Part shown: positions 1 through 64,000 of the stretch, piece after piece
Layout: every line of letters starts with the position of its first letter
Position numbering within the stretch: position 1 is the first letter of the stretch
NCBI GenBank assembly: GCA_036971615.1
Contig: JAYKKR010000021.1
Span: 620,001-684,000, forward strand
DNA length: 64,000 bases
Direction of reading: 5' to 3'
From: Amyloporia xantha
Taxonomy: Eukaryota; Basidiomycota; Agaricomycetes; Polyporales; Adustoporiaceae
Made by a program: the position numbers and the translations under genes
Notes under the pieces: model-generated
Database searches by the model: none
What the model was told of the DNA's origin: nothing
What the model saw: the letters and a program-made list of their open reading frames with translations, nothing else

Positions 1-145
1 TTCTGTGAGGTGTGAAGGAAGATGATGAACTCGGTAAAGAGTTATTAGTGTAGTAACAAAACCTGGTGTTATGATTAGAACTGGCTAGAACCATTTCTAT
101 TACAGCTAGACTTACCATTGTATCGGGCATACAAGCAACAAGGCC
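1..145. other. Left flank of the transposon block
   Basis: Sequence left of the 8-bp duplication at 146-153. I see no gene, repeat or RNA here. If the duplication is a true target-site duplication, this stretch was originally continuous with the CPA1 upstream region that starts again at 61600. Confidence 0.5.
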
Positions 146-153
146 AATTGAAT
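146..153. repeat. Direct repeat AATTGAAT, left copy of the U-array duplication
   Basis: AATTGAAT here matches 61592-61599 at the other end of the three-unit array (9 bp if the preceding C is counted). It is the size expected of a target-site duplication. The two internal unit junctions (30597 and 36604) keep only TTGAAT. Confidence 0.65.
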
Positions 154-224
154 GGCAACCCCGCCATCCCAGGGGATGTTCGGAGCGATTCGGTCGAGCG
201 AAATGACCGATGCGCGACCGTTAG

Positions 225-233
225 GATCGATTC
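225..233. repeat. 9-bp target-site duplication, left copy
   Basis: GATCGATTC here is repeated at 7277-7285. The uninterrupted site in units 2 and 3 has a single GATCGATTC in the same context (GGATCGATTCAAAACGC), so the duplication is defined by direct comparison with an empty site. Confidence 0.93.
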
Positions 234-297
234 TAGGCTCGTGACCATCCGTTTCGTTTGACACTCCGACGCTCCGCTCTCTACGTTACCGAAACGG

Positions 298-394
298 CTG
301 GGCAAACTGGACGCGCGTCTAGGGGGTCCTGATGGATTCCCTTCTTTGGGGGGTCGTGTGAAAACGAACTTAGCGAAATCGCGACGTTTGCGCT
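298..394 (+). repeat. Left inner inverted repeat of the RecQ/DUF6589 element
   Basis: Starts CTGGGCAAACTGGACGCGCG and pairs with the reverse complement of 7085-7181 over about 97 nt with only a few mismatches. It abuts a hairpin (arms CCGTTTCG at 249-256 and CGAAACGG at 290-297). Confidence 0.9.
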
Positions 395-553
395 ATATGT
401 ACATGTACCGCCAGTACCGCCGCAATACAAGAGACCTCTTCGAACGACTCGCTCATGCTGTCTTCGCATCATCCTATGTTCGAACAAGCTTCCTCAACAC
501 CAAGTCAAGCCATGGCCTGACCTCTGCATCCGACTGTCACCCGTAGAACGCAG

Positions 554-3292
554 CTACCGGCGTGCTTGAGAGAACGACGCCCAGAAATTGTCGTAGGATG
601 GAGGCTTGTCGGCCGCTCGTGAGTCGGCATGTTTTGTGCTCCCTCCAGAGGGATGTGTTGGCCTGTATGTCCCCAGGGTGCGGGATGCAGATCCTGTGAG
701 CTCGGTGGTGTGTGGTATTTGAGGGGACGGATGCGACAGTCTAGGTATATTGGAGGCGACTGATGCTGGGACAGCATGCGCGTGTGACAGTGATGACTGT
801 GAGGCCTGCGCAAATGGCGTTGAGGCAGCCTGGGATGAGACGGAAGACATGTCGGATGTAGTCGACTCAGGATTGGTGATGCGATGCGAGGCAGGGTTCC
901 GCGTATGCGATTTCTTTCTGGACGGACCTGACGTACGAGATACAGCTATCGGAACAGAGGGATCATCATGGATAGTGTCTTCATGTGGACGTTTCTTTGG
1001 GGTGACTGTCTCCGGGAGGTGCTCGGACCCTGGCAGCACTAGGACCTGTCCATGACGAGTGTCATGGGCTAGTTGTGTATCTGCGATCACATTGACAGTG
1101 GATTGTGTGCGTGTGACGTTCTGGACATTCATAGAGGCATTCAGAGGGCCCGAAGGCTGCTGGACTTTCGTCTTCCGTCGGCGAGGAGTATATGTGATAT
1201 CGAGGGACAGCATGAGAGCTGTAAGTTCCTGACCATGACTGTCCCACCAGTGCCATGTGGGCTTGAGCAACATCGCCAAGGAGTGTGCAGAGATAGGGCC
1301 ACCCGTGCATAATTGTTCGATCACAGAGTCGTCCAGAATGGATGTTGAGTCAAACTGTGCGTGCGCATGGTCCCGCTGAAAGACCGCTTCACGCCATGAG
1401 TGAAGACGATGCTTGACTTCTAGATCTGGCATGCCTTTGCGGCATGCCTTGGCTTTGGGATCTTGTAAAATCGTGCCAGGACGGGTCCTGGTGAGTTCGG
1501 ACGGATGACAGATATCACAGCAGGGAACTATCGGAGCTAGCAGAGGAGGTCAGACCTGATAGCCTACACCGCCTAAATAGACTTACAGGTATTAAGCGGA
1601 CTCTCGAACACATGCGCCCACACTTGGCGCCGACATTGGACGCTTTGCACGAATACAAGGAGACCTTCATCTGACGCATCGGGACTGACAGCTGGCTGTT
1701 GGCCGGTGGGGATGCTGTCATTTTTGGAGGTGCCACCGCGATCAATGCCATGAGCGAGAGCATACTCTTTAGCTGTTTTCGCCTCGGTGGTGGATTTGCG
1801 GCCCTTGTTCTCCTGTTTGTTTTTGACTTTGCCTCGTCCTCGGGGCTTCTGTGAGGTCGGTACGTCAACAATGTCTGACCCAGAGCTGCTCAGGTTGACA
1901 CTATATGCTGAGCGTTCAGCAATGAGGACAGCAATTCCGGTACGACCATGGCCACGCGCAGCTCGCCCCGCACGCTGTATGAAGTTGGAAAGTGTCGAAG
2001 GCAGCTTCCATTGCACTACGATATCAATATCGGGGATATTGCAGCCCTGGTTGTAGAAGGTGAGTCATAATGTTTACTCTTGTACTGATATTTGGGGCTC
2101 TCGCAAGCTTACCATCCCTGCAGCATCCGTGCATACTAGTATACGGATCTCCCCAGAGCGGAATTTCTCCATCGCAGCGACCTTGTATTCATGCGATAAT
2201 GTGGCATTATATGGACGGACAATTGTCGGTGGTAGAGAGGGCTCCAAGGGATCGTTCCATGGTCGTGATTGTATCTTGTTAACAAGATAGTCTACAATCT
2301 CAGTGCCAACATTGATATTATCAACATAGATGTACGTCTTGGGAATATCCGTGGGGCTCCCGAGAATTGAGGGGAGGACAAAATCGAGATCAGCAAAGGA
2401 GTTCATCGGGTGCTCAGCAGCGCGGACGACAATGGTAACATTGGGACGGTCATTTCCTACATTCACAAAGCGACTGCCCATTTTGGGAAAATGGAGTTTG
2501 CTCTGTATATCTCGGCGCACTCGAGCTGTCAAAGTGGCAGTGACAGCAACCACAGGCGTATGACGTGGCAAGAATGCACGAATAATACCCAAAGAGGAAT
2601 ATTTCTTTCGGAAGTCAGCCCCCCAATGAGAGATGCAATGCGCCTCGTCAACGAAGAGTGATATCACTTTCCGAACAAACGACGGCTGGCGCAGGACCCG
2701 ATTAATGAAGGTGCGAGACTGGAGCATCTCCGGTGAGGCTAAGACAATTTGATATTTACCGGACACAATTTTCTAATCATGACAAGATCAGCGCCAGTAA
2801 CAGAATAGGAGTGGACGGCCCTGACCTTAGCGACATCAATGGAGCAAGACCCATTTTGACTGTTGATCGCGATGGCATGAAGGCCAAAATCTTTCTGAAA
2901 GGTATGAACCTATTAGAGAGTTGATTAGCATTGACAGTGTGAGTGCACTGTGTCCGAACCATTTCGTCTTCGAGGGCCAGCAAAGGCGACACCATAATGG
3001 TCACCTTGTTGGCATTTCCAGGCCAAAGGTGCGGCCCTGCAGCCACCGCAGTCTTGCCAGATCCTGTCGGGGCTTGGATGATAGTGTCGACTCCTTCTAT
3101 CTGAGCACACACCCCAGCGAGCTGAAAGGGCCGAGGGTCTGAGTCCCAGCCATACTTCTCGCGCATGAGCTTTGCTAATTGTTCCATGTCCTGTTCAGTG
3201 AGCTTGGGCCGCGCCGTGTGCAGCTCTGGCTGCTCTTTGCGAATGGCCCATGCTTGCTTGGGAGGATTTCGGCGGGGAGCACCACGGGCCAT
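554..3292 (-). CDS. RecQ-like DNA helicase, 5 exons
   Basis: Joined exons 3292-2960, 2909-2826, 2772-2113, 2046-1587 and 1527-554 give an uninterrupted 836-residue protein. All four introns are GT-AG and keep frame. Visible helicase motifs are Walker A (APTGSGKT, about residues 74-81), the DEAH box followed by CISHWGADFRKKY (about 181), the SAT-like VTATLTA, and motif VI QRAGRAARG (about 383). A RecQ-type zinc subdomain follows: a Cys in QCRRQ, then PCCDIC about 17 residues on. It lacks the usual two-residue spacer between the first two cysteines of that cluster. The last 280 or so residues are Ser/Thr-rich and unrecognised; I see no HRDC domain. It would be an ATP-dependent 3'-5' DNA helicase by family. 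It shares a 174-bp intergenic region with the DUF6589 gene. Confidence 0.9.
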
Positions 3293-3466
3293 AGTCAAGA
3301 CCAAAATGAGAACAGCAAGTCCAGGAGAAAATTGTCTGACCCCTAACGGCTCAGACTCGATCATGATCGGGGAGTCAGCCTCAGGTGGTATAATATAGAT
3401 ACTCTTCATGTCCTCACATTCGTGCGAGCCACAAAATTGTATGCGCAATCTGTATCACAGTTCAGC
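3293..3466. promoter_or_regulatory. Shared divergent promoter of the RecQ/DUF6589 element
   Basis: The 174 bp between the two start codons must hold both promoters. No specific element stands out. The location is inferred only from the divergent gene arrangement. Confidence 0.55.
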
Positions 3467-6400
3467 ATGGACGAGATTGACTACACTGTACTATTCGATG
3501 GACTCACTCGATTTTCCTCTGGGCTCTCATCAAATCCCTCCACACCCGATCACGCTCCGAGCCCTCCTGCAGAGTCAACTGAGGCTGCCCTCGAGCCAAC
3601 TACACCACAGCATGATCAGATCAACACGATCCGAGCCTTCTCTTCAAGTAGTGGCCCCGCATACTCCTCACCTATTAGGGGCACTCGTGCCGAACGCAAT
3701 GCCACAATCCGTCGCAAAGCGCAGCGAAAACGTTTGGCTACTCTGGACGAGCAGAAGCTCGAGCAGGCACAGCGCGAAGCTGAAGCAGCACAGGCGGCCT
3801 ACGAAGCTGCTATGAACGAGGCAACAGGAGATCTGGGAGACAACGAAGATCTCAAAGACAACGAAGATCGTGCCTCAGCGCCCGCAGACGCAGTTCGGCC
3901 CCCCTTGCTTGATGAAGTGTCTGCGAGAATACTTGCACTTCTGCAAGAACACAATTTCTTTTGGGGCGAGTTTGTCCTGTACATGTCAGATCCAGACTCA
4001 AAACAAGGCGAAGAGCGTTATCGAGGCATGTTTGGGATTCCAGGGCTTGTCGAGAAAATCCTTGATTTTTGGATATCATCCCGAAACAGCCAGACAGGCC
4101 GTCGGACAGTGGATAGATGGGTCATGGCATACATGGCCGAAATGGTCGGTCGCGAAGGGCATGCAGCGACCCGCAACGGGCTTCTCCAAGCGCACAAGAT
4201 GAATGTCAACGAATCTTTCGCTCTCGGATTTAGTCTCACTGCGATATATTCACAGCTCAAATTACTATGTCCATGCATGACCACCTTGATGTTCGAATTC
4301 AGTATGACCACGAAGCAGAAGAAGAATATTACTGCACATACCTCACTTCGTAATGACAAGGTAATTCATGGCTCTCAAACTGCATAGAATAAGCGCATTC
4401 CTGACATAAACCCATCAGCGTGTCGGGGCCGCGGTCGTCGACCTTCTAGGTGAACGTAGCCAGAAGAATAGCTATGTTAAGCAAGTACTCGGCCTATACA
4501 TGTATGCCACAGGCGCCCAGCGTCAGCTTTTGAGTGTGCTTGCGCATCTGGGTTTTTGCAGCAGTTATCCGACACTCGCAGGGACAGGGTCTCAACAACT
4601 GAGACGACAATCCCAAGTCAGATCAGTGATCAGTGAGGACTCCGAAGACAATGGGCCGGATTCAGAATGGGAGCCCGACTCAACCTCATCCACCGACTCG
4701 GATTCAGACTCAGAATTTGACTCTGACTCCGAGCCATCTGATGATGAAGAACCGACTCCGAGTCGACTTGCCCCCCCCATGTCCTCAGACCCAGACCCCA
4801 AGGCGAAGACCACACATCGCGGCTCTGGTTTGCTCAATCGATTGTCCGAAGCATGTCGGATTACTGCACGCACGCAAGCCAGCCTCCATCCCCTCGGTCA
4901 CGTCTACGACAATATCAACTTTATGTTTCGAGCTGCTGAGCAGATCCTTGGCCGCAAAGACTCGCAGGAAAATGGCACCTGTGCTACCATATTTCCACTG
5001 TATGCCGCCGAGCCTGCCTGCATGCGCACCTGCGATCTCGTTACTGCATTCAATATCGCTGAGCCGCTTCGGGTTGCCGATATCCTCCTCTCACCGACCG
5101 AAGAAGCCATGTTCCATCAGCAATTGGAGCATACCGTGCTTCGTACAATTGTCCTCTTTGGTGGTCCTATATTTGCCAAGTTCAAGGACGAAGTCAGACA
5201 AACTCTGCCATGCACACCAGAGAGAATCCCGTTGCACCAGACCGAGATCTATCCCCTACCAGCTATGCATATCGACGAATCCAGCACGACTGGAAATGCT
5301 GAAGTGATGGAGACCATCTTCTCCGAACTTGGTCAGGACATGACAGCACCAGGATTTGGCGACACTGTGAAGTTAATCTTCGGTGATCAATTGTCCATCG
5401 CACGTCTACGGGCCCTCATGAGCCACAGAGCAGGTCATGACAGCTTTAACCAGTCATACCTTTATGCCGCATTTGGGCCTGGATTATTTCACCACCAGAT
5501 GGCTGCGACTCATGGAACAATCGAAACGCACTGGGGCGATCCGAGCACCGGTTCCCGAAATCCTGGATGCCTCTCTTTTCACAACATCATCCTAGACCGA
5601 AAACCAATTGTACTCTCGTCACTCCCCTCCTATCGGACATGCCGCGATTTAATCTTCACATCGTTGTATGCTCGAATCCTGCATTGTCTGGAGCTTGTCA
5701 CGTCCTGCGCAAGCCTGGATGACTACGCCCAAAACGTCACATTCAATGAATTGCAAATCCATGTGAAGGAGATCGTCGCTAAGTTTGCTAGTACATCTGT
5801 CGTTTCAAGGTTGCGGCACGAGCGTCAGCTTGAAACCATTGAATGGGAGCAGAAACGCGGACGAACTACCCACCTACCAAATGTCACAGATCCCATCGCG
5901 GACACTGCACCGGCACCGACCAAAGGTGATATGGTCTTCGAAAACGCGGTCCTCTTCATGCGGGATGCCCTCGTCCTCCGCGAGCTAACGGATGCCATCA
6001 AAATTGGTGATTCAGGCAGGATCATCATTTGTCTGAAAGTTCTCGCTCTCAGCTATCGGGGAAGCGGACGCACGAAATATGCGCACGAGCTCCTGTTTCT
6101 TGTACATAATTTGGCACATATTTGGCCGAAGCCTCTACGGTACGTGTCCCCTTGGTTCGTGTGAGCTGTGTAACCAGATCTGTAATCTTCAGCACCATTA
6201 TAATCAATAATTGGTTGGTCAATCCTACCGGCAAGATGGACTCATGGGTCCCTGTTGATCTGCTTCAGGAGCACATGAATTTCTGGATTAAGGCCAGTGC
6301 TCCGATTCGCAGACCTCTCTCTTGTTAACGGAACAATACAGACCATCTACAAGGCACAAGGAAGTAACGCGTCCTGGGAATGGCTCGCGATGATCGCGCC

Positions 6401-6938
6401 TTGTATCAGTATACTGCGTCAGTTGGCAACGGAAATCAATGGAGCCCTAGGATCCAAGCAAGGCACCAAGCACGCGGCCCCAGATTTGACAAAAGACATC
6501 GCGGAGCTCAAACGTTCGCTGGATCAACATCGCGTTTACAAGATTGAATATGGTCGTGTTATAGAAGGCGCGAAGTCAGTGGTACCGAATGTGGTCGCTG
6601 CGGGACTCAACCTGCTTCCTCAGCCGTTACGAGAATACAATGCGCTGATTGAACAGCTGAAAAAGCGACGGTCGACAACAGCTTTGGTGGGACCGGCTGT
6701 GGCGGCTGCTCGCGATGATACCACGGCATCTGTCATGAGTACGAGAGGTGCCGTGAGAGATGTAGGTGAGGGGCATACTAGCGAGACGGTCATAGAAGAG
6801 GAATCCCAGTCAAGTGGCGACGAAAGTGATACAGACGAGTCCGATGAGGAGGAAGCGGCGGGGGAGGATCTAGACGTCGATGAGGCACTCTCACTGGACA
6901 CAGAAGAGGACGTGGCTCTTGATATGGACGGCTTCTAA
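3467..6938 (+). CDS. DUF6589-type protein, candidate transposase, 4 exons
   Basis: Exons 3467-4360, 4419-6139, 6193-6292 and 6342-6938 give an intact 1103-residue protein. The start (MDEIDYTVLF) is the Met nearest the divergent neighbour; an in-frame Met at 3422 is possible. The N-terminal 130 residues are Ser/Pro-rich with a basic coiled-coil stretch. A conserved-looking globular part follows. Next comes an Asp/Ser-rich linker (about 350-400), and then a domain with LIFGDQLSIARLRAL (about 620) and NNWLVNPTGKMDSWVPVDLL near the C-terminal third. Those two motifs are what I recognise as DUF6589, a family abundant in mushroom genomes. The tail is acidic. The donor of the third intron reads GC (6293) rather than GT. 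A transposase role is inferred from its position inside a TIR element; catalytic residues are not established. Confidence 0.82.
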
Positions 6939-7084
6939 ACGGCTTGTAATCCCACGAGATGTCACAGGTTTACGATATGATGGAGATTCGAACAGCGTGG
7001 GCACTACAATAGTCAAGCGGCGCGAGGAAAGTCGGAATATACTTCAATTTCAGACTCTCGTCTGAATCCCCTTGTGTTCTCTAG

Positions 7085-7181
7085 AGCGCGAACATTGCGA
7101 TTTCGCTAAGTTCGTTTTCACACGACCCCCCAAAAGAGGGAATCCATCACTACCCCCTAGACGCGCGTCCAGTTTGCCCAG
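7085..7181 (-). repeat. Right inner inverted repeat of the RecQ/DUF6589 element
   Basis: Reverse complement of 298-394 with few mismatches. Ends AGTTTGCCCAG at 7181. Confidence 0.9.
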
Positions 7182-7182
7182 T

Positions 7183-7256
7183 CGTTAGAATGCACACATG
7201 CCTTTTCACACTCCGCCCCTTTCCCTAAAAGGCATGTGTTCACGTGCATTCTAACG
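7183..7256. repeat. Hairpin at right end of the RecQ/DUF6589 element
   Basis: Two nested perfect inverted repeats form a long stem. CGTTAGAATGCAC (7183-7195) pairs with GTGCATTCTAACG (7244-7256), and ACACATGCCTTTT (7194-7206) pairs with AAAAGGCATGTGT (7227-7239). It lies between the inner and outer terminal inverted repeats. The left end has a shorter hairpin at the matching place with an unrelated stem. Confidence 0.9.
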
Positions 7257-7276
7257 TAACTGGTTTTACGAGTCTA

Positions 7277-7285
7277 GATCGATTC
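7277..7285. repeat. 9-bp target-site duplication, right copy
   Basis: GATCGATTC, the partner of 225-233. Unit 1 sequence resumes here exactly as in unit 2 after 30684. Confidence 0.93.
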
Positions 7286-7616
7286 AAAACGCGCACGTGA
7301 AGCCACATCTGGGACCACGTGATGAGCGCGCGACTCAAGTTCACAAGTCCCCCAGCCCCGGATCTCGGGTACTGAGAACGCCTCACAAAGGAACGCGATT
7401 TCACGATATTAGATGCCGATACGTAGATACACGAGATGTACGATACACAGACCAGATTAGACGATCGAAGTAGAATAGTAGTAAACGCCCGCCTTCTCAT
7501 CTCTGAACCTCATCGCGCGATGGGCCTGCTCTCCTCATCTCTGAACCTCACGTCGCGAGACGCACCTGCTCTCTCCTCATCGCGGCGCACCTGTTCTTCT
7601 CATCGCGCGACGTGCC

Positions 7617-10583
7617 CTACGACGGCGACAAACAATCAATGCGCAAAAACTTCTGGCCGTTCTGCTCTACGACGAGCTCTGGAACAGATGGACTCATTGT
7701 CAAGGAGCCGTACAGCTGGAATATAAACCGCCCGTCTTCATTCTGAGTGACGCGTTTCGAGAGCATCTTGGCGAACGCTTCATATTCCATACTTGCATCC
7801 GCAGTGTTTGCATCAGCAATCACATATGCTTCATACACCTCCCGAAGAGTCGAGAGGAAAACTATAGGATGAAAGTGAGTGCCGTTACTGAATATACCTT
7901 GCGGCTGTGGCCAGTCAGGAAGTGTATCGGTCTCATCCTTCGGCTTGACTCCATCTGAGCAGTATTGTTTCTTGTGGTTTTCTGATGAGCCGACACCACC
8001 AGGATACTTGATGGAGTGGCACCGATTGCAAGTCTGCACCTTGCGCTGTCCCAGCGATTGAGTAATCAGCGGGCCGATGCTAGCCTATCTGTGTGTAGGT
8101 AGTACAAACTCACCTGCTTCACACCGGGCTTTGGAGCCTCCTTGGCTAATGAGACGACGGAACAGTGCTTTCGCCAGAACGTGTCAGTTCCTTTTTGGGC
8201 TGTGCCACATTGACAGGTAAGTACTAGACCATTTCGGATGGCGAGATAAACAGCCGCGGCGCAAAAGACGTACATGTATAGTCATTAGTACTAATCTTCT
8301 TGATTATTATGGCCTCGACTTCGCCAAGCTTCTCCATCAGTGCCCGAGGATTCTTCGCTATAGTAGATATCTTTTTGGAATTATTCAGCTTCTCAAGGCG
8401 TTGGTTGTACACTGCGGTTGCGGCGACCCATTTCCGCGATGTCATGGAAAACGACGTCCATTGGCCCTCGAGCCGCATGTCCATAAAGAGGAAGAATTCC
8501 TCGTCGGTCTTGATCTCAAGAGCACGTGTGTCGATGCCAGTGAAGATGTGGAAGACGCGTTGCGAACGCGACAAGCCCGATAGTGCACTTTTCTGCTCTG
8601 TAATCGGAGGAGGAGGTAGCGGAGTAGAGAGGGCAGCAAGATGCAGAGAAGCCGCCTGCGAATCCGCCACTATCGCATGAGTTATGGATGCTGCTGCGCG
8701 TGAGTCTTTCGGAGTCTCCTCAGATGATCCTACTGGCACTGTGACTGATATTCGGCGTCCAGCTTTGAAAACGCATGGAGCGAGCTGGCCGTACTACCGT
8801 CCATTCTGCTGCCAGTGGCTGATGTGATAGATCGAGAAGTAACAACATGTGGAGCGTCGCTAGCAGGTAAAGTGCTATGAGACTGTAAGTCGAATCCATC
8901 AGCCTTGTGGAGAATGAGCTATGCTATCCGATTCACGGCACATACCGAGCATTCTGACTTCCGAGCTTTCTTTCGTGTTTGCTCTTCCTCCTCATCGGGT
9001 TGTTTTCCTGATGTCATTGCCTTGCGCTTGGGATTTCCAGAGCTGAGCGGAGAATCCGTACACTGAGCTGTGTCCCGCCGCAACTCTGTGTCAGCCGTTA
9101 AATCCTACGCAAGTGTATGGCATTCAGTAAGTCAATGTAGAGTAAGACAAAATGCCAAAATGCTTACAATTGTCATGGTAGCTCTGCGGTCTGTTGCCAC
9201 TTCGCGATCTGCGCGTCGAGCAAACTGGAGCGGTGTATCGACAAGTTGCGACTCTGCTGCATTGGATGCAGTCTGCGGCTTGGAGACACCGATGGTAGCC
9301 TGTGAGTGTGGCCGTGCAGCGGGATTGAGAGGAGCGCTGGGTCGATGTTGAGGTCGCACATCACGGCAGCGGGATCAAATCCCAACTCATCTTCTGGGTT
9401 GATCTCAATTGCAGATTTGAGTAGGTCCGTATCTTCTAATTCTGATTCGTCCTTCATCACTATAAGGCCACCAAATGTTGCAGCATATTCGGAAATAACA
9501 AGGCCAAAGGTTTTGGCACTTGCAATGACTGGAAGAATCGGCAGCAAGTCAAGATTCGGGGATGAAGGCAGATTCATCTCCTTAGAGGTGAGAGAATTCC
9601 AGAAGGTGTTGGTGTAATTGACGAGTCGTGTGTGGTGTGATGCGTGAGTCGATCTAATGAAAGTATTGGGCTTCCCTGAGACGCTCGCTGCCTCAGCGCG
9701 CGCAAAGCCGATTCGGACATTTCGTCGAAGCACGAAGTCATGTCCAAGAGCTGTGAAGACCTCTAAGCCACTCGCAAAGGAACGCATGATTGAGTTCCAT
9801 CCCTTGTGTGAGCCCTCTATACGACTACCGTCAGCAGCAATATCGTCTCGTAGCCGTTCTAGGCAGCCTTTCTTGACATGCGTGAGTTGATCGGCATGTA
9901 CCTCATCACCAAAAGTAAGTGATTTTCTTGACGATGAACGGCGCAGCGCGCTCACCTTCGTTGCGGCTGCAGACCAAACGTCTCCTTTACGCGCCCACTT
10001 CTCAAACATACTCTGCAGCCTATTCTCTTGTTCGTCCCGACTCCAGTACTCTGCGGTAACCCCCTTGCTTGCGCGCGTCTTCAGAATCGAATCGACAACA
10101 TCTTTAGCCACGGCTGAGCGATATGGATTCTTGGTGCCATTGAGGATAGCTGCCAGATAACTTGGATCAATCCGTAAGTATCTGTTTGATTAAGATGTTT
10201 TGAGAGTTCATGCTCACCGCATCAAGAGATGATATACATCAAGAACAACGCTAGCCGTCGGCATCGACTTTTGGATGGACGCACGAACGTGACAGCAGTT
10301 GTCTGCAACAACCATCTCTGGCTGTTCGGCACCAAGCTCATCGTAGCGCCGCTGTATTCCTTCCAACAGTTCTTCAATCTCTGCGTTTGCCTGGGTCTGA
10401 CAAAGACGCTGTAGCAAATCATGTGAGGACAAGCAACGTACTTTAGCTATTCAAGTAAGTACCCAGCCTATAATTTCATTGTTCTCGTTTATGACACTGA
10501 TAATTCCTCCTTTGATTACCTTTGTACGGGGCTGAGCACGCTCCGCGATTGTAGCCTTGCCGGCGGATTTGAAGGTAGCATCG
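7617..10583 (-). pseudogene. U transposase, unit 1, 3' part (cut by KDZ1)
   Basis: C-terminal two thirds of the U transposase gene; see the unit 2 entry for domains. It runs from the KDZ1 insertion point down to the stop at 7617. The break falls on codons of the S-L-D-A-T motif, the presumed first catalytic aspartate, so the gene is disrupted. It contains the second Asp motif (VADNCC), the Glu motif (EGSHKGWN) and the C-terminal zinc-binding part (CQCGTAQ...CNRCHS). Against units 2 and 3 it has one G fewer near 9320, and, like unit 2, a one-base-shorter T run near 8768 that breaks the frame there. Confidence 0.85.
10577..10583. repeat. 7-bp target-site duplication of KDZ1, left copy
   Basis: AGCATCG, repeated at 27970-27976. 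Units 2 and 3 carry the single uninterrupted site GGTAGCATCGAGAGATAAGC. Confidence 0.9.
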
Positions 10584-11270
10584 CGTCTTTGTCATTTATA
10601 TGGGATAATCTTCTCTATACTTTGTACACTTTTTTGTCTAATCTACCCCATACCTGAGTGCTCTACACTCCTTAATCCTAGGATAATCCTGCCTGTAGTC
10701 ACCTAGAGTTCTAATCTCAATCCAGAGATTATCTTCTCATGTTGGATTATCTTCAAGGCTGGAATAAGCTGCCTTACTCTTCATCCCTGGATAATCCCAC
10801 CACTATCTTCAACCTAATGTCTGTATGCAAGGATAATCCCCCACATTAAACATGAGATAATCCATTAAACATGAGATAATCCATTAACCCAGAGATAATC
10901 CTTCTACCTAAGAACAGGATTATTACATGAGATAATCCATTAACCCAGAGATAATCCTTCTACCTAAGAACAGGATTATCTACAAAAAAGGATAATCCTT
11001 TTATCTGAGAACAGGATTATCTACCAACCCAGAGATAATCCTTCTATCTAAGAACAGGATTATCTACTAAAAAGGATAATCCTTCTACCTAAGAACAGGA
11101 TTATCTACTAAAAAAGGATAATCCTTCTACCTAAGAACAGGATTATCTACCAAAAATGGATAATCCATGGAGATTAACAGTGTGATAAACTGAGATAGAG
11201 CAGGATAATCCAATAGAAGTCATAGGAGGGATTAGAAAGTAGGATAATCCAATAGAAGTCATAGAAGGGA
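10584..11270. repeat. KDZ1 left end: TIR plus GGATAATCC motif array
   Basis: After the terminal inverted repeat (to about 10790) comes a run of GGATAATCC/GATTATC motifs. It includes about six tandem copies of a 40-50 bp unit (AAGGATAATCCTTCTACCTAAGAACAGG type, 10890-11160). The same motif fills the right end (27400-27960). Such arrays are plausible transposase-binding sites; that role is inference. Confidence 0.85.
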
Positions 11271-11467
11271 TTAGAAAGCATCCAAAGGATTAGAAAGCAT
11301 TTGAGAGTGTTGCAAATATTAGAAAGTGTTATTAGAAGTCATATGACTATTCCAAATCACAGAAGCATTGAATAGCACAAAGATAGGCTTCACTCAGTGT
11401 GAAGGAGGGTATACATTGAATGAAAGACTCGCCCCTGTGATGCGCATCCGCAAGCACAAGACCAAGT
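11271..11467. other. Interval between motif array and first KDZ1 gene
   Basis: Contains a few degenerate copies of a TTAGAAAG(CATT) repeat (11225-11340) and then the 3' flank of the HMG-like gene. No gene seen. Confidence 0.6.
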
Positions 11468-14009
11468 TTACTTCACCAATCTCGGCTTCTTGACTGACTT
11501 CACCAAGGACTTGCCTTTCGTGGTCTTGTCCCCCACATCCAACCCGCGCTTGACACCACGCGTGACCATACGACTATCGCTGTCAATTTGTCAATATAAA
11601 TAGATGTACAAACACTGATATCGGAAAACGCACCCATTGGCCTTTGAAAGCAGGCGCGCACTGGTGCGCGGCTGAGGTATTACCTTCTTGCGAGAAATGA
11701 CCTGCTACCAATCATGAAGATGAGACAATGTCACTCACGCACGAAAAAACAACACACACCTTTTTCTTCTTTTCAGAAGTCTTTCCCCCACCGGAGCTCA
11801 CCTGCCCACCATCCTCATCCTCTGCCAACTGATCAACCTCGTCATCGTCATCCTCTTCCTCGTCCTCTCCTTCCGCATCTCGGTCCGTCTCCTCGCCGCC
11901 GCTCGCCTTCGTCGGCGACATGCGCATCAACCTCCTCGGTGAGATGGTCAGCGGGAGGTCTCGATGCATCGAAGCTTGCTCTGTGTCCGTGTCGCCATCC
12001 GCGCTGCCCTCCGTAGGTTCATCGTCTCTCGTTGTCTTGAAGCTACTCGCATCGTCGCTGTCGTTGACGCCCTCATTCTCCGCGGCGGGGGTCTTCGCTG
12101 CGCCCGTGGTCTTCGCTGCGGCGGTGCTCTTCGCTGCGTCCGTGGTCTTCGCTGCAGCGGGGGTCTTCCCTGCGTCCGTGGTCTTCGCTGCGGCGGGGGT
12201 CTTCCCTGCGGCGGGGGTCTTCCCTGCGTCCGTGGTCTTCGCTGCGGCGGAGGTCTTCGCTGCTGCGGGGGTCTTCGCGGTGTCGGTGGTCTTCGCGGCG
12301 GCGGGGGTCTTCGCGGCGTCGGTGGTCTTCGCTGTGCCCACGGCGGCGGATGTCTTCGCCGCGTCGGGTGTCTGCGCGGCGGCGGCAGTCTTCGCTGCAG
12401 CGGGCGTCTTCGGAGTCTTCGCGGCAGCGGAGGGTGCACTGTCTTCATCGTCGCTTGATAATGTTATGATTGTTTGTCGGCGTGCTTTCTTCCGTGGTGT
12501 TCGCACCACGAGGCTGATATCTGGCTTGATGTCTTCATCGACATCGCCCAGCATTGTCTCCGCACCACTACCCTTCATGGATGCCCCATCTGTCGCAAAA
12601 TGGAACTCTAACGCCGTGTCGGTACCCTGGCGCTCGTATATGCGCATGTAGAGCTCCATCAACTTCATCGGAGACTTCTCACTGATCTCCGGAAGCTCTT
12701 GCAAGTTCACGTCACGCCACATCGGCGATAACACGCTCGAGGACGGATCATTCACGGCTTCCCAGTCAATCGGTGGGGTACCGCTTTGGTGACCGTGAGC
12801 CCAGGCTGATCAATGATGGTAGAAAGTCAGTGCATGGCTCATAGACGAAGAATGGACATCTTACCCCACAGTCCTTCCAAATAGACCTGCAGTGTGCTCA
12901 TGGAGTCATTGATAGACCGATCTGGTGTCCATTTTGGCAGTACGGGCCTGCCGTCCTCAGCGTATGTGATTCCTCGTTCCAGGCCCGGACGCGCGCATGC
13001 TATAATGATATTCATTAGTCCATTATGTATCCGCAAGACAGTCGGGATACTTACGCAGCGCGCGATCAATGAAATACATCCAGCTCGCATCCTCCACGCG
13101 GCGGTCTTCAAAGTTGCCGTAGTCCTTGCCGTCTACAGTGCTCCCGCCAGAAATCCTTTCAGACGATTCAGCCTTTCACCCACCCACTTCAAGTATCAGA
13201 CTTACGACCGTGAAACCTTCTCACCCCTCATATTCACATATGCAAGGCGCAAGTGGAAGGCTGCATCTCCTATTTGATGCTTGCCGTGCCCGATCAACTT
13301 ATGCAATTCGGATCCCACGTCATCAAAGACGGTTTCTTGATTCCTGCACAATATCATGTTTATGTCGGTTTAGTCACTATACTTAACACTTAACAACTGG
13401 ACGGCACTCACGTCGTGATCGCTTGCCATATGTCGCCCTTGTCCACTTGCTCTTTCATCGTCTTCGCTTTATCTATCCACACCTTTTTCTCGGCGTCAGG
13501 CAACCGGTCATAGAGTTCCGCTCGCACAGCATTACGAATGCCGCCGTGCATCGGTGACCCCTTTTCCGTGATCGCCGCCGTAACCACATCTCTATTCTCT
13601 CGGTACCATAATTCGGACGCTCCGAGCGCACGCGTCTGACGGCCAAACACCGACTTCTTTTGACTGGGTTCATCAATGGTCGACGCGGTCCCTGAGCCGT
13701 GATTCTTATACCAATTTCCAATCGCCTAGTGACGGACCGTCAGCCATAGTCGGACTATGTATTAATATAACTCACTGCTTGTAATACACCCAACTTGGGG
13801 AACGTCCATTTGGCATTGACTTCGTCGGCGATTTTGTCTTTGAATGCCTTGCGTCCCTTGGTATCGTTCGAACCTAGTAACTGCCACTCCTCTAGAGTGC
13901 TCTCCAGGTACCGTGTCTGGGCTTTTGTCCAAAACATGCGAGTCTGCCGTCCTCCTCCCTGTGCATCCCCCTCCTGCGTCTCCCCAGTGGAACTTGCCAT
14001 CAAAGGCAC
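11468..14009 (-). CDS. HMG-box-like protein with Ala-Lys-Thr repeats, 8 exons
   Basis: Exons 14009-13776, 13725-13412, 13343-13206, 13155-13055, 12999-12865, 12805-11760, 11701-11634 and 11579-11468 sum to exactly 716 codons with every GT-AG junction in frame, so the gene looks intact. A second in-frame Met lies at 14000. An N-terminal helix-rich segment (about 25-80) is followed by an HMG-box-like stretch containing ASELWYRENRD and LPDAEKKVWIDKAK (about 105-170). The sixth exon holds some 15 copies of an AAAKT(T/P)-type repeat, then Asp/Glu-rich sequence. The C-terminus is Lys/Arg-rich. It is probably a chromatin or DNA-binding accessory protein of the transposon. KDZ2 has a counterpart at 47378. 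The exact HMG assignment is tentative. Confidence 0.8.
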
Positions 14010-14475
14010 GCAGTGTGGGTATCAAATGAGGGTTTCTCCACCACACAATAAAAATCAGGACGAAGGAATGTGAGCCGTAGGAATAAGGCAATGTTGAATG
14101 AATCTGCGCAGTGAGGGAATGTTGGAAGTGAACAACAGCAAGACGAAGAAGGAAGATGAGACGACGTACACCGCCAGCGACTCCTGCTTCCACTAACCAG
14201 CCCGTAACCACGCCGGCAGCCGTACATTTCGCCTCAAACCAATCGGCCGATAACCCACATGCACGCAATGGCATCTCGGTAAACTGCTGGCAGCCCGATA
14301 CCAACAGCTAGCATCAAGAAATATTCAGCCTTATCTTCCAGAACACATGCAAGCGCGTCCATTTCCAACTCACCACATATTGCCAAACACGATAGGCATC
14401 GCTGCCGCTGCCAATCTCCGTTTACTGAGTGAACAGTTAATTTTCTCCCGCACCAAAAACACAAATATTCACTAT
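14010..14475. other. Intergenic, KDZ1
   Basis: Between two minus-strand genes, about 470 bp. Short shadow reading frames only; it presumably holds the 5' UTR and promoter of the HMG-like gene. Confidence 0.55.
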
Positions 14476-15668
14476 CTAGATCATCTCTGCTACCTCCGCA
14501 TCATCGCTGTCCGTCAATTCCCAAGGCGCATCCTCATCGCTACTCTCGATCTCGATGACACGGCCCTTACCCTTTCCGAGCCACCCTTTCGACCGCTTCT
14601 CCAACACAACCTCTTTGGCCACACGCTTGCGCTTGAACCCAGACGCCGCACTGCTCCCAGATACCGAACCGCTCGCATTCCCCTGATCTGTGTCGCGCCT
14701 GTCCGACGCTCGCGAGCTGCTCGCCGAAAGCGGAGATATCAGAGGAAACGGGTCACTGCTGCGAGACGGAGTCGAAGGTCCCGCAGCCGGAACCCCCCCA
14801 CCCTGCTTTTGGAGCAATGCCGGAAGCGGGTCCGGAAATATCGGCGGATCCACCTCCGTGAACGCGCTCAGTCCCACGCACCATGCGACGCTCTTGTGCC
14901 TGTAGACTACAGGGTCGCCCGGCATTAAGTACTCCTTATCATACGGTTTCGGGTAGCTAAGAAAATAACCCAGGCGGCTATGAAACCGTTCGTACGGCAC
15001 AGCGTCGTTGTCCTCTAATCCGAGCATGTCGTAAATGAGGCGCTGTCGGAACGTGAATTCCAACAGGCCGTCGCGCTGGATTCCAGCAGCCGGGATTGTG
15101 ATTGGCTCGTCGTAATCCTAGACAAGTGTTCGTCAGTGCAAGATCAAAGCTTTGTGCGAGGGACACAATCCTACCTTGATATACACGGTAACCAGAACTT
15201 GCTCGGTCTTCAACGGGGGACGCCCGCGTCGCGGCGTCTCAGAGGGGTCTGCACCGACGTCGGGGTGTTCGTCGGAGTCGGTGGAGGCGGAGGGAGCGCG
15301 CCCCCGTGTAATAGGCCGCTCCGCCTAGTAAAGCCGGAGGGTCGAGAGCGCGCACACGCTCCATACAAATGTCCCGCTCCGCCTGCGTCATCTGAACCGA
15401 GAGTGGTTTCATATGGCGGGCGCAGCGCTTGCCATAGGCTGACGGCACTAAATGCTCCCGTGTCAGTACTGTAGGTGCATTGAGAAATCATACTCACAAT
15501 CTCGAACATCAACCCGAGCGACCCTTCGTTCGTGGCGCCATAACTTGTGACAACCAGATGACGGACGAGGGGATTGGACGTGCAAACAACGACCGCACCG
15601 CGAACAGTGGCACGCGGCGGGATGAAGCGATTGACAATAGCTTTGACGCGAGTGTCTGCAACAATCAT
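14476..15668 (-). CDS. AT-hook-like protein of KDZ1, unknown function
   Basis: Read from Met 15668. The likely exons are 15668-15498, about 15447-15180 (donor GTAGG) and about 15120-14476. The middle contains PRRGRPPLK, an AT-hook core (GRP flanked by basic residues). After it come a globular stretch (DYDEPITIPAAG, FTFRQRLIYDMLGL, SRLGYFLSYPKPYDKEYLMPG), a Ser-rich linker and a Lys/Arg-rich end. Frame is lost once at the C5 run 15301-15305 (one base too many). The first intron also does not join cleanly. I do not recognise the family; DNA binding is inferred from the AT-hook only. Confidence 0.6.
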
Positions 15669-16067
15669 GGTAGCTCTGTAGACGACGTCCTGAGCTCAAC
15701 GCGCTTTTATATCACAGTCGCATTCCTCAAATACGCGTACACATAATATTGTGCTAGAATTTGGGGGTCAATTTCGAACTGAAATCATGAGCCCATGTAC
15801 TCACTTCAACAGTCCTACCGCCCTCGGATGAATTTCCCGCAATAAAATCTCAAAAATGGAGTGTTAGCGTCGATCATGGATTCACGCCGATCGTTGCCAC
15901 AGACCGTACCCGAGGCTTATCTTTCTCGCATCATGCTTACCTTGCAATCCGGGGTCCTGTCTCGCTGCGCAAGAAGATATGAGCATTGTCCACATGGTCA
16001 AGACCTCGTAATACTACAGAAGTAAGCCAAATTGTATGTACAAGCGACCCAGGCTGTCCTCATCACG
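15669..16067. other. Intergenic, KDZ1
   Basis: About 400 bp with no reading frame that I can connect to a neighbour. It probably holds the promoter of the AT-hook gene and the 3' end of the next minus-strand gene. Confidence 0.5.
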
Positions 16068-18167
16068 TCATGGTAAAGTGGAAGGAATGTGAACGGGCAG
16101 TATGGGAAGACGACGAAATACACGAGCGAAGGAGCGGGCGTAAAAGAGCGCAGCAGCATGCTGGAGAGTGTCAAAATCGCCACCTGAGCAGGAAGTGACC
16201 AACTCCGGCTTGACGCGCAGCTCATCAGGTAGACCAGGCCATCGTGCCATGAGCGCGATGAGATTCGATAGAAAGCGGCGAGTGTCCTCCCAGCCTGCTT
16301 CGGAAGAGGACAGCCAGCAAAGTATGGGCCGTTCCCGTTCCCACTGTGGTACCACAGATAGCGCCGCCCCAACCGGTCCCCATGCCCCCGCTACCAAACT
16401 CTCTCGATCCCAACGATGGAGGGTCGACCATTCGGCGCTACCAGTCATTGCTGCATCGAGAGCACGCAGCTCACACCTCCAATTCACCTCATGCACCTCC
16501 CATAATATTTCTTTACGCAGGTCAGCCGACCCGGCAGAAACAGCATCTACCTCATAACTGCCCCAAATGCTGATCTGAGACGGTGAATACGAGGGTAGAC
16601 CTCCCGTCTTTGCGAATAGACTTCGGACATTTTGAGCAATCTGATGCCGTTCCTGTGCCCGCGTCGTTTTCTTGCCCTTCGGCTTCGACGGGCCTGCATC
16701 ATCCACGCCTACCGTACCCTCAACATCCAGCGTGTAGTCACCGAACAAGCTGTCCCTCCACTCCGCGATTGATAGCGGCTTGCCCGCAATAGTCGTGTCG
16801 AGCAGACACTGACGGCAGAACCCCCGGATTCGCACGTAATTGTGAATGTAGCGGCGAGTCTTGTCTTGCGGATTCTCACTCACGCGCGCAAAAGGAAGGG
16901 GGCGGAAAGTAGTATGTCGCAGAGGTCGGGGGAGATGACAATGGGGAAACGGCAATGAGAGCAGCCTCCCAGCATGCCGGTATAGTACATCCTTGTATGG
17001 CCTGGTAATCAAGGGATGCATGTCCTGGTCCCGAGGAGGGACCTGACTTTGCACTGGCATCCTCACGTCCGCGAGTGCCTCGGTGGGCGCGCCCGTTCAG
17101 TTTGCGGCGCTTCGAATCCCGATCGTCCTCAAGGTCCTTGCGGGGTAACGCTGGCAAGCACTGGTCGACCAGTGCACGCGTGACTTCTCTATTCATGACC
17201 AAGGGCCAGTCTCCAACCCGCGTAACTAAACCAGCCAAATCTCCTTGGCCACTATAAATTCTTGGCCACGCGGGCGCCAGCGCCAGCTCAGACTCGACCG
17301 GCACTGGGTCGTCAATGACACAATGCACCTTGACTCGTCGCGTGAGATCTTGGATGAACCAGACTGGGATGCCTAATCTGAAGAACGACTGGGCAGTGCT
17401 AGGATTCTGCGTGAATGCACCGCGGACGTTCATCACGCGTATCGCGCTGAAGGTAGGCAGTGTGATCCTCGGCGCGACGATTTCCAAATAATTCACGTAT
17501 CCTGCGATTTCAAGCGCCAGACGTTGGACATGTGCTGCAAGCGCGATGATATGCATCGTCGATGCGGGAGCTTGCGGAGGCGGTCGATGGCTTGCCGCAG
17601 GATACCACAGAGATTGTGGCCAAGCTCTTTTTTTTCCTGTAGCACACCAGGAACACTCCCTTCGAAAGTCTGTATGATACGCTCTGCTTCTCCTACAAGC
17701 TCGTCCATTGCCTCCCTCTTTAGTTGCCCCAGACGACGCACCCCACACAAGAGGTCTTCTTCCCAATCCCCTTCCTCGAAGCGCCGCCAAAGGATATCGT
17801 TCACGTGTAATTCGCGATGCTCTCCTCCTCCCCGTCGCGTGCGCGCGGGTATACACGCGTGATGGGGGATCTTGATATCGTATAGCTGCGGCCACCTCGA
17901 GTACTCCTGGGGGCCCCAGCGGCCATCCACACGCGATGTGATCACTCCGGGCTGAATTTTCGGGAATTCCGGAATCCACATTTGATTTGGACTTGTCACA
18001 ACCGCGTCGGGTGCATGTTCCAGCGACTGGCCACCTTCCCATCGTTCCATTCTATGGGCTCACCCGGCACTAGCAATAACTAAATTAGCGCGTGCCACGC
18101 GTATCGGTCCAGCGTACGCACCAATCAGCAGCGGGGTCTCTTTCAACTCCATCTGTTCGGCCGACAT
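16068..18167 (-). CDS. Large unidentified protein of KDZ1 (about 690 residues, frame broken at homopolymers)
   Basis: From Met 18167 (MSAEQMELKETPLLIG) to the stop at 16068. The frame is continuous in sense if four homopolymer lengths are changed by one base: CCC 18063-18065, CC 18020-18021, GGG 17566-17568 and GGGGG 16898-16902. No substitution stop is seen. Recognisable stretches are IRVARANLVIASAG near the start, an acidic helix-rich middle (ELVGEAERIIQTFEG), IRVMNVRGAFTQNPSTAQSF, and a C-terminal part with RRYIHNYVRIRGFCRQCLLD and VNWRCELRALD. I believe similar hypothetical proteins are common in mushroom genomes, but I cannot name a domain. It lies in a minus-strand series with the AT-hook and HMG-like genes. 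Confidence 0.6.
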
Positions 18168-20956
18168 GTGGGATCTGATGATTGTAGCTAAATTTATACA
18201 TTAATGCACGTATTTGGGGTATCGCACAGCACGTACTATTGTAATCTCTCAACTCAATCCTGCGCAGTATTCAGGTCACAGGTAGCAATCACACTACAGT
18301 ACAGAGACAACTCCAACGGCTAAATAAACACGCGGGATACGCCCAATTATATCGAGTTCCGGTCGTCTGGCTGGAACGCGAATCGAGTAGGCAGGTGTTG
18401 AGTCCTCGCCGAATCACGGCATCGAGAAATCATTCGATAAGCAAGCAGCGATAGGGTCGGAGGCAGGGCGCTCACCGTGTCAACGACTAGATCGACAATC
18501 ACAGCCGAGCTCGAGAGTTACTACGCCAATTGATAACCACGAGGCACGTACCCTGACAACCGAACACCCGATAATCGGCTTAGGGTGATAACAACGTCAG
18601 ACTTGCGAATTCGTGGGCGGTATCACGTACCACTGCTAAGGGAATGGCCAAAAATTTCAGGCAAGTGTAACCAGGGGCAAGGACAGGGACAGAAACAGCC
18701 AGAACGGAGGATAGAAGCTCAAGATCCAAGAATTGGACTGATGTATGGCGACAGCGGGCGGCAGATATATCCGAGGGCTATAGGTACCAGAGGTTTCGCG
18801 TCGACGGCCGCCAGAGATACCGGAGAGCTAGACAGACAGTGCACCAGGGGATTGTCGGCGAGGTGGTCTTCTTGGCGTCCGATGCCAGGCGCAAGGAGAG
18901 GACTCTCTCCAGCGCACACGGCACAATATCAGTGGCGTTCGTCAGGCAACTGCCTTCCGTTCGCACGACTGACGCTTGAGGCCTATCGACGGGCTTGAGG
19001 TCGAAATCCGAGGTGTCGAGAGAGGACGGACGCTGTGAAGAGTGTCGCCAACGAACGTGAGAGTCAAGTTGAACGATAATCCTCAGGATTAGCTTCGGAC
19101 TCTAGGTTCAGGCGGAGTCCAACTCGGCCTGCCCCGAGAGGCTGAGAGTCAGCTGATCGATGTTGCCCGATTTGGGCGATGTGGCTGAAGCCCGGTCGGT
19201 TACTGCTCTAGAGACTTTGCTATATTCAACCACTGGGTTGTACGTTTTTGGCTTACACCAGGAGTAAGGTAAATGTATATTAAGCTGTATTCAAACCTGT
19301 ATCCCAAGTCTTCGGAGACATGAGCAAGACAAGCTGCGATATGTGCGCTAACTTCCATGCCTGGTTTGCGCGTTGTGGCTGAAGTCTGTTACTGCTCTGG
19401 GAACTATGTCTCAAGCATGAATCAAGAGCAAATCTAAGTACATTAAGCCGCGTTTATGATTTCTTGCAGCGACACATCAGCGAGACAGTTTGTGCTATGT
19501 ACAGAGCGAGCGACCCATGCCCGATTGGGCCGATGTGGCTGAAGCCTGTTACTCCTCTGGAGACTCTGCGAAATTTAGCTATTGCCATCGTGGTTTCAAG
19601 CTTAAATGAAGTGCACATGCAGTTTATATTCATTTGCATTCAACATCCTAACAGAAGTATTGCACTGCATCCAGAGTGACCGCCCGAATGCCCGGGTTTC
19701 CGAGGACAGTAGCTGCGCGAGACTAGGATTTGAATGTGCGCACGCAAGGCACCACATTGCTGTGGACGTCTTGTGTTATGTATCAAGGTTCTACTAAGGC
19801 CTTTTGATTCATGTGTTGGCGGCTGTGGCAATATTCGCTCCATGTATCTGAATGTACTCCGCAATACTTGGGCGAAACAGGCCTCGCATTTAGGAGATCG
19901 ATTGGGTGCATGGCCAACCGCGCGTGCTGATTGGCTCTGGTCTGCCTCAATAAGTCGCACTCTGGATGCTCGCATCGCCCTTCCTCCCACACACTTCGTG
20001 CTACTTTTGTGACATGATATTAAGCTATGTCATTGCCAAGTTGCGTGCTCTCAGAAGTGAACTCCTGGGGTTGAAATCATCTCATATCCTTCACCGAGGG
20101 CCAGTGACGGGTGGCCAAATATTTGGCGTTGGCGGCGTCCAAATATTTGGCGTAACCGGTTATCGGTGGATTATCCTCTCAGTTCAACCAACACCCCCGA
20201 CATCAAGACATCCTCAAGACCTGGTGCGCTCCGATGGCCATACGGCCGTTGTTGAGACCCAGTGCACAGCGGTCTCGCACTGGGTTACCAGTTTTCGAGC
20301 CGCTGTTTGCTTCAAGAGCTCCATCGACGAGTGGAAGACTGGCTTTCTTATCTGGCAACATCCTGTGGCAACTTTCTCTCGACATTTACAAGACCGGCTT
20401 GGATCTCTGGCGACATGGTCTGACAAGATATCTCATAGACTTCTGACAGCGGTCTCGGGGGCGATTTCATCTGGCAATGAGCTCCTACAGTCTACTTCCT
20501 CATCTGGTTCTGCACACGCCCAAGTTGGACCGGCACGCTGCTCGGCGCCCTGAAAGATTAGTAGGCAATTCATCACAGATTGTTTGTCATAGCTCAATAT
20601 TGCTCTATCGTGCAGATACACATTCCCGTCATTGTAGCGGTCGGCGGACCTGTCCTGCCCTCCTGCAGCTGTATGCAATAGGTCAACCCTGGAAATTACC
20701 AATGACAAAGATGCCGCTAGAAGCCCATTCCCGTCTGAGATATTGCAAATTTCGCGTGTTGCAAGTACCATGCGTCTCGTCGGAAGGTATCCGAAATAGT
20801 TAGGTCGTCGGGCCGTCGTCATGGTACGTCCCCCTTTTGAGTGTAGATCGACTTCTGGTGAGCTTACCCGAGTGTGACGCTATCTACGGCGGGACAGGCA
20901 GGCCGAAGACGGACATGCGCATCGCCGCTAGGCTAGGGCAGGGGCTAAACACTTCG
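18168..20956. other. Non-coding KDZ1 interval with degenerate repeats
   Basis: About 2.8 kb without a convincing gene. At 19165-19570 a degenerate repeat with period about 175-180 bp recurs three times, with core GATGTGGCTGAAGCC followed by GTTACTGCTCTGG. At 20111-20152 the palindrome CCAAATATTTGG occurs twice, 26 bp apart. The reading frames here are short and overlap on both strands, so I treat them as chance. Confidence 0.55.
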
Positions 20957-21334
20957 CTAAGGGGTATCGGAACTCGGCACATTGCCTCCCGGATGCATGT
21001 GTGCGCAGCTACAGTGGATTGCGAGGTCGAACGGGAGGCGGACGTTCTCCATCTCCTCCCAGATCACATTCATTCCTCCTGCACTGGCCGTAGGCGCAGA
21101 ACCCCGACGAGCGTACATCCTGACGTCGCATTCCTCACTCAAGCCTCTCCCAACTCGAGCCAACTCGAGAATTGCCTGTCGGTACGCGTCATGAAACGGA
21201 CTCGCTCCAAGCGCTCTCAGTTCCGAGTGCGCGAACACCGTGCTCAGGTAGATATGGTCTTTGACAAGGCGGTCATTGATCCAGCTGGATATCTTCACGT
21301 CTCCACGCCTGAAGTTCGTCTTGCGGATGCCTCC
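20957..21334 (-). CDS. Terminal exon of an unidentified KDZ1 gene
   Basis: Open from a plausible acceptor (CTTCTTAG, 21342-21335) to the stop at 20957. It includes DRLVKDHIYLSTVFAHSEL and a Cys/His-containing end. The composition looks like real protein, but I could not find the upstream exon or start, which would lie between this exon and the divergent transposase gene. Family not recognised. Confidence 0.4.
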   Translation of the reverse strand, partial: GGIRKTNFRRGDVKISSWINDRLVKDHIYLSTVFAHSELRALGASPFHDAYRQAILELARVGRGLSEECDVRMYARRGSAPTASAGGMNVIWEEMENVRLPFDLAIHCSCAHMHPGGNVPSSDTP

Positions 21335-21540
21335 CTAAGAAGAAGGCTCGGCGCGAGACCTCCCCTCCCATAGCAGAGGCTACAGGCGAGCCGTCGAGTA
21401 GTACAACACCCCCAGAGTCACCAGAAGTATCCGCCGAGCGTCGGGCTCCTCATCCGGAACCACAGGGGCCTCGAACAGGAGAGTAAAGGTGCGCCTACAT
21501 TTTGTGGCTATTCCACCGCAAGCTGACCACATTTGTATAG

Positions 21541-24500
21541 CATGGAGTGTCCGAAGTTTTGGAGAAATGGAAGCCCCTTTTCCCTTCAATCCTGGAGGAC
21601 CTCCTGGAGGGTGAATATATCGAAGGTGTCCCTGGTTTATGCGCCTGTGGCAAGGCAGCATCAGCGCGATGCCGGGATTGCTTCGCCAGTGACCCGCAGT
21701 GTGCATCCTGCATAGTGCAAGCGCACCGCCATCAGCCCTTCCACTGGGTTGATGTTTGGAACGGAGACTACCTGGAGAAGCGGGACATGTCCGCGCTCGG
21801 CTTAGTGTATCATTTAGGACATCGTGGTCGACCTTGCCCTCATCTATCCCCCACACTCGCCCCTTCCAACCTCGTGGTCACGCACGTTAACGGCGTCCAT
21901 CAAACACGCATCCATTGGTGTCATTGTGCAGGCCGACGCAGCCGTCTGTCCCAGCTTCTGCGGGCAGGCTTGTTTCCAGCTACGATTGATCATCCCGAGA
22001 GCGCGTTTACTCTGCAGCTCCTCAAGGAGTGGGACATGCATTTTCTATCGTCGAAGAAGGGAGTTTATGATTACATGGAGGCGATCCGCCGGCTTACAAA
22101 CAACGCCGCACCCTATAACGTGAAGGTCAGTAAGTCCATCGTGTCGTGCGCGCGCGTCATGAATCAAGCTCAACGTTGTTTGTAGAATCGATACCGCGAA
22201 TTCAACATTATATCTCGAATATGGCTCCATCTGACCATGGTCAAGCGCAGTGGAAATCACCACGGCATGGTATTACCCGGGCGTCCGTCTGGCACGTTAA
22301 CGGTGCCATGTTTCACTTGTCCCTGGCCAGACTTCAATATGCCTACAGGCTGGAAGGAAACCCCAGCTCATTTGGCGTAAGTGGTGTAACATTGACCCAG
22401 ACTGCCCGTTGACAAACGCATGGCAGGTACATTCATGCGTGTGAATTGGGCGGTGACGGGAATCACGGATTACAGAAGAAACGCAAACATGACGATCCGA
22501 ACGATGTCAGCCTAGCACCAGGACGAGGCTACTTCGTGGACCCGCATGAAAATGAAGGAATACATGGAAGACATAGATGCGGAGCCTCCGGTCTGTTGCA
22601 GCAGTGTCAGATGGAGGCTCATACTGACCTTGGCGTAGCCGGTAACGTGCAGCGGTTTCAAAGTGGGCCGCGCTCAACGGCCGGGCAAATTTCGCAATTT
22701 GGAAGTTAGTGGCGTGGTCGCTGTGATATGTGTGAGGCACGGGTGCTTTCGGCCGGGAGCTATGGTTGACCTGCAGAAAGGCGAACGGTAAGGAAGCCTG
22801 ATTCATATGTATTGGGCGAAGACTCACTGCGATGACAGCTATGGGCATATGGACTTCGCTTTGGCAGGTGCCCTTGAGGGACTGGAGGAGGTGCTCCATT
22901 TCATTTTTACCTATGACGTCGCGTGCATATACGAGATCAACCTCGTCAACCGTTTCGACAAACGATTCCCCCATCTACTCCCCCTCTTGGCCCGTATGCA
23001 GCTACTTCTGCCCAAGATGCACATGCTCGCGCACAAGGAAGTCTGTCAGATTGTTTACGCCCTATGCTACTCGTGGGGTGCAGGACTTACCCACGGTGAA
23101 AGTGTGGAGCATCCTTGGGCCGAGCATAATCAAGCAGGGTTGAGTACACGGGAGATGAGTGCAGGCCATCGCCATGATGTCCTGAACGCCATTCACAATT
23201 ATTGGAACTGGCGCAAGGTGGAGACGAGGAGTACGTTGTCGACTCACAGATTAGCTGCCGTGCGCTCATGTCAGGAGCAGCTCAATTTTTGGTCAGAAAA
23301 CTTCGTGAGGCGTTTAAGCTACAGGAACAGAAGACAACATTGTTTGCAGCTCTGAATAGCATCGCCGGCACGCCTCGCGTCACGACGTGGTGTAAGTCGT
23401 ACGACAAGCAGGCGGTCAACCCCCATGAGGCCGTCAAGGGAAAGAAGGGGAAGAGAGGGAAGAAGGTTGATAGTGTATACATGTTGGATGAGACCAAAGG
23501 TATGTGCTCCGTTCCTGCTGCGCTGTATACTCTAACAAGCATCCCAGTGCCCAGTGTGGGGAAGGTTTACAGGGAGCTCGCGAAGCTCGAGATCCAGCCG
23601 AATGAACGGCACGCTGATCGAGCCGCAGGGAAAGCCCCGAGCGGGACTGCGCATTTCCTCAAGACTGGCATGCAGATTGAGAAGCAACAGTAGGTTGCCC
23701 CTGTTGCTGGGTTGACATCAGCCTGACCAATACCGATATCACTAGGTATGATCTCCGCGCACGGCTTGTGAAATACGAGAAAGCCTGCAATGGGGATGCA
23801 GATCTTGAGGACACAGCGGCGAGCATCGAGGCTGCGCGCCAAGCTCTACGGCATGATCTGGACAAATGGCGTCAGGAGCAGATAACTTACATGCCAAGGG
23901 TAGACCTGCCTGATGTGGACGTGGGGACGCAGGCGATGACGACGACGACGACGAGGAGGAGGAAGGCTATACTCATGGCAAACCGGAGGATGAGCCGTTG
24001 GCCCTCCCGTCAGACTTTACAGGCGACGAACGATGCGCGATGGATTTGGAGACCCTCGCAGTCTTTGAGCAGCAGATACGAGTGGGCCGCGCGTACGACC
24101 TTTTGAACACTGTCAAGGAATCGCTGAATCATCAAGGTGCTTTTCTGGAAGACAAGCAGAAACACGCCCGCGGCCAGAAAGACAACACTCGTGCGCAGAA
24201 GATGGTGCGTAATGCCGCCGAGCACACGACAGCTCTCGCATCATTCTACAACTTCAATAGGGAACGTCTGGTCCGACTGGGGCTCGACGATGCGCCGACG
24301 GTGTTACAAGCAATCGACCTCGCCAAGGATCTCGTTAGCAAGAACCTGCGGAAACCCCGTGCGATCGGTGATAGCAAGGAAGTGCGCTCATGGATATGGA
24401 GTGTAGTACCTCCAGGTTCCTCGCAGTCTGATACCGACGTGTGGAACATTGAAGGTGAGCATTCGAATACCCGGCAATAACGCCCGCGTGCTTACTAGGA

Positions 24501-24856
24501 AAGTAGTTGAGCGTGTCCAGTGGTTCAGGGCACGCGCTGACAAGCAACGCGTCGACGAGGAAGTCAACAAACTGCACGCGGAGTTTCGCCGGACAATACT
24601 AGCGTGGACGAATATGGCCGCTGCGTGGGTGAAGACGGGGAGAAATACGGAGTTATCTCGAGGAGCGAGGGCGTACGCGATGAAGAAGGGCCACATGTAT
24701 GAAGAAATGAGCCAAAAGTGTGCGAAAGCGTATGCTGATGCTAGAAAGGATCCGGATGGAGAGAAACTGGATTACAGTATCGTAAGTCACCTGGATTTGG
24801 CTATTGGGCAACACTGATTTGCTATGCAGGATATATCTCCTGCGTCGTCTACATGA
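21541..24856 (+). CDS. KDZ transposase with CxC2-type cysteine cluster (KDZ1)
   Basis: Exons 21541-22125, 22186-22376, 22427-22590, 22639-22787, 22839-23217, 23250-23499, 23548-23689, 23746-24454, 24507-24781 and 24830-24856. Upstream coding sequence probably continues to 21402-21488 and beyond, so the 5' end is open; Met 21547 is a fallback start. The N-terminal cluster CACGKAASARCRDC...CASCIVQAHRHQP is the CxC2 pattern. The core shows MVDLQKGER, FTYDVACIYE and HGESVEHPWAEHNQ, which I read as the RNase H-like Asp/Asp/Glu segments of KDZ enzymes. The C-terminal half is helical and charged. Frame is lost at AAAA 22549-22552 (one base extra) and GGGG 23923-23926 (one short). Otherwise it is intact. 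Confidence 0.85.
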
Positions 24857-25959
24857 CGCAGGGTGAGCTGTCACAGATGATTGAAGCCAGCAGGTGTGCG
24901 AATGGATGGCAGACGCCGTCCAGACGCCTCTGAGACTGTGCGCGCAGAGAGGTTTATTCTCTTGCGCCTGGTCATCGATCTCAAGTTTTACCGAAATGCA
25001 CGCCCCCACATTTCCTCCCTCCCTCACTCAACCTTTCACTTTGGGCCCGTGGTCTGCCGGAGATCCAGAGGGCGAAGCATGGGTACCGTATGCTGGTACC
25101 CGATATTCGCGTTTACGGAGTCGGAGACGGGCAGAACTGGACGTCGAGCGGGGAATACACTAGCACATGGATATCAACGCGCACGCGGGTCATGATCAGG
25201 AATGAGTGAGCGGAGCACTCGATGCTTGATAGAGTTCCGTCACTGCCATGCGGCCCGTATGATAGTTCAGGTAGGTCCACGCCAGTCGTCTCATTTAAGG
25301 ATCCCTTGTTGATCTCATTGTATGTCTTGTGTCTCACAGCGCTATATTCACGTCAATGTGGCTTAGGTATGTTCATCCGATCTACCATTTAAGTATTTTT
25401 GCTGACCACAGTATGCAGGGATACATTTATGCTATATTTTACCATACATTATCGGAACGAAACACTGGAATTGCACATGATTTTGACCTAGCTCAACGTA
25501 AGGCTCCAGGCATTCCGTCGTTAAGACGTGCATACAGATAGTGAGGTCGCCGAGGAACGCCGTCGGCGTCATCGTCGAGGATTATCGCGGCGGGATACAT
25601 CTGGTCCAGGGCGCGCTGACGTGCTGAATAGCCGGCGCGGACATTGCAGGTAAGAGCTCGTCCGTAGGCTGTGAGGACAGTTGTGCCGATGTAGGAGACA
25701 CGGACTGCGTGTGTTCGTTCTCAAGAGCGTGCGGATCGACCATAGGCAGTTGTAGGCGTCGGTGCACGTGGTTCGATCATCGCCGATCATCCTCGATCGT
25801 CGTCGATCGCGCGCGACCTGCAGCATCGCGCATTCTAATCGCTCAGTTCATCTTATTCGAAACATTTCTATCCTACATCCTCTTCTTTTCCAGTCAATCC
25901 ACGTTCCAGGTAAGTAACATGTTCGAGATCTTCGTGTGCAACTCACAGACCAGAGTAGC
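24857..25959. other. KDZ1 interval downstream of the transposase
   Basis: About 1.1 kb. Contains TACCxTATGCTGGTACC-like small inverted repeats (25083-25102) and, at 25779-25815, a run of CGATC-rich short repeats. No convincing gene. Confidence 0.5.
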
Positions 25960-26185
25960 ATGTGCCAAGCGGTTTACGCGCAGCACCTTTGTGGGGGGAC
26001 GACGCAGCGCAAGCACAGACATTGTGCGCAGGCTCCGTGGAAGTCGCGGGAACACGCAGTACAGGACTGCGTGTGGGGCTCAGGAGGCGGCGGAGTTCGT
26101 CCGCACGAACAAGTACTGCGGCAGATGCAGGAAGGCGGGGCAAGCGATCCCTGGGACTTTGCTCGCGCCCACCTGCCGCCGTTGA
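25960..26185 (+). CDS. Small cysteine-rich protein
   Basis: Starts MCQAVYAQHLCGG and ends KYCGRCRKAG...TCRR, about 75 residues with eight Cys and several His in a zinc-binding-like arrangement. The start frame and end frame join if the GGGG run 26075-26078 has one more base. An upstream acceptor (GTAG, just before the ATG) suggests a preceding non-coding exon. Small Cys-rich proteins of this look are frequent in basidiomycetes, but I know no function. It lies between the transposase and the right-end repeats of KDZ1. Confidence 0.5.
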
Positions 26186-26439
26186 TGGTGAGTTATCTTT
26201 GTGATTGTGAATTTGGGCGCCATTCTGATGCATTATTCTAGGATACTAGAATAATTAGGGTTTAATGGAACGATCTATATAGGATTACGAAAACTTTAGC
26301 TATCACCAGTGATGTAGCGGCCGGCGAGTCCATGCTGGTGAAGGGCATAGAGATATCCTCAATGCGCAATTAAAAGGTGGCTTAGGGTGATGTTATAATG
26401 CTCGGCCGAGACTAATACCATTAAGTTTACATATGTACA

Positions 26440-27360
26440 GGAACCGGAAGGTCTCGCGCTCGCGGGGAGACGATCGCGCATCGTCCGCGGATGCGCCCGG
26501 TCTCGCGCTCGCGGGAAGACGATCGCGCGTCGTCCGCGCGCTGTAGGAGGCGTACATTAGGTAAGTTCCTGTCTTCTATACCTGCCCGACGACGAGCGCG
26601 AGCGCTGATGCGCCCTCTAGGGAAGGTCTCGCGCTCGCGGGGAGACGATCGGGCGTCGTCGGTGCGCTGCAGGAGGCGTGCCTTAGGTAAGTTCCTGCCT
26701 TCTGTACCTTCCCGACGACGAGCGCGAGCGCTGATGCGCCCTCTAGGGAAGGTCTCGCGCTCGCGGGAGACGATCGCGCGTCGTCAGCGCGCTGCAGGAG
26801 GCGTGCCTTAGGTAAGTTCCTGCCTTCCATACCTTCCCGATGACGAGCGCGGCGCGGATGCGCCCTAGGGAAGGTCCCGCGCTCGCGGGGAGACGATCGC
26901 ACGTCGTCCGCGCGCTGTAGGAGGCGTACATCAGGTAAGTTCCTGCCTTCTGTACCTGCCCGACGACGAGCGCGAGCGCTGATGCGCCCTCTAGGTAGGG
27001 TTTCGCAGTCACACGGAGACGCTCGGGCGCCCGTCCGCACACTGGAGGGCAGGAAGCGAAAGGTTTCCCAATCGCACGGAAACGATCGGGCGCCGGCCGT
27101 GCACTGGACGGAGCATACCTCAGGTATGTTCCATATCTTCTGTACCTTCCCGACGATGAGCGCAGGCGCTGATACGCCCTCTAGGTATGGTTTCGCAATC
27201 GCGCGGAGATGTTCGGGCGCCGTGCGCACGCTGCAGGGAGGGCACTGCAGATGTAAGAGGCAATCGGGCGCCGTGCGCGAGCTGAATGGAGTGTACCTCA
27301 GGTATGTTCGCTATGATCTGTACCTTTGCGACGACGAGCAGGTCCGCTGATGCGCCCTCG
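26440..27360 (+). repeat. Tandem repeat, period about 122 bp, in KDZ1 right part
   Basis: About seven diverging copies of a GC-rich unit with landmarks GGTCTCGCGCTCGCGGGGAG, AGACGATCGCGCGTCGTC, TTAGGTAAGTTCCTGCCTTC and GACGAGCGCGAGCGCTGATG. Copies become more divergent to the right. Long apparent reading frames on both strands here are a by-product of the repeat. Confidence 0.88.
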
Positions 27361-27399
27361 CGGATCGTTCATCGCAGTTCGTGGAGTTATCCCGCTGTG

Positions 27400-27969
27400 G
27401 AAGGTAGATAATCTGTTAAGGGTAGGATTAACCATATTGAACTTGGATGTGGATTATCTCTGGTATAGCCCTATTAGATGTAGGATTAGCCTAGTAAAGT
27501 TGGATGTGGATAATCTCTATTAGGATGTAGGATTAGCATAGTCAACTTGGAGGTGGATAATCTCTAGTTCATTGTGGTTGGGATTTGGATTAGCTCAATA
27601 AATTCTGAAGTGGATTATCCTAGGGAGATTATCTCAAGTTCAGACTCTGTGTTCTTGGTGAGATGATCATATTATGGAGGCCATGGAGCTAGATTATCTC
27701 ATGGATAATCTTGGATATTGGAGGCCATGGAGCTAGATTATCTCATGGATAATCTTGGATATTGGAGGGAGACAGACTGAGCACAATTGGGATAATCCTT
27801 GGATAATCCAACATGAGAAGATAATCTCTGGATTGAGATTAGAACTCTAGGTGACTATAGACAGGATTATCCTAGGATTAAGGAGTGTAGAGCACTCAGG
27901 TATGGGGTAGATTAGACAAAAAAGTGTACAAAGTATAGAGAAGATTATCCACTATAACTGACATCACTG
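27400..27969. repeat. KDZ1 right end: GATAATC motif array plus TIR
   Basis: Starts with three to four copies of a roughly 60-bp unit (GTAGGATTAGCxxAGT...TGGATGTGGATAATCTC). Two copies of a 44-bp unit follow (GGAGGCCATGGAGCTAGATT, 27676-27765), and then the inverted copy of the left terminal repeat, 27780-27969. Confidence 0.88.
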
Positions 27970-29452
27970 AGCATCGAGAGATAAGCAGACACCTAGAGAT
28001 TGTAGGTCAGTTAGCAATGGTTACCATGTGCGTGAGACTATGTCTGACCTGACAGGGTTTTCACGTATTCCATTGATTCCTCTCGTCGGGTTTTCTTGAT
28101 AAAATCAAGATATATATCGGTGATTAGGTCGTCCGTAATCGGCTTATCGTCATAGTCTGCAGTGCGTGGATCGGCGAATGGCGAGAGCCTGTTCGGCTTG
28201 AATGGGCAAGGCCGGCGTTCATGAAATCTTTGCAGATACTCTAGTCGACGCTTGTGGTACTCAAGAATATGAAGTTCTGATGAATGGTGAAGGGTGAGAA
28301 GAATAATGATCTCTGGGAGGAAAATACTCACGTTTTATGTGTTCGGATAGTCCTCCGGAGGTCATCGTTGGACGAAGCTCAACAACAAGGTTGAACAGGT
28401 CGCGCGTCACCCCGCAGCGCTGAAAGAAGACGGGGATACCATCTGCAGAATAAGGTTCGCATCATTGTTGTCTATAATGGGAATCGAGCAGCGACTCACT
28501 CGGAATCTGCCAATGCTCCCATTTCTGCCAGAATACAGGTGTTGTCGTTGCAAAACAGTACTGGCCGTCTTTTCCAGCTTGGGCCTGACATTGGCGACAG
28601 CGAAGTTGATAACCTAGGGCGCATTCCTCGTACTGAATCCCGTGCAGCTCGCGATGTCCAGTCGTCGTCCAGCTGTCCCAGCGAACATCATTGCTGTCTG
28701 TTGTATTGCACTGGGGGCATCGTCGCAGGTTGTCGTAGAAGAATGGATGTATGACATTCAGGGGCTTGAGGTATGTCGTTATTGGCTCTATAGTAGGTGT
28801 CGTATTCCGTTTCTGAATATTAAAATATGTTGGCGGCAGAAAACAAGGCCCGTAGATGGGAACCTGGATCTTCAGAGCCGGTGGGACAGTATCCTTCCTC
28901 GCATTACCGTGCACTTTCGTCTTGTCGTAAACCCAATTGACATATTCGACGACATGTGCTTCCCACTCGAGCTGAGGCTGTGAGCGGGACTGGGTCTGTC
29001 GATACTTTTCCCAGTTCAAAATGCGACTGTTGACCTATCCTCAGGTGAGCCCCTTTTTTGTTTGACTAGCACAAAGTGTGGTATTTGACTCACATTGTTT
29101 TGCCATTTCTCATCGAAGCTGGAACGTTCGACAGGAGGTAGGCTATTTTTTATAATTGATCGGATCACTGCAGGCTCAAAGGCAGACATAGCAGTCAGCC
29201 TTATGTTTTCGAGGTGCACAACCGTAGCAACAAGAGGATAAGAAAGCAGCGAGTGAGCCTGCGCTCAGCCGCCACGGCGATCATACCTATATTCGGTGCG
29301 GAAGCAAAGCGGCTTCCTGTAGTAAGCTCGCTACCCTTGAAACACTGACCACTGGCAGCTTGACGCATTTTCATGACGCCTAGAGTTTCCTTCACGTACT
29401 CGTCACAACGGTTAACGTCTAAACGACAAGCCGATAGGAACTTTTGTCCCAC
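27970..29452 (-). pseudogene. U transposase, unit 1, 5' part
   Basis: N-terminal third of the U transposase, identical in layout to unit 2. It holds the exon starting upstream of 29452, then VIRSIIKNSLPPVERSS, the zinc-ribbon-containing exon (29034-28495, RRCPQCN...QLRCRQCQ), and the exons down to the KDZ1 insertion. It is separated from its 3' part by 17.4 kb. Confidence 0.8.
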
Positions 29453-30596
29453 AGAGTATCTTAAATCAAATTACCATATATCTGGTTCAGCAGCAGTTGT
29501 ATAGCTTGTACGAATGCGAAAACATATTGCAATTATATACATTCTTTGAGTACTGACATGGGCGGGGTATCATCTCCTAAGTCTGCTACTGTCTCTTCAT
29601 GGCGCCAGAACAACACGACAAGAGTGGTGCAGGCAATCCGGCAACTTGAAGCTCAGGCTTCCTGGCAACCGTTCAAGTGAATAGTGCAGGGGATCGTGCG
29701 AGCCGGTGTTGTGAATAGGAGGTCATTTTCACAAAAATGATGCTTGAAACATCTTCATTACTAACTCGGCATTGGGACATCTACATCATGCGACCTTCAC
29801 AAAACACTTACATACCACGCCTATTATCCTGCGCAAATAAATTACATACTGTCCACTACTAACCTCCCGTCATTAGACACAAGTCCACTCACATTTTTGC
29901 TGAGAAGACATGATTCGCCAGACAGCGGGAGTCAAAGCAGCAGCGGGCGGCGTCGACAAGAATCCTCTGATGTGCCCATCCAACGGCCATACATTAACTA
30001 ACTCTTCTATCACAGACTAATGCCGCACACATGTCCGAGCAGAATGCGCATATTAGTATCCCTGCAGGCACACCGACGATGTGCAGCTTACCATGCTCCG
30101 CCGACGGCTTGAGGATCACAGGGAGAGGGAGGTGTTGGTGTCAGACACAATTAGAATAAAAGCATCTATTATCATCAACAGGAATCGAGTGTCGGCACAA
30201 CAAGCACGCTCGGGAAGTTCTGGAAGAAGTAATAATGATAGTCATCAATGCATCTGTTGAATCTGCATCACACCGGAGAAAGAAGACACCGCAGATTGAA
30301 CTCACCTAGTTCCTATACCAGGTAATGATAGGACAGCGAGAGAATAATGAACGGCCGCCCTCGATGTATTGTTCAACCAGAGGGTTGGTAATGTCAGAAC
30401 ACTGAATCTGGACGAATCGGCGAACCATGGGTACGGTACAGCTTAAGCGATGAGACGCTCGCGAAGCCAGAGCGCATCAAACTCTCTGCTAGGCCCCGGA
30501 AAACCCTGGGCAGCAATCTGAGACGCGGGTGAAACCTCCCCAGGCATAAAAGCGCCCGCCTGCGGCGAGCAGCTCCCCTGGAATAACCATATTCTC
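29453..30596. other. U unit 1 non-coding end
   Basis: About 1.1 kb upstream of the U gene. It presumably holds the promoter and 5' exon(s) not resolved here, and ends at the unit junction. The same region recurs at 35458-36603 and 60448-61591 almost unchanged. No separate gene seen. Confidence 0.6.
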
Positions 30597-31013
30597 TTGA
30601 ATGGCAACCCCGCCATCCCAGGGGATGTTCGGAGCGATTCGGTCGAGCGAAATGACCGATGCGCGACCGTTAGGATCGATTCAAAACGCGCACGTGAAGC
30701 CACATCTGGGACCACGTGATGAGCACGCGACTCAAGTTCACAAGTCCCCCAGCCCCGGATCTCGGGTACTGAGAACGCCTCACAAAGGAACGCGATTTCA
30801 CGATATTAGATGCCGATACGTAGATACACGAGATGTACGATACACAGACCAGATTAGACGATCGAAGTAGAATAGTAGTAAACGCCCGCCTTCTCATCTC
30901 TGAACCTCATCGCGCGATGGGCCTGCTCTCCTCATCTCTGAACCTCACGTCGCGAGACGCACCTGCTCTCTCCTCATCGCGGCGCACCTGTTCTTCTCAT
31001 CGCGCGACGTGCC

Positions 31014-34000
31014 CTACGACGGCGACAAACAATCAATGCGCAAAAACTTCTGGCCGTTCTGCTCTACGACGAGCTCTGGAACAGATGGACTCATTGTCAA
31101 GGAGCCGTACAGCTGGAATATAAACCGCCCGTCTTCATTCTGAGTGACGCGTTTCGAGAGCATCTTGGCGAACGCTTCATATTCCATACTTGCATCCGCA
31201 GTGTTTGCATCAGCAATCACATATGCTTCATACACCTCCCGAAGAGTCGAGAGGAAAACTATAGGATGAAAGTGAGTGCCGTTACTGAATATACCTTGCG
31301 GCTGTGGCCAGTCAGGAAGTGTATCGGTCTCATCCTTCGGCTTGACTCCATCTGAGCAGTATTGTTTCTTGTGGTTTTCTGATGAGCCGACACCACCAGG
31401 ATACTTGATGGAGTGGCACCGATTGCAAGTCTGCACCTTGCGCTGTCCCAGCGATTGAGTAATCAGCGGGCCGATGCTAGCCTATCTGTGTGTAGGTAGT
31501 ACAAACTCACCTGCTTCACACCGGGCTTTGGAGCCTCCTTGGCTAATGAGACGACGGAACAGTGCTTTCGCCAGAACGTGTCAGTTCCTTTTTGGGCTGT
31601 GCCACATTGACAGGTAAGTACTAGACCATTTCGGATGGCGAGATAAACAGCCGCGGCGCAAAAGACGTACATGTATAGTCATTAGTACTAATCTTCTTGA
31701 TTATTATGGCCTCGACTTCGCCAAGCTTCTCCATCAGTGCCCGAGGATTCTTCGCTATAGTAGATATCTTTTTGGAATTATTCAGCTTCTCAAGGCGTTG
31801 GTTGTACACTGCGGTTGCGGCGACCCATTTCCGCGATGTCATGGAAAACGACGTCCATTGGCCCTCGAGCCGCATGTCCATAAAGAGGAAGAATTCCTCG
31901 TCGGTCTTGATCTCAAGAGCACGTGTGTCGATGCCAGTGAAGATGTGGAAGACGCGTTGCGAACGCGACAAGCCCGATAGTGCACTTTTCTGCTCTGTAA
32001 TCGGAGGAGGAGGTAGCGGAGTAGAGAGGGCAGCAAGATGCAGAGAAGCCGCCTGCGAATCCGCCACTATCGCATGAGTTATGAATGCTGCTGCGCGTGA
32101 GTCTTTCGGAGTCTCCTCAGATGATCCTACTGGCACTGTGACTGATATTCGGCGTCCAGCTTTGAAAACGCATGGAGCGAGCTGGCCGTACTACCGTCCA
32201 TTCTGCTGCCAGTGGCTGATGTGATAGATCGAGAAGTAACAACATGTGGAGCGTCGCTAGCAGGTAAAGTGCTATGAGACTGTAAGTCGAATCCATCAGC
32301 CTTGTGGAGAATGAGCTATGCTATCCGATTCACGGCACATACCGAGCATTCTGACTTCCGAGCTTTCTTTCGTGTTTGCTCTTCCTCCTCATCGGGTTGT
32401 TTTCCTGATGTCATTGCCTTGCGCTTGGGATTTCCAGAGCTGAGCGGAGAATCCGTACACTGAGCTGTGTCCCGCCGCAACTCTGTGTCAGCCGTTAAAT
32501 CCTACGCAAGTGTATGGCATTCAGTAAGTCAATGTAGAGTAAGACAAAATGCCAAAATGCTTACAATTGTCATGGTAGCTCTGCGGTCTGTTGCCACTTC
32601 GCGATCTGCGCGTCGAGCAAACTGGAGCGGTGTATCGACAAGTTGCGACTCTGCTGCATTGGATGCAGTCTGCGGCTTGGAGACACCGATGGTAGCCTGT
32701 GAGTGTGGCCGTGCAGCGGGGATTGAGAGGAGCGCTGGGTCGATGTTGAGGTCGCACATCACGGCAGCGGGATCAAATCCCAACTCATCTTCTGGGTTGA
32801 TCTCAATTGCAGATTTGAGTAGGTCCGTATCTTCTAATTCTGATTCGTCCTTCATCACTATAAGGCCACCAAATGTTGCAGCATATTCGGAAATAACAAG
32901 GCCAAAGGTTTTGGCACTTGCAATGACTGGAAGAATCGGCAGCAAGTCAAGATTCGGGGATGAAGGCAGATTCATCTCCTTAGAGGTGAGAGAATTCCAG
33001 AAGGTGTTGGTGTAATTGACGAGTCGTGTGTGGTGTGATGCGTGAGTCGATCTAATGAAAGTATTGGGCTTCCTGAGACGCTCGCTGCCTCAGCGCGCGC
33101 AAAGCCGATTCGGACATTTCGTCGAAGCACGAAGTCATGTCCAAGAGCTGTGAAGACCTCTAAGCCACTCGCAAAGGAACGCATGATTGAGTTCCATCCC
33201 TTGTGTGAGCCCTCTATACGACTACCGTCAGCAGCAATATCGTCTCGTAGCCGTTCTAGGCAGCCTTTCTTGACATGCGTGAGTTGATCGGCATGTACCT
33301 CATCACCAAAAGTAAGTGATTTTCTTGACGATGAACGGCGCAGCGCTCACCTTCGTTGCGGCTGCAGACCAAACGTCTCCTTTACGCGCCCACTTCTCAA
33401 ACATACTCTGCAGCCTATTCTCTTGTTCGTCCCGACTCCAGTACTCTGCGGTAACCCCCTTGCTTGCGCGCGTCTTCAGAATCGAATCGACAACATCTTT
33501 AGCCACGGCTGAGCGATATGGATTCTTGGTGCCATTGAGGATAGCTGCCAGATAACTTGGATCAATCCGTAAGTATCTGTTTGATTAAGATGTTTTGAGA
33601 GTTCATGCTCACCGCATCAAGAGATGATATACATCAAGAACAACGCTAGCCGTCGGCATCGACTTTTGGATGGACGCACGAACGTGACAGCAGTTGTCTG
33701 CAACAACCATCTCTGGCTGTTCGGCACCAAGCTCATCGTAGCGCCGCTGTATTCCTTCCAACAGTTCTTCAATCTCTGCGTTTGCCTGGGTCTGACAAAG
33801 ACGCTGTAGCAAATCATGTGAGGACAAGCAACGTACTTTAGCTATTCAAGTAAGTACCCAGCCTATAATTTCATTGTTCTCGTTTATGACACTGATAATT
33901 CCTCCTTTGATTACCTTTGTACGGGGCTGAGCACGCTCCGCGATTGTAGCCTTGCCGGCGGATTTGAAGGTAGCATCGAGAGATAAGCAGACACCTAGAG

Positions 34001-35457
34001 ATTGTAGGTCAGTTAGCAATGGTTACCATGTGCGTGAGACTATGTCTGACCTGACAGGGTTTTCACGTATTCCATTGATTCCTCTCGTCGGGTTTTCTTG
34101 ATAAAATCAAGATATATATCGGTGATTAGGTCGTCCGTAATCGGCTTATCGTCATAGTCTGCAGTGCGTGGATCGGCGAATGGCGAGAGCCTGTTCGGCT
34201 TGAATGGGCAAGGCCGGCGTTCATGAAATCTTTGCAGATACTCTAGTCGACGCTTGTGGTACTCAAGAATATGAAGTTCTGATGAATGGTGAAGGGTGAG
34301 AAGAATAATGATCTCTGGGAGGAAAATACTCACGTTTTTTTATGTGTTCGGATAGTCCTCCGGAGGTCATCGTTGGACGAAGCTCAACAACAAGGTTGAA
34401 CAGGTCGCGCGTCACCCCGCAGCGCTGAAAGAAGACGGGGATACCATCTGCAGAATAAGGTTCGCATCATTGTTGTCTATAATGGGAATCGAGCAGCGAC
34501 TCACTCGGAATCTGCCAATGCTCCCATTTCTGCCAGAATACAGGTGTTGTCGTTGCAAAACAGTACTGGCCGTCTTTTCCAGCTTGGGCCTGACATTGGC
34601 GACAGCGAAGTTGATAACCTAGGGCGCATTCCTCGTACTGAATCCCGTGCAGCTCGCGATGTCCAGTCGTCGTCCAGCTGTCCCAGCGAACATCATTGCT
34701 GTCTGTTGTATTGCACTGGGGGCATCGTCGCAGGTTGTCGTAGAAGAATGGATGTATGACATTCAGGGGCTTGAGGTATGTCGTTATTGGCTCTATAGTA
34801 GGTGTCGTATTCCGTTTCTGAATATTAAAATATGTTGGCGGCAGAAAACAAGGCCCGTAGATGGGAACCTGGATCTTCAGAGCCGGTGGGACAGTATCCT
34901 TCCTCGCATTACCGTGCACTTTCGTCTTGTCGTAAACCCAATTGACATATTCGACGACATGTGCTTCCCACTCGAGCTGAGGCTGTGAGCGGGACTGGGT
35001 CTGTCGATACTTTTCCCAGTTCAAAATGCGACTGTTGACCTATCCTCAGGTGAGCCCCTTTTTTGTTTGACTAGCACAAAGTGTGGTATTTGACTCACAT
35101 TGTTTTGCCATTTCTCATCGAAGCTGGAACGTTCGACAGGAGGTAGGCTATTTTTTATAATTGATCGGATCACTGCAGGCTCAAAGGCAGACATAGCAGT
35201 CAGCCTTATGTTTTCGAGGTGCACAACCGTAGCAACAAGAGGATAAGAAAGCAGCGAGTGAGCCTGCGCTCAGCCGCCACGGCGATCATACCTATATTCG
35301 GTGCGGAAGCAAAGCGGCTTCCTGTAGTAAGCTCGCTACCCTTGAAACACTGACCACTGGCAGCTTGACGCATTTTCATGACGCCTAGAGTTTCCTTCAC
35401 GTACTCGTCACAACGGTTAACGTCTAAACGACAAGCCGATAGGAACTTTTGTCCCAC
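31014..35457 (-). CDS. U transposase (DDE-like), unit 2
   Basis: Multi-exon minus-strand gene. The 5' end is unresolved upstream of 35457. The exon ending SRFASAPNI joins VIRSIIKNSL, then WQNN joins VNSRILNWEK (acceptor near 35039). Domains in order: a zinc-ribbon-like segment RRCPQCN...QLRCRQCQ; a catalytic-core-like region with SLDATFKSAGKA (about 33960-33980), VADNCC (about 33700) and EGSHKGWN (about 33200), which I read as a DDE triad; then a C-terminal zinc-binding part CQCGTAQ...CNRCHS. It resembles fungal proteins annotated with DUF6729, but that name is from memory. Frame breaks in this copy: a CC run near 33072 and a T run near 32165, both one base short. A 21-nt stop-containing segment at about 33840-33860 is unexplained. 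Confidence 0.78.
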
Positions 35458-36603
35458 AGAGTATCTTAAATCAAATTACCATATATCTGGTTCAGCAGCA
35501 GTTGTATAGCTTGTACGAATGCGAAAACATATTGCAATTATATACATTCTTTGAGTACTGACATGGGCGGGGTATCATCTCCTAAGTCTGCTACTGTCTC
35601 TTCATGGCGCCAGAACAACACGACAAGAGTGGTGCAGGCAATCCGGCAACTTGAAGCTCAGGCTTCCTGGCAAACCGTTCAAGTGAATAGTGCAGGGGAT
35701 CGTGCGAGCCGGTGTTGTGAATAGGAGGTCATTTTCACAAAAATGATGCTTGAAACATCTTCATTACTAACTCGGCATTGGGACATCTACATCATGCGAC
35801 CTTCACAAAACACTTACATACCACGCCTATTATCCTGCGCAAATAAATTACATACTGTCCACTACTAACCTCCCGTCATTAGACACAAGTCCACTCACAT
35901 TTTTGCTGAGAAGACATGATTCGCCAGACAGCGGGAGTCAAAGCAGCAGCGGGCGGCGTCGACAAGAATCCTCTGATGTGCCCATCCAACGGCCATACAT
36001 TAACTAACTCTTCTATCACAGACTAATGCCGCACACATGTCCGAGCAGAATGCGCATATTAGTATCCCTGCAGGCACACCGACGATGTGCAGCTTACCAT
36101 GCTCCGCCGACGGCTTGAGGATCACAGGGAGAGGGAGGTGTTGGTGTCAGACACAATTAGAATAAAAGCATCTATTATCATCAACAGGAATCGAGTGTCG
36201 GCACAACAAGCACGCTCGGGGAAGTTCTGGAAGAAGTAATAATGATAGTCATCAATGCATCTGTTGAATCTGCATCACACCGGAGAAAGAAGACACCGCA
36301 GATTGAACTCACCTAGTTCCTATACCAGGTAATGATAGGACAGCGAGAGAATAATGAACGGCCGCCCTCGATGTATTGTTCAACCAGAGGGTTGGTAATG
36401 TCAGAACACTGAATCTGGACGAATCGGTGAACCATGGGTACGGTACAGCTTAAGCGATGAGACGCTCGCGAAGCCAGAGCGCATCAAACTCTCTGCTAGG
36501 CCCCGGAAAACCCTGGGCAGCAATCTGAGACGCGGGTGAAACCTCCCCAGGCATAAAAGCGCCCGCCTGCGGCGAGCAGCTCCCCTGGAATAACCATATT
36601 CTC
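35458..36603. other. U unit 2 non-coding end
   Basis: About 1.15 kb containing the presumed promoter. A stretch at 35560-35620 reads VADLGDDTPPMSVLKEC on the minus strand and could be an upstream coding exon; it is not joined confidently. Otherwise nothing seen. Confidence 0.55.
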
Positions 36604-37020
36604 TTGAATGGCAACCCCGCCATCCCAGGGGATGTTCGGAGCGATTCGGTCGAGCGAAATGACCGATGCGCGACCGTTAGGATCGATTCAAAACGCGCAC
36701 GTGAAGCCACATCTGGGACCACGTGATGAGCACGCGACTCAAGTTCACAAGTCCCCCAGCCCCGGATCTCGGGTACTGAGAACGCCTCACAAAGGAACGC
36801 GATTTCACGATATTAGATGCCGATACGTAGATACACGAGATGTACGATACACAGACCAGATTAGACGATCGAAGTAGAATAGTAGTAAACGCCCGCCTTC
36901 TCATCTCTGAACCTCATCGCGCGATGGGCCTGCTCTCCTCATCTCTGAACCTCACGTCGCGAGACGCACCTGCTCTCTCCTCATCGCGGCGCACCTGTTC
37001 TTCTCATCGCGCGACGTGCC

Positions 37021-37562
37021 CTACGACGGCGACAAACAATCAATGCGCAAAAACTTCTGGCCGTTCTGCTCTACGACGAGCTCTGGAACAGATGGACTCA
37101 TTGTCAAGGAGCCGTACAGCTGGAATATAAACCGCCCGTCTTCATTCTGAGTGACGCGTTTCGAGAGCATCTTGGCGAACGCTTCATATTCCATACTTGC
37201 ATCCGCAGTGTTTGCATCAGCAATCACATATGCTTCATACACCTCCCGAAGAGTCGAGAGGAAAACTATAGGATGAAAGTGAGTGCCGTTACTGAATATA
37301 CCTTGCGGCTGTGGCCAGTCAGGAAGTGTATCGGTCTCATCCTTCGGCTTGACTCCATCTGAGCAGTATTGTTTCTTGTGGTTTTCTGATGAGCCGACAC
37401 CACCAGGATACTTGATGGAGTGGCACCGATTGCAAGTCTGCACCTTGCGCTGTCCCAGCGATTGAGTAATCAGCGGGCCGATGCTAGCCTATCTGTGTGT
37501 AGGTAGTACAAACTCACCTGCTTCACACCGGGCTTTGGAGCCTCCTTGGCTAATGAGACGAC
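37021..37562 (-). pseudogene. U transposase, unit 3, 3' end
   Basis: Last exon (KVQTCNRCHS to the stop at 37021) and the end of the preceding one, cut by KDZ2. The insertion site (TSD CTGTTCC on the coding strand) lies in the codons for a Cys-Ser of the C-terminal zinc-binding segment. Confidence 0.85.
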
Positions 37563-37569
37563 GGAACAG
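37563..37569. repeat. 7-bp target-site duplication of KDZ2, left copy
   Basis: GGAACAG, repeated at 56545-56551. Unit 2 has the single site CGACGGAACAGTGCTTTCGC. Confidence 0.9.
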
Positions 37570-37679
37570 GAGCCCATTCAGTCATTATAGCCTACTCTAT
37601 AGGGAGAGATATGGGTGAAATTTTTATTACTTAGTAAGGAGAGCGGACGTCGGCCGACGCCATCGCTATAGCCTGCAGT

Positions 37680-38712
37680 GCAGGGTCGGCCGAGAGGGTA
37701 TAATATAGCCTGTAGATACGGCGCGGCCGAGTGCGCCATATTTCCGTAGTATATTCTCGCCTTCAAGTAGTGTCGGCCCAGGGCTATAATATAGCCTTTA
37801 GATACGGCGCGGCCGAGTGCGCCATATTATCGTGGTCTATTCTCGCCTTGAAGTAGTGTCGGCCGAGGGCTATAATATAGCCTTTAGATACGGCGCGGCC
37901 GAGTGCGCCATATTTCTGCGGTATATTCTCGCCTTCAAGTAGTGTCGGCCGAGGGCTATAATATAGCCTGTAGACACGGCGCGGCCGACTGCGCCATATT
38001 TCTGTGGTATATTCTCGCCTGCAAGTAGTGTCGGCCGAGGGCTATAATATAGCCTGTAGACACGGCGCGGCCGACTGCGCCATATTATCGTGGTATATTC
38101 TCGCCTTGAAGTAGTGTCGGCCGAGGGCTATAATATAGCCTTTAGATACGGCGCGCCGACTGCGCCATATTTCTGTGGTATATTCTCGCCTGCAAGTAGT
38201 GTCGGCCGAGGGCTATAATATAGCCTGTAGACACGGCGCGGCCGACTGCGCCATATTATCGTGGTATATTCTCGCCTTGAAGTAGTGTCGGCCGAGGGCT
38301 ATAATATAGCCTTTAGATACGGCGCGGCCGACTGCGCCATATTTCTGTGGTATATTCTCGCCTGCAAGTAGTGTCGGCCGAGGGCTATAATATAGCCTGT
38401 AGACACGGCGCGGCCGACTGCGCCATATTATCGTGGTATATTCTCGCCTTGAAGTAGTGTCGGCCGAGGGCTATAATATAGCCTGTAGACACGGCGCGGC
38501 CGACTGCGCCATATTATCGTGGTATATTCTCGCCTGCAAGTAGTGTCGGCCGAGGGCTATAATATAGCCTGTAGACACGGCGCGGCCGACTGCGCCATAT
38601 TATCGTGGTATATTCTCGCCTGCAAGTAGTGTCGGCCGAGGGCTATAATATAGCCTGTAGACACGGCGCGGCCGACTGCGCCATATTATCGTGGTATATT
38701 CTCGCCTTGAAG
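37680..38712. repeat. KDZ2 left subterminal array, about 91-bp unit
   Basis: Eleven or so tandem copies of a unit with landmarks AGTAGTGTCGGCCGAGGGCT, ATAATATAGCCTGTAGACAC, GGCGCGGCCGACTGCGCCAT and ATTATCGTGGTATATTCTCG. Copies alternate between two or three close variants. The inverted counterpart is at 55795-56445. Confidence 0.93.
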
Positions 38713-38749
38713 TAGTATATTCCGCCCTATTGTTTCCTTTTCTACGCTT

Positions 38750-40890
38750 TAATTATATGCATTTCAATAAATCTCATGCTGTATGTATAATAATAATAAT
38801 GCCTCGCCATCCATTAGGCTTTGCAATCTGTCATTCATCACGACGTTTCGTGTGTGGTCAGGTCAGTGGTGTGACTACAATTCAAAGCGCAAGGACTGAT
38901 TGGCCATTTCCGACGGCTCCATACACCCCACCCAAGACACGCGCAGAGACAGGGCCATCTTACATGTGTCCTTCAAAGGATCCAGCTGTGTGGACCCTTT
39001 GTGGGACACAGATCCAATGGCCATCTCAAGCGGCAGCATCGCGCTATATTCTACCGCTATACATATTTCATGTACGCTAAGGTCATTTGAACTGGATCTA
39101 CCCACCTACCAGCATCTAATACATATTCTCGCCCAACCCAAGACACGCGCAGAGACTGGGCCATCTGATATGTGTCCTTCAAAGGATCCAGCTGTCTGGA
39201 CCCTCTGCGGGACACAGATCCAATGGCCATCTCCAGCGGCAGCATGCGCTATGGAATCATGGCGCCACCATGTCCAGACGCGCTATGCAACCATGCGCCA
39301 CGTACCTTGCCTGCCACATTGTGAGGCGTATGGCACGCAGGTGTTATGATGTGCTGGCGCTGTTGGACGGGGCCATTTCATCCTTGCTACCCTGGGTCAC
39401 CCAGAGGAATCGAATCACCGTCCACGTTTTGAGAGTACCCCTGATGCTGATGGACAATTCAGCTGCATCCGGAGTACTCATGGCGCGGAAGGCAACTCGA
39501 TTCCACTGGTGAACGTAGAGAGCAAGGAGTTAATGGGTTTATCCAACAGCGCCTTGCATGAATGAGTCAGACTCCAGACAGGAAGACTTGACTTATGTTC
39601 CTCCGAGCCGCATACCTGTGGCTCAGAAGGACATAAGTCAAATGGGCCTTGTCCGGCGGCGACGGGCGCCAGCAGGTGTTATGATGTGCTGGCGCTGTTG
39701 GACTGGGCCATTTCATCCTTGCTGCCCTGGGTCAGCCAGAGGAATCGAATCGCCGTCCACGTTTTGAGAGTACCCCTGATGCTGATGGACAAATCAGCTG
39801 CATCCGGAGTACTCATGGCGCTGAGGGCAACTCGATTCCACTGGTGAACGTAGAGAGCAAGGAGTTAATGGGTTAATCCAACAGCGCCTTGCATGAATGA
39901 GTCAGACTCCAGACAGGAAGACTTGACTTATGTTCCTCCGAGCCGCATACCTGTGGCTCAGAAGGACATAAGTCAAATGGGCCTTGTCCGGCGGCGACGG
40001 GCGCCATCTGATGGCGAAGTGCATGCGCGCTCATGCTCGCTGTTGGGAGATGGCGCTATGGCTCGCCTGACAGGGCGCCTTCATCTATGGTCTTCAGAGC
40101 CGCATACCTGTGGCTCTGAGGGCCACAGACTGAAGTTGCGCTGTCCGGCGGCGACGGGCGCCATCTGATGGCGCCGTGCATGGCGCGCTTATGCTCACTG
40201 TTGGGAGATGGCGCTATGGCTCGCCAGACAGGGCGCCTTCATCTATGCTCTTCAGAGCCGCTTACCTGTGGCTCCGAAGGTCATAGAAGAAGGGGCCTCG
40301 TTCAGCGGCTATATGCGCCATCCGATGGCGCCGTGCATGGCGCGCTCATGCTCACTGTTGGGAGATGGCGCTATGGCTCGCCAGACAGGGCGCCTTCATC
40401 TATGCTCTTCAGAGCCGCATACCTGTGGCTCCGAAGGTCATAGATGAAGCCGCCTCGTTCAGCGGCAATATGCGCCATCCGATGGCGCCGTGCATGGCGC
40501 GCGCAGGCGAGGCACATGGTGCGCAGCCGGCGTGATGTGCTGGCGTTCTCGACCTGCATGATTCCTCAATGCTACCCTGGATGAATCGAATCGCCATCCA
40601 ACCATTGTTGGATGGCCATCCGATTCAGCTGCTTGAATACCAAGGCCATTGAAGAATTGGCTGGCGCAGAAGGACGTCATGCATTTATGCACTCACCGCG
40701 CAGACGAAACGGATACATACGCCACCTGAAAACACCCACCTTTGACATGGCGCGATGTCCAAAGAGCATGATTTGCTGGCGTCCTCGAGCTCGGCCATTC
40801 GTCAATGCTACCTCGAAGTTAAGCGTCTGAATCGCATCGCCATCCACATGATTGGATGGTAATGTGATTCAGCCGCTTAAATACAAGGTC
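38750..40890. repeat. KDZ2 complex repeat region
   Basis: About 2.1 kb of layered repeats without a convincing gene. A 100-bp block (CAAGACACGCGCAGAGAC...) occurs at about 38933 and 39140. A block of about 335 bp (GCAGGTGTTATGATGTGCTG... to GGCGACGGGCGCC) is duplicated in tandem at about 39337-39670 and 39671-40008. A unit of about 165 bp (GGAGATGGCGCTATGGCTCG...) occurs three times between 40045 and 40440. Two related blocks near 40560-40650 and 40800-40890 contain GAATCGCATCGCCATCCA-type sequence. Reading frames here are repeat by-products. Confidence 0.8.
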
Positions 40891-41009
40891 CATTGAACAA
40901 ATGGGAGACGCTGGGGACGTCATGCACTCGTGCTCATAAAGGCAGCGACAAGAAATACATACAGACGACGGCGAGATCCACCTACGACATGGCGCGCAGA
41001 GACCCGGTC

Positions 41010-41763
41010 TCACTCCTCATCTGGCAACAGCACCTCTTTGAAGGCGTCCAACATCCTTGTGAGGTCGCCGGCATCGCGATGGCGGCTCTCGGCGAAGCGG
41101 GTGACCAGGCGTTCGACGTCATCCAATCGATGGCTGACCGCTCTCATATCGCGGTAGTTGACTTGATAGGTGTCTCCGCGACGCTATGCGGCAATCGATG
41201 CAATTTATGTGAATGAATGTGTTGAAAAGGTGGGAGCGGGGTGGCGACTTACTCTGTCATGCAGTGGATACTTCCACCATGCTGGAAGGTGACTGGGAGG
41301 GTCGTCTGGCCAAGTCCACCACGCGGGCTCGGTTTCTGTGTGCAGCTTCTGTAGCTGCAAGGATGGCGGCGAGGCGAGCGGCGTGAACGGCTGTATCTCG
41401 AGGACGTGGATCCGTGGACGGCCCCAAAGACGGTGGCGTCGCTGATCTTGCGGACGACGTCGGGGAGCTCGACGTCGGTGACGCCGACGAGGGCGAGGCG
41501 GCCAAGGCAGTCGCGAAGGGCTTCCTGCTGAGCGTCAGAGCAGACACGTTGGGGAAGGCGAAGCTTACCATTTCCATGCGGAGGCCAATCTCCCACCGCG
41601 CCAAGGTGATGTCGAAGCCAGCCACCTTGTCTCTACCGGCGGCGACAGACATGATGGTCGCTAGCGCCTGCTCGCAGCGCCAGGCATAGTATGAGATCAG
41701 TCGGCGGTTGATAGCGATGAGGCTGGAGAGGGACTGTTCGCGATTCTTCAAGGCGAGAGCCAT
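41010..41763 (-). CDS. Small helical protein of KDZ2, 3 exons
   Basis: Exons 41763-41569, 41527-41253 and 41183-41010, with GT-AG introns. It starts MALALKNREQ and ends RMLDAFKEVLLPDEE, about 214 residues if the CCCC run 41422-41425 has one more base; otherwise the frame changes there. The last exon (DMRAVSHRLDDVERLVTRFA) looks like a coiled coil. The middle contains PFTPLASPPSLQLQKL and a Trp-rich piece PAWWTWPDDPP. Family not recognised. It is divergent from the transposase gene, sharing about 280 bp. Confidence 0.6.
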
Positions 41764-42039
41764 TGCGCCTTGGGGTGAATGGGTTGGTAGACCAAGGCGA
41801 AATGCAAGGCGAATTTGAGGAGTCAATGGTGGATCGGGTGATCGCCTCGAGGGAAGGTCATGGCGAAGATCCGTCGGAGATAAGCATCGGCCAAGTATCT
41901 GAAGGTGATCGCGTGGATAATGATCCGTTGTTGATAAGGGATCAGGAGGCAGGGGCGTGAGAGATCGCCATTCAGTATGAAAAGGAAGCTGTCATGGATC
42001 ACAATAAGCCAATTGTCATCTGTCCGCAGTGATACGGCC

Positions 42040-45000
42040 ATGGCCCGCACGAAGAAGCAACATGTCAGTGGCGATGCGGTGTTCGTGCGTCGCGAAGAAC
42101 GGCGAACTGCAAGAGGCGCCGTCACATACGTTCCCAAGGAAGCACCGCTACCGCGTGCGCATGTGCCGACAAGCGCATCAAGATCGCCGTCGAAATCCCC
42201 TCTAAAGCCGCGTCTCATGACGCATATTCCGAACCGTGCAGGAGCATGTGGTGTTTGACGATGTGATGCCGATGAAGAGTCTGCACAAGGTGAGTACCGT
42301 CGCCTTATTTGGGTCGCTCAATGTCAACGCCGAAGGCGGGGCAGTCGCAGAACGACTTTATGCGCGAATGGCTTCCACTTCGCGATGTGTATCTAAGCCA
42401 CATCATCGAGCTAGAAGCTCCACCAGGTGAGAGACGATGCAGCAAATGCGCTGATGCGCATGGCGATTGGCGCTGCTTGGAATGCTTTGGGCGCCCGTGT
42501 ATTGCGAGGACTGCCTGCAGTTGACGCATCGCCGCATGCCGCTGCATCGGGTGGAGAAGTGGGCGGATGGGTTCTTCGAACCGGCGTGGCTTCGGGAGGT
42601 TGGGGTGCGGATGCATCTCGGGCATGATGGCGAACCATGTGTGGATGCGGAGTCCCCGATCACGCCGCTGGATGGGGATGCTGATAGCGATGGCGAAGAC
42701 GACGACGTGAGTGACGCCGGGGACAATGAAGAGGATGAAGAGCCAATCAAAGCGGACTCGACGGCGCCGCGAAGTCACTACGCATTTGACACTTTGACCA
42801 TTGTAGATGTTACGGGGATGCATAGCCTGGACGTTGTGTGGTGTCGGTGCGATAACAGGCTCACTCGAGACCTGCAACTATTGGACATGGGCCTCTATCC
42901 TGGGAGCACCAAGCGGCCACGCACTGCGTTCACATTTCGGGTGTTGGATGATTTTTGCTTACCAACAAGGAGTGCAAAACCTCGGGGATGAATTACTACA
43001 GCAAGCTTCGACGTGTCACAAACTCCGCGTTCCCGCATTCAGTGCAGGTAAGCCGCTATGTGCATATGAAGCTGTTTTCGCCGTTGAGAAGGGGCTAGAA
43101 TCGTTACAGAGAGCTTCTGCGGGTGTCCCGCCAATGGCGAAACCTCAAATACCGCAAATGGCATGGATATGGTCATGGCGCCTCCAACGCGATACCAGCT
43201 GGTGGCCTCGCTTTGGGGTGCCCGGCATGTCCCAAGCCTGGCGTGAATCTCGCTCCGGATGGCGTGATGACCCCGTACAGTGAGCCATGTAAGACGTTTT
43301 TGGGCGGCATGTGTAACGCGATAGCAGATGGAAGTACATGAGGAGCATCGTAATGGACGGCAACTTTAGCGCGGAGCATCTCAAGATGCGTCGCCCAGAG
43401 GACGACGTCATTCTCAGCGATGGCGACGCTTTCATGGTGGGCGACGACACCTACAAGAAGCATCTCGCTGTCGCCATCGAGCATAAAGAGGTCCGCGATC
43501 GACTCCTAGTGGATGAACCGTTGGACGCTCATAGCCTATGTAGAAATCCTTCTGTCACGATCATCGCGCCGTCAACCAGGCGAATGCAGATCGCCATAAC
43601 CTTGAAGCCACGGGGATTGGCGCCGCGGCCTGTGCGCGCCATGGGTTTTTCATGCCGCATGCGGTGGTTGATTTCCAGAAAGGCGAGAGGTAAGTGGTTT
43701 GCTATTTCCTTTGTTCACTTACACCCGCCATCAGACAGATGAACATGGATTACGCGCTGAGCGAGGTGCTCGCCACCATGGCGGGTATCCAGGTGCTGCT
43801 GGTGATGTACGACATCATGTGTCAATACGGCATCAATCTCATGAAGCGGTTTGGGGAGAGTGAGTATTTGCACATGCCGGCGAACGTGGAGATACGGCGC
43901 GGAATAGGCCTGTTTCATGTCCACGGCCATCAAGACACATGCTTTCCTCGCTACTCACCCAACTTCATTCCCGGTGCTGGTCAGATTGATGGCGAAGTGA
44001 TTGAAACCCTTTGGGCGCCGTTGAATCTCATTTCGGGTAGCACACGCGGCATGACCACAGCACATAGAAAGGAAGTCATTGACGATCACATGAATGATTC
44101 CAATTGGAAGAAGTTGACCGGGATGGGTGGGCCAACCTTGACATTGGTGGAGAGGTTGATTGACTGTGGTTTCAACAGCGAACACCCTTGTTAGGAAATG
44201 GCGAAAGGCCAAAGCCGGCACCATGGAGAGCGGGGACGTGTTGGAGTTCATTGAGAGATCGAGCACGGAGGAGCAGCTAGGAGAGTGGCGAGCCGCTGAG
44301 GGCGAGGCGCTCGCCATGCGTGACGCTAAAATCAGCGCGATGGATGTCTTTGACGTGCAGATGAGAAAGGGTGAGAGTGCACACTAGAGGGTACGGCCAT
44401 GATTAATGATGTGGCGCAGCACCCACCCGGATGCAGATCCAACTTCAACTAACGCAAACGGAAACATCGCAACATCGCCATCAGGGCGTAGCTGCATGGA
44501 TAGCCACGGGCATGAAGATTCAGGAATTGCAGTAGGTAGCGTCATTGAACATCGGGTGCCAAGCTCACAACAGGTCTTAGGTTGGTCATTAGCCAACTGA
44601 AACGGAAGATGGGCCGGCATCCGCTGGTGGCGGACCGCCTTGCGCTGGAGGAGCGCCGTCAGCGCCTTCAGAAGCGTATAGTGACATTCGAGTCCAAAGC
44701 CGCTTCGTACATTCCACTTGTGGCCGAGCCCGATGGGGATGGCGCCTCAGAGGCTTATGACGGGTCTGAATGGGATGCACTGGAGGAAGATGTCAATCCT
44801 CTTGATGAGATTTACACCGGTGAGATCGATTCTGGAATCCAGCCTGAGAGCGCCATCATTTCGCTTCCATCGCAGCTTGGCTACGATGTTGTCGTGGCCA
44901 GCGGTTTAGAGGACATCGCTTCGGAGGAGTTGAGTTTGCGCATTGGGCAGGCCAATGACGCCCTTCATCAGATTCGCCTCGCCATTGGTTACAAGTCAGT

Positions 45001-45598
45001 GCTGTTTCGTACGGCGGTTCGTCATGCAAAGAGCCAGCGCCAAAAGCTCCGGTCCTGGGACGAGGTCATCTCCACGCAGAGGGCGGTGCTAGAGAACGTG
45101 CGCATTTACAGTCAAAGCCGCCACGCCATCCTCGCTCTGAATCCGACTGACGCCATCAAAGCGCGCTTCCGTGCCATTCAACATGATGACCTCAAGGCGA
45201 TCACCGCGCTGCTGGACAACTCCATCCGAGGAACACGGCAGGACAAGTTGTCCTGGATATGGACCGTAGACATCGAGGGCGATTCAACGCAGTCCAACTG
45301 GTTGACGGAGTGTGAGTGCGCTTGTGGTCCGTCCAATGCCCGCAATGCTGACTGCAGCGCGGCAGTGCATCGCGTCAACTGGTTCCGTGCAAAATCACGT
45401 AAGGATAGGTGGGCGGAGGAGTTTGTCATGGTCACGGCAGAGATGGCGTGGACGCAGGCGAGCTTCCATAACAAGGCGAACCTATGGCGCTCCCGCCTCT
45501 ATGGGCCTCCAGGTCATGTATGCTATGCGCGCCGTCAGGTCTCGCTGTGGACGCGCATGGCGGAGCATGCCGCTTCTCGCTTTAATACATGTGTGTGA
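42040..45598 (+). CDS. KDZ transposase with cysteine cluster (KDZ2)
   Basis: Exons 42040-42289, 42345-43047, 43110-about 43285, 43328-43490, 43544-43689, 43735-44126, 44179-44370, 44420-44531, 44581-45311 and 45366-45598. The junctions from 43544 on are all exactly in frame. It starts MARTKKQHVSGDAVF. The cysteine cluster is CSKCADAHGDWRCLEC...YCEDCLQLTHRRMPLH with LGHDGEPC, the CxC2 pattern. The core segments are VVDFQKGER, MYDIMCQYGINLMKRFG and DGEVIETLWAPLN. Frame breaks at runs: GG 42241-42242 (extra), CCC 42494-42496 (short), TTTTT 42952-42956 (short), plus an unresolved junction near 43285. It acts in the nucleus as the element's own transposase by family. Confidence 0.85.
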
Positions 45599-45671
45599 TG
45601 GTTCGCCATTCACGACCCTACTAGATACACAAACATAGACTTGACACAAATACAGATCTGTGTATGCAACC

Positions 45672-46930
45672 TTAAGTCCACTCCATCCAGTGCGGTGCCT
45701 TGACATTCATCGCGGCATGCACTGAGTCCCTCATAAAATAAGCGTAGCATATGCGCTCTCCATCGCATCTCTGAACGCCATGGCGCAGAAGCTTTCCGCA
45801 AAGCGCAACTACGCTACCCGCCTTGTAGTCTATAGCGATATTTGGACCATCCAGCTGCATTTCCAATGCGCCGTAGCTCCCTACCGTGGTGAGAAGGTCG
45901 AACCACTGCTTGCGCGAGTTTTTGTCGCGGTGTAGCGGCGTCTCGCGATTGCTGATGACCTGAACGCCATTGAAGATCGAAGACCAAGCGCTTACTATTG
46001 CGGGATACTCCACTTCGCCAAGAAGCGACTCCATGCATGTATGTCCCGCAGCATACAGGTCGGGATGCATGATGGACATCATGCCGGATAGGATGGCGGC
46101 TGATTCACGGATGGCGGTCAACCATCGCCATCCACTCTGGCCATCTTTATCGCGTAAGCTCGCCGAAGGCAGCATTGGGTCCAATGGGCCCTGGATGTAT
46201 GCGCCGTCATTCGCCAGTCATCAGAGTTAAGGGATCGTCAGCGTACCGTGTGACCCAGCGCGTGCCATCCTGGAGACAGATTGACAGTCCCCGGAGGTGT
46301 GGTGCAGGTTGATCGATCGCGGAAATATGCTTCATGGTTTCGCCAACTGACCCCGGGGCTTTACGCATCAGTTGTGTTGATAGGTGGGCCGTCGCCAATT
46401 GTATCTCCCTCTGCCGACACAGCGTAGTGAGCACGGTGCATGGCGGAAGATGAATGAGCCCACCTGGCGATTCACATGAAGGACGCCCGGAAGCACCCAT
46501 GCTAGGATGCGCGAGTGCTGGTCGAGGAGCACGCAGGGTTCATCTAGAACCACGGTGGTGTCTGGGAGGAGAGGCGGCCATTTAGTCTTGAGCTGCGCCT
46601 CCAGATTCACGTTCTGTCTGGTGTTGCCCACGCCTATAGCATCAGAATACCGGTCAATGTCCCAGGATAAGCGCACTACTTTCCGGTCAGCGCAGAATGA
46701 GTAGATGCCCACAGCATCCAAGAGTACACACCAGGTTTGATATATGCCTTTGCGAGCTGGTGCGCGATCTGGCTGCATTCGACGACGATATCGGCGCGGA
46801 TATGTGTGGGAGGCTGTGGGTTTCTCGGTTGTCCGGCTGCATTCCGAAGCTTGTGTAGCCAAAACTGAAACATATCGCGCATGCAAGCTGCCAATGTGTC
46901 GCTGAGCTCCAAGCCGCTGCCCGCTATCAT
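45672..46930 (-). CDS. TET/JBP-family 2-oxoglutarate/Fe(II) dioxygenase
   Basis: Exons 46930-46732, 46678-46464, 46410-46255 and 46190-45672 give an intact 362-residue protein with all GT-AG junctions in frame. The dioxygenase core shows ISNRETPLHRDKN (Fe ligands His277 and Asp279), GSYGALEMQLDG, GSVVALCGKLLRHGVQ (third ligand His327) and ERICYAYFMRD (Arg336 or Arg344 probably binds 2-oxoglutarate). This layout, with N-R-x-T-P-x-H-R-D, is that of the fungal TET/JBP enzymes, which oxidise 5-methylcytosine in DNA. The start Met (MIAGSGLELSD) is the first in the exon; a longer N-terminus is possible. It lies convergent with the transposase gene, 73 bp away. It could protect or reset the element's methylated CpGs; that is inference. 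Confidence 0.85.
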
Positions 46931-47377
46931 GGCTTACAGACGAGATGGATGGAGATACACGCCCATCTCGCATTATTGCTCAATCTGCCATCTACTGACC
47001 ATGCTGCAACAGCATGTCCATTAGCTTTGCACACTTGTTTGGTCGATCACATCGTTGAGCAAGCGCCGGCAAGATCAGGCCCAGCCGATCGGCAAGGCGT
47101 GATCCGGTGATCGAGGCGCGTCATTGGCATGTGGACCGCGATTCTCGACCACGGCACCATTACGCCGGGGCCTCGGCCTGGGAGATGCCGCGCTCCGCCG
47201 GAGGGATGCCGGTCGGGTCTGCCCCGACATGGACGCTTGCAGTGTAAGAGAGATCAGCGGGGTTAGAACAGGACGAAAGTATCACCGGAGGTCAGACACG
47301 TCTGGGCAAATGTTCAGTTGGGAGTGCCCAAGTGTCTGTCATCCTGAGAGCATCTCGGTCTGCTTGTTGTCCTCGCC
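46931..47377. promoter_or_regulatory. Divergent interval between TET/JBP and HMG-like genes
   Basis: About 450 bp between two divergent starts. It presumably holds both promoters. No defined motif recognised apart from a GC-rich stretch at 47100-47230. Confidence 0.5.
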
Positions 47378-50300
47378 ATGGGAATAGCTATCCTGCAGGC
47401 ATATCTAGACAAGATCCCAGAGCAAATAGAGCGATGGCGCAACACCAAAGGCACTGCGAGGGCACCCATTGTCGATGAGGCTGTCAATATCCTCATGGAA
47501 CAATTCGCAGAGCTGACAGATAAAAATGGCCTGAAAAAGGTCAAACCAACAGTTCATGGCATTGTCATCTTCGTCATTCACACATTTCTATAGTCCCTGG
47601 GGACCTATTTCAGCAACCACTACCGAATCGTAGAACCCCAGGTGCCCATCCCTGGAACGAAAAACGGTCAGCAAGGGATATGTATCAAGAGGAGCACAAA
47701 ACAGAGCTGCTAAGGGTGGCCAACGAAAGGACGGGAGGACGAGGTCTGGCCCACCAGGAGATAGGCGCATACACCAAGGTAGTGAGCGAGTATTGGGGCA
47801 AACTGGATGAGGACGCAAAGGCGGACTACCAGATGAAGGCGGATGCGTTCAACAATGACGCCAAAGAGGTCAAGGCTGGATCTTCGGCGTGAGTGGGAGC
47901 GCGACCTTGTGCTAAGTTAACGGCAGCTGATGGCGACGCAGGAAAGCGGACAAGGAGCTCATTCCGTTTCTGAGGAAATACGCTCGAGAGGCATACCGAC
48001 GCCATGGTGTCAGGATCTTTACGTTGAGTAGCTACAAATCTCCTGATGGGAGAGTCGTCATTCAGGAGTGAGCAGGCAATTTGTATCGCCTCTCACCGCT
48101 CTGACCGCTTTTCACAGACACGACTTCAACGATGAGATGGAGAATGGAAAAGCCTTTTCCAAGGTGGACGATTGGCACGCAGATACGATGGTCAAATGGG
48201 CCAAGTACAGCACAGAGGCATTTGATAGCAATCGCGAGGCGAGCGTTGACAACGGAGAGGGAACGTCTCGCGGCACACGGCGAGAGCTGCTGGTCGACGA
48301 TGGCGGTCTCCCGTTGATACCGCCAATGGATGGCGAGGATGCGCCATCCCTGCCTGTGATGAAATCCATGATCAGAGACTTTCTGTCTACTCACTACCGT
48401 AAGTCTTGATCCACACGGCGCTCACAAAGACGCTGATGGCGCCATAGAACGGGCTGCAGGAAGCGCCAAAGAGAAGTGCCCTTGGCGCGCGCTCAAAGTG
48501 CGTGGGGCTGAATTTATAGAAGCAGGAATGGTGCCAGACGGCTTCCACCCGACGATCCGTCGCATATGGTCAGGAAGGACATCATCGCGGTCCTGCATCA
48601 TTGGAGAGCGGCGCAAGAGGCAAACAAGGGGCAGTGCGCGTTCCGCTTCAAGGCATACCTGAAGAGCAGGGGGACGAGGATTCGGAGCTAATCCCTGCTG
48701 TGTATGAGGCGGCGAGAGCACCCAAAGGCGCTAAAGGCAAGGCGGGCCCCAAAAAGAAGAAAAAGAAGGCGGTGAAAAGCGGCAAGGGCAAAGGCGTGCA
48801 ACGTCTCAGCACCGATGACGATAGCGCCGTGGACGACGACACCGAGCACGAGACTTTCAATCTGGACATCGACGTCGGGTCAACTTCCGACGAAGATGAT
48901 GACAGCGAAGATGCAAAAGGCGCCGCCCCCAATTGGGCGCTGCTTTCACGTAGACGGCGTCAGCAATGGCTGGAGGCGGCATCGCCATCGCCAGAATTTC
49001 GCGTGATCGTGGACGCGCTGCCTCGCATGATGGTAGTAACTTCATTTTTCTCCGTAAACTAAGGCTTACCTTGCGAGTGATAGAGTGGGCTGAAGACGAC
49101 AAAGCGGGCACCGGAAGGCGCCGACTGGGCGACCTGGCACAACCCGCATCGACACTTGTCCTATATGGTTCATCGCCACGCCAATGGGCTCGATCCAGTG
49201 CTGAAGTGGCTCGACTCGAAGCCTTATTTGAACAAGTCCGGCAGGCTGACAGGGGACGTCGGCATGATTGAACAAGTGCTCCTCGTGATCGCCATGATAA
49301 GCCGCGATCTGACGGCGGCACAGTTCGCCTTCCAGGATCCCGACGCCCGCCTTCGGACATTCCACGCCATGTCAGCGAGAGCGCCATACCCTTCGCCGTG
49401 ATTGCCCAGAGGCTCGACCCGCATGTATCATCGTTGTGCGCGCTGGTGAAGCAGGCACAATCTGTGCAAGGCGACGCGCCATCCATGGAAGGTAGCTCTG
49501 TCACCCGCAGTAGCACTGCGGCCGCGGCGCAGCCAACACCTTTGGAGGCCCCACCACCGGCGTTGAAATATGGTCCACCACCGCCCCACGTTCCCAGACA
49601 GACAGGGAAGCCATCACCTCGCCCTCCCATGATGCCCACTGGGAATCTCAACAAGGGTCCACCTCCCCCACTCCGCCCGAAGCCTCGCCATTTGCAAACC
49701 CTGCGGGCGGAACAGGAGCGCCGTACGCCGGACTCCGCCAGCGGCATTGGCGAGGGAAGCCGCGCCAATCCTCACATCCCCTAAGATAAGGCGATCGCGA
49801 GACGCGCATAATGGCCAAGTAGCTCAGCAATCCAGCTCGCCGTTGCCGGAACCTCTGCGAGGCACGCAAAACATTCGCTTCCGTTTCCAGTCACAGGAAA
49901 ACCGCCTCCAGCAAGGCCGCTAATGACCACGGGAAGATCGGTCTTTCCATCCATACCTAAGCGCGCCTTGGGTATGAGACCGCGTCCACAACTAGAAGAG
50001 AGACCGCCATCAATTGACGGCGCACCGCCTTCCTCGCCAATGGCGCCAGGGCGTGCACCGCCATCCTCCCCCATCGCGCTCAATGACGCAACTGTCCGCC
50101 GCGGGAGTATGGATTTCTCCTCCTCTCCACCTATTGCGATGAATCAGCTCTCACCCGTTCGAGATATGAGGGGCCTACAGGTTCATTTCTCCGACCGTGA
50201 AAATCATGACAGTGAAGACGAGAGCGACGGCGAGGCCAATCGTGGTCCTTCTCCCTCACTTCCTGTGCCAAAGCGCAAGACACGCCAAACAGCTCGGCAG

Positions 50301-50640
50301 GCAAAGGAGATCAATATTCAGGCACTGCCAACGGCAGGCGGGTCCTCGATCACGGGTGCTCTCAACGACATGAAGGTCGCCACCCACACTCGTCAGAAGA
50401 CAAAAGCTAAGGAGGAAAAGTTGAAAAAGCGAAGTCACCGCGTCAGCGAAGAGGAGGAAGAGGAGGAGGAAGCAGAGAAACCACCCCAACCTCGTGAAAA
50501 GCGAAAAAGGCGGGTCGCTCAAAGCGGGCTCTGGCGGAGACTTATAGCGATGGCGAGGAAGAGCAGGGCGAGCCTGCCCCCGCCATTCGTAGGTCATCGC
50601 GCAAGACAGGTAGGGAGCTCAGCCCCGACCCACTAAAGCG
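47378..50640 (+). CDS. HMG-box-like protein of KDZ2 (counterpart of 11468-14009)
   Basis: Exons 47378-47539, 47594-47888, 47942-48067, 48118-48398, 48448-49032 and 49084-about 50640. It has the same order as the KDZ1 protein: a helical start (MGIAILQAYLDKIPEQIERW), YFSNHYRIV, an HMG-like stretch (VSEYWGKLDEDAKADYQMKA), an exon with KVDDWHADTMVKWAKYS, PDDPSHMVRKDIIAVLHHW, then acidic and Lys-rich sequence. After HNPHRHLSYMVHRHANGLDP the C-terminal third is Pro/Ser-rich. Frame breaks sit in GGG 47675-47677, CCC 48548-48550, GGGGG 48669-48673, CC 49362-49363 and AAAAA 50504-50508, each one base short. The part 49780-49920 and the exact stop are unresolved. Confidence 0.65.
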
Positions 50641-50878
50641 CGTGGTCGCCGTTAGAATACTATTTCCCATGTACACTACCTCGCATTTAAATTCAATGGC
50701 GATGATTGAACTCAGCGCTGCGAAGGATGGCGATGGCGTGCCGCTCCCTGTGCAAGCCCCCGTGGCGCACTGTGATGCCGAGGGTGTTGCCGTCATCGCA
50801 GTCTCAATGTTACTGGTCGCTGGAGAGTGTACACAATGCATTCGTTTGAAAGTACAGCAAAGTTACAAAAAGAATTAT

Positions 50879-53646
50879 CTAAGGCGAAGCGGGAGGCATC
50901 TCGGCGTCGTCGACAGTGACGGGTGATGTTGCGGCATCAGGCTCTCGCTCCTCCGCGGCCACGCTCGCCATCTCGTCGTCGTCGATCTCCAAGGAGAAAC
51001 GCCTGATTGAAGGTGTGGAGCCACCGGCGGGCGTCGACAGAGCTTCATTCGTGAAGTCCGATTGATCTCCTACAGAGCCACGCTCTGAGGTAGACCACGA
51101 AATGGGAGTGGCTCCCTCGTGAGCGCTGTCCATGATCGCCCTCGCCTTGCGCCGTCGTTGCGCGTCCTGTTCCGCCTTCTGCACGAGCTCCACCGACAGA
51201 TGCGCCTTGTCCAATAGCGTCTCGGCCTCCGCGTCGTTGTGGCGAGCGACGTCCACGGCGCACTGACTCAAACTGCGCGATGAGTCCCTGTAATCTCGCC
51301 TCACCTGCCTCAATGCCCGCCATCGCCTGCCGCGTCCTCTCGCTCTCATCGCGCACGTTGTCCATCAAGGTGTCCACGCGCACCTCCATGTTCGCGACTT
51401 GGGCACCAAGGCGATCCATCGCCATGTTCTCCTTGGCTGCGCGCAGATCGTCCTGCAGAACCGTGACCATCTCCTCGAGCGCGGCGATGCGAGCGACGGA
51501 GTCCTCAGAGCGCACATCTTGCAGAGTCTGCTCCGCGCCTTCCACTCTTGCCAGTAGGCCGCCAATCTGCCCTCGGCGTTATCAATGCGCTCGGTCATGT
51601 TGACCTGCTGCCTGTTGATGGCGAGCAGTGACTGCTGGAAGTTGTCGACCATGCTACCGAAGCGGTCTTGCCACGCGGTCATTATGTTGATGTTCTTCTC
51701 GAGTCGGTGGCCTTGCTCAGTGAGGTACGCCGTAAATGGCTGGAAATGAGACAGCTCCTGGTCCTGCGCGTAGCGCCCTTCATCCATGGCGGTGGGGTCC
51801 TTGGAGAATCCTACGTAGTGGTGGTACTCGCCATGGTGGTCTGGCAGCCACACATTGACTTGGTCAGTTGATCGCGCCGTCCAGAAAGAGTGAAGCCGAC
51901 TTACATTTTACCTCGCCAGGCCTGAGCCCAAGCCGCGCCGAGCGATCGCCGAGCTGCTGGCCTCTGCCTCCTGGAGAGGACGGTCCGCGCGCTCCTTGCC
52001 CTTCCCTTTAGCCACCGCTGGAGGTGGCTTCCCAACCCACGCCTTCATCGAGCTGAGCGACGTCTTCGGGAGCGGCGCTATTGGGCGGGACGCAGCCGCA
52101 TCGCTAGTCGCTGACGCCACCCGCAGCTGGCTGTCCACCTCCGCGTCGTCCTTCGCATCGACATCCGCGCTACCCGCCTTGCCATCGTCCTTTTCCCCTT
52201 CTTCTTCATCCACATCCATCTCATCGCTCGCCTTCGATTCCGAACCCTTCGCCGCCTTGCCCCGCTTGCCTCTATCCTCCACAAACTCCTTCCTCTCCTC
52301 ATCCCAGCGCGGTGGAGGAGGCTTGATGCCATCGGCGAGGCTGTTCTTGATGACGTCCTGATACTTGCTTGCCAGGACTGCACCGTAGGGGCCCCTGATC
52401 GGATTGCCGCTCAGGTTGTGTGGCACGATCGAGCAGCCTATCTTGCGCTTCAGGCAGCGCATGCAACGCCGACCGTCCACGACAGCAAGCCTGCATTCAG
52501 CTTTGGCCTTGGCGCAATTTCCGCAAGGCATCGCCTGAAGGCATGTCAGTCAGCATCGCTTGCCGCGCATCTGGTAAACGTACTCACCGAGACAAATGTC
52601 TCCGTCTCCTCCATCTCCTCACTCTCGCCTTGAGCATCCTCGTCCATGTCGTCATCTTCGGGCGCCGGCGAGGCCTTCGCCTTTCCCTTTCCCTTCCCCG
52701 TCGACGATCCCGCCTTCGCCTTCGACCGCGTCTGCCTGGCGTCATCATCCTTGCCCGCAGGAGATTTGCGCGATGAAGCCTTCTCATTCGTCTTCGACGT
52801 CGATGGCCCCGCCTTCGTCTTCATCCGCGGCTCAGACTTGCCGGCCGTCGTTTCCTCTCCTGCCGCTTTCGCAGTGGTGGTCTTGACTCCGCCCTTGGAT
52901 GCCGCCTTAGTTCCCGGCTTCGTCGTTGCAGCCCCTCCGCGCCGTGGCTTCTTCGTTACTGGTGCAGCGATGACGACACCCTCATCGCCGTCCGTCGCTG
53001 GCGTCGTTCCCTTTGACCTTCTAGAGGCCGCCCCTGCGTCGTCATCCGCCCCCTTCTTCGCCACTTTCCTCGACTCCCGCCCGCCTCTGCCTCCTCCGTC
53101 ACCCCACTTGGCCCCGCAACTCCATCCCCACCCAGCGCAACCTCGCTCGTACGCTTGCGCAACAGCGCTGCTGAGCCGTTAGTGATGACGTGGCGTATGG
53201 TTTCGCAGTGCACTCACCTTTCCACCAAAGGTTGCCCCCGAGGTCTTCGGCAATGTAATCGCCATGCCACACGTATTTGGAGAGGCCATGGCTTTGAATG
53301 GCGGGGTCGTCAACCTTGATGGCAGTCAAGTCCACTCCGCGCTTCTTGTGCGACGCCACCGTGTATTGCGCCATGGCGCTGACCAACAGCGGCGGCACTT
53401 GTAATCCCTCGCGGTGTTTTCCCAGCGCCTTGATCTTCGCGAAGATCGATTGCTAGAGGCGCCATTATACAGACTCAGCGCCACAGTGCTCACCCTGATT
53501 GTGTTACAATCACTTACCACTTCCTCCCAGAAGTTGCTCTCAAACACCTTGTACTTCGCGTCGCGCTTCCCGGGCAGAAACTTCAGCGCCTCTTCCAGGC
53601 GCACTGCGGCGATGATGATGTCGCTGTTGATGCTGGAGGCGGACAT
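50879..53646 (-). CDS. Zinc-cluster, coiled-coil protein of KDZ2
   Basis: Starts MSASSINSDIIIAAVRLEEA at 53646. The first exon ends at the GTAAGTG donor near 53518. The next ends TVASHKKRGV...LGGNLWWK with a donor near 53217. A Lys/Ala-rich exon (53064-52590) follows, then PCGNCAKAKAEC...CMRCLKRKIGC (about 52525-52430). That is six cysteines spaced like a fungal Zn2Cys6 cluster. A Lys/Glu-rich linker comes next, and from 51853 a long coiled coil (LTEQGHRLEKNINIM, IAALEEMVTVLQDDLRAAKE). It ends VTVDDAEMPPASP. Frame breaks at CCC 53076-53078 and in the coiled-coil exon (near 51556 and 51270); the intron near 51900 does not join cleanly, so this could be two genes. The role is probably DNA binding. 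Confidence 0.58.
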
Positions 53647-53892
53647 GGTGGTAGAAGCAAAGCGAGATGGGATTTGACAGCTGTGGTGATGGCGGTGGTG
53701 GTGGTGGTGGTGGTGGTAGAAGAAGAGACGAAGTCAGACCCACGCGGTGCATCGCGTTGGTTGATGGCGGGCGCCTGGCGGAAAGATCCGCGCCCGTTCG
53801 ATCGGCACCGCACGTGTTGCGCTCATGGGTATATTAGATGCCTCTAGACGAACTTGGCACGTTTCCGCATTCCTTCCGCCTTGCTTTCAACC

Positions 53893-55607
53893 ATGTCGGA
53901 ACACGCAGACGAGCTAGGTGAGCACATCATGTAGATATCCTCACGCCAACCTGCGCTCACTCCCCTCAGCCCGCCAAATACTAGACTTCGACTCCTCGCC
54001 CATCAGAGGTGATGCCCCTCGCCCTACCCTGGACTTCGAGTCCTCGCCCATCAGAGGGGATGTCCCTCGCCCAACTCTGGACTTCGACTCCTCGCCCATC
54101 AGAGGGGATGTTTCTCGCCCAATTCTGGATGTGGTGTCTTCGCCTTCGCCTTCGCCTTCGCCTTCACGCACTCTGCCACCAGCGCGTACGCTTGGCGATT
54201 TGTCCGCATCGCCATCGCCATCCCCGCCGCCGCTCAACTTTCGCTTTGCTATGTCGCCAACGCCTGACCTTGCCAACGTTCAGGGGGATCTGCACAACGT
54301 AGCACTCCTCTCGATATGCCGCCACCGCCGTCCGCGCCTACTTCAAAAAGACGTGTGGACCTCTGTCTTCCCCCAATTAACGTCCCCTCAACTACGTAGG
54401 CCCACAATGCAGTCGGCATCTTCCCAAGATATAGATCTCTTCCGTCCATCGCTCAACATTTCGCCCTCACCGCCGAATACCTCGCTATCAAGACAACCGT
54501 TGGATTTCACCTCGCAATCGCGAATGCAGACCTCACCTTTTAGATCCGCCCTGGACCTTTCGCCATCGCAGGTAAACACCCCGTTGCACCGTCCACAGCT
54601 TGACCTGGAGGCATCTCCAGAGCGAGTGCACAGCGCCCAGCCTACCTTCGAGTCGCCTGTCCCTCATCGTGCACACCTCGACTTGTCGCCATCGCTGTCT
54701 CCAGTCCTCCAGCTCCGCGATCAGCTGGATCTCCCGGCCACTCCATCCCCAGGTATGTCCACACTCATGTTTTTAAACCTATTTCCTACTGACACTCCAT
54801 TCCTCTACTATTGAAGATAGAGGCGCGCCTATGGATGGCGTCGTGGATGGCGGCGTGGACGGCGGCGTGGACGGCGGGATGGACGGCGCACTTGATCACG
54901 ACCTTGCGCATAGCCAAGATGGCGATGTTGACATGGCGGATGAGCGCCTCATCCAACTCAATCGCCAGGTATTTTGCCTCGCTTTCTCTTGCCTTTGTGT
55001 TTGAATACTCATAGACAGTACCTTGACATTATAAATGAGGTGTTGGACGAGCACAACATACCCCGCGGTCCTCTGGTAAGTGAAAGCCCTCCATCGCCTT
55101 CATCGTCATGCTGATACCACTCCAGGACTTGGAGGCACACCGTCAGCGGCTCAGAGACCGTGGCCAGGATCTCCTCGTACCTTCGCCCTCGCTCCCATTC
55201 TGGATCACGACGAGGACATCATTGACTCAAGTAAGTACAGCGAAATTCACCCTTTCACCATACTTAAATATGCAAAGAATTGGAGAATCCATACTTTGAT
55301 GATGGCAGAGGCCACTCCCCCAATAGCGCCATGAACGCCATCGAGATTAAATTCGGTATGACACTGCGCTCGCAATTTGCCATTCGCTAAAGAAAACAAT
55401 AGAAGGTTTTCTCGCGGAAGCGAAGAAAACTTGATGTTCCTTCAAGCGCAATCCCTGAGCGAGAGGTTACGACGTATAGAAGAGGACATCGACGTCGCCA
55501 ACGCAATCTTGAAGCTGCACCAGCCCATCAAATCCTTGCTCACAGCCAAGCCACCGCAGGACGGGACCACTGGGGTTGAAGCCATGATGTGGAATGGCGA
55601 GATATAA
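53893..55607 (+). CDS. Ser/Pro-rich repeat protein of KDZ2
   Basis: Exon 1 is 53893-53917 (MSEHADEL), then an intron and a long exon from 53970. The N-terminus has four tandem copies of an LDFDSSPIRGD(V/A)PRPT unit (about 53980-54130), then further Ser-Pro-rich copies with LDLSPS and LDFTSQS cores. After an intron at about 54752-54816 comes a short (D)GGVDGGVDGGMDG repeat. Two short exons follow (RLIQLNRQ, YLDIINEVLDEHN), with a C-terminal helical part ending VEAMMWNGEI. A GGGGG run near 54286 disturbs the frame briefly. Function unknown; the composition suggests a disordered, possibly phosphorylated scaffold. It shares a 246-bp divergent promoter with the zinc-cluster gene. Confidence 0.55.
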
Positions 55608-55794
55608 TTCGTTATACAGTATATACTCCGATGTCGTTGGCATCAAGGACAAAATGTAGTCACAGAATATTGAGTTGCTTTACCAATATACGCGAACACA
55701 TGACCTGGCGGCGCCGATACCGCGCCATGAAAATACCATCCCAGTGGGCATACCAGGCCCATAAGCGCGGCGCGCCATGATGCGCGATATGAAT

Positions 55795-56445
55795 ACCACT
55801 GCATCCACCATCGGCCGACGCTACTTGAAGGCGATAATATACCACGGAAATATGGCGCACTCGGCCGCGCCGTGTCTAAAGGCTATATTATAGCCCTCGG
55901 CCGACGCTACTGGAAGGCGATAATATACCACGGAAATATGGCGCACTCGGCCGCGCCATGTCTACAGGCTATATTATACCCTCTCGGCCGACACTACTTG
56001 AAGGCGATAATATACCACGGAAATATGGCGCACTCGGCCGCGCCATGTCTACAGGCTATATTATACCCTCTCGGCCGACACTACTTGAAGGCGATAATAT
56101 ACCACGGAAATATGGCGCACTCGGCCGCGCCGTGTCTAAAGGCTATATTATACCCCTCTCGGCCGACACTACTTGCAGGCGAGAATATACCACAGAAATA
56201 TGGCGCACTCGGCCGCGCCGTGTCTACAGGCTATATTATACCCTCTCGGCCGACGCTACTTGAAGGCGAGAATATACTACGGAAATATGGCGCACTCGGC
56301 CGCGCCGTATCTAAAGGCTATATTATACCCTCTCGGCCGACGCTACTTGAAGGCGAGAATATACCAGGGAAATATGGCGCACTCGGCCGCGCTCGTATCT
56401 ACAGGCTATATTATACCCTCTCGGCCGACCCTGCACTGCAGGCTA
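55795..56445. repeat. KDZ2 right subterminal array (inverted)
   Basis: Seven or so copies of the about 91-bp unit in the opposite orientation to 37680-38712 (CTACTTGAAGGCGATAATAT, ACCACGGAAATATGGCGCAC, TCGGCCGCGCCATGTCTACA). Long in-frame ORFs over it are artefacts of the repeat. Confidence 0.93.
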
Positions 56446-56544
56446 TAGCGATGGCGTCGGCCGACGTCCGCTCTCCTTACTAAGTAATAAAAATTTCACC
56501 CATATCTCTCCCTATAGAGTAGGCTATAGTGACTGTATGGTGTG

Positions 56545-56551
56545 GGAACAG
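56545..56551. repeat. 7-bp target-site duplication of KDZ2, right copy
   Basis: GGAACAG, the partner of 37563-37569. Confidence 0.9.
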
Positions 56552-59500
56552 TGCTTTCGCCAGAACGTGTCAGTTCCTTTTTGGGCTGTGCCACATTGAC
56601 AGGTAAGTACTAGACCATTTCGGATGGCGAGATAAACAGCCGCGGCGCAAAAGACGTACATGTATAGTCATTAGTACTAATCTTCTTGATTATTATGGCC
56701 TCGACTTCGCCAAGCTTCTCCATCAGTGCCCGAGGATTCTTCGCTATAGTAGATATCTTTTTGGAATTATTCAGCTTCTCAAGGCGTTGGTTGTACACTG
56801 CGGTTGCGGCGACCCATTTCCGCGATGTCATGGAAAACGACGTCCATTGGCCCTCGAGCCGCATGTCCATAAAGAGGAAGAATTCCTCGTCGGTCTTGAT
56901 CTCAAGAGCACGTGTGTCGATGCCAGTGAAGATGTGGAAGACGCGTTGCGAACGCGACAAGCCCGATAGTGCACTTTTCTGCTCTGTAATCGGAGGAGGA
57001 GGTAGCGGAGTAGAGAGGGCAGCAAGATGCAGAGAAGCCGCCTGCGAATCCGCCACTATCGCATGAGTTATGAATGCTGCTGCGCGTGAGTCTTTCGGAG
57101 TCTCCTCAGATGATCCTACTGGCACTGTGACTGATATTCGGCGTCCAGCTTTGAAAAACGCATGGAGCGAGCTGGCCGTACTACCGTCCATTCTGCTGCC
57201 AGTGGCTGATGTGATAGATCGAGAAGTAACAACATGTGGAGCGTCGCTAGCAGGTAAAGTGCTATGAGACTGTAAGTCGAATCCATCAGCCTTGTGGAGA
57301 ATGAGCTATGCTATCCGATTCACGGCACATACCGAGCATTCTGACTTCCGAGCTTTCTTTCGTGTTTGCTCTTCCTCCTCATCGGGTTGTTTTCCTGATG
57401 TCATTGCCTTGCGCTTGGGATTTCCAGAGCTGAGCGGAGAATCCGTACACTGAGCTGTGTCCCGCCGCAACTCTGTGTCAGCCGTTAAATCCTACGCAAG
57501 TGTATGGCATTCAGTAAGTCAATGTAGAGTAAGACAAAATGCCAAAATGCTTACAATTGTCATGGTAGCTCTGCGGTCTGTTGCCACTTCGCGATCTGCG
57601 CGTCGAGCAAACTGGAGCGGTGTATCGACAAGTTGCGACTCTGCTGCATTGGATGCAGTCTGCGGCTTGGAGACACCGATGGTAGCCTGTGAGTGTGGCC
57701 GTGCAGCGGGGATTGAGAGGAGCGCTGGGTCGATGTTGAGGTCGCACATCACGGCAGCGGGATCAAATCCCAACTCATCTTCTGGGTTGATCTCAATTGC
57801 AGATTTGAGTAGGTCCGTATCTTCTAATTCTGATTCGTCCTTCATCACTATAAGGCCACCAAATGTTGCAGCATATTCGGAAATAACAAGGCCAAAGGTT
57901 TTGGCACTTGCAATGACTGGAAGAATCGGCAGCAAGTCAAGATTCGGGGATGAAGGCAGATTCATCTCCTTAGAGGTGAGAGAATTCCAGAAGGTGTTGG
58001 TGTAATTGACGAGTCGTGTGTGGTGTGATGCGTGAGTCGATCTAATGAAAGTATTGGGCTTCCCTGAGACGCTCGCTGCCTCAGCGCGCGCAAAGCCGAT
58101 TCGGACATTTCGTCGAAGCACGAAGTCATGTCCAAGAGCTGTGAAGACCTCTAAGCCACTCGCAAAGGAACGCATGATTGAGTTCCATCCCTTGTGTGAG
58201 CCCTCTATACGACTACCGTCAGCAGCAATATCGTCTCGTAGCCGTTCTAGGCAGCCTTTCTTGACATGCGTGAGTTGATCGGCATGTACCTCATCACCAA
58301 AAGTAAGTGATTTTCTTGACGATGAACGGCGCAGCGCGCTCACCTTCGTTGCGGCTGCAGACCAAACGTCTCCTTTACGCGCCCACTTCTCAAACATACT
58401 CTGCAGCCTATTCTCTTGTTCGTCCCGACTCCAGTACTCTGCGGTAACCCCCTTGCTTGCGCGCGTCTTCAGAATCGAATCGACAACATCTTTAGCCACG
58501 GCTGAGCGATATGGATTCTTGGTGCCATTGAGGATAGCTGCCAGATAACTTGGATCAATCCGTAAGTATCTGTTTGATTAAGATGTTTTGAGAGTTCATG
58601 CTCACCGCATCAAGAGATGATATACATCAAGAACAACGCTAGCCGTCGGCATCGACTTTTGGATGGACGCACGAACGTGACAGCAGTTGTCTGCAACAAC
58701 CATCTCTGGCTGTTCGGCACCAAGCTCATCGTAGCGCCGCTGTATTCCTTCCAACAGTTCTTCAATCTCTGCGTTTGCCTGGGTCTGACAAAGACGCTGT
58801 AGCAAATCATGTGAGGACAAGCAACGTACTTTAGCTATTCAAGTAAGTACCCAGCCTATAATTTCATTGTTCTCGTTTATGACACTGATAATTCCTCCTT
58901 TGATTACCTTTGTACGGGGCTGAGCACGCTCCGCGATTGTAGCCTTGCCGCGGATTTGAAGGTAGCATCGAGAGATAAGCAGACACCTAGAGATTGTAGG
59001 TCAGTTAGCAATGGTTACCATGTGCGTGAGACTATGTCTGACCTGACAGGGTTTTCACGTATTCCATTGATTCCTCTCGTCGGGTTTTCTTGATAAAATC
59101 AAGATATATATCGGTGATTAGGTCGTCCGTAATCGGCTTATCGTCATAGTCTGCAGTGCGTGGATCGGCGAATGGCGAGAGCCTGTTCGGCTTGAATGGG
59201 CAAGGCCGGCGTTCATGAAATCTTTGCAGATACTCTAGTCGACGCTTGTGGTACTCAAGAATATGAAGTTCTGATGAATGGTGAAGGGGTGAGAAGAATA
59301 ATGATCTCTGGGAGGAAAATACTCACGTTTTATGTGTTCGGATAGTCCTCCGGAGGTCATCGTTGGACGAAGCTCAACAACAAGGTTGAACAGGTCGCGC
59401 GTCACCCCGCAGCGCTGAAAGAAGACGGGGATACCATCTGCAGAATAAGGTTCGCATCATTGTTGTCTATAATGGGAATCGAGCAGCGACTCACTCGGAA

Positions 59501-60447
59501 TCTGCCAATGCTCCCATTTCTGCCAGAATACAGGTGTTGTCGTTGCAAAACAGTACTGGCCGTCTTTTCCAGCTTGGGCCTGACATTGGCGACAGCGAAG
59601 TTGATAACCTAGGGCGCATTCCTCGTACTGAATCCCGTGCAGCTCGCGATGTCCAGTCGTCGTCCAGCTGTCCCAGCGAACATCATTGCTGTCTGTTGTA
59701 TTGCACTGGGGGCATCGTCGCAGGTTGTCGTAGAAGAATGGATGTATGACATTCAGGGGCTTGAGGTATGTCGTTATTGGCTCTATAGTAGGTGTCGTAT
59801 TCCGTTTCTGAATATTAAAATATGTTGGCGGCAGAAAACGAGGCCCGTAGATGGGAACCTGGATCTTCAGAGCCGGTGGGACAGTATCCTTCCTCGCATT
59901 ACCGTGCACTTTCGTCTTGTCGTAAACCCAATTGACATATTCGACGACATGTGCTTCCCACTCGAGCTGAGGCTGTGAGCGGGACTGGGTCTGTCGATAC
60001 TTTTCCCAGTTCAAAATGCGACTGTTGACCTATCCTCAGGTGAGCCCCTTTTTTGTTTGACTAGCACAAAGTGTGGTATTTGACTCACATTGTTTTGCCA
60101 TTTCTCATCGAAGCTGGAACGTTCGACAGGAGGTAGGCTATTTTTTATAATTGATCGGATCACTGCAGGCTCAAAGGCAGACATAGCAGTCAGCCTTATG
60201 TTTTCGAGGTGCACAACCGTAGCAACAAGAGGATAAGAAAGCAGCGAGTGAGCCTGCGCTCAGCCGCCACGGCGATCATACCTATATTCGGTGCGGAAGC
60301 AAAGCGGCTTCCTGTAGTAAGCTCGCTACCCTTGAAACACTGACCACTGGCAGCTTGACGCATTTTCATGACGCCTAGAGTTTCCTTCACGTACTCGTCA
60401 CAACGGTTAACGTCTAAACGACAAGCCGATAGGAACTTTTGTCCCAC
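56552..60447 (-). pseudogene. U transposase, unit 3, 5' part
   Basis: All of the U transposase except its last exon and part of the preceding one. This copy has an intact core exon (58499-57519, through EGSHKGWN) and the longer T run near 57154. That run keeps MDGSTASSLHAFFKAG in frame with the following PVGSSEETPKD, whereas units 1 and 2 break there. It therefore gives the best guide to the true protein. The gene is disrupted by KDZ2. Confidence 0.83.
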
Positions 60448-61591
60448 AGAGTATCTTAAATCAAATTACCATATATCTGGTTCAGCAGCAGTTGTATAGC
60501 TTGTACGAATGCGAAAACATATTGCAATTATATACATTCTTTGAGTACTGACATGGGCGGGTATCATCTCCTAAGTCTGCTACTGTCTCTTCATGGCGCC
60601 AGAACAACACGACAAGAGTGGTGCAGGCAATCCGGCAACTTGAAGCTCAGGCTTCCTGGCAACCGTTCAAGTGAATAGTGCAGGGGATCGTGCGAGCCGG
60701 TGTTGTGAATAGGAGGTCATTTTCACAAAAATGATGCTTGAAACATCTTCATTACTAACTCGGCATTGGGACATCTACATCATGCGACCTTCACAAAACA
60801 CTTACATACCACGCCTATTATCCTGCGCAAATAAATTACATACTGTCCACTACTAACCTCCCGTCATTAGACACAAGTCCACTCACATTTTTGCTGAGAA
60901 GACATGATTCGCCAGACAGCGGGAGTCAAAGCAGCAGCGGGCGGCGTCGACAAGAATCCTCTGATGTGCCCATCCAACGGCCATACATTAACTAACTCTT
61001 CTATCACAGACTAATGCCGCACACATGTCCGAGCAGAATGCGCATATTAGTATCCCTGCAGGCACACCGACGATGTGCAGCTTACCATGCTCCGCCGACG
61101 GCTTGAGGATCACAGGGAGAGGGAGGTGTTGGTGTCAGACACAATTAGAATAAAAGCATCTATTATCATCAACAGGAATCGAGTGTCGGCACAACAAGCA
61201 CGCTCGGGGAAGTTCTGGAAGAAGTAATAATGATAGTCATCAATGCATCTGTTGAATCTGCATCACACCGGAGAAAGAAGACACCGCAGATTGAACTCAC
61301 CTAGTTCCTATACCAGGTAATGATAGGACAGCGAGAGAATAATGAACGGCCGCCCTCGATGTATTGTTCAACCAGAGGGTTGGTAATGTCAGAACACTGA
61401 ATCTGGACGAATCGGCGAACCATGGGTACGGTACAGCTTAAGCGATGAGACGCTCGCGAAGCCAGAGCGCATCAAACTCTCTGCTAGGCCCCGGAAAACC
61501 CTGGGCAGCAATCTGAGACGCGGGTGAAACCTCCCCAGGCATAAAAGCGCCCGCCTGCGGCGAGCAGCTCCCCTGGAATAACCATATTCTC
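60448..61591. other. U unit 3 non-coding end
   Basis: Same 1.1-kb region as in units 1 and 2. Now it is the sequence facing the CPA1 promoter. Confidence 0.6.
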
Positions 61592-61599
61592 AATTGAAT
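61592..61599. repeat. Direct repeat AATTGAAT, right copy of the U-array duplication
   Basis: Matches 146-153. Marks the right border of the transposon block. Confidence 0.65.
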
Positions 61600-61731
61600 A
61601 CAACGCGTGGCACGTGACATTCGATGACCTAATAGACCGCCACCCATGAAAAAATTTGAGTCACGACCTCAAGAGTGTTCATAACTCACCCGGTGACCAC
61701 AACCTGTTTCTTTGAGCGACCTCGCTCGTAC
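61600..61731 (+). promoter_or_regulatory. Remaining CPA1 upstream region
   Basis: Only about 130 bp separate the transposon block from the AAP uORF start. The promoter and 5' UTR start must lie here or partly in U unit 3. No TATA or CCAAT box stands out clearly. Confidence 0.5.
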
Positions 61732-61857
61732 ATGATTTTCACACAAAACACTCGCGACGAGTAAGTACTATACTTTGTTCAGATGGTTGGATTTTAGCTG
61801 ATTTTTCGCACTTCTAGCTACCTCAGCGATCTCGTATTCTCTCTCCTCAGCCATTAA
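61732..61857 (+). promoter_or_regulatory. Arginine attenuator peptide uORF, split by an intron
   Basis: ATG at 61732, exon to 61760, GTAAGT-AG intron 61761-61817, exon 61818-61857 ending TAA. The 22-residue peptide starts MIFTQNTRD and ends DYLSDLVFSLLSH. The DYLSD core is the hallmark of the AAP found upstream of fungal CPA1/arg-2 genes, where the nascent peptide stalls ribosomes in the presence of arginine and lowers CPA1 translation. The stop is 13 nt before the CPA1 ATG. The intron means that only spliced mRNA carries the full peptide. Confidence 0.93.
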
Positions 61858-61870
61858 GACATCATCCGTC

Positions 61871-63306
61871 ATGTTTGCTCGCCAACTCGTCCGTGCTCCT
61901 CGTTTCTATCGGGGTTTGGCAACACATGCTAGCCATATACCCAATCCCCTGCTACCTGCTGCTCTCCATCTCAAGACAGGCCAGTCATTTGCTGGCAAGT
62001 CGTTTGGTGCTCCTCGCAGTGTCTACGGGGAGACCGTGTTCTCCACGTCAATTACTTCCTGTGAGTGTAGTACAATGTTTTTCTTACTTTTCAGTACCAT
62101 CTGACACGCTTTGTAGACACGGAGTCGATGACGGATCCGTCATATCGTGGGCAGATCCTCGTCTTCACCACGCCGCTGATCGGCAACTACGGTGTTCCAC
62201 GCAACACTGCACCAGTCGACTCGCAAAATGTTGGCGTGGTGCTCGAGTCCGACGCCATCCAGTGTGCTGCTGTCGTGGTTGCTGACGTAGCAGAACGATT
62301 CTCACACCACTCCGCCGTCGAAAGTCTTGCATCGTGGTGTGCTCGCAGTGGGGTTCCAGGCATCACGGGCGTCGATACTCGTGCGATCACCCGTCTCCTG
62401 CGTGATCAGGGCACGACGCTTGGCCGACTCGCTGTCGGCCAGGACGCGTCGCTCTCCCCACCCAAGTCCGAAGAGTATTGGGACCCCACGACGGAGAACC
62501 TCGTCGCTCAAGTCTCCGCCCGCGCACCATATGAGCTTAACCCCACCGGCGACGTGAAGATTGCTGTCCTTGACTTTGGGGCGAAGGCAAACATCTTGCG
62601 CTCGCTAGTCCGCCGCGGTGCCGCGGTGACGGTCTTGCCCTGGGACTTCGACTTCAACACGATTCGCGACCGTTTCGACGGACTGTTCCTCTCAAATGGA
62701 CCGGGTGATCCGAACCACTGCATGCCCGCCGCGCTCAACCTCCGACGCACACTCGCCGAGTGGAACAAGCCGGTCTTCGGCATTTGCATGGGGCACCAAG
62801 TCATCGGGATGGCGGCGGGACTCGACGCGTACCGCATGACGTTCGGGAACCGTGGGCACAACCAGCCTGTGCTCGCCCTGGCGTCGTCGGGCTCGATCAA
62901 GGCAGGGCGCGTGTATGTCACGAGTCAGAACCACCAGTATGCGTTGCAGTTGCAGGACCCGTTCCCGAAGGGATGGGAGCCGTTCTTCATCAACTGCAAT
63001 GATTCGAGCGTGGAAGGGATCAAGAGCACCCCCGAGTCGGGCAAGAAGGTGTGGGGTGTACAATTCCACCCGGAGAGTGCGGGCGGGCCATTGGACACGA
63101 TCGAGGTGTGTCTTTGTCTTATGTGACTTGGTGATAACTGTTTCTGATGCATGCGTTCATATTTGTAGATGTTCACAGACTTCCTTGCGGAGTGTCGTGC
63201 TCATAAGCTTGAGCTCGGTCTGCGAACTGACGATGTCATGGGTGCAAAGCAGGAAGTGCCTTCCTTGGCCCGCGATGAGCCTCCACGAGTAGCGGTTGCT
63301 GCATAA
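61871..63306 (+). CDS. CPA1: Carbamoyl-phosphate synthase, arginine-specific, small subunit
   Basis: Exons 61871-62060, 62117-63105 and 63169-63306 give an intact 438-residue protein. The N-terminal 20 or so residues are Arg-rich with few acids, like a mitochondrial presequence. The small-subunit N-domain follows (TESMTDPSYRGQILVFTTPL, GVPGITGVDTRAITRLLRDQ). The class I glutamine amidotransferase domain is next, with FGICMGHQ (nucleophile Cys287), QFHPES (His381, Glu383) and LSNGPGDP. The enzyme releases ammonia from glutamine for the large subunit, giving carbamoyl phosphate for arginine synthesis. Length and motifs are normal for the family. Regulation by arginine is indicated by the AAP uORF. 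Confidence 0.97.
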
Positions 63307-63604
63307 TATGGGTCGTGGAGTGACTTCGTTGGCATCGTTGTGGCATCATTGCGAGTGGTTGTGTGGTTTTGGTTCCTTGTTTTAGTTTCACCAAAATGTA
63401 TCATAGGTCAGCTGTCTACGGAATGAGATTTTCACGATGATCTATGTGCCGGAATCATACATGAGTACATATCAAACATATTGAACACTAAAAAAGGACG
63501 GAAATCCTGTACACTGAAGTGGTATGTATACAATGTGGGGAATACAATGCAAATAAATTAGGTGAACTTTGTGCATTCTGACTCTCAACCCTCGTCCAGG
63601 ACCC
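63307..63604. other. CPA1 3' flank, convergent intergenic region
   Basis: About 300 bp between two convergent genes, AT-richer than the coding sequence. It holds both 3' ends. No clear polyadenylation signal recognised. Confidence 0.6.
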
Positions 63605-64000
63605 TCATCGTTTCCGAGTTCTGCTTTTCGCGCCTACCTTCGCGCGTGGCTTCTTCGCCGCCCTTGAGGGACCCTCCATCACCTCCACATCGTTATTTCC
63701 AACGCTCGACGTCGCCTTCCGCTTCCCGCTCGCACTCCCCAGACTGTTCAGATCAAAACTGTCCACGTCGATCACTTCAGGCGCCGTCGTCGATGTCGAC
63801 ACGGAAAGCCGGCTCAGTGGGTGCTGCTGCGCGGGGCTCTGGCGGAGGGACGACACGGAGCTGGGTCCGGACCCCTGCACAGAAGCACGAGTTGACCGCG
63901 CGGAAGGCGCGGGCGAGGCTTTGCGCGAGGACGCCTGCCCCTGGCCCTGGTTGGCGTATGCAGTGCTCATCCCGGCCTCGTCCTCCTGGTCCGTTCCCCT
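63605..64000 (-). CDS. C-terminal part of an unidentified basic, Ser-rich protein
   Basis: Minus-strand frame open from the window edge to the stop at 63605; it continues beyond 64000 (TDQEDEAG precedes the first internal Met). Low-complexity Ser/Pro/Gln sequence, an acidic EVIDVDSFDLNSL stretch (similar in feel to a SUMO-interacting motif) and a Lys/Arg-rich tail (KKPRAKVGAKSRTRKR) suggest a nuclear protein. Family not recognisable from this part. Confidence 0.6.
   Translation of the reverse strand, partial: RGTDQEDEAGMSTAYANQGQGQASSRKASPAPSARSTRASVQGSGPSSVSSLRQSPAQQHPLSRLSVSTSTTAPEVIDVDSFDLNSLGSASGKRKATSSVGNNDVEVMEGPSRAAKKPRAKVGAKSRTRKR

Follow-up and report, generated by a model that had tools for sequence, protein, structure and literature searches.

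A probable AcademH-type transposon pairing a DUF6589 gene with a RecQ-like helicase gene in Amyloporia xantha

AcademH transposons were reportedly defined and named in Kojima 2020 (Mob DNA 11:15), a paper with animals in its title. The nuclease of AcademX, the other Academ lineage, is of the XPG type. Kolobok elements have TTAA duplications, and those of hAT, P element and Transib have lengths other than 9 bp. Target duplications are described as 9 or 10 bp in AcademH and 3 or 4 bp in AcademX, a difference tied to helicase versus nuclease (PMC10045372). No other paper in the literature searched mentions AcademX. A second source places AcademH at low copy number in Basidiomycota, Ascomycota and Mucoromycota and links the DEAD and Helicase_C domains to AcademH and KolobokH jointly (PMC10799480). 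KolobokH is described as a RecQ-helicase-bearing group of the Kolobok superfamily that has been recorded from fungi alone; a C/DxxH signature is given as common to Kolobok, hAT, P, MuDR and Dada (PMC9587614). Excerpts of PMC8290104, PMC12210899, PMC12730594, PMC9674265, PMC4455052 and PMC11075540 held nothing decisive for the comparison, and the phrase 'Academ transposase' was not found in the literature searched.

Here we analysed an element in a window of 64,000 nucleotides from Amyloporia xantha (C14:620001-684000, C14 being the contig of the window in the 46.8-Mb assembly). Most probably it is an autonomous AcademH-type DNA transposon, with the DUF6589 protein as proposed DDE transposase and a RecQ-like helicase as its partner.

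Insertion and copies of the element

The element covers 7,043 bp (234-7276) and its ends coincide with those of a copy on C21. The 9-bp duplication claimed in the earlier note was confirmed: GATCGATTC stands at 225-233 and 7277-7285 and is present once at two empty sites in paralogous repeats of the window (30674-30682 and 36681-36689), to both of which the flanks 148-233 and 7277-7500 match at 100%. Two further paralogous empty sites, more diverged, are on C12 and C23. GATCGATTC occurs a fifth time at 44824, in unrelated surroundings (167 mismatches over 249). The left terminus is TAGGCTCGT (234-242, plus strand) and the right terminus, as a minus-strand reading, TAGACTCGT (7268-7276); 9 of the 12 first bases match the opposite end. 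Terminal and inner inverted repeats were likewise found as claimed, the inner arms (293-397, plus; 7082-7186, minus) being 105 nt long and 91% complementary. Because an independent full-length copy (C21:405951-413050, 7,100 bp; 85% identity by alignment, 84% by search) has the same start and end bases and its own 9-bp duplication, CAGGCGCGC, on either side, chance is excluded. The exact insertion at 234-7276 is real, and the reading as a TIR transposon is supported.

The target of the insertion was one copy of large direct repeats; near-identical direct repeats lie at 7277-10247, 27970-36980 and 56545-61506, with spacings of about 6.0, 23.4 and 25.0 kb. A 185-aa frame in this repeat region (28462-29019) had no match in Pfam and an Rfam search of the window returned 0 matches. 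An 86-bp unit is tandemly repeated at 37610-38854 (12 overlapping 300-base stretches in register).

TAGNCT starts both ends in all seven copies. The C58 copy (C58:1923763-1930632, 6,870 bp) is flanked by CGTCCTCCC, and a copy on C25 (C25:42892-58952), which carries an internal deletion and two nested insertions, by TGTAGTTGC. Two copies on C1, C1a and C1b (3662006-3668326 and 3670249-3676573), are 99.7% identical and in opposing orientation, and in a crosswise comparison the outer flanks correspond to the inner ones in reverse complement, AGTCTGAGT and GGATACGCT (C1:3661993-3676586). Recombination between two normal copies with 9-bp duplications would have inverted the 1.9 kb between them. The exception is the C55 copy (C55:545124-551403), flanked by GCTGCAAC, which is 8 bp, or 9 bp counting a shared terminal A. 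Perfect 9-bp duplications were thus found in six of seven insertions, C1a and C1b being included via the presumed inversion, and the duplications have no consensus across copies. Around two solo ends, C21:204943 and C1:4504391, no partner with a matching duplication was found in 4.5 kb each.

The long inverted repeat is interrupted on each side by an end-specific foldback, which sets in at most 15 bases from the end and closes at CTGGGC(A/G)AACT. The right one (7178-7263) is a predicted hairpin with a z-score of -5.6, none of 200 shuffles being as good; the left one (242-304) is weak, with a z-score of -1.0 that 31 of 200 shuffles equalled or bettered. The other DNA-fold z-scores were -5.8 for the C21 end equivalent to the right end of the window element and -5.1 and -2.6 for the left and right ends of the C58 element, and the C55 ends had no significant foldback (0.3 and -0.1). 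In the C14, C21 and C58 elements the foldbacks are in the same place (window 234-308 and 7157-7276; L011 1264-1403 and 8040-8133), and the sequence of the stems differs from end to end. They may represent binding-site symmetry or a true hairpin.

The DUF6589 and helicase genes

Both genes are complete, as had been proposed; the models have four and five exons and no internal stops. The DUF6589 gene runs on the plus strand (3467-6938; exons 3467-4360, 4419-6139, 6193-6292 and 6342-6938) and encodes 1,103 aa in C14 and 1,117 aa in C21. Its main exon matches Pfam DUF6589 at 6.8e-103, and in both copies its third intron is of the GC-AG type. In the transposase frames, P0002 and P0201 only DUF6589 reaches the Pfam cut-off. 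A plain Foldseek search gave nothing significant. The predicted fold matches DDE transposases at middling Z, and of the solved structures that were re-aligned hAT (Hermes), the P element and Transib/RAG1 are nearest. These differ from the window element in that a sequence-family match is absent and they have no helicase. The earlier note had anticipated an RNase H-like fold with conserved acids around GDQL, and the predicted structure agrees: D621 (5385-5387, plus strand) lies in GDQL, with D462 in YDNIN (4908-4910, plus) and E898 in QEH (6269-6271, plus) as the other putative catalytic residues, assigned by fold alignment and conservation. The DUF6589 protein is therefore probably a DDE transposase, in support of the role that had been suggested for it.

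DUF6589 relatives numbered 384 at E <0.001 in one search. Among the matches listed, the best-match species are mostly polypores; the named ones are basidiomycetes plus one Entomortierella, and no ascomycete or animal relative was noticed. A search of viral contigs with P0002 gave no relative. Two distant proteins, P0164 from Amylostereum chailletii and P0172 from Cytidiella melzeri, have N at both predicted catalytic aspartates and look degenerate; they were retained in the DUF6589 counts.

The RecQ-like helicase gene lies on the minus strand (554-3292; exons 3292-2960, 2909-2826, 2772-2113, 2046-1587 and 1536-554) and encodes 839 aa in C14 and C21, each time in five exons. The spliced product has DEAD and Helicase_C domains (Pfam). 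The nearest PDB sequences to its third exon are RecQ, WRN and RecQ5, matches that indicate a RecQ-type SF2 core, and TIGR00614 (recQ_fam) was matched at 8e-45, which is under the curated cut-off. At E 0.01 Pfam gave no match to an RQC or HRDC accessory domain. The start codons of the two divergent genes are 174 bp apart, and one central promoter may serve both. In the C14-C21 comparison dN/dS was 0.147 for the transposase gene and 0.161 for the helicase gene (own Nei-Gojobori script). Both intact genes are thus under purifying selection. The element is intact and appears to carry DNA-cutting and DNA-unwinding enzymes of its own.

The two genes had been expected to be co-located elsewhere, and they are. 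In the genome 14 matches to PF20231 form six loci (C14, C21, C58, C55, C1a and C1b), a lower bound for the 46.8 Mb because only the best candidates were scored. At each of the six, a RecQ-like helicase lies no more than about 3 kb away. The two genes diverge in C14, C21 and C58 and converge in C55, C1a and C1b; the proteins of the convergent copies have about 21-24% identity to P0002 over longer matches. At E 1e-5 the genome has nine RecQ-like matches, six at the DUF6589 loci and three elsewhere, on C13 and, as a near-duplicate pair, on C18. Around these three no DUF6589 was found in 10 and 18 kb (C13:45001-55000 and C18:164001-182000; to the right of the C13 match the sequence covers 3.6 kb). 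With them, the tie to RecQ genes near telomeres that the earlier note had drawn found no support. The last 4,465 bases of C14, where the contig ends about 61 kb from the element, hold no TTAGGG/CCCTAA, which speaks neither way. The two near-identical C18 copies are in opposite orientation, next to frames that by eye are Copia-like.

In other species 47 of 75 named DUF6589 matches share a contig with a helicase match. A shared contig means the same species or genus label and contigs of equal size; the 75 are those named among the best 120 of 384, set against 118 helicase matches from the best 120 of 2,566, and matches lacking a species name or contig were left out, so that an unmatched DUF6589 entry does not mean that a helicase is lacking. 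On contigs below 100 kb 11 of 26 were shared, and 0.09-0.17 were expected for genomes of 60-30 Mb; this expectation, contig size divided by an assumed genome of 30-60 Mb, is slightly high, the Fomitopsis and Panus helicases each being overcounted by one. Shuffling among the contigs already seen in each species gave a mean of 41.1 and a maximum of 51 against the observed 47, in a design without power. Three of the shared contigs have just 5,792, 9,855 and 19,374 bases, and on the last the DUF6589 and helicase genes are numbered g2307 and g2309.

Classification

The earlier note knew of no named superfamily with this pair. Probably this is wrong, as AcademH, by the descriptions above, is helicase-encoding, has 9-10 bp duplications and is found at low copy number in Basidiomycota. 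The window element agrees in its helicase, its duplication length and its basidiomycete host, and its DEAD and Helicase_C domains are those tied to AcademH and KolobokH together (PMC10045372, PMC10799480); among the features compared by description none differed. Duplications are perfect 9 bp in six of seven insertions. As to copy number and range, the 46.8 Mb hold at least six DUF6589 loci, and the relatives named among the matches listed are basidiomycetes plus one Entomortierella, with no ascomycete or animal noticed. A DDE transposase is indicated by the predicted fold at middling Z and the conserved D/D/E. AcademX differs by its nuclease and its 3-4 bp duplications. No Pfam match to an XPG nuclease was obtained in seven main reading frames and the spliced helicase, which fits AcademH. 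The element is provisionally filed as AcademH on published descriptions of AcademH.

The best-surviving alternative, though an unlikely one, is a separate superfamily outside Academ in which a DUF6589 DDE transposase goes with a RecQ-like helicase and the resemblance to AcademH is convergent. DUF6589 is not mentioned in the literature searched, no name with Academ stood among the matches listed (names shown in part), two deep lineages have unlike gene orders, and no animal relative was noticed among the matches listed although AcademH is reported from animals. Against this, the length of the duplications and the helicase domains agree with AcademH as described, and copy number and fungal range may do so as well. 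A DDE superfamily of its own, doubtful to the same degree, would always require a RecQ-like partner, include two or more ancient gene orders and carry end-specific subterminal hairpins with stems that vary in sequence but stay paired; if true, the helicase would act on hairpin-bearing ends in excision or gap repair.

It is highly improbable that this is a KolobokH element, with which it shares the fungal host and the RecQ helicase and from which it differs in duplication length, gene layout and C/DxxH (PMC9587614). The duplications in the window element and its copies are 9 bp without consensus, not TTAA. Here the helicase has a gene of its own on the opposite strand, yet layout alone is not decisive since a red-algal Kolobok family is described in which the RecQ helicase likewise lies on the complementary strand (PMC9587614). 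C/DxxH between the second D and the last E is not conserved: it occurs in P0002 only at 507 (DSFH), reads DSFN in the window copy, and across 54 relatives no residue has a majority in its column. A MuDR/MULE element, which would share the 9-bp duplications and have captured a helicase gene, deserves hardly any credence, as the transposase has no MULE domain in Pfam, C/DxxH is not conserved, and the helicase partner in all six loci and in other species argues against a one-off capture.

With AcademH as the preferred assignment, 'unknown function', the DUF6589 label of many mushroom proteins, may be read as a probable DDE transposase of helicase-carrying transposons. Many genes annotated 'DNA 3'-5' helicase' beside DUF6589, and likewise the DUF6589 genes, would then be annotated as mobile elements. 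Recognising DUF6589 as this transposase may be of use; possibly Repbase implies the same already.

Possible route of transposition and history of the copies

The DUF6589 protein would act as a DDE transposase, its RNase H core carrying an all-helical insertion as in hAT, P and Transib. It would bind to the subterminal repeats and foldbacks and cleave at the TAG ends by D462, D621 and E898. The ends would be joined to the target strands at a distance of 9 bp, and gap filling would then produce the 9-bp duplication. The RecQ-like helicase could unwind DNA at the ends, or take part in donor-site gap repair copied from the sister or homologue. The latter role would fit both the internal deletion in C25 and the homogenisation seen at the ends of the C14 and C21 elements. 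The intact pair, the exact ends and the empty sites offer a workable substrate for examining the role of a RecQ-type helicase in cut-and-paste transposition.

The C14-C21 comparison is a mosaic. Windows in the middle of either gene give a dS of 0.47-1.13; towards the end of the helicase gene it drops to 0.05 and towards the end of the transposase gene to 0.31, and the last 43 bases of the elements are identical. Probably the ends were homogenised through recombination or gene conversion. Internal deletions and homogenised ends are the usual products of gap repair after excision, as established for P and hAT elements. Since the C14/C21 homogenisation and the C25 internal deletion are typical of gap repair, the element probably moves by cut-and-paste with gap repair. 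At the two insertion points in the C25 copy the matched stretches have 5 and 8 bases in common, and these resemble the duplications that other types of element make.
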